DNA of 33,842 nt, from assembly GCA_947479815.1 (NCBI GenBank), contig CANKAT010000030.1, positions 1 through 33,842 of the forward strand, read 5' to 3'. Positions within the stretch are counted from its first letter, which is position 1; every line of letters begins with the position of its first letter. Positions 1 to 33,842 of the stretch are shown here, in pieces. The position numbers were made by a program, and so were the translations under genes. Under the pieces are notes generated by a model that saw only the letters and a list, made by a program, of their open reading frames with translations, made no database searches and was not told where the DNA came from. The DNA is from Sphingobacteriaceae bacterium (GTDB taxonomy: Bacteria > Bacteroidota > Bacteroidia > Sphingobacteriales > Sphingobacteriaceae).

Positions 1-165
1 ATCTATCCAATTGGATACATGGTATTACCTGGAAACCTTTTATCAGGTATGTTTGAAGTTAGTTCAATTGATTTGTTTTACAACATAGCCGATGCAATTA
101 ACAAAATTGGTTTCGGTTTAGTTATCTATTCAGTAGCAGTTGCTGAAACAGCAAAAGCTAAATAA
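1..165 (+). CDS. Microbial rhodopsin (proteorhodopsin-like), 3' end only
   Basis: The window opens inside this gene; frame 1 is open from base 1 to the TAA at 163-165 and gives the last 54 residues. The segment reads YPIGY, then later NIADAINKIGFGLVIY, which matches helix G of type-1 rhodopsins of the proteorhodopsin/xanthorhodopsin group. The lysine of ADAINK (codon at 103-105) is the residue expected to bind retinal as a Schiff base. The protein should be a seven-helix inner-membrane light-driven pump. The ion it moves cannot be told, because the helix C motif lies outside the window. A retinal-forming gene pair follows directly, which supports the call. The gene is truncated by the window edge, not broken. 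Confidence 0.85.
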   Translation: MYPIGYMVLPGNLLSGMFEVSSIDLFYNIADAINKIGFGLVIYSVAVAETAKAK

Positions 166-206
166 GCATAAGCTATTCTTCAATAAATTGAATTTCAATT
201 AATTTT

Positions 207-245
207 AAAACAAAAGGTATCCTTAATGGATACCTTTTGTTTTTT
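207..245 (+). terminator. Strong intrinsic terminator after the rhodopsin gene
   Basis: A 16-bp perfect stem (207-222 with 228-243) closes a five-base TTAAT loop. The 3' arm runs into a stretch of T ending at 245. The G+C-rich part of the stem is AAGGTATCC/GGATACCTT. It lies 41 bases after the rhodopsin stop and 27 bases before the crtY start. Confidence 0.85.
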
Positions 246-271
246 ATTCCCTTTTTACTTGTATTTACATC

Positions 272-1417
272 ATGATGGATGCCAATATAATTGTAGTTGG
301 TGCTGGTTGTGCAGGCATGCAATTAATAAATGCCTTACTTAAGTTACCTGCCGAACAGACTGGGGATATTTTATTAATAGAAAGTAATCAGCAGATCATT
401 CACAAATCTTGGTGTTTCTGGACTAATAAACAATCAGAGTATGATTTTTTAATCGGAAAATATTGGTCAGAATTAAAATTTGGCTCTTCCAAGTCTGATT
501 TATCGGGTGAAATTACACCATACCGGTATAATTATATCAATAGCGAGTTGTTTTTTGAATATCATAATCAACTGATCTCCAGTTCTTCAAGGGTTAAGGT
601 TGTTCATGAGGAAGTGAAAATGTTTTCTTCAGATTCTAACTTAAAACAGGTACACACCCAGAATAATATTTATAAAGCTCAGCATGTTTATAGCAGTATA
701 ATTGATTATTCCACTATTGAAAATAATAAGGTTTTAATTTGGCAACATTTTAAGGGATGGTTTATAAAAACTGAACAGGCAGTTTTTAAGTCTAATCAGG
801 CTACCATTATGGATTTTAATATAGCTCAGAATCAGGCAGTACATTTTATGTATGTTTTACCATTTTCTGAAACAGAGGCATTGATTGAATTTACTTCTTT
901 TTCGTCGATGGATTGCTATTCTGATCAGGAATATGATGCCTATCTAAAAAAGTATATTTCTGAAAAATTTAATTGCTCTTATGAGCTGATTAGAGAAGAA
1001 AGAGGTAAAATTCCGATGACAGAGTTTGAATTTCCTGCTTGTTCTAAAGACGGGATAATTCATATCGGTTCTGCAGCTGGTGCAATCAAACCAAGTACAG
1101 GCTATGCCTTTAACAGGATTTCACGTCACACAGAATATTTGATGAAATGCTTTTTAACAAACAATTTTAATATAAAAAAGCTGCCAGGTTTAGGCAGATT
1201 CCATTTTTATGATACCTTACTTCTTCAGATCATTCAGAATCAACCAGAAAAGGTTTCTGTGATCATGGAACAATTATTTTTAAATAACTCATTCAAACAA
1301 ATTTTATCATTTTTGGATGAGAGCACTTCACTTTTGCAGGAGCTAAGCCTTTTTAATACATTGCCAAAGCGATTATTCCTTAAACAGGTTTTCAAATATG
1401 TTCAAGCTCAATTATAA
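272..1417 (+). CDS. crtY: Lycopene beta-cyclase, CrtY type
   Basis: A flavoprotein that closes both ends of lycopene to give beta-carotene, the precursor of retinal. An N-terminal Rossmann dinucleotide-binding motif (VGAGCAGMQL, residues 9-18) is followed by the cyclase-type HKSWCFW segment (44-50). Near residue 267 is GSAAGAIKPSTGYAF, matching the G-x-x-x-P-x-TGY block of the CrtY/CrtL family. At 381 residues it has the family's usual length. Two adjacent ATG codons (272 and 275) could serve as start. The end overlaps the next gene by 20 bases, so the two are probably translated from one message. The rhodopsin gene lies directly upstream but is separated by a strong hairpin. Base composition is clearly A+T-rich compared with the housekeeping genes of the window. 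Confidence 0.85.
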   Translation: MMDANIIVVGAGCAGMQLINALLKLPAEQTGDILLIESNQQIIHKSWCFWTNKQSEYDFLIGKYWSELKFGSSKSDLSGEITPYRYNYINSELFFEYHNQLISSSSRVKVVHEEVKMFSSDSNLKQVHTQNNIYKAQHVYSSIIDYSTIENNKVLIWQHFKGWFIKTEQAVFKSNQATIMDFNIAQNQAVHFMYVLPFSETEALIEFTSFSSMDCYSDQEYDAYLKKYISEKFNCSYELIREERGKIPMTEFEFPACSKDGIIHIGSAAGAIKPSTGYAFNRISRHTEYLMKCFLTNNFNIKKLPGLGRFHFYDTLLLQIIQNQPEKVSVIMEQLFLNNSFKQILSFLDESTSLLQELSLFNTLPKRLFLKQVFKYVQAQL

Positions 1418-2327
1418 ATCTAATCGATTTAAATTTTTGATTCTAGCCTTCGGCCTGTTTGTAATACAGTATTTTTTTCCTTTAAATTCAACTTTACAGC
1501 TCATTTTCTTCGGTTTAGGAGTAATTCTTTTCGGCATCCCGCATGGATCTTTAGATCATTTTATTTATCATAAGGAACGAAACCAAGAGATGAATATTAG
1601 GTCGCTAAAAAAGTTTTTATTATTCTACTTAGGTTTTGGGATACTTTATGCTTTGCTCTGGTTTATCAGTGTTGAGTTATCTATTTTACTATTTATAGTA
1701 ATTTCTGCCTATCATTTTGGTGAGATGGATTTGAAAGGACTTGCAATAAAAACAAGTTTAAGCTCCAGAATTTTATTTTCTTTTTATGGGTTGCTTTTTC
1801 TAGTCAACTATTTATTATTCCAATTTCCTAATGTTGAATCTATCCTTCTTGGTTTTCCAGACTTTGAACAAAGCCAGGTTGAAAGGCTTAGATTACTTTA
1901 TGGATATCAGGAAGAAGTGATGATTGGTTCCTTTCTTGTTTTTATACCCATTTTATCAATCTACTTGTTTCAAAGCAAACTAATTGGCTTTGTGCAACTA
2001 GAAACTGTTTTGCAATTAGTGGTATTAATGCTAATTGTATTTAATCTGCCCATATTACTCGGTTTTGGCTTTTATTTTAATATTTGGCACGCTGGGCTTT
2101 CTATGATTGAAATAAAAAAATTCTTAGGCTGGCAAGATAAAAGCTATTGGTTTATTTATCGCAAATCATGGTTGACAAACGGCTTATCATTTTTAATGAT
2201 TGGGCTTCTCTTTCTAGTTTTTAAGGGCAATTTAGAGAGGTTATTAGCCATTTTTTTTATGTCAATTGCAATTTTAACAGCACCGCACATGAAGGTTATC
2301 TCTGTGTTGTTTTCAAAAGAACGTTAA
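1398..2327 (+). CDS. blh: Beta-carotene 15,15'-dioxygenase, Brp/Blh family
   Basis: An integral membrane enzyme that cleaves beta-carotene centrally into two retinal molecules. The 309-residue protein is very hydrophobic with several membrane segments. It carries the histidine pattern of the family: GIPHGSLDHFIYH (residues 46-58, with H49, D53, H54, H58), SAYHFGEMD (around H106), NIWHAG in the middle-to-late part and TAPHMK near the C-terminus. These histidines are expected to hold the iron. The start overlaps the crtY end by 20 bases, giving a compact crtY-blh unit behind the rhodopsin gene. No terminator is obvious after the stop. Confidence 0.88.
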   Translation: MFKLNYKSNRFKFLILAFGLFVIQYFFPLNSTLQLIFFGLGVILFGIPHGSLDHFIYHKERNQEMNIRSLKKFLLFYLGFGILYALLWFISVELSILLFIVISAYHFGEMDLKGLAIKTSLSSRILFSFYGLLFLVNYLLFQFPNVESILLGFPDFEQSQVERLRLLYGYQEEVMIGSFLVFIPILSIYLFQSKLIGFVQLETVLQLVVLMLIVFNLPILLGFGFYFNIWHAGLSMIEIKKFLGWQDKSYWFIYRKSWLTNGLSFLMIGLLFLVFKGNLERLLAIFFMSIAILTAPHMKVISVLFSKER

Positions 2328-2516
2328 TTAAATCATAGAATATTTTTCGGGTATCAATTATTGTATTTATCGGATATTGGATACAACTTATCTTATAACG
2401 TGCTAATTATTAAAGATTTAATTTATAATGTTTGTAAAACATGAACGTATTGATTATAAAAACTAACCGCTAAGTATATATAATGTTCAATTATAATGCA
2501 TTTCAAACATTTACTA

Positions 2517-2524
2517 TAAATTTG
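2517..2524 (+). promoter_or_regulatory. Candidate Bacteroidota -7 promoter element
   Basis: TAAATTTG matches the TAnnTTTG consensus exactly and lies 33 bases before the ATG at 2557. No clear -33 TTTG is seen at the expected distance. The rest of the 2328-2556 gap is A+T-rich with no other structure noticed. Confidence 0.35.
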
Positions 2525-2556
2525 ACTCATATAAAAAAAGGCAAACATTTTATTCA

Positions 2557-2742
2557 ATGAAAAAAATAATACTATACTCTTCAATTCTTTTTCTTTTAAT
2601 TTCAACTATAGGAATAGTTCGATTTATCCGATTAAATAATGATCACTTAGAATGTTTACAGATAGTTGAAAATAAACGAGATTCTAAAGGCAATATAGTG
2701 ACCAAAAAAAATCATGTTTGTAATGAGAAATATAGTTTTTAA
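2557..2742 (+). CDS. Small membrane-anchored or exported protein, unrecognised
   Basis: A 61-residue reading frame starting MKKIILYSSILFLLISTIGIV, a positive N-terminus followed by about 18 hydrophobic residues, so it is probably held in the inner membrane or exported. The rest is hydrophilic, with two cysteines (in LECLQ and HVCNEKY) that could form a disulfide outside the cytoplasm. A TAnnTTTG box 33 bases upstream supports it being a real gene. It ends 25 bases before the alpha/beta hydrolase and may share its transcript. I do not recognise the family. A chance frame in A+T-rich DNA is possible. Confidence 0.55.
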   Translation: MKKIILYSSILFLLISTIGIVRFIRLNNDHLECLQIVENKRDSKGNIVTKKNHVCNEKYSF

Positions 2743-2767
2743 CAAATTCAACGCGCACTAAATAATT

Positions 2768-3688
2768 ATGAATAGGGTTATATATTTTATTGTTTTTCTA
2801 GGAATTATTAGTTTATCTGAATCATTAAAGGCCCAGGAAATAATTCCATTATATGATGGCATTATTCCTAATAGCAAGCCATCAACAGACAGAGAAGTGT
2901 CGGCACGTAATAAAGACGGTTTAATGATTACCCGTTACGTTTCAAATCCTACCCTAATTTGGTATAAGCCAGCAAAAATTTCTGATATGCATAGCGCTAT
3001 AATTATTTGCCCGGGTGGTGGATATGGCGCATTAGCTTCAAGTAGTGAAGGTTCAGACGTTGCCGAAGCACTTAGCAAATTGGGTATTTCTGCTTTTGTT
3101 CTAAAATATCGTTTGCCAGATGATCTAATTATGGTTGACAAATCTATAGGGCCCTTGCAAGATGCTCAAAGAGCTATACAATTGCTCCGTGAAAAAGCTA
3201 AGGAATGGAATATAGACTCCGCCAAAATAGGAATCATGGGTTTTTCGGCTGGTGGACACCTTGCTGCTAGTCTATCTAATAATTTTAGTCAATCGCTCAT
3301 TTCCAATCCTCTTAAAACTTCATTGCGCCCTGATTTTTCAGTTCTCATTTATCCGGTTATTAGTTTCACAGATAGCCTCGCAAATAAAGGTAGCAGAGAT
3401 AATCTGATTGGTATTAATCCTTCAGATGAAGTTAAGCGAAAATTTTCGAATGAATTGCAGGTGAGTGCTCAAACACCACATGCATTCTTGGTTCACGCAA
3501 GTAATGATAGTCCTGTTCCTGTTGCTAACAGTATTGTTTATTATCAATCTTTATTAAAACTAAAAATTTATAGCTCATTAATTCTTTATCCGGGGGGTAA
3601 TCATGGCTTTGGAATGTATAATAAAACTACATCAAGCCGCTGGATGGATGATTTGAAATACTGGCTGATTGACAATAAGTATTTATAA
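2768..3688 (+). CDS. Secreted alpha/beta hydrolase (carbohydrate esterase-like)
   Basis: A 306-residue serine hydrolase with an N-terminal signal peptide ending near ESLKAQ (residues 18-23). The oxyanion-hole segment is CPGGGYGALA (81-90). The nucleophile elbow GFSAGG puts the catalytic serine at 160. D247 (HASNDSPVP) and H279 (GGNHGFG) complete the triad. This pattern fits the Bacteroidota esterase group related to acetyl-xylan and feruloyl esterases, but the substrate cannot be read from the sequence. It should act in the periplasm or outside the cell. It is followed by a T-rich stretch and then by a broken bestrophin gene. Confidence 0.8.
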   Translation: MNRVIYFIVFLGIISLSESLKAQEIIPLYDGIIPNSKPSTDREVSARNKDGLMITRYVSNPTLIWYKPAKISDMHSAIIICPGGGYGALASSSEGSDVAEALSKLGISAFVLKYRLPDDLIMVDKSIGPLQDAQRAIQLLREKAKEWNIDSAKIGIMGFSAGGHLAASLSNNFSQSLISNPLKTSLRPDFSVLIYPVISFTDSLANKGSRDNLIGINPSDEVKRKFSNELQVSAQTPHAFLVHASNDSPVPVANSIVYYQSLLKLKIYSSLILYPGGNHGFGMYNKTTSSRWMDDLKYWLIDNKYL

Positions 3689-3715
3689 TAATTTTTTTTT
3701 TTGTAATTTTTATAA

Positions 3716-3904
3716 GTTCTTGAAGAAGTGAGAGTCTTTAAATCATTTGTGATTGCCGCCGTCCCCTTTATTTTCTATGTGATGGCCTCTCTAGAGCTGA
3801 TTGCTGAGTCCATTGAGGATCCTTTCGGAACTGATCCTGATGACCTGCCAATCGATAAAATAGGGGAGAATATCCGTACTCATGTAATGGAGATCTTACA
3901 TTGA
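3716..3904 (+). pseudogene. C-terminal remnant of a bestrophin-family (UPF0187/YneE) channel
   Basis: The frame is open from 3716 (after an in-frame TAA at 3713-3715) to the TGA at 3902-3904. It encodes about 62 residues with no credible start; a GTG lies at 3728. It contains FYVMASLELIAESIEDPFG, then TDPDDLPIDKIGENIR. That is the conserved end of bestrophin-like anion channels, normally about 290-330 residues: a membrane segment, the (L)IAExIEDPFGxDxxDLP block and a final helix. The N-terminal four fifths are absent. It fills most of the 313-bp gap between the hydrolase and the DUF5916 gene. Confidence 0.75.
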
Positions 3905-4001
3905 TCAGGCTTGAAATCTAAATCCAACACTCTTTGTTAATAGTTTTTTTCTAATTTAGACTGGTGGGAACGGATGTTCGCACTTTGATCATGGTCTTAT
4001 T

Positions 4002-6170
4002 GTGAAATATTTAATCCTGTTTGCTTTCCTTCTGCCTGGTTTTCCAGTTTTTGCCCAGAAGATCAATAATGCCTATAAACTTCGAATCGCTGAAACTAGG
4101 GCACCAGTCGTGGTTGATGGACTTCTGGATGAAGATGCATGGAAAAATGCAGAACCTGCAAAGGATTTCTTCATGGTTGGACCTATGGATACCAGTTTCG
4201 CAAAGGTATTGACCGAGGTACGCATGAGTTACGACAAGGACAACCTCTACATCTCAGCTATTTGCTATCAGCCCAATGCTAGATCTTATGCCGTTGAATC
4301 GCTTAGACGTGATTTTGCCTTTGTAAAAAACGATAATTTCTTGCTGATACTAGACCCTTTTGATGATCAGACCAATGGATTTACTTTTGGCGTAAATGCG
4401 GCAGGAGCACAATGGGATGGGCTTATTTTCAACAGTAATGGTTACGATCTGAGTTGGGATAATAAATGGTATTCAGAAGTTAAACATTATGATGACCGTT
4501 GGGTATTTGAAGCCTCAATTCCATTTAAATCGATTCGTTATAAAAAAGGGATTAAAACCTGGGGAATCAATTTTAGCAGGATGGATATAAAAGTCCCGGA
4601 GAAATCGGCCTGGGCTAAAATACCTCGGCAATTTAATGTTGCTTCGCTAGCCTATACGGGGAATCTTCTTTGGGATAATCCACCACCTGATGCGGGCACT
4701 AATGTATCCGTTATTCCTTACGTACTAAGCGGGTTAACAAAAAATTATCAAAATAATACCAATACAAAATTCAAGAAAGAGATCGGTGCGGATGCCAAAA
4801 TCGGTATTACCTCTTCATTGAATCTGGATCTTACCATAAATCCTGATTTTTCACAAATTGAAGTAGATAGGCAGGTAACCAATCTGGATCGTTTTGAATT
4901 ATTTTTTCCTGAACGCAGGCAGTTCTTTCTAGAAAATGCCGACCTCTTTGCCAATTTTGGCTATTCAACAATTAGGCCTTTCTTTTCAAGAAGAATCGGG
5001 CTGGGAGTGCCCATTGAGTTTGGCGCTAGGCTGAGTGGAAGCCTTGACAAGAATTGGCGAATAGGAGCAATGGACATGCAAACTAAAAGCATGGAGGAAA
5101 CGGGGCTTCCAGCTCAGAATTTTGCTGTTTTGGCGTTACAAAGGCGCGTTTTTTCAAGATCGAATATCCGTTTCATGTTCGTTAATAAACAATCGGTCAA
5201 TTATTCACCATTTGAAAATCCTGGAAAGCCAGCTTTTAACTTATTTAATCGAAATGTTGGACTTGAGTATAACCTCGCCTCCTCCAATAATCGTTGGGTA
5301 GGAAAATCAATGTTCCTTAAGTCATTTAGTCCTCAAAAAAATAGTAATGATCTGGTTCATGCAGCGAACTTGCAATACACAACAAAGAAGTGGCTTCTAA
5401 GCTGGCAGCATGAGTCTGTTGGTGAGAATTATACTGCAGAAGTGGGTTATGTTCCGCGTACAGATTATTTCAAGATCAATCCCAAACTGAATTATTTATT
5501 CTTTCCAAAGGCAGGTAAAGTATTAAATCATGGCCCTGTTTTTAGTTCCACCTATTTTTTTAACAGATCGTTCAGGCGGACAGATAATGAAACATTGCTG
5601 GGGTATAAGTTCACGCAGCGTAGTCAGAGTACTTTTGAAGTTTGGGCTTCAGACAATTATATCCGTCTGCAAAAGCCTTTTGATCCGGTAAATACGGGAA
5701 AGGGAAGTTTAGCTACCGGAACTGAGCATATTTGGAAGGCAGGCGGATTCAATTATATGTCAAAACCTCAAAAAATGTATACCTATAGCCTTAGCGGCCA
5801 ATATGGCGGGTATTTTGCAAATGGGAACAGGTTAAATCTGGCTGGTGATCTGGGCTATCGCTTTCAGCCGTATGTCAATATTGCTATGAGTACCAGCTAC
5901 AATCATATTGTATTGCCTAAGACCTGGGGAGTGACTAATTTCTGGCTTGTGGGCCCCCGGACCGATTTTACTTTTAGTAATAAACTCTTTCTTACCACTT
6001 TTGTGCAGTATAATAACCAGCAAAAAAATATCAATTTAAATACCCGTTTTCAATGGCGATATAAACCAGCAAGTGATCTTTTTCTTGTTTTTACGGATAA
6101 CTATTATCCTTCTCCATTTGCTGTCCGAAATCGCGCCCTGGTTTTGAAGTTTACGTATTGGTGGAACTAG
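4002..6170 (+). CDS. DUF5916 protein with CBM9-like N-terminal domain, outer membrane
   Basis: A 722-residue exported protein starting at a GTG, with signal peptide MKYLILFAFLLPGFPVFAQ. Residues about 25-215 (APVVVDGLLDEDAWKNA, then the SYDKDNLYISAICY strand) look like the carbohydrate-binding family-9 fold found at the start of DUF5916 proteins. The remainder has alternating aromatic strands and recurring RF/W patterns, ends in KFTYWWN, and resembles a C-terminal outer-membrane beta-barrel. DUF5916 proteins are common in Bacteroidota; their function is unknown. No TAnnTTTG box was found in the short leader between the bestrophin remnant and the start. Confidence 0.75.
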   Translation: MKYLILFAFLLPGFPVFAQKINNAYKLRIAETRAPVVVDGLLDEDAWKNAEPAKDFFMVGPMDTSFAKVLTEVRMSYDKDNLYISAICYQPNARSYAVESLRRDFAFVKNDNFLLILDPFDDQTNGFTFGVNAAGAQWDGLIFNSNGYDLSWDNKWYSEVKHYDDRWVFEASIPFKSIRYKKGIKTWGINFSRMDIKVPEKSAWAKIPRQFNVASLAYTGNLLWDNPPPDAGTNVSVIPYVLSGLTKNYQNNTNTKFKKEIGADAKIGITSSLNLDLTINPDFSQIEVDRQVTNLDRFELFFPERRQFFLENADLFANFGYSTIRPFFSRRIGLGVPIEFGARLSGSLDKNWRIGAMDMQTKSMEETGLPAQNFAVLALQRRVFSRSNIRFMFVNKQSVNYSPFENPGKPAFNLFNRNVGLEYNLASSNNRWVGKSMFLKSFSPQKNSNDLVHAANLQYTTKKWLLSWQHESVGENYTAEVGYVPRTDYFKINPKLNYLFFPKAGKVLNHGPVFSSTYFFNRSFRRTDNETLLGYKFTQRSQSTFEVWASDNYIRLQKPFDPVNTGKGSLATGTEHIWKAGGFNYMSKPQKMYTYSLSGQYGGYFANGNRLNLAGDLGYRFQPYVNIAMSTSYNHIVLPKTWGVTNFWLVGPRTDFTFSNKLFLTTFVQYNNQQKNINLNTRFQWRYKPASDLFLVFTDNYYPSPFAVRNRALVLKFTYWWN

Positions 6171-6329
6171 CCCTAGTTTAAGGATTAAATCTACTTTCTG
6201 GATTTTCAAATTGGGTTACCAAAATAGTATAGAGCTGATTCCAAACCTTCTAGTAGATAGACTGCAGAATTTTTCCTGATCAAAATGCCGGTATTTTCTT
6301 TTTGTATTTATTCATTAAATTTATAGGAT

Positions 6330-6989
6330 ATGTGCGGTAGAGTAAGTATTTCAGAACAAACTAGTATTGCTAAGGAGCTACGCCTTAAGCTGGCAGATGA
6401 TCTGGCAAGACCGGGAAATATCAATGTCCCTCCAACACTCGAGCTTCCGGTTTTTACGGATGAAAAACCTTCAGAACTTCAATACCTCAGTTGGACACTA
6501 ATACCATTTTGGGCAAAGGAAAAGCCAAAATTCAGCACTTTTAATGCCCGAATTGAAAACCTAAAAGAATCGGTTAGCTGGCAACATTTATTAGGTAAAA
6601 AGCATTGTGTGGTTATTACCGATGGCTTTTATGAATGGAAAAAATTGGATGAGAAAGGAAAGAAAAAACAAGCCTATCTCATACGTATGAAAGGGATGAG
6701 GTTTACGTTAATGGCTGGTTTATGGGATACCTGGATTGATAAAAATACAGGAGAATTGATCAATAGCTGTACTATCATTACCAGGCCTGCCAACAAAGAG
6801 ATGAAATTTGTTCATGACAGAATGCCCTGTCTGTTAAGTCTGGATGAAGCAAATACTTGGGTTAACGCGAAATTTTCTCTAGATGAGCGATTTGCAGCTT
6901 TGGAGCGATTAAAAGACGATCTTCTTGAAATGAATTCTATTACTAAAGTTGGAGATATTGATGAATTTAAATATTTGTTCGACCAATAA
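6330..6989 (+). CDS. SRAP-domain protein (YedK/HMCES family)
   Basis: A 219-residue protein that recognises abasic sites in single-stranded DNA and shields them through a covalent DNA-protein crosslink. The start MCGRV places the catalytic cysteine at residue 2, exposed after removal of the initiator methionine, which fixes the start at 6330. NARIE, the GFYEWK block and HDRMP carry the conserved Asn, Glu and His of the active site. The length is typical. It stands alone after the DUF5916 gene, and no damage-response operator was recognised upstream. Confidence 0.92.
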   Translation: MCGRVSISEQTSIAKELRLKLADDLARPGNINVPPTLELPVFTDEKPSELQYLSWTLIPFWAKEKPKFSTFNARIENLKESVSWQHLLGKKHCVVITDGFYEWKKLDEKGKKKQAYLIRMKGMRFTLMAGLWDTWIDKNTGELINSCTIITRPANKEMKFVHDRMPCLLSLDEANTWVNAKFSLDERFAALERLKDDLLEMNSITKVGDIDEFKYLFDQ

Positions 6990-7068
6990 AATTTGCATAT
7001 CAGAATTTCATATTAAGATGTCTTATATATTTTTTATGGGTATATTTAAATACATTAATCCTGAAGCT

Positions 7069-7509
7069 GTGAAAATTTTCAAAGTCCTTTCTGTAGCGGT
7101 GATTGTATGCTTATCACTTTCAGTGCATGCTCAAAAAAAAGAAAGACCAGAAAAGCCGGTAAAGCAATTTACGATTTATGAAAAGGGTCAATATATGACC
7201 AAGGTCGATGTTAGGAAAGAGTTAAGAGGTACAGAAAATAGTGTGCAGATTGAGGCGCTTAATGCTAGCGGAGGAACTGGTCTAATTAGGGGACAAGTAT
7301 TGCCGGGCGCAGAGATATCACAGGTTTTAGCAACCGCTGGCAATTATAATCTGACCCGGCAAATCTCAAAATCAGGAAGAGGAGAGTCCATACAATTAAT
7401 GGATGTTGTATTTCCGGTCAGACTTCGAATAAGCATCTCTAACCAGGTGCTGGATGTGGAGATCAAAGAGGCCGGTTTCTGGAAAATTTCGGTGGGCCTC
7501 ACTCAATAG
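7069..7509 (+). CDS. Small secreted protein of unknown function
   Basis: The frame stays open back to 6949, but the stretch before 7069 overlaps the SRAP gene and does not look coding. A GTG at 7069 gives 146 residues beginning with a clear signal peptide, (M)KIFKVLSVAVIVCLSLSVHAQ. An upstream ATG at 7036 is an alternative. The mature part starts with a lysine-rich linker (KKERPEKPVK) and then has beta-type alternating sequence without cysteines. It is probably periplasmic or surface-exposed. I do not recognise the family. Confidence 0.6.
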   Translation: MKIFKVLSVAVIVCLSLSVHAQKKERPEKPVKQFTIYEKGQYMTKVDVRKELRGTENSVQIEALNASGGTGLIRGQVLPGAEISQVLATAGNYNLTRQISKSGRGESIQLMDVVFPVRLRISISNQVLDVEIKEAGFWKISVGLTQ

Positions 7510-7562
7510 GAATTTAGTATAATCATTTAAAATCTTCATTCTTAACATAATGGAATTGCATT

Positions 7563-7593
7563 TTTCATGCATTACAATTATTATTGCATGAAA
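7563..7593. repeat. Inverted repeat reaching the start codon of the cupin gene
   Basis: TTTCATGCA (7563-7571) and TGCATGAAA (7585-7593) are perfect 9-bp inverted copies, 13 bases apart. The right arm includes the A of the ATG at 7593-7595. It could be a two-fold operator or an mRNA hairpin that limits access to the start. Confidence 0.5.
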
Positions 7594-8093
7594 TGAATTC
7601 AACACAAGAAGAAGGAATATTCCTTGAAGCGAAGGAAAGTTTACAAAAAAATGGTTTTAATATTGTTCAACAAGATCTAAATCGCCCTTGGGGTGGGTTT
7701 TTTGTGATCGATGAACATCAGGCACAAAAATTCGCAAACACATATTTTGATGGAATAGAAATCGGGGAATTAAAAATTTCAGGGAAACTTAGTCCTAAGT
7801 TTTTGATCGTTTCTCCAAATAAGCGTCTTTCTTGGCAATACCATCATCGCAGGGCCGAGATCTGGCAGGTAATTCAGGGAACAGTTGGTGTTGTTAAAAG
7901 TTTAACAGATGATGAAACCGAATTGAGGTCATATCATCCTGGCCAACGGATTGTATTAAAACAGGGCGAGCGTCATAGATTGGTAGGTTTAAATGATTGG
8001 GGCCTGGTTGCCGAGATCTGGCAACATACAGATGAAGCTAATCCATCAGATGAATCAGACATTGTAAGGCTGCAGGATGATTTTGGAAGGTAG
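7593..8093 (+). CDS. Cupin protein, mannose-6-phosphate isomerase type II-like
   Basis: A 166-residue cytosolic cupin similar to the C-terminal isomerase domain of type II phosphomannose isomerases (ManC/AlgA family), here as a free-standing protein. The core has PNKRLSWQYHHRRAEIWQVIQG, with the metal-binding HxH and E pattern, and HPGQRIVLKQGERHRL, with the later histidine. It ends in SDIVRLQDDFGR, like the (D/E)DxYGR tail of that group. The substrate (mannose, heptose or another sugar phosphate) is not certain. The ATG at 7593 is chosen. A TTG nine bases upstream is in frame but lies within an inverted repeat and adds only three residues. Confidence 0.72.
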   Translation: MNSTQEEGIFLEAKESLQKNGFNIVQQDLNRPWGGFFVIDEHQAQKFANTYFDGIEIGELKISGKLSPKFLIVSPNKRLSWQYHHRRAEIWQVIQGTVGVVKSLTDDETELRSYHPGQRIVLKQGERHRLVGLNDWGLVAEIWQHTDEANPSDESDIVRLQDDFGR

Positions 8094-8139
8094 AGTCTTG
8101 AGTCAGCATAACATGACAATTCTTCTATTTTTTAACAAG

Positions 8140-8147
8140 TAAATTTG
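8140..8147 (+). promoter_or_regulatory. Candidate -7 promoter element of the desaturase gene
   Basis: TAAATTTG matches TAnnTTTG exactly, 41 bases before the ATG at 8189. It is followed by a small CGCTTT/AAAGCG inverted repeat in the leader. Confidence 0.4.
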
Positions 8148-8188
8148 TTTATTTTCACACGCTTTAAAACCAAAGCGCTATCTATATT

Positions 8189-8917
8189 ATGGTTATTTTA
8201 ATTTTCTTTCTTTGTCATTGGTTTTTGTCCCTGTTTTTTCAAACATTTTTCCTTCATCGCTATTCTTCTCATAAGATGTTCAAAATGAGCCTCTTCTGGG
8301 AGAAATTTTTCTATATGTCAACATTCCTAGCACAGGGATCTTCTTTTTTAAATCCTCGTGCATATGCTATCATGCACCGTATGCATCATGCCTATAGCGA
8401 TACGGAGAAAGATCCTCATTCCCCGCATTTTTTTAAGGATGTGATTGGTATGATGATCCAGACTAAAAACATTTATCTGGATTATGTGAGGTTTAAAATA
8501 GAACCGGAGCAAGCATTTCGAGATAATTATCCAACATGGCCCTTGATTGATCGTATCGGCGATCTGTGGATCACTCGTTCATTATTTATCGTGTTTTACA
8601 TTACTTTTTATATTCAATTTGCCGAATATTGGTGGATGTTCTTATTGCTACCCATCCATTTTTTAATGGGACCAATTCATGGGGCAGTAGTGAACTGGTG
8701 CGGTCATAAATATGGTTATTCAAATTATGATAATGATGACCACAGTAAGAATTCTTTACCATTAGACTTTCTGATGCTGGGTGAATTGTTTCAGAATAAT
8801 CATCATAAAAAGCCAAATAATGTCAATTTTGCTTTAAAATGGTATGAATTTGATCCATCTTATCCTATTATTAAGTTAATGCATCATCTTCACATCATCA
8901 GACTTAGAAAAATTTAA
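8189..8917 (+). CDS. Membrane fatty-acid (acyl-CoA/acyl-lipid) desaturase
   Basis: A 242-residue integral membrane di-iron desaturase that should introduce a double bond into membrane fatty acids, helping to tune fluidity. The three histidine clusters are visible: HRYSSH (residues 23-28), HRMHH (63-67) and NNHHKKP (H205-H206). A further histidine sits in NWCGHKYGY. Hydrophobic membrane segments lie before the first and between the second and third clusters. The protein is shorter than the usual delta-9 desaturases of 300 or more residues but has all boxes. A TAnnTTTG box precedes it and an intrinsic terminator follows, so it is probably transcribed alone. Confidence 0.82.
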   Translation: MVILIFFLCHWFLSLFFQTFFLHRYSSHKMFKMSLFWEKFFYMSTFLAQGSSFLNPRAYAIMHRMHHAYSDTEKDPHSPHFFKDVIGMMIQTKNIYLDYVRFKIEPEQAFRDNYPTWPLIDRIGDLWITRSLFIVFYITFYIQFAEYWWMFLLLPIHFLMGPIHGAVVNWCGHKYGYSNYDNDDHSKNSLPLDFLMLGELFQNNHHKKPNNVNFALKWYEFDPSYPIIKLMHHLHIIRLRKI

Positions 8918-8937
8918 GCATTAGCTATACAATTTTT

Positions 8938-8970
8938 AAGAGCCTTGATTTTAATCAGGGCTCTTTTTGT
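8938..8970 (+). terminator. Intrinsic terminator after the desaturase gene
   Basis: The stem AGAGCC (8939-8944) with GGCTCT (8959-8964) is extended inward by TGATT/AATCA and followed by a run of T. It begins 20 bases after the desaturase stop. Confidence 0.8.
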
Positions 8971-8997
8971 TTAAAAAGGTGTTTAAATGTTGAAATC

Positions 8998-9033
8998 TAT
9001 GCAGACAGTATGCAGATCAAAATTTTAAATTTG
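8998..9033 (+). promoter_or_regulatory. parE promoter region with an 11-bp-spaced direct repeat
   Basis: TAAATTTG (9026-9033) is an exact TAnnTTTG -7 box, 32 bases before the parE ATG. Just upstream, TATGCAGA occurs twice (8998-9005 and 9009-9016), an 11-bp period that puts both copies on the same face of the helix, where a regulator or the -33 contact would be. Confidence 0.5.
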
Positions 9034-9065
9034 TAATTGATTCAATTGAAATAAAAGGTACAAAG

Positions 9066-10949
9066 ATGGCTGAATTAGAATATAGTGATGATAGTATTCG
9101 TTCTCTCGACTGGAAAGAGCATATCAGGCTACGGCCAGGGATGTATATCGGTAAGCTTGGTGATGGATCGGCCTATGACGATGGTATCTATGTTTTACTA
9201 AAGGAAATACTGGATAACTCAATCGATGAATTCGTGATGGGTTCAGGCAAGACTATCGAGATCACAGTTAGTGATAAAAAAGTCTCTATACGTGATTATG
9301 GCAGAGGAATTCCACTTGGGAAAGTGATTGATTGCGTTTCCAAGATCAATACTGGAGGTAAATACGACTCAAAAGCTTTTCAAAAGTCTGTAGGTTTAAA
9401 TGGTGTAGGTACCAAGGCTGTCAACGCTTTATCATCTCATTTCATGGTTCAGTCATACCGTGACGGACGTACAAAAAAAGCGGAATTTGAGCAGGGGATA
9501 CTCATTAATGATCTTCCTGAAACTGAAACTACTCAGCGCAATGGAACGGCAGTAGTTTTTTACGCTGATGAAACCATTTTCAGAAATTATCGCTATATCC
9601 CCGAATTCGTAGAAAGTATGATTTGGAACTATGTGTTCCTTAATTCAGGTTTGACGATCAATTTTAACGGCACTAAATTTTTCTCTGAAAGGGGGCTATA
9701 TGACCTACTAACCAGAAATACGGATACTGAAACCCTTCGTTACCCGATTATCCACCTCATTGGGGATGATATAGAAGTTGCCATGACCCATGGACAACAA
9801 TACGGTGAGGAATATTATTCGTTTGTGAATGGTCAGCATACCACTCAGGGAGGAACTCATCAGGCAGCATTTAGGGAGGCAGTAGTTAAAACAATTCGTG
9901 AATTTTATAAAAAGGAGTTCGATGCTTCGGATGTCAGGGCTTCAATCGTATCGGCTATATCAATCAGAGTACAGGAACCTGTGTTTGAATCACAAACTAA
10001 AACTAAGCTGGGTTCACAGAATATTGCTCCTGATGGCCCTTCGGTACGTACCTTTATTAATGATTTTATTAAGAAAGCTCTAGATGATTATTTACATAAG
10101 CACCCTGCAGATGCTGATTCACTTTTAAAACGGATACTTCAATCGGAACGAGAGCGTAAAGACATTGCCGGAATTAAAAAATTGGCCAATGAACGGGCAA
10201 AAAAAGCATCTCTGCACAATAAAAAACTAAGAGACTGCAAGATACATTTTGAAGATAGCCATGAGCGTAAGCAAGATACAACCTTGTTTATCACAGAGGG
10301 AGACTCAGCAAGTGGTTCTATCACTAAATCGCGTGATGTGATGACCCAGGCGGTATTCAGTTTAAAAGGAAAACCACTCAACTGCTACGGCCTAACCAAA
10401 AAAGTGGTGTATGAGAATGAGGAATTCAACCTGTTGCAACATGCTCTGAATATTGAGGACGGGCTTGATAATTTACGCTACAATAACATTGTGATCGCTA
10501 CCGATGCAGACGTTGATGGAATGCATATCCGCTTATTGCTGATGACATTTTTTCTTCAGTTCTTTCCTGATCTTGTAAAAGCAGGACATGTTTCAATTCT
10601 TCAAACCCCACTTTTTAGGGTGCGTAATAAAAAGGAAACTATTTATTGTTATAGTGATGAGGAAAGGCAGCGGGCCATCAGGAAATTGGGTAATAAACCT
10701 GAAATAACACGATTTAAAGGGCTGGGAGAGATATCTCCAGTAGAATTTGAGTTATTTATAGGTAAGGATATTCGTCTTGATCCTGTGATTTTGTCTAAAG
10801 AACAAAGTATTAAGAACCTGTTAGAATATTATATGGGTAAAAATACGCCCGACAGGCAGCAACATATTATCAAAAACCTTCGGGTGGAAGTTGATTTTGT
10901 TGGCGAAGAAGAGCCTCAGGAAGCGGTGGCCGAATTGTTGACAGATTGA
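9066..10949 (+). CDS. parE: DNA topoisomerase IV subunit B
   Basis: The ATPase subunit of topoisomerase IV, which drives unlinking of daughter chromosomes together with ParC (encoded at 13210). The GHKL ATPase domain shows LRPGMYIG, a DNSIDEF segment with the catalytic Glu/Asn region, DYGRGIP and [14 protein letters not shown]. The TOPRIM domain shows ITEGDSASG (around residue 410) and [11 protein letters not shown] (around 478), which bind Mg2+ at the cleavage site. At 627 residues it lacks the large insert of some GyrB proteins. The match of the partner to ParC favours ParE over GyrB. cdd begins 3 bases after the stop, so the two are co-transcribed. Confidence 0.93.
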
Positions 10950-10952
10950 ACT

Positions 10953-11441
10953 ATGCAAAAAAGAAACATCACCATTTCCTTTGATGAATATAATTCGCTG
11001 GATGAATTAAATAGCCAGGATCAGATTCTCTGTATCGAGGCTAAAAAAGCAATGAGTAATTCTCATTCGCCTTATTCTGGTTTCAGAGTTGGAGTTGCTG
11101 TTCAGCTTGAAAGCGGTAGAATTGTTTACGGGAGTAATCAGGAAAATGTGGCCTATCCTTCGGGGCTTTGTGCTGAACGTGTTGCCCTTTTTATGATTGG
11201 CACAACTTATCCCGATGATAAGATAATAAGCATGGCCATCACAGCCCAAACAGATCATTTTTTAATAAGAGAGCCCGTTACTTCATGTGGTGCCTGCCTT
11301 CAAGTCATGGCAGAGTATGAGAAAAAGCAATCCCATCCTATCAACGTTCTATTTTATTGCCTCAATGGAGCGATTATTCGTACAACTGGTATAAAAACTT
11401 TACTTCCTTTTGCTTTTGAAGAATTGAGACTGCAAAAATAA
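10953..11441 (+). CDS. cdd: Cytidine deaminase
   Basis: A 162-residue enzyme of pyrimidine salvage that converts cytidine and deoxycytidine to the uridine forms. SPYSGFRVGVAV (39-50) and NQENVAYPSGLCAER (62-76) carry the substrate-binding N/E and the zinc-side C73 and catalytic E75. SCGAC supplies C112 and C115 as the other zinc ligands. It starts three bases after parE, in the same transcription unit. There is no functional link to topoisomerase IV that I know of. Confidence 0.92.
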   Translation: MQKRNITISFDEYNSLDELNSQDQILCIEAKKAMSNSHSPYSGFRVGVAVQLESGRIVYGSNQENVAYPSGLCAERVALFMIGTTYPDDKIISMAITAQTDHFLIREPVTSCGACLQVMAEYEKKQSHPINVLFYCLNGAIIRTTGIKTLLPFAFEELRLQK

Positions 11442-11509
11442 TCGTAAATTGTATATTAAAAAGGGCGTTTTTGAAAATGAAATTCTTCTCTGCGAAAGAT
11501 AAATTGACG

Positions 11510-13075
11510 ATGAAAAAATATGTATTTCTCCTTTTTCTTTTTTTGTTATTTATTGAAATTAGCCATGCTCAGATCAGGTTGTCTTCCATCAAGATTGATG
11601 AATGGGTTAAAAATAATTTTACCGGGCAGGGCGTAGTAGTAGGCAATATTAAAGTTACTGGTTACCCCCTCTCTACTTTATCTTTTACAAGTACGGGGAA
11701 TGTTCTGAAACTGCAAAAGGGATTGATTTTGTCGTCGGGAAACTCCTATAATATTGCCGGGTATAATAATTCTCATAACCAGAGCTCAACTTTTGGAGAT
11801 GTGATGAACCCTGAGGCAGATCAGGATTTGGCGGGAATTGTTAAGGGGAAACTATACGATATATGTAGTATTGAGTTTGATTTTGTCCCATCGGATAATA
11901 GTATTCAGTTTAATTATCAATTTGGTTCAGATGAATATCCCGAATATGTTGACTCACCCTATAATGATGTTTTTGCTTTCATTGTTTCAGATGATAGTAC
12001 TTCTAGAAATATTGCATTAATTCCGGGCACTCAAGTTCCTGTCAGTATCAACACTGTTAATTTCAAGACCAATGCAGAGCATTTCATTGATAATAACCTG
12101 TACAAACAGGTTACTATCAAAAGGCAAAAACCATTGAAAACTACCTATAAGAGAACGCTTGCCGGCAGAGTATTGCGTAAAATCGGGTCTATTTTCACTG
12201 TTAGCAGACCAGCAGTAGGTGATCAAGTTGTAATTCAGCCCGATGCTGAGCTCATGAAAACGTTGGATCCGAATTTATACCGAAATCTTCGCTATGATGG
12301 AATTACTACTAAGCTTATTGCCCAAACCTATGTAACACCGTATAAAAAGTATCACTTAAAGATCATTCTTGCTGATGTTGCTGACAACATCTATGATTCA
12401 GGTGTCTTTATTGAGGATCGAAGTCTAACTTCTAAAAAAGATGTTCAGCAACCTGGTTTTTATGAATACCCAGATCTGAGCAAGGTGATTGATCCAAACC
12501 TGATCCTAAAAGGGAAAAAGCTGGAAGAGATTTTGCCTGAAGCGTATAAAAAGGAATGGTCAAAGAAAGGTTTTCAAACCCAGGCTGTTAGTCAGACTGC
12601 GAAAGAGCCTCTTTCCGTTGAAAAGCGTGCAGAAACTACTAACATACCTGTATCACCAAAATCAGTATTAGCAATTATACCTTCTTCTGTAGCTGAACAG
12701 TTAAGTGTTGACTTAAAACCTACTTTGAAAGATATGTCAACTATGGTCATCCTTTTTGATTTTGATCAATCGGAAGTTAAAGAGTCTGAAATGAACAAAC
12801 TTCGCGAAGTCATTGAAATCTTCAAAAAGCAAAGAGAGTATTTTAAATTGAACATATCCGGTCATACCGATATCAAAGGTAGCCTGGAGTATAATTATGA
12901 TCTTTCAGCACGCAGAAACAAGGCCGTTATTGAGGCAATTAACAACTTGATGGAAGATAAGATTATGATAACTGCTGTCAGCAAGTCGTATACTCAGCCA
13001 GTTGCAGATAATGAAACAGATGATGGCCGCCAGGCTAATCGACGGGTGGAGCTGGTTTTTGTGAAGAAGAATTGA
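11510..13075 (+). CDS. Choice-of-anchor L domain fused to OmpA-type peptidoglycan-binding domain
   Basis: A TTG at 11471 is an in-frame upstream candidate, but the ATG at 11510 gives a proper signal peptide (MKKYVFLLFLFLLFIEISHAQ) and 521 residues. The N-terminal half has the choice-of-anchor L signature: GLILSSGN, then FNYQFGSDEYPEYV and YNDVFAFIVS, the pattern of Bacteroidota surface proteins. After a linker of about 100 residues comes an OmpA-like C-terminal domain: ILFDFDQSEVKESE, then ISGHTDIKGS and YDLSARRNKAV. These include the Asp and Arg that bind meso-diaminopimelate in peptidoglycan. The protein is thus likely outer-membrane or periplasmic and tethered to the wall. It lies between cdd and parC. 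Confidence 0.78.
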   Translation: MKKYVFLLFLFLLFIEISHAQIRLSSIKIDEWVKNNFTGQGVVVGNIKVTGYPLSTLSFTSTGNVLKLQKGLILSSGNSYNIAGYNNSHNQSSTFGDVMNPEADQDLAGIVKGKLYDICSIEFDFVPSDNSIQFNYQFGSDEYPEYVDSPYNDVFAFIVSDDSTSRNIALIPGTQVPVSINTVNFKTNAEHFIDNNLYKQVTIKRQKPLKTTYKRTLAGRVLRKIGSIFTVSRPAVGDQVVIQPDAELMKTLDPNLYRNLRYDGITTKLIAQTYVTPYKKYHLKIILADVADNIYDSGVFIEDRSLTSKKDVQQPGFYEYPDLSKVIDPNLILKGKKLEEILPEAYKKEWSKKGFQTQAVSQTAKEPLSVEKRAETTNIPVSPKSVLAIIPSSVAEQLSVDLKPTLKDMSTMVILFDFDQSEVKESEMNKLREVIEIFKKQREYFKLNISGHTDIKGSLEYNYDLSARRNKAVIEAINNLMEDKIMITAVSKSYTQPVADNETDDGRQANRRVELVFVKKN

Positions 13076-13209
13076 TAGGGCAATCAACTAACTAAGACAT
13101 TGATCATAGTTGTTTGTATCATAAAATTATTAAGACCTGTTAAAAACTTCCCGCTAACATTTTCCAGCGATAACTTATATTTACAATTCGATAGAACATC
13201 AATAACAGG

Positions 13210-16200
13210 ATGAGTGAAGAAATAGAAAATACGGAAGGCGAAAACATAAATACGGAAGGTTTACATAATGTAATATCGCTTTCTGGTTTATATGAAAACT
13301 GGTTTTTAGATTATGCATCCTATGTGATCCTAGATCGTGCGGTTCCTCATATTCATGATGGGCTGAAGCCTGTGCAACGCCGTATTTTACATTCGCTAAA
13401 AGAAATGGATGATGGCCGCTTCAATAAGGCGGCAAACGTAATTGGCAATACAATGAAGTATCACCCACATGGTGATGCATCGATAGGTGATGCCATGGTT
13501 CAGATTGGACAAAAGAATTTGTTGATTGATACACAGGGAAATTGGGGCGACCCGATAACCGGTGATTCTGCTGCAGCTCCCCGTTACATCGAAGCCAGAT
13601 TATCCAAATTTGCTATTGAAGTTGTTTTTAATCCGGATACAACTGAATGGCAGAGTAGTTATGATGGAAGAAATAAGGAGCCGGTTACGCTTCCTGTTAA
13701 ATTCCCTCTTTTGCTTGCCCAGGGTGCCGACGGCATTGCTGTTGGTCTGGCAACCAAGATTATGCCTCATAATTTCATGGAACTAATTGATGCTTCCATA
13801 GAAGTTTTGAGAGGCAATCGACCAGACTTGCTTCCTGATTTTCAAATGGGTGGCATGGCAGATTTTAGTAATTATAGTGAAGGTATGCGTGGTGGGAAGA
13901 TCAGAGTGCGCGCAAAGATCGTGGAGCGGGATAAAAAAACACTTGCTATAACTGAAATACCATATACAACAACTACCGGCGGATTAATAGACAGTGTGAT
14001 CGCTGCTAACGATAAGGGTAAGATCAAGATCAAAAAGATTGAGGATAACACTGCTAAAAATGTAGAGATCATCATTCATCTTGCTCCGGGAATTTCACCT
14101 GATGTGACTATTGATGCGCTTTACGCCTTTACAGATTGCGAAGTTTCAATTTCTCCAAATACCTGTATTATAAAAGGCGATAAGCCTTATTTCATGAGTG
14201 TGAATGATATTCTCATTGAAAGTACGCATCATACCAAAAACCTCCTGAAGCTTGAACTTGAAATAAAGCTTGCCGAGCTCAAGGAAAAGATATTTTTTAG
14301 TTCATTGCTTAAGATCTTTATACAGGAAGGAATGTATAAAAATCATGAGTATGAAAGTTCAGGTAATTTCGAGACAGTGGTAGAGGTGTTAAACAAACTC
14401 TTTGAACCATTCTTTCCGCAGTTTTATCGGGAAATACTTCCTGAAGACTATAAAAAGCTGATCGATAAGCCAATGAGTAGCATTACCCGTTTTGATCTTA
14501 AGAAATCGGATGAGCAATTGCTTTCATTGGAGAGTGACATTAAAGAAGTAAATAAGTTTCTGAAACACTTAACAGATTATGCCATTGCCTGGTTTGAAAA
14601 GTTGAGGGCTAAATACGGAAACGGTAGGGAGCGTAAAACAGAGATCAGAGCATTTGACAAGGTAGAAGCTTCAAAAGTGGCTTTAGCCAATGTTAAATTG
14701 TATATGAATCGTGAAGATGGATTTATTGGTACGGGATTACGTAAAGATGAATTTGTATGTGATTGTTCGGATCTGGATGAAGTGATCGTAATTAGGGAAG
14801 ATGGAAAGTTTAATGTTTCTAAAGTAGCTGAAAAGACTTTCGTTGGTAAGGGTATAGTGCATGCGCAGGTATTTAAAAAGAGTGATGAGCGTACTGTTTA
14901 TAATTTGATCTATAAGGATGGTGAAAATGGTACTTCCTTTATTAAAAGGTTCTCTGTTTTAGGTGTTACCCGCGAGAAAGAATACGACCTGACTAAGGGT
15001 TCAAAGGGCTCAAAAGTATTATACTTTACTGCAAATCCAAATGGTGAGGCTGAGATCGTAACTATTCAGTTAAAACCACATTCTAAACTTAAAAAGTTAC
15101 AGTTCGACATTGATTTTGCAGACCATGTGATTAAGGGACGCAGCTCAATGGGAAATATTGTAACTAAGTATCCTGTAAAAAAAGTCCTTCTAAAAAGTAA
15201 GGGTATATCAACATTATCAGGGCGCAAGATCTGGTTTGATGAAATTCTTAAGCGACTTAATGTAGATGGAAGAGGAAAATTCCTGGGTGAGTTTGATGGC
15301 GATGACCGAATATTGACGGTTAATCAGCAGGGAATTTACGAGCTGAGCAGCTTTGACCTAAGCAATCATTTTGACGACCATCTATTATTGATTGAGAAGT
15401 ATAATCCTGAAAAAATATTCGCATTGATCTATCTGGAAGGGAAATCAGGTAGCCATTATTTGAAGCGATTTGTATTTGAAAATACCTCTATTGGGAAGAA
15501 ATTGAGTGTGATTACTGAAGATTCTGGTTCGAAATTGGTCTTTATTTCAGGACATTCAAAGCCGATGATCAGGCTTGAGGTTATCAAGGGTAAAACAAAA
15601 ATTTCGGAAGTTTCTGATATCGATCTTGCTGATGCTATTGAGGTAAAGGGAATGAAGGCAATGGGTAACAGACTGAGTCCACATGAAGTAAAAAACATTG
15701 AAATTCTCCATTCACAGGTTGAAGAGGAAGAAGATGAAATAGTGGTTGAAGAGGTTCCCGATATTACTTTATCTGTACAACAGGCTCCTGGATTGAATCA
15801 GGCAAACCTAGTTCCTGTGCCTGCCATAGCTAGTGAAGTTAGTGACGATGATAGACCTCGAACAATTAATGAATTAGCTGAAAACTTTGAAATAGCTGAT
15901 TCGGATATAGCGACAAAGGATGAAATTACATCTGAAGTACAGATGGAGAATTTCAAGGAAACGAGTGTATCAGCGCCTGAATATTTAGAAGAGGACACCA
16001 TTTCTGAACCAGAAATAATTCCGGAAATTCAGATTGAAAGTTCGAAAGAGGCAGTTAAATCTGCAAAGGCAAAAAAATCTGCTTTGAGTGCTGAGGCTAC
16101 TCCTGAAAGAGTCGCAGAAGTACAAGATGAAAGCGTAAAAGAGCCTGAAAAACCAATTAAAAAAATTGATTTTGAAATTACCAACCCGGATGATCTGGAT

Positions 16201-16233
16201 ATTGATGATAAGGGTCAGCTGGGATTGTTCTAA
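13210..16233 (+). CDS. parC: DNA topoisomerase IV subunit A with long acidic tail
   Basis: The DNA-cleaving subunit of topoisomerase IV. The winged-helix part has KPVQRRILHS and the quinolone-resistance region YHPHGDASIGDAM. AAPRYIEARL places the catalytic tyrosine at residue 126. The tower and coiled-coil regions follow, then a beta-pinwheel C-terminal domain up to about residue 834. From about 835 to 1007 the protein is low-complexity and rich in Glu, Ser, Ala and Val, so it is probably disordered. It ends in DDKGQLGLF. That last pentapeptide resembles the QL(S/D)LF sliding-clamp-binding consensus. At 1007 residues it is longer than E. coli ParC (about 750). The partner parE is 2.3 kb upstream on the same strand. 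Confidence 0.93.
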   Translation: MSEEIENTEGENINTEGLHNVISLSGLYENWFLDYASYVILDRAVPHIHDGLKPVQRRILHSLKEMDDGRFNKAANVIGNTMKYHPHGDASIGDAMVQIGQKNLLIDTQGNWGDPITGDSAAAPRYIEARLSKFAIEVVFNPDTTEWQSSYDGRNKEPVTLPVKFPLLLAQGADGIAVGLATKIMPHNFMELIDASIEVLRGNRPDLLPDFQMGGMADFSNYSEGMRGGKIRVRAKIVERDKKTLAITEIPYTTTTGGLIDSVIAANDKGKIKIKKIEDNTAKNVEIIIHLAPGISPDVTIDALYAFTDCEVSISPNTCIIKGDKPYFMSVNDILIESTHHTKNLLKLELEIKLAELKEKIFFSSLLKIFIQEGMYKNHEYESSGNFETVVEVLNKLFEPFFPQFYREILPEDYKKLIDKPMSSITRFDLKKSDEQLLSLESDIKEVNKFLKHLTDYAIAWFEKLRAKYGNGRERKTEIRAFDKVEASKVALANVKLYMNREDGFIGTGLRKDEFVCDCSDLDEVIVIREDGKFNVSKVAEKTFVGKGIVHAQVFKKSDERTVYNLIYKDGENGTSFIKRFSVLGVTREKEYDLTKGSKGSKVLYFTANPNGEAEIVTIQLKPHSKLKKLQFDIDFADHVIKGRSSMGNIVTKYPVKKVLLKSKGISTLSGRKIWFDEILKRLNVDGRGKFLGEFDGDDRILTVNQQGIYELSSFDLSNHFDDHLLLIEKYNPEKIFALIYLEGKSGSHYLKRFVFENTSIGKKLSVITEDSGSKLVFISGHSKPMIRLEVIKGKTKISEVSDIDLADAIEVKGMKAMGNRLSPHEVKNIEILHSQVEEEEDEIVVEEVPDITLSVQQAPGLNQANLVPVPAIASEVSDDDRPRTINELAENFEIADSDIATKDEITSEVQMENFKETSVSAPEYLEEDTISEPEIIPEIQIESSKEAVKSAKAKKSALSAEATPERVAEVQDESVKEPEKPIKKIDFEITNPDDLDIDDKGQLGLF

Positions 16234-16292
16234 TCGTTTTTAATATTGCTACTCTTAATAGCAGTAGGGAAAAGTATTAATAACCTGAAAAT

Positions 16293-16820
16293 TTATTTCA
16301 ATTTATCCCAAAAATCGCGCGTAAACTTGGCTAGTTTTGGCTGAATAACGTGTACGCAATAGGCTTTATTAGCATTATTATTAAAATAGTCCTGATGATA
16401 ATCTTCGGCTTCATAGAATTTTGATGCTGGGCTTACTTCAGTAATAATCGGTTGTTCAAAGACCATAGCTTTTTGCAGGTGATCGATCATATTTTCTGCA
16501 ATAATCTTTTGTTCCTGATTTTCATAAAATATTACCGAACGATATTGGGTACCCATATCATTTCCTTGCCTGTTTAGGGTAGTAGGATTGTGTGTTTTAA
16601 AAAACACCAATAAAAGATTCTCAAAAGAAATTTCGGCAGGATCATAATCGATGCGGATTATTTCGGCATGACCGGTATTACCCTGGCAAATATTTTCATA
16701 GGTAGGATTAAGTTTATGGCCTCCCATATAACCTGATACTACCTTATAAACACCTTTTAAATTCTGGAAAACTGCTTCTGTACACCAAAAACAACCTCCT
16801 CCAATTGTTGCCTGATTCAT
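16293..16820 (-). CDS. msrA: Peptide methionine-S-sulfoxide reductase
   Basis: A 175-residue oxidative-damage repair enzyme that reduces the S-epimer of methionine sulfoxide. The family motif GGGCFWCTEAVF puts the nucleophilic cysteine at residue 10. MGTQYRSVIFY and ASKFYEAEDYHQDYF are the other conserved blocks, with the glutamate and tyrosines of the active site. There is no signal peptide, so it acts in the cytoplasm. It is convergent with parC (59-bp gap holding only weak dyads). A terminator from the preceding lipoprotein gene lies upstream, so msrA probably has its own promoter. Confidence 0.95.
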   Translation of the reverse strand: MNQATIGGGCFWCTEAVFQNLKGVYKVVSGYMGGHKLNPTYENICQGNTGHAEIIRIDYDPAEISFENLLLVFFKTHNPTTLNRQGNDMGTQYRSVIFYENQEQKIIAENMIDHLQKAMVFEQPIITEVSPASKFYEAEDYHQDYFNNNANKAYCVHVIQPKLAKFTRDFWDKLK

Positions 16821-16876
16821 TTTTTTTTATACAATTTCAAGATTTATTTTGAAAGTATTATAAGCCTATCGTAAAG

Positions 16877-16911
16877 AAAAAGGGGAAATCACAAAGTAAT
16901 TTCCCCTTTTT
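16877..16911 (-). terminator. Intrinsic terminator, reads best for the lipoprotein gene
   Basis: A 13-bp stem (16877-16889 with 16899-16911), with GGGG/CCCC at its core, flanked by T runs on both strands. It follows the minus-strand lipoprotein gene ending at 16930 and precedes msrA. Confidence 0.8.
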
Positions 16912-16929
16912 TTAGATTTCGATTTAGTT

Positions 16930-17985
16930 TTATTGGTATTGTATATAACTTGGGCGTGGCTTAAGTTTCATAAGCTCTGCTGGAGTCATTAAACGGTTGG
17001 GAGCTTTTTTGAGGTCGTTTTTATAGAATAATTTAAATCCAGTAAACTGTACAGGTTCTGAATAGATAAAGTGACGATGTGTTCCCATTTTAAGTTCGGG
17101 CTCACCCCAGCCATCCATGTGCATAACCACTTGAACTTCAGGCCTTAATTTTATATTTTGGTAGTTAGTTACCATCTTTTTCGTAAAACGATGAACGATG
17201 AATATCTTAGGGGGTAAATTATTTGCTTTTACGAGTTTTGCAAGGTAATCAGATACATAATTGATCTCTGAAGCATCATATGTTCCTATTTTTCTGCCTG
17301 GTAAAACGCCTCCTTTCATCGAAAATTCAGGATCTATTCCCAAGTGAACATTTGGCATTTTTAGATATTTTTCAAGACGCGGAAGTTCTTCTCTGATGGT
17401 GCTTAATGCTACCTGAATATCAAGAAAAACGATCATTCCTTTTTTCATTCTTGAGATGGTTAATACGGAGTCGATCTGCTTATCAGGCATTCTATTTCTG
17501 TATTTCCCATCTTTTCCCGGATCACCTGCTGCAACCACAGCAATGTAATGTAATGCCGGTTGTACCGGTGTTTGAGGATCTGCTTTTTCCCATTTACTAA
17601 CTTCAGCATAGAGCATTCGAAGCATCTCTTTTGGTGCATACTCTCCAAGAGCCCCCATTTTTTTAGAATACAGGTTTCCATAATAGGTAACTACTCTTTT
17701 ATAAGGCAATATTGCCCCAGCAAGAGGATATGGTTGTTTTTTTACTGGCCATTTTCCGGTAGTATCACCATTGGCAAGTTCTTTGATTTTTTTAGTATAA
17801 AGTGCAGTATCTATAGGCTCAAGTGCAGCATCTTCTTCAATTTCTGAATCTGAACTGGCCAGTTCGCCATTGGCGTTGATCGCTGATTTGTTTCCTGTTT
17901 TGCTGTTTGACTCTGAACAGTTAGTAAATAGGGTTGCAAAAGCAAGAAATGCAACGCTCGATATCAGTAATTTGGGTTTTATCAT
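16930..17985 (-). CDS. Lipoprotein of unknown function
   Basis: The open frame reaches 18138, but the part before 17985 overlaps the end of the methyltransferase gene and lacks coding character. An ATG at 17985 gives 351 residues with a lipoprotein signal, MIKPKLLISSVAFLAFATLFTNC, followed by a Ser/Asn/Glu-rich linker. The Cys at 23 would carry the lipid. Downstream are regular blocks such as ALHYIAVVAAGDPG, GMIVFLDIQVA and NVHLGIDPEFSM, then KIFIVHRF and VVMHMDGWGEP. These alternate beta strands with acidic residues, as in a TIM-barrel-like glycosidase or deacetylase fold. That fold is an inference; I do not recognise the family. A TATATTTG box lies 66 bases upstream. Confidence 0.7.
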   Translation of the reverse strand: MIKPKLLISSVAFLAFATLFTNCSESNSKTGNKSAINANGELASSDSEIEEDAALEPIDTALYTKKIKELANGDTTGKWPVKKQPYPLAGAILPYKRVVTYYGNLYSKKMGALGEYAPKEMLRMLYAEVSKWEKADPQTPVQPALHYIAVVAAGDPGKDGKYRNRMPDKQIDSVLTISRMKKGMIVFLDIQVALSTIREELPRLEKYLKMPNVHLGIDPEFSMKGGVLPGRKIGTYDASEINYVSDYLAKLVKANNLPPKIFIVHRFTKKMVTNYQNIKLRPEVQVVMHMDGWGEPELKMGTHRHFIYSEPVQFTGFKLFYKNDLKKAPNRLMTPAELMKLKPRPSYIQYQ

Positions 17986-18051
17986 TCTAATTTTTGATTT
18001 TCGGTTTTGGTATTGAAAGCATATTAATTTAACACATACTTCCTTTATTAA

Positions 18052-18059
18052 CAAATATA
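18052..18059 (-). promoter_or_regulatory. Candidate -7 promoter element of the lipoprotein gene
   Basis: On the minus strand this reads TATATTTG, an exact TAnnTTTG. A TTTG at 18075-18078 (minus strand) lies 15 bases upstream and may act as a slightly close -33 element. It sits just past the methyltransferase stop. Confidence 0.45.
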
Positions 18060-18064
18060 TTTTA

Positions 18065-18946
18065 TCAAATCTTACAAAACTTTCCAAACACACCCAGGGG
18101 CAATTTATATCCTGAACTTGCCTGAAGGTAAAGTTCACCGCTTTCTAGGTTTTGAACTTTTGGGAAAGATGAACGGATCAGATTTTCGACTATAACAGAT
18201 GAAAATCCAAGCGAATAGGTGTTCAAAATAAGAAAATGTTCATCTTCGTCTAGCAATTTTACAACATCTTCCATCATCTCTTTGATATTGTCTTCAAGCT
18301 TCCATTTTTCACCATTCGGACCATGACCGTAAGCCGGCGGATCGAGAATGATGCCATTATATTTGCGTCCTCTTTTAACTTCGCGTTTAACGAATTTCAG
18401 GGCATCCTCAACGGTCCATCGAATATTTTCTAATCCTGACAAAGTCTGATTTTCATTTGCCCAGCTCACTACCTGTTTGATTGAATCGACATGAGTAGTT
18501 TCAGCACCTGCAGCACAGGCTGCCAAAGAGGCGCCTCCGGTATAGGCAAATAGATTTAGTATTTTTGGTTGTTCGGTTTTGAAACTTCCGATACACTTAA
18601 TGATGTAGTCCCAGTTAACGGCCTGCTCCGGAAAAATACCCAAATGCTTAAATGAAGTGAGGGCAAGCCTAAACTTTAAGGTGATATCTCCGTTTTTATA
18701 ATTAATATGCCATCTGTCGGGCGTTTTCTGATCTTTTTTTATCCACTCTCCTGATGTTGCTGAACGGCCCTTGAACCGGATATGGTGTAATTTAGTCCAG
18801 TCGCTTTCTGGAAGTCCCTTTCCCCAAACAGCCTGTGGTTCAGGACGTATTAAGATCACATTCCCAAATCGTTCCAGCTTTTCAAAATCACCACAATCGA
18901 TCAGCTCGTAATCTTTCCAGTTTTCAGGGGTTAACAGTTGAATCAT
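18065..18946 (-). CDS. Class I SAM-dependent methyltransferase, RlmI-like
   Basis: A 293-residue methyltransferase resembling the catalytic part of 23S rRNA cytosine-C5 methyltransferases (RlmI/RlmKL group), without an evident N-terminal PUA domain. Motif I is LNLFAYTGGASLAACAAGA, motif II the following HVDSIK, and motif IV is ILDPPAYGHGP. The DPPxYG form fits base-modifying enzymes of this group; the target is unknown. The start overlaps the end of mlaF by four bases (ATGA), so it is the last gene of the mlaE-mlaF unit. Confidence 0.82.
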   Translation of the reverse strand: MIQLLTPENWKDYELIDCGDFEKLERFGNVILIRPEPQAVWGKGLPESDWTKLHHIRFKGRSATSGEWIKKDQKTPDRWHINYKNGDITLKFRLALTSFKHLGIFPEQAVNWDYIIKCIGSFKTEQPKILNLFAYTGGASLAACAAGAETTHVDSIKQVVSWANENQTLSGLENIRWTVEDALKFVKREVKRGRKYNGIILDPPAYGHGPNGEKWKLEDNIKEMMEDVVKLLDEDEHFLILNTYSLGFSSVIVENLIRSSFPKVQNLESGELYLQASSGYKLPLGVFGKFCKI

Positions 18947-19698
18947 CTATTATTTTTTTGTAAAGCTTGCATGAATTTGCTGGCAAATACAAATTCATTT
19001 AGTTCAATATTATCAGTTTGCGAAATTTCTTTATTCGATCCTTCCCACCATTTTTTTCCTTCATGAAGGAAGATTATATTTTCACCGATACCCATAACAG
19101 AATTCATATCGTGGGTAACAACAATGGTAGTGGTTTTATATTCAACGGTTAATTCCTGAATAAGTTCGTCTATAACTATGGCAGTTTTAGGGTCGAGACC
19201 AGAATTGGGTTCATCTACAAAAAGATATTTTGGGGTCATGGCTATGGCACGGGCAATACCCACTCTTTTCTTCATTCCACCAGATAGCTCGGCAGGAAAC
19301 AATTTGTTTTTGCCTGCCAGATTTACTCTTTCCAGACAGAAATTGGCACGTTCAAGCTTTTCTTTGTGATTCTGATCGGTGAACATGTTTATTGGAAACA
19401 TGATATTATCCTCCACATTCATAGAATCAAATAGAGCAGAGCCCTGAAAAAGCATTCCGATCTCGGTACGGATTTCAATTCTAGACTGGAAGTTCATGCG
19501 TGTAAAATTTCGACCATCGTAAATTACGGAGCCTTCTTCAGGCTCATGTAATCCAACCATGCATTTCAATAAAGTTGTTTTTCCTGATCCGGAGCCACCG
19601 ATGATTAGGTTACACATTCCTTCTTTGAATTCTGCTGAAATACCTTTTAAAATATGATTTTCGCCGAATGTTTTATGTATGTTTCTGACCTCTATCAT
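18943..19698 (-). CDS. mlaF: ABC transporter ATP-binding protein, MlaF type
   Basis: The ATPase of a phospholipid transporter of the Mla/MCE class. The Walker A motif is GGSGSGKTTLLKC (about 34-46), the Q-loop lies in GMLFQGSALFDSM, the ABC signature is LSGGMKKRVGIARAI and Walker B is YLFVDEPNSGLDP. The SALFDSM sequence and the 251-residue length fit MlaF. It overlaps mlaE by four bases upstream and the methyltransferase by four bases downstream. The substrate-binding MlaD/MCE partner is not encoded in this group. Confidence 0.9.
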   Translation of the reverse strand: MIEVRNIHKTFGENHILKGISAEFKEGMCNLIIGGSGSGKTTLLKCMVGLHEPEEGSVIYDGRNFTRMNFQSRIEIRTEIGMLFQGSALFDSMNVEDNIMFPINMFTDQNHKEKLERANFCLERVNLAGKNKLFPAELSGGMKKRVGIARAIAMTPKYLFVDEPNSGLDPKTAIVIDELIQELTVEYKTTTIVVTHDMNSVMGIGENIIFLHEGKKWWEGSNKEISQTDNIELNEFVFASKFMQALQKNNR

Positions 19699-20429
19699 AG
19701 CAATAACTGTGCGACAAGGTAATCAGTGAAAAGTATGGCAATACAACTGATTACCACGGCCTTGGTACTTGAGCGGCCAACTTCAAGAGCTCCCCCATCG
19801 GTATAAAAACCCTGATAGGCTGCAACTGAAGTAATTATAAATCCAAAAATTACAGATTTAACCATCGATACTGTAAACGTAAAGGGGATGAAAGTTGTAG
19901 TGATTCCATTAATAAAATCCTGTCCTGTAACGGCTCCCGAGGCAGTGCCTGCTATATAGCCCCCTGTGATTGTCAATCCGATAGAGATGATCACTAATAA
20001 TGGAATCATGGTAACTGCACCAATGATCTTTGGCAGAATCAGGTAGCCAGGACTGTTTATGCCCATTATCTCAAGTGCATCAATCTGCTCAGTAACGCGC
20101 ATGGTTCCAATTTGCGAAGCAACACTTGACCCAACTTTTCCAGCAAGTACAATAGCAGAAATGGTTGGACTAAGTTCTAGTATTGCTGAATCACGAACAA
20201 TCATACCAATTACAGATCTCGGTATAAAATCACTTACCAGCTGAAATGCAGTCTGCACGGTTGTTACCGCACCCAAAAACAAGGATATAATAGCAATTAT
20301 TCCTAGTGAGCCTACACCTATGGAAACCATTTCATGTAAAATCTCAGTTCGGTAAATATTCCATTTTTCAGGTCTGCGGAACACAGCTTTTAGCAATAAA
20401 ATATATTTACCTAAGGGGTGAAATATCAT
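19695..20429 (-). CDS. mlaE: MlaE-family lipid ABC transporter permease
   Basis: A 244-residue inner-membrane permease with about five hydrophobic segments. It has the family blocks AVTTVQTAFQL, ELSPTISAIVLAGKVGSSVASQIGTMRVTEQIDALEIMG and VSMVKSVIFGF. The EQIDALEIMG loop is the coupling segment that meets MlaF. It is the first gene of a three-gene minus-strand unit. In the upstream region the minus strand reads TACATTTG at 20513-20506, an exact TAnnTTTG -7 box 77 bases before the start. Confidence 0.9.
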   Translation of the reverse strand: MIFHPLGKYILLLKAVFRRPEKWNIYRTEILHEMVSIGVGSLGIIAIISLFLGAVTTVQTAFQLVSDFIPRSVIGMIVRDSAILELSPTISAIVLAGKVGSSVASQIGTMRVTEQIDALEIMGINSPGYLILPKIIGAVTMIPLLVIISIGLTITGGYIAGTASGAVTGQDFINGITTTFIPFTFTVSMVKSVIFGFIITSVAAYQGFYTDGGALEVGRSSTKAVVISCIAILFTDYLVAQLLL

Positions 20430-20505
20430 TTGACAATTGTTTCTTTACAGATTATACAATATTAATATAAAATTATCATCCACTCACAGATGATTAATAA
20501 TTTAG

Positions 20506-20513
20506 CAAATGTA
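20506..20513 (-). promoter_or_regulatory. Candidate -7 promoter element of the mlaE-mlaF unit
   Basis: On the minus strand this is TACATTTG, matching TAnnTTTG. No good -33 box was seen. The divergent SDR gene starts 55 bases away on the other side. Confidence 0.35.
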
Positions 20514-20567
20514 ATCAATTGGCATTATGCCTTAAATTACCCCGATTGATTTTCTTAAATTTAACTT

Positions 20568-21269
20568 ATGAATGCTATTGTTACCGGTACAACAAAAGGA
20601 ATAGGCAGTGCTATTGTCAGGCAACTTGCTGCTCATAATTTTAACATCGTTTTGTGTGCAAGAAACCAACAAGAACTCGATGCCCAACTCGTTGAACTAA
20701 GAGAAGCCTATCCTAAACTTTGTTTTTATGGAATGAAGGCAGACATGGAAAATATGACTGATGTCAAAGAATTTGCAAATTTTTCATTAAAATGTCTGGG
20801 ATCTGCAGATGTTTTGGTGAATAATGCGGGTTTATACATTCCATCTAATGTATTGCAGGAGGAAGAGTCATCCTTGGAAAGGCAGATGAAAGTCAATGTT
20901 TTTGCACCACATTATTTAAGTAAATTTATTGCAGAGCGTATGAAATTAAAATCTGCAGGTCATATTTTCAATATTTGCTCAATTGCAAGTGTTAATCCAG
21001 TGATTAACGCTGGCTCATACAGTATAAGTAAGGCTGCATTATTAAGTCTGAGCAAAGTATTAAGAGAAGCACTAATGCCATTTGGCATCAAGGTTACCGC
21101 TATTTTGCCGGGAGCAACACTGACCGATTCATGGGCGGGAACCACATTGCCCTCCGAAAGGTTTATTGCTCCAGAAGATGTTGCAAGTAGTATCATCAAT
21201 TGTCTGCAAATGAGTGCAGGAGCAAATGTTGATGAGGTACTCATTAGGCCTTTAAAAGGTGAAATTTAA
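20568..21269 (+). CDS. Short-chain dehydrogenase/reductase
   Basis: A 233-residue cytosolic NAD(P)-dependent oxidoreductase of the classical SDR family. The cofactor loop is TGTTKGIGSAI (residues 7-17), followed by NNAGLY, a catalytic serine in ICSIAS, and YSISK with the active-site Tyr and Lys. It resembles 3-oxoacyl-ACP reductases in shape, but the substrate cannot be assigned. It is divergent from mlaE. No poly-T hairpin follows; a GAGAACA/TGTTCTC inverted repeat (21310-21316 and 21338-21344) lies downstream. Confidence 0.88.
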   Translation: MNAIVTGTTKGIGSAIVRQLAAHNFNIVLCARNQQELDAQLVELREAYPKLCFYGMKADMENMTDVKEFANFSLKCLGSADVLVNNAGLYIPSNVLQEEESSLERQMKVNVFAPHYLSKFIAERMKLKSAGHIFNICSIASVNPVINAGSYSISKAALLSLSKVLREALMPFGIKVTAILPGATLTDSWAGTTLPSERFIAPEDVASSIINCLQMSAGANVDEVLIRPLKGEI

Positions 21270-21362
21270 GATTAGATTTTTTTTCACCGACATTTCATTG
21301 GACTTTACCGAGAACATAGGATAACCTACCTAATTACTGTTCTCAGCATTAAGCTTATAGCT

Positions 21363-21370
21363 TAGTTTTG
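21363..21370 (+). promoter_or_regulatory. Candidate -7 promoter element of the PspC/LiaF unit
   Basis: TAGTTTTG fits TAnnTTTG, 74 bases before the ATG at 21445. No convincing -33 box was seen. Confidence 0.3.
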
Positions 21371-21444
21371 ATCTATCAATTGAAATAAAAAAGAATAATA
21401 GATTTTAAAAACTAAAACTAGCTGAATATTTAAACGCTAAGAAA

Positions 21445-22032
21445 ATGGAAAAGAAACTTCAACGTAACCAACAGGATAAAATGATTGCTGGTGTTTGCTC
21501 CGGACTGGCAGATTATTTTGATGTGGATGTAACCTGGGTTAGGATTGCTTTTGTTATAGCTGTTATGGCAGGTGCTTCAGGTTTGCTTGCTTACCTAGTA
21601 CTTTGGATTGCCGTTCCAAGAAAACCTTATCTGCCTGATTATGCAAAGTTTACAACAAATTACAACGTAAATGACCCTGCAAATTCATCTAATCCAATAC
21701 CGGGAATGGCATATTCAAAACCTAAGAAAAGAGATACGGGTAAGGGACGTTTAATTGTAGGAGTTATTTTTATAGTATTTGGAACATTCTTTCTTCTGAA
21801 CGAATTTAATTTGATCCCTGATTGGGTTGAGTTTCACAATTTATGGCCATTGATATTAATAGGAATGGGAATTTATACGCTTTCTGGAGCGTTAAATAAT
21901 AATAAATGGAAAGATGATTTGGCTCAATTTACCACATTTAGTGAGCCTGAAGTAAAGCCTGAAACTCCCGAAAATAAAGGTACTGAAGAAACTAACCCAA
22001 ATACTGACGATTCTACTAATAAGACAATATGA
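21445..22032 (+). CDS. PspC-domain protein with a second LiaF-type membrane segment
   Basis: A 195-residue membrane protein. Residues about 1-62 are a PspC domain: LQRNQQDKMIAGVCSGLADYF, then DVTWVRIAFV and a membrane helix ending LWIAVP. This is the domain of phage-shock envelope-stress sensors. Residues about 95-145 are a second hydrophobic unit (LIVGVIFIVFGTFFLLNEF, then LWPLILIGMGIY) of the DUF5668/LiaF-TM type. The tail is hydrophilic and Glu/Thr/Asn-rich. It overlaps the next gene by four bases (ATGA). It is probably an inner-membrane stress-response component. Confidence 0.88.
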   Translation: MEKKLQRNQQDKMIAGVCSGLADYFDVDVTWVRIAFVIAVMAGASGLLAYLVLWIAVPRKPYLPDYAKFTTNYNVNDPANSSNPIPGMAYSKPKKRDTGKGRLIVGVIFIVFGTFFLLNEFNLIPDWVEFHNLWPLILIGMGIYTLSGALNNNKWKDDLAQFTTFSEPEVKPETPENKGTEETNPNTDDSTNKTI

Positions 22033-22967
22033 AAACCGGAAAAATTGTTTGGGGATTGATCTACATTTTCATAGGATCGATATTCCTACTGGATAACTTT
22101 AACGTAATAGACTTTTATTGGGTTTCAGTATGGCGGTTTTGGCCAGTGATCTTTATTTTAATCGGTACTAATATGCTGCTCAGTAGGTTTGGGAATCAAA
22201 AGGTAGTTCCTGCTTTGGTTGCAGCAATTACATTGGTAGCCTTAGCGCTGATCGGATATCAGGGTTCTCGTCCCAATGACGATAGCAGGTGGATCAGCTT
22301 CCAATTCGACAATGAAGATAATGGTAATGATTCAACACTATATACTCCGAATTATTTTATAGAACCTTATGGAGGTGCCAAGAGAGCAGAATTAACTATT
22401 CAGGGCGGAGCTACCAGTTTTAAACTTCAGGATACAACCTCGAGTCTTTTTGAAGCAGATGTTAAAAAACAATTTGCAAAATACACTCTCACAAAAAGTA
22501 TCAGTGATTCTGTTGAAGTTTTAAATTTCAAGATGCGCAGCGGTGAGCAACGCTGGAATCTGGATGAAATGGAGAATAATAAAACGAATATTCGTTTGAA
22601 TTTGACTCCGGTTTGGGATATTCATATAGGGATGGGAGCAGGAGAGGCTATTTTCGATCTGACACCTTATAAAGTAAGTTCCCTTAAATTTGAGGGTGGA
22701 GCCGCTTCATTTGAAGCAAAAATTGGTTCGCTTCAACCGCTAACCAGTGTCACTGTTGAAACAGGAGTTGCAAATGTTGAGATTGATGTGCCATCTGAAT
22801 CAGGGTGCCGCATTGTAGTAGATAGTGGACTTTCATCCAAAGATTTCATCGGCTTTAATAAACAGTCTGATGGCACCTACCAGACCAGCAATTACAACAC
22901 AGCAGCAAAAAAAATCAATATTAGTCTGAAAGGTGGACTCTCTTCATTTGAAGTTAGAAAGTATTAA
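22029..22967 (+). CDS. LiaF-like membrane protein (DUF5668 plus beta-helical C-terminal domain)
   Basis: A 312-residue protein. The N-terminal two-helix unit (IVWGLIYIFIGSIFLLDNF, then FWPVIFILIGTNMLLSRFG) repeats the second membrane unit of the PspC gene just upstream. After an acidic linker, residues about 115-312 show recurring Gly-Gly-Ala strands: TIQGGATSFKL, GMGAGEAIFDL, FEGGAASFEA, ETGVANVEIDV and KGGLSSFEV. This fits the LiaF C-terminal / DUF4097-like beta-helix fold. LiaF-type proteins modulate envelope-stress signalling, so this pair is likely an operon with that role. An intrinsic terminator follows. Confidence 0.83.
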   Translation: MKTGKIVWGLIYIFIGSIFLLDNFNVIDFYWVSVWRFWPVIFILIGTNMLLSRFGNQKVVPALVAAITLVALALIGYQGSRPNDDSRWISFQFDNEDNGNDSTLYTPNYFIEPYGGAKRAELTIQGGATSFKLQDTTSSLFEADVKKQFAKYTLTKSISDSVEVLNFKMRSGEQRWNLDEMENNKTNIRLNLTPVWDIHIGMGAGEAIFDLTPYKVSSLKFEGGAASFEAKIGSLQPLTSVTVETGVANVEIDVPSESGCRIVVDSGLSSKDFIGFNKQSDGTYQTSNYNTAAKKINISLKGGLSSFEVRKY

Positions 22968-23012
22968 CCCCATATACCCCGAATAACCGGAGGTAATTGA
23001 TAGACTTAGGCC

Positions 23013-23041
23013 AGACTTTGGATTTAATCCAAAGTCTTTTT
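23013..23041 (+). terminator. Intrinsic terminator, just before the RDD gene
   Basis: A perfect 12-bp stem (AGACTTTGGATT at 23013-23024 with its complement at 23026-23037), then a run of T. It lies 46 bases after the LiaF-like stop and only 15 bases from stem to the RDD ATG. Confidence 0.83.
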
Positions 23042-23052
23042 ATATATAAAAA

Positions 23053-23658
23053 ATGAAAGAATATAGTGTAGTTATTGAAGGAAAGCCCAGTGGTCCGTAT
23101 GCGCTAGCAGAATTGAAGGGACTAAAAATCAAGACCGGAACTTTTGTGAAATCAGAGGAGATGGATGACTATAAAGAAGCACATGAGGTTCCAGAATTGT
23201 GTGAATTTCTTGGGTTAAAAGCTCATGTTAGTCTTCCTCAGTATTTTGCTAGTCTGGATGTAAGGCTGCTGGCTGTGATCATCGACTATTTTATCATTTT
23301 TGGGATATATTGTGTTATCGCTACCGCAGTAGTACTCTTTATTGATGAAAAGCAATTACGAATTATTGTATCATTAGCCGGCCTAGGCATCATTCCTGAA
23401 GCAAAATTTATCTACAGTATTGTGATGGAATCTTCAATACGGCAAGGTACTTGGGGTAAGGTTTTAATGGGATTGAAGGTTAGCGATGAAAAGGGGAATC
23501 CCATAACATTTAGTCGCTCCTTGGTAAGAAACCTGAGTAAAATACTCAGTACAGCAACTCTTGGATTAGGCTATCTGATGGGCTTTTTTGATAAACGACA
23601 ACAGTGTTTGCATGATAGGATCGCAGGAACTGTGGTGATTAAGGATAGGCTGATTTGA
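23053..23658 (+). CDS. GYF_2 - RDD family membrane protein
   Basis: A 201-residue protein. The N-terminal part (residues 1-50, GKPSGPYALAELKGLKIKTGT, then a short acidic segment) fits the GYF_2/DUF4339 domain, a peptide-recognition module. Residues about 60-200 are an RDD domain: DVRLLAVIIDYFIIF, a second helix, QGTWGKVLMGLKVSDEKG, RSLVRNLSKIL and a late helix before the final HDRIAGTVVI. RDD proteins are inner-membrane, mostly of unknown function, some linked to ion or solute transport. Its ATG lies 15 bases after the terminator stem of the upstream unit, so its promoter is unclear. A 13-copy heptamer array starts at the base after its stop codon. Confidence 0.85.
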   Translation: MKEYSVVIEGKPSGPYALAELKGLKIKTGTFVKSEEMDDYKEAHEVPELCEFLGLKAHVSLPQYFASLDVRLLAVIIDYFIIFGIYCVIATAVVLFIDEKQLRIIVSLAGLGIIPEAKFIYSIVMESSIRQGTWGKVLMGLKVSDEKGNPITFSRSLVRNLSKILSTATLGLGYLMGFFDKRQQCLHDRIAGTVVIKDRLI

Positions 23659-23749
23659 GTTGTCAGTTATCAGTTGTCAGTTATCAGTTATCTGTTGTCA
23701 GTTATCAGTTGTCAGTTATCTGTTGTCAGTTATCTGTTGTCTGTTATCT
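23659..23749 (+). repeat. Thirteen-copy heptanucleotide tandem repeat GTT(A/G)TC(A/T)
   Basis: Thirteen consecutive 7-bp units with no length change. Copies are GTTGTCA, GTTATCA, GTTATCT or GTTGTCT, so only positions 4 and 7 vary. The array begins at the base after the RDD stop codon and is followed by four related-length units GAGGTAT, GAAGTCA, GAGGTAT, GAAAAAA (23750-23777). Confidence 0.95.
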
Positions 23750-23807
23750 GAGGTATGAAGTCAGAGGTATGAAAAAAGCAGAGAATTTCAATTAGCACTA
23801 AACAGTC

Positions 23808-23842
23808 TTTGTTCTTGGTTCTTGATTCTTGATTCTGTTGTC
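23808..23842 (+). repeat. Second heptanucleotide array, TTGATTC type
   Basis: TTTGTTC, TTGGTTC, TTGATTC, TTGATTC and TGTTGTC follow in phase at 7-bp steps. The unit differs from the upstream array but the period is the same. Confidence 0.8.
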
Positions 23843-23890
23843 TGGGGATTTGAATACTAGTGAAGATTTTAATTATTGAAACTAATTATA

Positions 23891-23939
23891 CTTTCCGCTT
23901 TCCGCTTTTAGCTTTCTGCTTTTAGCTTTCAGCTTTCTC
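23891..23939 (+). repeat. Third heptanucleotide array, CTTTCNG type
   Basis: Seven 7-bp units: CTTTCCG twice, then CTTTTAG, CTTTCTG, CTTTTAG, CTTTCAG and CTTTCTC. The last unit runs two bases into the stop codon of the minus-strand DUF1080 gene. Confidence 0.92.
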
Positions 23940-24756
23940 ACTGGAGTATTCCCTTAAGCTTAGCATCCAACTTAGCAGGATTATTCATGTATTTTGCAAG
24001 ATTGAATAATTTCACGTTTCGGAACTCTACCGGATGGCTTTCGCTTTGCAATGAAATGTATCCTTCTTTCAAAGCTTTTCCATCTATTTTAACTGTCGGA
24101 TCAAAATTTGCTACGTTTCCACCACCTATCTGTGGTTTAGTATATTCAAAAACGGTTTTTCCTTCCAGGCGATGTTGAATTAATGAATCGCCAAGAACAA
24201 CGATCTCGGCTCGCACCCACTGATCACCATGATACGTTTTTGAGGTAGAATTCACGCAATGAGGTGTAAATAATTTCCCATTGAGGAATACGTTGGTGCC
24301 TGGAGTACAAAGGTTTAATGTTGTTCTTGCATTCTTGCCATCGCCGCCCAGAAACTGGGTTTCGAGAGAAATTGGAAAATCCTGATTTAGACCCATGCTT
24401 TCAGGAGATTGACCATGTAGCATGGCTCCGCTATTTCTAATAGCCCAACCTGGTCCGCCAGGAATCTGGTTTCCTGTAAACCGATATTCAACAACTAAAA
24501 CATAGGCAGAATATGGGTTTTTATAAAAAATATGACCGTACCGATCCTTCCATTCAGAATAGCCATCATACGAAACTTTCATTACTCCGTTTTCAACTCG
24601 AAAGGTATTGGCATAATTATCATTCAGTGGGTGACCATTAATCTTCACTTTCCAGTCTTTGAGGTCTTTTCCATTGAAGAGATTGATCCAGCCTTTTTGT
24701 GCAAAACCTGAATTAACAATAATTGTGAAAAGGAAAATTAAAACTATTTTTTTCAT
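23938..24756 (-). CDS. DUF1080 protein (3-keto-disaccharide hydrolase family), secreted
   Basis: A 272-residue exported protein with signal peptide MKKIVLIFLFTIIVNSGFAQ. The family opening GWINLFNGKDLKDWKVK is followed by the LamG-like concanavalin-type core: YVLVVEYRF, GGPGWAIRNSGAMLHG, ISLETQFLGGD, GDQWVRAEIVVLGD, then GYISLQSESHPVEFRNVKL. DUF1080 domains are common in sugar-degrading Bacteroidota, and some hydrolyse 3-keto-glycosides. The exact sugar here is unknown. The gene is convergent with the RDD gene across heptamer arrays. Upstream (24757-24934) there is a short A+T-rich stretch and the hairpins described separately. Confidence 0.87.
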   Translation of the reverse strand: MKKIVLIFLFTIIVNSGFAQKGWINLFNGKDLKDWKVKINGHPLNDNYANTFRVENGVMKVSYDGYSEWKDRYGHIFYKNPYSAYVLVVEYRFTGNQIPGGPGWAIRNSGAMLHGQSPESMGLNQDFPISLETQFLGGDGKNARTTLNLCTPGTNVFLNGKLFTPHCVNSTSKTYHGDQWVRAEIVVLGDSLIQHRLEGKTVFEYTKPQIGGGNVANFDPTVKIDGKALKEGYISLQSESHPVEFRNVKLFNLAKYMNNPAKLDAKLKGILQ

Positions 24757-24870
24757 CTGTCTATGTATTGTTTTTTAAGGATGATGTAGCGATTATGATT
24801 TAATAATCTTACCCCTGTGGATTTTGCCTAAATCATGATGGTTTCATGAAATTAATACTAGAGTGTTATT

Positions 24871-24923
24871 GGTTAGAAACACCAACCACAGTTAATGGGG
24901 GCACACGCGAAACACGTGCGCCA
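24871..24923 (-). repeat. Dyads after the RidA-like gene
   Basis: Two features lie just past the stop of the minus-strand gene. One is an imperfect hairpin of GGCACACG with CGTGCGCC and one mismatch (about 24899-24921). The other is the segment AACACCAACCAC at about 24879-24890, which repeats the core of the hairpin at 25718-25739. Neither is followed by a T run. Confidence 0.45.
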
Positions 24924-24934
24924 GCTATATAAAA

Positions 24935-25696
24935 TTACCTAGTATCTATAACGATTTCAGCATAAACTCCGCGACAGTCCATTTCAAACTCTAAGTCTTT
25001 CACTGGCGGTCTATTGTAATGCCAGTCAATACCACTTAATGCTGCGCCACGTTTTACAATTTCGTTCGCCATTACGTGGTGAATGTCATGGATAGTATAC
25101 AATTGGGTTGCTGTAGAATCTGCCCAATTAAAGCCAAGACCAGCCATTCGACGTTCCATCTCATTAAGTACCCAACGTCCCTTTTTCATTAAGCCCTCTT
25201 TGGATAGGTCACCAAGACTAATACTGTGAGTACGATAATCACTCATGCCCTCTGGAGCTTCAGCACTACCAGCGATAACAAAAGAGGGTTTTGCCTTGGC
25301 ATCAGGCACTGTATAAGTAAAAGCATGAATACTCGGACTCAATGGTTTAGTCAATTCTGGACAGACATTTGAGCGAGATATCGGATTGTCACCACCCTCC
25401 TCGTAAATACCCCAGGCTTTTAAAGTGCCCATGTAAAGGTTATTAAAGTCAACAAAGCCTTGTTCGGTAAATGGCTCGGGTGAACGTAACTCGCAAGCTC
25501 CAAATGCAGCGAGCGGACGACCTAAAGTTTCGAGATGTTGTTGGATGCGTAAAAAGCCCTCGATTAGTGGCAGCGGCCGACTGAATCGTACACGTTCTAA
25601 TCTATAACCATCTTGTGCCGTTATACCGGCAGAATACTGCCTTACGCCTCGAAGATAACGATATGATCCAGGTTCAAAAATTTTTGTATCAGACAT
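24935..25696 (-). CDS. Putative tandem RidA/YjgF-like protein
   Basis: A 253-residue cytosolic protein without signal peptide. I do not recognise it with certainty. Both halves recall the RidA fold. The first half has IQQHLETLG, then FNNLYMGTLKAWGI and NPISRSNVCPE. The second has LNEMERRMAGLGFNWADSTATQLYTIHD and closes with RPPVKDLEFEMDCRGVYAEIVI, very like the RidA ending that bears the substrate carboxylate-binding Arg and the final Glu. RidA-type proteins hydrolyse reactive enamines/imines, and some relatives are aminomuconate deaminases. That role here is inference. It stands alone between the DUF1080 gene and the tldE terminator, flanked on both sides by hairpins sharing a CACCAACCA core. 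Confidence 0.5.
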   Translation of the reverse strand: MSDTKIFEPGSYRYLRGVRQYSAGITAQDGYRLERVRFSRPLPLIEGFLRIQQHLETLGRPLAAFGACELRSPEPFTEQGFVDFNNLYMGTLKAWGIYEEGGDNPISRSNVCPELTKPLSPSIHAFTYTVPDAKAKPSFVIAGSAEAPEGMSDYRTHSISLGDLSKEGLMKKGRWVLNEMERRMAGLGFNWADSTATQLYTIHDIHHVMANEIVKRGAALSGIDWHYNRPPVKDLEFEMDCRGVYAEIVIDTR

Positions 25697-25717
25697 ATTT
25701 ATTTCCTTATTGACCTA

Positions 25718-25739
25718 TGGTTGGTGTTATCACCAACCA
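25718..25739 (-). repeat. Perfect hairpin upstream of the RidA-like gene
   Basis: TGGTTGGTG (25718-25726), loop TTAT, then CACCAACCA (25731-25739). It lies 21 bases before the ATG on the minus strand, in the leader or promoter. There is no T run, so an operator or leader hairpin is likelier than a terminator. Confidence 0.65.
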
Positions 25740-25781
25740 GCTGAGAGCTAAGATAGTGAAAATAGGGAAAAGGTTTTAAAA

Positions 25782-25815
25782 TTTAGGTGGTCGTTGAGAA
25801 CAACCACCACCTAAA
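25782..25815 (-). terminator. Terminator-like hairpin after tldE1
   Basis: TTTAGGTGGT pairs perfectly with ACCACCTAAA. Inward there is one C-C mismatch, four more pairs (GTTG/CAAC) and loop AGAA. It starts 12 bases past the tldE1 stop. On the minus strand it is followed by ATTTTAAAA. Confidence 0.7.
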
Positions 25816-25827
25816 TCAAAAGGTATG

Positions 25828-27162
25828 CTATACCGCGTCTGAGAGCGAAGAGAATGTAAAATCTCTGATCTTCATTGGCGGTATCAGTGCATTGATTCCA
25901 GATTCACCACTCACTGTTCGTTCTGGTTTGCCTAGGGCTTCGAGATTATTTAGCATAATAATTGGACTTTCATTGAACCTGAAATTCTTTACAGGGAATT
26001 TAATTTCCCCATTTTCAATATAGAAAGTACCATCACGGGTTAATCCGGTAAGTAATACTGTTTGAGGATCTACACTTCGGATATACCATAAACGGGTAAC
26101 TAAAATACCTTTCTCGGTGCTTTTGATCAGATCTTCTAGCGATTGATTAGTGCCGGCCATAATCACAGCTTCAGGTGTAGGAATGGCTTTTACACCTTTC
26201 TTTTGTGCCCAATAGCGTGAGTAGAACAGGTTTTTCATTACGCCATTCTCAATCCAGTTTACTTTTTCCTGAGCTCTTCCATCGCCACTCCAGGTACTTG
26301 TTGGGAGTTCAGTATTGAAGGGGTCTGAATAAATATTGACACGTTCATCCACTAGTTTTTCACCAAGTTTAGTTAAACCACCAGGTTTACTCATAAAGCT
26401 TCTTCCTTCATCCGCCTGACGGCCATCCATTCCAAAAAATAAATTTTCAAGAAGCACAAGGGCGGCGGCAGGCTCAAGAATCACCGTGTATTTTCCTGGC
26501 TCTATTGCTCTGGCTGTTGCAGAGCGCGCAGCTTTGATTGCAGCTGATGCTGAAGCAGCCTTTACGTCCAGTTTTTTGAAGTCGTTATACGATTTGGTTG
26601 CATAGCCAGAACCTTTTCCATCTTCGGTACGTAGCGTAACATTGAAGCTGACGCCAGTAGAAGTATTATAGGCAAAAAGCCCTTTTGAATTCATCATTGC
26701 TGAATAGGAGGTATTATTTTCCAGAAAGCCGGCAGCGGTCAACTTATTTTCTTTTGAGATCTGCAGGCTTGCTGCAACAGCATCAGCACGGTCTTTTGGA
26801 CTCATATCTGCCGTTGCCTGAACAAAGGTTGCCGATTCAGGATAGGTCTGCGGACCCATAAATGAAACAAATTCAGGGTTTTCAGGTGCCAGCATAGCTA
26901 GTTCTTCGGCACGTTGAACAACCTTTCGAAGCGACTCATCGTCATATTCATTGATTGTTGCTACTCCCATCTTTTTGCCGAAGGCAGATGATACCACCAA
27001 ACTATTGGAGCTGACCCCACCGCTGGTTGAAACAGAGTTTCTGGCATATCGTATATTTCCTGCATCAGAACCACTGAGGTTCACCTCACATTCATCTGCT
27101 TTGGAATAGCTCAACACTTTCTTTAAAAGTGCCTGAGCCTGTTCTTTACTTAGTATTGACAT
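25828..27162 (-). CDS. TldE/PmbA-like protein, copy 1
   Basis: A 444-residue member of the TldD/TldE family, of the TldE (PmbA) type. It lacks the HExxxH metal motif and should be the non-catalytic partner of the adjacent TldD. Recognisable blocks are KADECEVNLSGSD, IRYARNSVSTSG, AFGKKMGVATINEYD, ARAIEPGKYTVILEP and GLTRDGTFYIENG, then PVKNFRFNESPI. There is no signal peptide, unlike the TldD partner. It starts 10 bases after the tldD1 stop and is followed by a hairpin terminator. In E. coli the TldD-TldE heterodimer degrades unfolded peptides, matures microcin B17 and clears CcdA; the substrate here is unknown. Confidence 0.85.
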   Translation of the reverse strand: MSILSKEQAQALLKKVLSYSKADECEVNLSGSDAGNIRYARNSVSTSGGVSSNSLVVSSAFGKKMGVATINEYDDESLRKVVQRAEELAMLAPENPEFVSFMGPQTYPESATFVQATADMSPKDRADAVAASLQISKENKLTAAGFLENNTSYSAMMNSKGLFAYNTSTGVSFNVTLRTEDGKGSGYATKSYNDFKKLDVKAASASAAIKAARSATARAIEPGKYTVILEPAAALVLLENLFFGMDGRQADEGRSFMSKPGGLTKLGEKLVDERVNIYSDPFNTELPTSTWSGDGRAQEKVNWIENGVMKNLFYSRYWAQKKGVKAIPTPEAVIMAGTNQSLEDLIKSTEKGILVTRLWYIRSVDPQTVLLTGLTRDGTFYIENGEIKFPVKNFRFNESPIIMLNNLEALGKPERTVSGESGINALIPPMKIRDFTFSSLSDAV

Positions 27163-27172
27163 GGTCTTATCT

Positions 27173-28807
27173 TCAGATTTTTCTTGCTGTATTGATTACA
27201 TTAACTCCATTAAAACGGGTAGTAGCACATCCATGTGAAACTGCACTAGATTGCATTGGTTGACCCTTGCCATCAAAGAATGATCCACCTAAGCGATAAT
27301 CACGTTCATCGCACATATCGCTGCATGCATTCCAGAATTCCTGTGTATTTGCCTGGTAGGCAACATCTTTCAGCATCCCTGTAATTTTTCCTTCTTTGAT
27401 TTCATAATATAGCTGCCCACCAAATTGGAAATTATAGCGTTGCTGATCGATTGAGAAAGATCCGTCGCCAATGATATAAATTCCTTTCTCAACATTTTTG
27501 ATTAGGTCATCAATGCTTTTCTGTTTCTTACCCGGCAATAGGGATACATTTGGCATCCGCTGAAACTGTACACTGCTCCAGTTATCGGCATAGCAACAAC
27601 CTTGAGATTCATTCAGGCCAACAATATGTGCCTGATCGCGGATAGCCTGGTAATTGACTAGAACACCATCCTTGATAATATCCCATTTTTTTGTTCCAAC
27701 ACCTTCATCGTCATAACCTACTGCACCAAGTGAGCCGGGTTGTGTTTTATCACCCACGATGTTTACTAAGTCGCTTCCATATTTGAAGTTTTTAGACTGC
27801 CATTTATCTAAGGTCAGGAAGCTTGTTCCTGCAAAGTTTGCTTCATAACCGAGTACTCTGTCTAATTCAGTTGGGTGACCAGTAGATTCATGTATGGTTA
27901 ACCAAAGGTGAGAGGGATCTAAAACAAGGTCGTATTTTCCTGCTTCCACAGATTTGGCAGTTATTTTTTGTCCAACTTGAGTAGCGGCAGCTTTTGCATC
28001 TTCGAGCATGTCGTATCTTCCTTTATAGAGGGTAGTAACTCCCTGGATCTTATCCTGAGGACGGGCTTCTAGGTATTCGTATCCCATACCCATTGGCGCA
28101 CTTAAAGAATTTCGGGTTTCGAATTTTCCAGACTTTGCATCGATTTTTGTTAAGAAGAAAGTAGGCCAAATACGGTGAATGTCCTGATCGATATAGGAAC
28201 CATCTGTAGAGGCAAAGTATTTCTGTTCATTGACCAGAAAAAGGACCGAATTGGCATAATTTGCTCCGCCCTTCAGCGCTGCATCATTTACCGAAAGTAA
28301 AAGATCAACTTTTTCTTTCATCGGTACTTCGAATGCATTTTTTTCAATTGGTGCTTTCCAACTCACTTCTCCATATCCTTTTTGTGGCGCCAGTTGTACC
28401 GGTTCCGTGAGCAGACGAGAATTTTCTTTGGCTATAGCTACAGCTAATTCAGCTGCTTTTGCGATACTGTCATTATCCATTTTGTCGGTAGCGGCAAATC
28501 CCCAGCTTCCGTTTGCAATTACGCGAATACCCATCCCATAAGATTCAGTATTCACAATGTTTTCCACTTTGTCTTCACGGGTAACCACAAACTGATTCAG
28601 GTACCGCCCAATGCGAACATCCGTATAAGTGGCACCTCTAGAACGTGCAGCATTCAGTGCTACATCAGACATCCGTTTTTTAAGTACCGGATCAATCCGG
28701 TCTAGAGCAGCATCCAGCGGAACTGAATTACCCCAAACAGGAATAGACGGAAGCATAGCTGCAGCAGCACCCAGCCCCGTAAGGTGAACAAAATCTCTTC
28801 TTCTCAT
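27173..28807 (-). CDS. TldD-like metallopeptidase with twin-arginine signal, copy 1
   Basis: A 544-residue protein of the TldD type. The metal-binding motif HESTGH (starting at residue 306) lies in LWLTIHESTGHPTELDR. The N-terminus MRRRDFVHLTGLGAAAAML contains RRxFV and a weakly hydrophobic Gly/Ala stretch, a good twin-arginine export signal. The C-terminal region has CDERDYRLGGSFFDGKGQP and AVSHGCATTRFNGVNV. In classical TldD the GK-GQ motif is preceded by a Cys metal ligand; here it is Asp. Ten bases separate it from tldE1. Upstream is a 384-bp gap with a terminator of the previous unit, a possible promoter and a 46-codon frame that overlaps this start by ATGA. Confidence 0.87.
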   Translation of the reverse strand: MRRRDFVHLTGLGAAAAMLPSIPVWGNSVPLDAALDRIDPVLKKRMSDVALNAARSRGATYTDVRIGRYLNQFVVTREDKVENIVNTESYGMGIRVIANGSWGFAATDKMDNDSIAKAAELAVAIAKENSRLLTEPVQLAPQKGYGEVSWKAPIEKNAFEVPMKEKVDLLLSVNDAALKGGANYANSVLFLVNEQKYFASTDGSYIDQDIHRIWPTFFLTKIDAKSGKFETRNSLSAPMGMGYEYLEARPQDKIQGVTTLYKGRYDMLEDAKAAATQVGQKITAKSVEAGKYDLVLDPSHLWLTIHESTGHPTELDRVLGYEANFAGTSFLTLDKWQSKNFKYGSDLVNIVGDKTQPGSLGAVGYDDEGVGTKKWDIIKDGVLVNYQAIRDQAHIVGLNESQGCCYADNWSSVQFQRMPNVSLLPGKKQKSIDDLIKNVEKGIYIIGDGSFSIDQQRYNFQFGGQLYYEIKEGKITGMLKDVAYQANTQEFWNACSDMCDERDYRLGGSFFDGKGQPMQSSAVSHGCATTRFNGVNVINTARKI

Positions 28808-28944
28808 TTATTTTTTAGGTTAGTATTTTTAAGGGGTAGTCTTATTAGCAAAAACTCAACAGGTAATTGTACTGTTTTTGAGAAGCTTTTGAGCGGTAAC
28901 AAATTAAATATATAAATAATTTGTCTTTCAATGAGGTTAAGCAT
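28804..28944 (-). CDS. Possible 46-residue leader peptide before tldD1
   Basis: On the minus strand an ATG at 28944 opens a frame of 46 codons starting MLNLIERQIIYIFNLLPLKS and ending LKNTNLKNK. Its TGA overlaps the tldD1 ATG as ATGA, the usual sign of coupled translation. The product would be small, basic and leucine-rich. The region is A+T-rich and such frames occur by chance; a possible -7 box at about 28900 would lie within it. There is no signal peptide and no family recognised. Confidence 0.25.
   Translation of the reverse strand: MLNLIERQIIYIFNLLPLKSFSKTVQLPVEFLLIRLPLKNTNLKNK
28899..28924 (-). promoter_or_regulatory. Inverted repeat and weak promoter-like element upstream of tldD1
   Basis: ACAAATTA (28899-28906) and TAATTTGT (28917-28924) are perfect 8-bp inverted copies, 10 bases apart. 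On the minus strand TTAATTTG (28907-28900) matches seven of eight positions of the TA-TTTG type -7 box, about 93 bases before tldD1. It is the most likely control point for the tldD1-tldE1 unit. The rest of the 28808-29191 gap shows only the terminator and the 46-codon frame. Confidence 0.35.
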
Positions 28945-29133
28945 GTTTTTAAAATTTTGAATTTTAGACGCAGACTGAAACAGAATGTTACTTGTATTCC
29001 AAATGCCTTTTTTCAGATTTTTCTTTCCCCCCTAGTATAATTTCCGGTATCAGTAGTCATAAATGGTCAGTTAAGTTATCTTAAATTACTATTTAGCAGA
29101 CGGATTGTGATTAGCCGAAGCGACCTAAAAATC

Positions 29134-29172
29134 AAAAAAATACCGGCAAAGGTTTTACGCTAATGCCGGTAT
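29134..29172 (-). terminator. Intrinsic terminator after tldD2
   Basis: A perfect 9-bp stem, ATACCGGCA (29140-29148) with TGCCGGTAT (29164-29172), and a 15-base loop. On the minus strand it is followed by seven T. It lies 19 bases past the tldD2 stop and separates the two tld units. Confidence 0.85.
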
Positions 29173-29191
29173 CCAATTAGTTTATCTTTAG

Positions 29192-30826
29192 CTATATTTT
29201 TCTGCCGGTATTAATCACATTTACACCTTTAAATAAGGTAGTAGCACATCCATGTGATACTGCGCTTACTTGACTAGGCTGACCTTTTCCGTCGAAGAAA
29301 GAACCGCCCAGGCGATAATCTTTTTCATCACAAATGGCTGAACAAGAGTTCCAGAATTCTTGGGTGTTTGACTGATAAGCCACATCTTTTAACAAGCCGC
29401 CGATTTTTCCATCGTTCACTTCAAAACAAAGTTGTCCGCTAAATTGGAAATTATAACGTTGCTGATCGATAGAGTAGGAGTTACGCCCAAAAATATAAAT
29501 TCCTTTCTCTACGTTTTTAACCATTTCATTTGCACTCAGTGGAGTTTTTCCGGCTTTGAGTGAAACATTAGGCATGCGCTGAAATTGAACCTTATCCCAA
29601 CTGTCGGCATAGCAGCAGCCCTGCGATTCGGGAAGTCCCAAAATATGTGCTTGGTCGCGAATGGTTTGGTAATTGACCAGAATTCCGTCCTTAATGATAT
29701 CCCAGTTTTTGCATTTAACCCCTTCGTCATCATAGCCAACTGCTGCAAGAGATCCTTTTTCTGTTTTATCGGCTTCAAAGTTGACGATCTTACTGCCAAA
29801 GTTGAATTTCTTGCTTTCCCATTTATCCAGAGTTAGGAAACTAGTACCGGCATAATTTGCCTCATATCCTAAAACGCGGTCAAGCTCAGAAGGGTGTCCT
29901 ACAGATTCATGAATGGTCAGGAAAAGATTAGTTGGATCAATGATCAGATCATATTTTCCGGGCTCTACTGGTTTTGACCTTAATTTTTCATCTACATGTC
30001 GGGTTGCTGTAACGGCATCCTCCAGCATATTATACCGTTTTTTGTAAATAGTGAACAGTCCGTCAATCTCTTCTTCTTTCTTCGGATTCAGGTACTCGTA
30101 ACCCATTCCCATCGGTGAACTTAGCGAGTTGCGAGTTTCAAATTTTCCTGATTTAGAATCGATTTTTGTTACGGTAAAGGTTGGCCAAAGCCTGTGAATA
30201 TCCTGATCAATGTAAGAACCTTCGGTTGAGGCAAAGTACTTCTGTTCATTCACCAGAAACAAGGATGAATTAACAAAATTAGCCCCACCTTTTAAGGCAG
30301 CATCATTTACTGCAAGCAGTAATTCTGTTTTTTCTTTGATCGGAATCTCGAATGAGTTCTTTTCAAAAGGTGTTGTCCAACTAACTTCACCATATCCCTT
30401 TTGGGGGGCAAGTCTGACCGGCTCGGTCAGCAGTTTGGAGTTTACCTTCGCAATCTGTACTGCCGATGCCGCTGCTTTTGCAATAGTATCCTCGGTTAGG
30501 TTATCGATTGCTGCAAAGCCCCAGCTTCCATTAGCAATAACTCGAATTCCCATTCCGTAAGATTCAGTGTTGCTGATGCTCTCAACGCGGGTTTCACGGG
30601 TAGTGAGAAACTGGTTCAGATACCTACCGATGCGAACATCAGCATACGTAGCCCCTTTAGATCGGGCAGCATTCAATGCGATATCTGCCAATTTTTTCTT
30701 CAGACTGGCATCAACCGGAATTAAAGCATCCTCAATAGCAATATCACGGCCTATGACCGGGATGGACTGCAGCATGGATGCTCCAACACCTATTCCTGAA
30801 ACGTATAAAAAATCCCTTCTTCTCAT
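29192..30826 (-). CDS. TldD-like metallopeptidase with twin-arginine signal, copy 2
   Basis: A 544-residue paralog of copy 1, co-linear without visible gaps. It keeps the metal motif, here HESVGH within LFLTIHESVGHPSELDR. The N-terminus MRRRDFLYVSGIGVGASML holds RRDFL, an almost ideal twin-arginine motif, before a Gly-rich hydrophobic segment. The C-terminus has CDEKDYRLGGSFFDGKGQP and AVSHGCATTLFKGVNVINTGRKI. The usual Cys before GK-GQ is Asp. It is the last gene of the unit tldD3-tldE2-tldD2, 38 bases after tldE2, and has no TldE of its own downstream. It may share the TldE2 partner. Confidence 0.86.
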   Translation of the reverse strand: MRRRDFLYVSGIGVGASMLQSIPVIGRDIAIEDALIPVDASLKKKLADIALNAARSKGATYADVRIGRYLNQFLTTRETRVESISNTESYGMGIRVIANGSWGFAAIDNLTEDTIAKAAASAVQIAKVNSKLLTEPVRLAPQKGYGEVSWTTPFEKNSFEIPIKEKTELLLAVNDAALKGGANFVNSSLFLVNEQKYFASTEGSYIDQDIHRLWPTFTVTKIDSKSGKFETRNSLSSPMGMGYEYLNPKKEEEIDGLFTIYKKRYNMLEDAVTATRHVDEKLRSKPVEPGKYDLIIDPTNLFLTIHESVGHPSELDRVLGYEANYAGTSFLTLDKWESKKFNFGSKIVNFEADKTEKGSLAAVGYDDEGVKCKNWDIIKDGILVNYQTIRDQAHILGLPESQGCCYADSWDKVQFQRMPNVSLKAGKTPLSANEMVKNVEKGIYIFGRNSYSIDQQRYNFQFSGQLCFEVNDGKIGGLLKDVAYQSNTQEFWNSCSAICDEKDYRLGGSFFDGKGQPSQVSAVSHGCATTLFKGVNVINTGRKI

Positions 30827-30864
30827 AACGATAATTAATTAATTCTGAGTTAATATATGATGAT

Positions 30865-32181
30865 TTATACTGCGTCAGAAAGAGATGAGAAGGTGAAATC
30901 TCTGATTTTCATAGGTGGTACGATCATATTTCCGCTACGTTGTGGTTTTCCTAAAGCTTCCACATTGTTTAGCATGATGATTGGACTTTCATTAAACCTG
31001 AAATTTTTCACAGGAAACATAATCTTTCCGTTTTCAATATAAAATGTACCATCACGTGTCAGTCCGGTAAGTAGTAAAGTTTGAGGATCAACACTTCTGA
31101 TATACCAGAAACGTGTAACCAATATGCCTTTTTCAGTGCTTTTGATTAGGTCTTCGAGTGAAGCTGTTCCACCTTCCATAATGATTCTGTTAGCACCAGC
31201 TATAGGTTTTACATTTTTTTGCTGTGCCCAGTAACGGGAATAGCTCAAATTTTTGACTACACCTTTTTCAACCCAGGTAACTTTTTCTTGTGGAAGACCA
31301 TCGCCATTCCATGTTCCTGAAGGTAAATCAGCATTGAATGGATCTGAATAGATGTTTACCTGCTCATTGAACAATTGTTCACCTAAGCGGGTGCCTCCAC
31401 CTTTTTTACTCATGAAACTTCTGCCTTCTTCTGCACTTCTTGCATCGAAGCCTCTAACCATATTGGATAGCATATCACTTGCAGCAAGTGGTTCTAGAAT
31501 TACCGTGTATTTGCCAGGTTCAATAGCTCTTGCACCTGCCGATCCATTCGCTTTTGCTGATGCAACTTTAGTCAATGCCAGTGTATCCAGTTTGCTGATG
31601 TCATTAAAACTTTCGCTTACATAACCTGATCCAGTACCGGCTTGATTACGCGTGGTTACAGAAAATGAAACGTCAGTATCTGTATTGTAAGCGAACAAAC
31701 CTTTTGAATTCATGATCGCTCTGAAACTGGTAGAATTCTCAAGAAATCCTGCTGCCTCTAGGTTAGCTGCTTTGGCAACTTCCAAACTCTTTCTTACTGC
31801 TTCAGCTCTGATGTCGGGATTGATAGCAGCCGTAGCGGCATTATAGGTAATGGATTCTGCAAAAGTTTTAGGACCTTCCAGAGAAACGTACTCCGGGTTA
31901 GGTGGTGCCAGCTGTGCCAGTTCTTCAGATCTTCTTACTACTTTTTCAAGTGATGCATCATCAAATTCATTGATCGTTGCAGAACCTGTTTTTTTACCGA
32001 ATGTAGAGCTGATTGCCAGTCCCATTGTACTGATATCACCAGCTGTTGAAACCGCGTTTCTTGCATAGCGGATATTTCCGCCCTCGGTACCATTCAAACT
32101 TACCTCGCATTCATCTGCTTTAGAAAAACTCAATGCCTTCTTTAGAATTGCTTGAGCTTCTGCTTTACTTATTATGCCCAT
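30865..32181 (-). CDS. TldE/PmbA-like protein, copy 2
   Basis: A 438-residue paralog of tldE1 with the same blocks: KADECEVSLNGTEGG, IRYARNAVSTAG, FGKKTGSATINEFDD, ARAIEPGKYTVILEP, GLTRDGTFYIENG and PVKNFRFNESPI. There is no HExxxH and no signal peptide. It differs from copy 1 mostly in the middle (RGFDARSAEEGRSFMSKKGGG) and by a shorter stretch before the conserved PPMKIRDFTFSSLSDAV end, which is identical in both. It starts 3 bases after the tldD3 stop, so the two are closely coupled. Confidence 0.85.
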   Translation of the reverse strand: MGIISKAEAQAILKKALSFSKADECEVSLNGTEGGNIRYARNAVSTAGDISTMGLAISSTFGKKTGSATINEFDDASLEKVVRRSEELAQLAPPNPEYVSLEGPKTFAESITYNAATAAINPDIRAEAVRKSLEVAKAANLEAAGFLENSTSFRAIMNSKGLFAYNTDTDVSFSVTTRNQAGTGSGYVSESFNDISKLDTLALTKVASAKANGSAGARAIEPGKYTVILEPLAASDMLSNMVRGFDARSAEEGRSFMSKKGGGTRLGEQLFNEQVNIYSDPFNADLPSGTWNGDGLPQEKVTWVEKGVVKNLSYSRYWAQQKNVKPIAGANRIIMEGGTASLEDLIKSTEKGILVTRFWYIRSVDPQTLLLTGLTRDGTFYIENGKIMFPVKNFRFNESPIIMLNNVEALGKPQRSGNMIVPPMKIRDFTFSSLSDAV

Positions 32182-32184
32182 ATC

Positions 32185-33819
32185 TTATATTTTTCTTGCT
32201 GTATTAATTACATTAACTCCGTTAAATCGTGTTGTTGAACTACCGTGAGATACGGCATTCGACTGGCTTGGCTGACCCTTGCCATCATTGAAGGCGCCAC
32301 CAAGACGGTAATCACTTTCATCGCAAACCGCACCAACTGCATTCCAGAATTCCTGAGTGTTTGATTGGTAGGCTACATCTTTTAGCATTCCAACAATCTT
32401 GCCTTCTTTGATCTCGTAGAACATTTGGCCGCCAAACTGGAAATTATAACGTTGTTGGTCAATAGAGAATGAACCATCACCAATAATATACACCCCTTTT
32501 TCAACATTTTTGATCATGTCATCTACGCTTAACTTCTCTTTTCCAGGTTGAAGAGATACATTCGGCATGCGCTGGAACTGAACATCTGCCCAGCTTTGAG
32601 CATAGGAACATCCCTGAGATTCCTTTAACCCAATCATGTGTGCCTGGTCGCGGGTTGCTTGGAAATTAACAAGGACTCCATCTTTTATAATATCCCATTT
32701 CTTGCATGCTACACCTTCATCATCGTACCCTACTGCTCCTAATGAGGTTTTTTCGGTTTTATCTGCAACAACATTCACCAGCTTATTGCCAAAGTTGAAT
32801 TTTTTGGAGTTCAACCGGTCTAAACTTAAGAAGCTGGTACCTGCATAATTCGCTTCATAGCCCAATACGCGATCCAATTCTGTAGGATGACCTACAGATT
32901 CATGGATAGTTAACCATAGGTGTGAAGGGTCAAGTACCATATCATATTTGCCAGGCTCAACCGATTTAGCTTTCATTTTCTGGTCTACATTAACTGTAGC
33001 TGATTTGATATCTTCCAGAATATCATAACGATCTTTATACCGGGTCACAATACCTTTAACCTTACTGCTTTCTTTGGGTTCCAAATATTCATAGCCCATA
33101 CCCATTGGGGTACTCAGCGACTTGATCGTATCAAACTTTCCGCTGCTACGGTCAATTTTTGTTACCGTGAAATTCGGGAAGATTCGATGGATGTCTTGAT
33201 CAATATAGGATCCGTCTGTTGATGCAAAATATTTTTGCTCGTTAACTGCGAAAATCACTGAATTGACAAAGCTTGCACCACCTGACATAGCTAGTGCATT
33301 GGTTGCAAGAAGAAGATCAACTTTTTCTTTTACGGGCACTTCAAATGCATTTTTCTCAATTGGCGATTTCCAGCTTACCTCACCATATCCCTTTTGAGGC
33401 GCCAACTGAACGGGCGCTCCCTGAATTTTGGAATTTGCTTTGGCAACGGCAACTGCTTTTTCAGCAGCTTTTGCAATATCTTCTTTGGTAACATTGTTTG
33501 TTGAGGCAAAACCCCAGCATCCATTCGCAATTACGCGTACACCAACACCATACGATTCTGTATTTGATACACCCTGTACCCGATTTTCGCGTGTAGCAAC
33601 AAACTGGTTCAGGTAGCGTCCAATACGAATATCTGCATAACTGGCACCTTTTGCCCTTGCCGCATTCAATGCTACATCGGCTAATTCCTTTTTTATTTTC
33701 ACATCCACCACGTTCAATGCTTCCATTGGATCGATTGGATTACCAAAAAGTGCTAGGTTTGGTAGCATTAATGCCCCTGTACCCATCCCACTCAGGTAGA
33801 GAAATTCACTTCTTTTCAA
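32185..33819 (-). CDS. TldD-like metallopeptidase, copy 3, TTG start
   Basis: A 544-residue paralog starting at a TTG (33817-33819), with no ATG nearby and a strong Shine-Dalgarno upstream. The metal motif HESVGH is kept in LWLTIHESVGHPTELDR. The N-terminus reads MKRSEFLYLSGMGTGALML: it aligns with the other two copies but the twin arginine is replaced (R-S where they have R-R), so Tat export is doubtful. The C-terminus has CDESDYRLGGAFNDGKGQP and AVSHGSSTTRFNGVNV; the HGC cysteine of the other copies is Ser here, and Asp stands before GK-GQ as in them. It is the first visible gene of the unit with tldE2 and tldD2; its promoter lies beyond the window. Confidence 0.86.
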   Translation of the reverse strand: MKRSEFLYLSGMGTGALMLPNLALFGNPIDPMEALNVVDVKIKKELADVALNAARAKGASYADIRIGRYLNQFVATRENRVQGVSNTESYGVGVRVIANGCWGFASTNNVTKEDIAKAAEKAVAVAKANSKIQGAPVQLAPQKGYGEVSWKSPIEKNAFEVPVKEKVDLLLATNALAMSGGASFVNSVIFAVNEQKYFASTDGSYIDQDIHRIFPNFTVTKIDRSSGKFDTIKSLSTPMGMGYEYLEPKESSKVKGIVTRYKDRYDILEDIKSATVNVDQKMKAKSVEPGKYDMVLDPSHLWLTIHESVGHPTELDRVLGYEANYAGTSFLSLDRLNSKKFNFGNKLVNVVADKTEKTSLGAVGYDDEGVACKKWDIIKDGVLVNFQATRDQAHMIGLKESQGCSYAQSWADVQFQRMPNVSLQPGKEKLSVDDMIKNVEKGVYIIGDGSFSIDQQRYNFQFGGQMFYEIKEGKIVGMLKDVAYQSNTQEFWNAVGAVCDESDYRLGGAFNDGKGQPSQSNAVSHGSSTTRFNGVNVINTARKI

Positions 33820-33827
33820 TATGTTAT

Positions 33828-33835
33828 CCTCCTTT
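33828..33835 (-). promoter_or_regulatory. Strong Shine-Dalgarno deciding the TTG start of tldD3
   Basis: On the minus strand AAAGGAGG lies eight bases before the TTG at 33819. It is a near-perfect anti-16S complement, uncommon in Bacteroidota, and explains use of a weak start codon. Confidence 0.7.
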
Positions 33836-33842
33836 AAATTGG

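Follow-up and report, generated by a model that had tools for sequence, protein, structure and literature searches.

The five tandem TldD/TldE genes in the window (the whole stretch of DNA analysed, 33,842 nucleotides, which is the entire contig C30 of a genome of the genus Daejeonella) may well encode an envelope peptidase, with TldD exported by the Tat translocase, TldE carried along as its passenger, and a MoxR/VWA block maturing or driving the enzyme; we would give this reading a probability of roughly 55%. It builds on the gene content of the genomes, on linkage and co-inheritance, and on motifs and signal-like N termini, all of them observed; from these we infer export, passenger transport, the block's role and the substrates. 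The genes would encode TldD/TldE-type heterodimeric metallopeptidases acting at the outer face of the inner membrane. The catalytic TldD (HExxxH plus Asp) would bear a twin-arginine-type signal peptide, and leaderless TldE would fold with it in the cytoplasm before export through the Tat translocase. The array would belong to a Bacteroidota module, TldD-TldE-DUF4159-MoxR-DUF58-BatA-DUF4175-c1, in which the cytosolic AAA+ ATPase MoxR, the VWA protein DUF58 and three membrane proteins most likely mature the peptidase, by metal loading or remodelling of the kind that NorQ/NorD carry out on NO reductase, or alternatively control its opening. The paralogous pairs (D3-E2-D2 and D1-E1) might form several chambers with different substrates, served by one maturation block.

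The initial annotation had described five consecutive minus-strand genes, three for TldD of 544 residues with HESxGH and two for TldE of 444 and 438 residues, in tandem, and the ORF coordinates bear this out. The features are as follows.

25775 to 25820, minus strand: stem-loop terminator 3' of E1, closing the unit D1-E1 (dG -23.3 kcal/mol, z -7.1)
25828 to 27162, minus strand: E1, TldE-type, 444 aa, without HExxxH and without a signal peptide (Pfam and motif scan)
27173 to 28807, minus strand: D1, TldD-type, 544 aa, with HESTGH and the Asp of DGK where Escherichia coli has the ligand Cys454
28730 to 28807, minus strand: Tat-like signal of D1, MRRRDFVHLTGLGAAAAMLPSIPVWG, putative cleavage after V-W-G
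29125 to 29175, minus strand: intrinsic terminator 3' of D2, closing the unit D3-E2-D2 (dG -15.8 kcal/mol, z -3.3)
29192 to 30826, minus strand: D2, TldD-type, 544 aa, with HESVGH and DGK
30749 to 30826, minus strand: Tat-like signal of D2, MRRRDFLYVSGIGVGASMLQSIPVIG, putative cleavage after V-I-G
30865 to 32181, minus strand: E2, TldE-type, 438 aa, beginning 3 nt past the D3 stop codon, without a signal peptide
32185 to 33819, minus strand: D3, TldD-type, 544 aa, with a TTG start after GGAGG, HESVGH and DGK; terminal gene of the contig
33742 to 33819, minus strand: signal-like N terminus of D3, MKRSEFLYLSGMGTGALMLPNLALFG, with Ser instead of the second arginine of the Tat pair

The proposed division into two units, each with a terminator, agrees with the folding of both terminators (z -3.3 after D2, z -7.1 after E1); the T tail is T-rich at the former, shorter and broken at the latter. 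A simple terminator scan listed the E1 terminator and missed that of D2, and found 8 terminator-like sites in the window versus 7.4 expected from shuffles. The 3.2 Mb assembly holds five PF19289 matches, all of them these five genes.

All five proteins exceed the curated cut-offs for PF19289, PF19290 and PF01523, a three-domain PmbA_TldD architecture common to E. coli TldD/TldE, the microcin B17 maturation protease (PDB 5NJ5 and others). As in that enzyme, HExxxH occurs in TldD only (272 of 272 TldD and none of 195 TldE, E. coli counted in and the named and unnamed sets overlapping), and the positions of E. coli E263, E270 and D272 are conserved in 129 of 129 aligned TldD. A TldD-TldE heterodimer around a chamber, a further trait of the family, is putative for these proteins. 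The third metal ligand of E. coli TldD, Cys454, is not kept: DGK stands in 266 of 272 sequences, CGK in five and neither in one, a pairing of Asp with Cys454 that is based on the common GK and on CGK in one genome (G384), MAFFT having aligned K to C454 and Q to K456. PMC5810440 mentions Asp as a possible substitute ligand. Asp was also considered as a general mark of export and rejected, since two genomes (G344 and G384) combine Cys with Tat-like signals; in one case, a Cys-bearing actinobacterial homologue lacks a signal. The array proteins fall far below the NCBIfam equivalog cut-offs, with 58-78 bits versus 513 (TldD) and 131-149 versus 635 (archaeal TldD) for D1-D3, and 57 and 44 bits versus 438 (PmbA) for E1 and E2; the E. 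coli models tested for TldD and PmbA were NF008006 and NF008268.

The comparison with E. coli made in the initial annotation is thus only partly apt, as it overlooked the signals of TldD, the signal-free TldE and the co-inherited MoxR-DUF58-BatA-DUF4175-c1 block. The array TldD have about 545 residues with a signal-like stretch at the N terminus, versus 481 in E. coli, where, by sequence comparison, neither subunit begins with such a stretch; their genes are adjacent, multiplied and MoxR-linked, unlike those of E. coli.

In relatives, the D3-E2 pair adjoins genes for MoxR, DUF58 (VWA), BatA, a DUF4175-like protein (c2) and the membrane protein c1, with DUF4159 divergent. This block is hidden from the window because the contig stops 23 bases upstream of D3. 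In the genome of the window it lies on contig C13, where only 25 bases separate c1 from the terminus, in keeping with the break of the window contig just upstream of D3. Genuine TldD/E genes were found in 37 of 121 sampled genomes of the taxonomic family, spread over 10 genera, and c1 in exactly the same set; the two are present or absent together in 120 of the 121 genomes (G003, with a match of 23.7 bits, is the exception), and both states occur within several genera. In the family relatives with genuine TldD/E, whose regions were all read, c1 and c2 adjoin TldD/E in 36 of 36. Genes on the E1 side (SDR, ABC ATPase, PspC, LiaF-like, RDD and 3-keto-disaccharide hydrolase) were considered as module parts and left out, since they recur in just 2 to 6 of 10 genera.

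The linkage extends beyond the family. Among the best 80 of 526 named loci recovered with c2, TldD is present in 73, and in the other seven the contig stops inside, or at most 171 nt past, c1 or c2. Outside the family, 13 of the 22 c1 genomes read carry TldD-TldE-DUF4159-MoxR-DUF58-BatA-DUF4175-c1 in one run, and four have part of the block or a different order; G305 keeps the block order up to DUF4175, without c1 at its place, G249 keeps it up to MoxR, and in G367 and G265 TldD-TldE follow c1, as in the family of the window. In a phylum sample of 395 genomes, TldD/E genes are present in 33 of 36 genomes with c1; c1 is missing from 66 of 99 genomes with TldD/E (at most three c1 candidates scored per genome), so that other TldD/E types seem to manage without it.

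The block proteins carry the motifs expected of a MoxR/VWA system of the NorQ/NorD type, with Walker A and B in 26 of 26 MoxR (the copies of the window's genome being on C13), a DxSxS string in 43 of 43 DUF58, a BatA-type protein and a metalloenzyme as neighbour. MoxR and VWA proteins put metal into NO reductase, according to PMC9976466 and PMC13036017. Here, the adjacent genes encode a peptidase, the DUF4175-like protein, c1 and DUF4159 come in addition, and metal insertion is putative. The main domains of the three membrane proteins probably face the periplasm. A His-rich loop of the DUF4175-like protein would suit metal delivery: at least four His in 20 residues occur in 27 of 52 sequences (all 16 from outside the family, one with the cluster at its N terminus instead of the loop, and 11 of 36 inside it), versus 1 of 52 c1, 3 of 49 BatA and 1 of 43 DUF58 proteins. 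As proof of metal delivery the loop was rejected; in the genome of the window it is weak, with three His. In a structure search, a model of the DUF4175-like protein (mean pLDDT 74.6) partly matched beta-sandwich chains of Ig-like and similar folds, and that of c1 (pLDDT 84.3) gave mixed matches, with a glutamine-amidotransferase-like one for one domain (2a9v, TM by target 0.54), all at low overall TM; no function is derivable from this search.

The mxa genes of methanol dehydrogenase are another MoxR/VWA maturation system, and the Bacteroides aerotolerance (Bat) operon contains MoxR, DUF58 and a BatA-type N-terminal domain, all shared with the block. Unlike in the Bat operon, no other gene stands between the MoxR, DUF58 and BatA-type genes in the window's genome and in G092.

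Since MoxR blocks pair with many unrelated partners, the block could serve something else: TldD/E might be exported while MoxR-DUF58-BatA-DUF4175-c1 has another client, the linkage being regulatory, for example through a shared envelope stress response. The help that MoxR-VWA systems give to several unrelated clients fits this explanation, as do seven genomes with Tat-like TldD whose stretches, as read, hold no block (G344, G460, G275, G287, G279, G323 and G384) and the 5 of 22 outside-family c1 genomes read in which TldD/E are not beside the block (G482, G253, G241, G198 and G393). The agreement of c1 with TldD/E in all but one of the family genomes, in both states inside several genera, argues against it, and so does a second full MoxR on contig C74 of the window's genome, which means that the block's MoxR is not simply the general copy. 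We regard another client as somewhat unlikely, and a block dedicated to the exported peptidase as the better account.

Export of TldD by Tat is fairly well supported by the predicted N termini. When signal motifs were counted over codons 1 to 70 of the reading frame, 85 of 128 TldD of several types matched RRx[FILMVYH], 34 RKx[FILMVY] and nine KRx[DEN]F alone; in the 143 TldD of named loci, which overlap this set, the corresponding classes numbered 81, 53 and 7, and two had none. D1 and D2 both have a twin arginine in the n-region (MRRRDF), which is absent from D3 (KRSEF); KRx occurs in 9 of 36 family D3. Seven of 63 genomes have no RR-type TldD, and two of these (G002 and G044) have KRS only. 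RK and single-R signals may function poorly or be non-Tat. The N termini of TldD show weak hydrophobicity (the best mean over 15 residues has a median of 1.41 versus 0.94 for TldE, with overlapping ranges), and a membrane-helix scan of three TldD found no helix. A signal-peptidase site pattern is present in 128 of 128 TldD, a pattern too loose to weigh much. The window's genome encodes the Tat translocase (one TatC match and three TatA/B/E matches); TatC was rejected as a discriminating test because all 121 family genomes have it. DUF4159 itself carries a Tat-like signal in 2 of 17 cases (G225 and G249) and in none of 75 named loci.

TldE, for its part, probably travels through Tat as a passenger of TldD, judging by the distribution of signals. 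No signal motif was found in 96 of 99 TldE, the other three matching in the first helix (EARKI, EAKRI), nor in any of the 95 TldE of named loci. The gap between the TldD and TldE genes is at most 15 nt in 54 of 89 pairs, too short for a TldE leader to have been missed there. Tat is well established as a carrier of such passengers (PMC10924467). In Tat hitchhiker complexes (PaoABC, hydrogenase, formate dehydrogenase) the twin-arginine signal is likewise on one subunit and the partner is leaderless; those are redox enzymes, whereas here the cargo would be a chambered peptidase, whose complex formation and export are predicted.

Instead, exported TldD might act on its own or as a D-D dimer in the periplasm, with TldE remaining inside as a regulator or reserve partner. 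Signals on TldD only and the three TldD versus two TldE of the window would suit such an arrangement, and a report of an active Sulfolobus TldD homodimer is quoted in PMC5810440. The same source describes E. coli TldD as inactive without TldE and its homodimer as unstable. The close succession of TldD and TldE genes in those 54 pairs also speaks against TldD alone, as does the presence of at least one TldD and at least one TldE in the stretches read of 21 of the 22 outside-family c1 genomes (G241 having TldE only), and we consider it unlikely.

Quite improbable, in our judgement, is an ordinary cytoplasmic TldD/E set, duplicated peptidases for unfolded peptides in which the N-terminal stretch of TldD is no working signal. 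It would agree with the Pfam TldD/E domains of all five proteins, with the signal-free TldE and the lack of a twin arginine in D3, and with the studied form, E. coli TldD/E (PMC5810440), neither subunit of which has such a start. Against it, 128 of 128 TldD from several families have a [R][RKS]x[FIL] start, a run of weak hydrophobicity and a site with small residues, and an actinobacterial homologue of 41% identity starts without a signal-like stretch (one case). The genes are, moreover, not housekeeping, since 84 of the 121 family genomes lack them (G003 being included in the 84). Tat export of TldD with TldE as passenger remains the preferred reading.

The paralogues are divergent, as had been proposed, with 68-72% identity among D1-D3 and 68% between E1 and E2, values that indicate paralogy and not chance. 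Their origin by local duplication is contradicted. All 37 family genomes with genuine TldD/E have the D3-E2 pair, 22 the D1-E1 pair and 24 a D2-like gene. In trees, the copies group by kind across genera, imperfectly and with sequences of other families (G265, G367 and G168) nested inside; the label changes required are 5, 2 and 4 for D1, D2 and D3 and 4 and 3 for E1 and E2, and none of 500 shuffles was equally low. The rooting of the TldD tree is unreliable, as the E. coli branch is too long. The copies are old, and a recent local expansion in this strain, suggested by the tandem arrangement, is very improbable given orthologous copies across 10 genera that group by kind and not by genome. 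The array is not the same five-gene housekeeping unit in all relatives, a possibility that the initial annotation had raised, since among 13 same-genus genomes seven have all five genes in the window order, one has only D3-E2-D2 and five have none. The mixed pairings it suggested are possible, with one TldE for two TldD in the unit D3-E2-D2.

In the open-access library searched, the titles and abstract openings retrieved contain no link of TldD/E to Tat export or to a MoxR block, and passages of the hitchhiker paper PMC10924467 do not mention TldD, PmbA or MoxR. DUF4159 has no match in this library; DUF4175 appears in one paper, as an Acinetobacter cell-division protein.

A further-reaching form of the proposal, which we hold tentatively and at clearly less than even odds, is a trans-envelope peptidase machine, in which a Tat-exported TldD/TldE chamber would be served by a cytoplasmic MoxR-DUF58 motor driving metal loading or gating via BatA, DUF4175 and c1, with TldD/E paralogues as exchangeable chambers. 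We know of no earlier ATP-dependent envelope peptidase with the TldD fold; if true, this would be the first, and TldD/E would be a new class of MoxR client. Work on TldD/E has dealt with the E. coli peptidase, for which few substrates are known, and many MoxR ATPases lack a known client. A module that joins the two and stays together in several families of Bacteroidota offers a concrete client-helper pair and suggests that TldD/E can act as an envelope enzyme. With the signal on TldD only, Tat passenger transport becomes directly testable for a peptidase.

The window, which makes up the whole of its contig, carries five consecutive TldD/TldE genes as the initial annotation described (gene calls and Pfam matches), and these are the only PF19289 matches in the assembly of its genome (G000). 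The three TldD proteins (D1-D3) share 68-72% identity and the two TldE proteins (E1 and E2) 68%, and folding bore out the terminator proposed at the end of each unit, D3-E2-D2 and D1-E1. At loci L042-L156 and in the window, TldD starts with TTG in 80 of 124 cases (ATG 41, GTG 2, other 1) and TldE with ATG in 90 of 93; the weak TldD start may hold the TldD level under that of TldE. The same stretch also contains the following genes:

272-2327, plus strand: lycopene cyclase and beta-carotene dioxygenase genes, whose overlap points to retinal making
9066-10949 and 13210-16233, plus strand: GyrB/ParE-kind and GyrA/ParC-kind topoisomerase subunit genes in the same direction, with an OmpA-domain gene between them
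21445-23658, plus strand: consecutive PspC, LiaF-like and RDD/GYF_2 genes, a row partly conserved near D1-E1 in other genera
24935-25696, minus strand: CnbZ-type 2-amino-5-chloromuconate deaminase gene downstream of E1 (NCBIfam NF049982, 362.6 bits, cut-off 220); genes of equal length (253 aa) adjoin E1 in G086, G104 and G109

Among 121 genomes sampled from the family Sphingobacteriaceae, PF19289 was matched in 38, and 37 of them, spanning 10 genera, were retained after removal of G003, where only a fragment scoring 23.7 bits was matched within a frame of 1079 codons. When genes were assigned to the window copies by their best BLAST match, the D3-E2 pair proved to be present in all 37 genomes, D2 in 24 and the D1-E1 pair in 22. 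Within the genus of the window (13 genomes), all five genes occur in the window order in 7, D3-E2-D2 alone in 1 and none in 5; outside this genus the units D3-E2-D2 and D1-E1 frequently lie apart. One genome, G001, has a unit of two adjacent TldE genes flanked by two TldD genes (L049 5346-11331, minus strand). Local duplication, initially proposed as the origin of the cluster, was contradicted by trees of 104 TldD and 83 TldE (11 close genomes omitted, root unsure), in both of which copies of the same kind from different genera group together, a few lineages from other families being nested among them. The label changes needed exceed one each (D1 5, D2 2, D3 4, E1 4, E2 3), so that the labels are imperfect clades. 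Even with the root unsure, the copies predate the genera.

The HExxxH motif was found in 272/272 TldD and 0/195 TldE. The site of E. coli Cys454 is occupied by Asp (DGK) in 266 of the 272 TldD, CGK being found in 5 and neither in 1, a pairing which rests on the following GK because the aligner placed the site three columns off. Asp is described as able to substitute for Cys as a TldD ligand, and E. coli TldD as functional only together with TldE, in PMC5810440. Other Bacteroidota (L144, L147, L148, L149, L155 and L156) have a further type of TldD-like protein, in which the motif reads HEIFGH and the start is Sec-like, in frames of 564-584 codons (1086 in L149), and an actinobacterial TldD from Nonomuraea (L239 8968-10494, plus strand; 41% identity) carries CGK and no signal.

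All 128 TldD compared, of several types (E. coli not counted, G027 omitted because of Ns), have a Tat-like motif in codons 1-70 of the frame, followed by a weakly hydrophobic stretch: RRx[FILMVYH] in 85, RKx[FILMVY] in 34 and KRx[DEN]F in 9. An overlapping set of 143 TldD, from the best 80 of 526 loci found with the DUF4175-like neighbour gene c2, gave RR in 81, RK in 53, KRx in 7 and none in 2. The motif was absent from 96 of 99 TldE, the other three matches falling within the first helix, and from 95/95 TldE of those best 80 of 526 loci; TldD-TldE gaps were of 15 nt or less in 54/89 pairs. Tat transports folded proteins, and a signal on TldD alone thus suits a heterodimer formed in the cytoplasm. 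The KRSEF motif of D3 in the window, the lack of any RR TldD in 7/63 genomes and the weak hydropathy of TldD N termini count against Tat export. We consider TldD likely to be exported and, with somewhat less confidence, TldE likely to leave the cell interior as its passenger. TldD/E pairs of other types (L141, L142, L143, L146, L152, L153 and L154) likewise combine a Tat-like TldD with a leaderless TldE, and no MoxR match was found within the stretches read there, so the one-sided signal extends beyond the module.

When the ORFs flanking TldD/E in the 37 genomes were clustered, five neighbour clusters, besides TldD/E, proved to occur in all 10 genera. Two of them, c1 (an unnamed membrane protein) and c2, were found in 36/37 genomes, the sole exception being G000, where the contig ends; no c3 was seen in 3 of the 37, no c4 in 8 and no c5 in 12, many of the stretches read stopping at this place. 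Pfam searches in G092 assigned c5 to MoxR-type AAA_3, c4 to DUF58, c3 to the BatA N-terminal domain, c2 to DUF4175 (31.1 bits, cut-off 27.3) and the divergent gene adjoining MoxR to DUF4159, with no match for c1 there or for c2 in G087. The block of G000 lies on contig C13, whose end fits that of the window contig, the two being unjoined:

25-1809, minus strand: c1
1811-3937, minus strand: c2
3939-5456, minus strand: BatA
5460-6347, minus strand: DUF58
6393-7391, minus strand: MoxR
7532-8155, plus strand: DUF4159

Another full MoxR is located on contig C74 of G000, plus a weak third match. Walker motifs are kept in MoxR, as is the DxSxS motif in DUF58. The c2 loop after FLGEE is strongly His/Asp-rich in relatives (e.g. 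L128; HDHDHDHDHEHDHDD in G417) and weak or lost in several genera; the c2 frames of G110 and G111 (L085, L086) have one in-frame stop codon apiece.

The c1 profile (A1) matched 37/121 family genomes, identical to the 37 with TldD/E. The c2 profile (A2) matched 51/121, full-length in these 37 and only partially in the remaining 14, 12 of which had the match in frames of about 1100 codons. In a phylum sample of 395 genomes, PF19289 was found in 99 and c1 in at least 36, a count that may be too low because at most three candidates per genome were scored. TldD/E accompany c1 in 33 of these 36, the matches in the other three (G255, G407, G439) having E values of only 1e-5 to 8e-4; under the same scoring, 66 genomes had TldD/E of some kind without a c1 match. 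Outside the family, 22 of the 26 genomes with c1 and TldD/E were read (all but G351, G385, G401 and G500), and 13 of the 22 have TldD-TldE (once or more)-DUF4159-MoxR-DUF58-BatA-DUF4175-c1 as one run. This run extends through DUF4175 in G305, c1 missing from its place, and only through MoxR in G249; TldD-TldE lie beyond c1 in G367 and G265, as in the family of the window, and were not seen beside the block in 5/22 (G482, G253, G241, G198, G393). Among the best 80 of 526 loci found with c2, TldD was present in 73, and the other 7 run out at c1 or c2 or a short way beyond. DUF4159 carries its own Tat-like signal in 2/17 cases, NRKEFLKK in G225 (both TldD of RK class) and TRRDFLKW in G249 (TldD of RR class), and in 0/75 of those best 80 loci.

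Proteins of four genomes were scanned for membrane helices by simple hydropathy. This placed two N-terminal helices, separated by a charged loop in 3/4, and one C-terminal helix in c1; one or two N-terminal helices in BatA, with a C-terminal helix in 3/4 and the third helix of G000 at 322-340; and two or three N-terminal helices in c2. None was found in DUF58, DUF4159 or MoxR, save one borderline MoxR stretch. The positive-inside rule would put the main portions of c1, BatA and c2 in the periplasm. AlphaFold2 models of c1 and c2 have helices where the scan put them and beta-sandwich domains, with an amidotransferase-like fold in c1.

We infer a mechanism as a whole, from cytoplasmic assembly through helper and gating to the roles of the paralogues, and give the overall statement, its inferred parts taken as such, a probability of roughly 0.55. 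The TldD-TldE heterodimer would form in the cytoplasm, possibly loading metal there, with MoxR-DUF58 as a putative helper of this stage, in a proposed likeness to NorQ-NorD, a helper of NO reductase (PMC9976466, PMC13036017). The membrane proteins of the block may hold or gate TldD/TldE outside; direct action of the block on TldD/E is put forward tentatively, at somewhat less than even odds. The TldD/E paralogues would broaden the substrate range.
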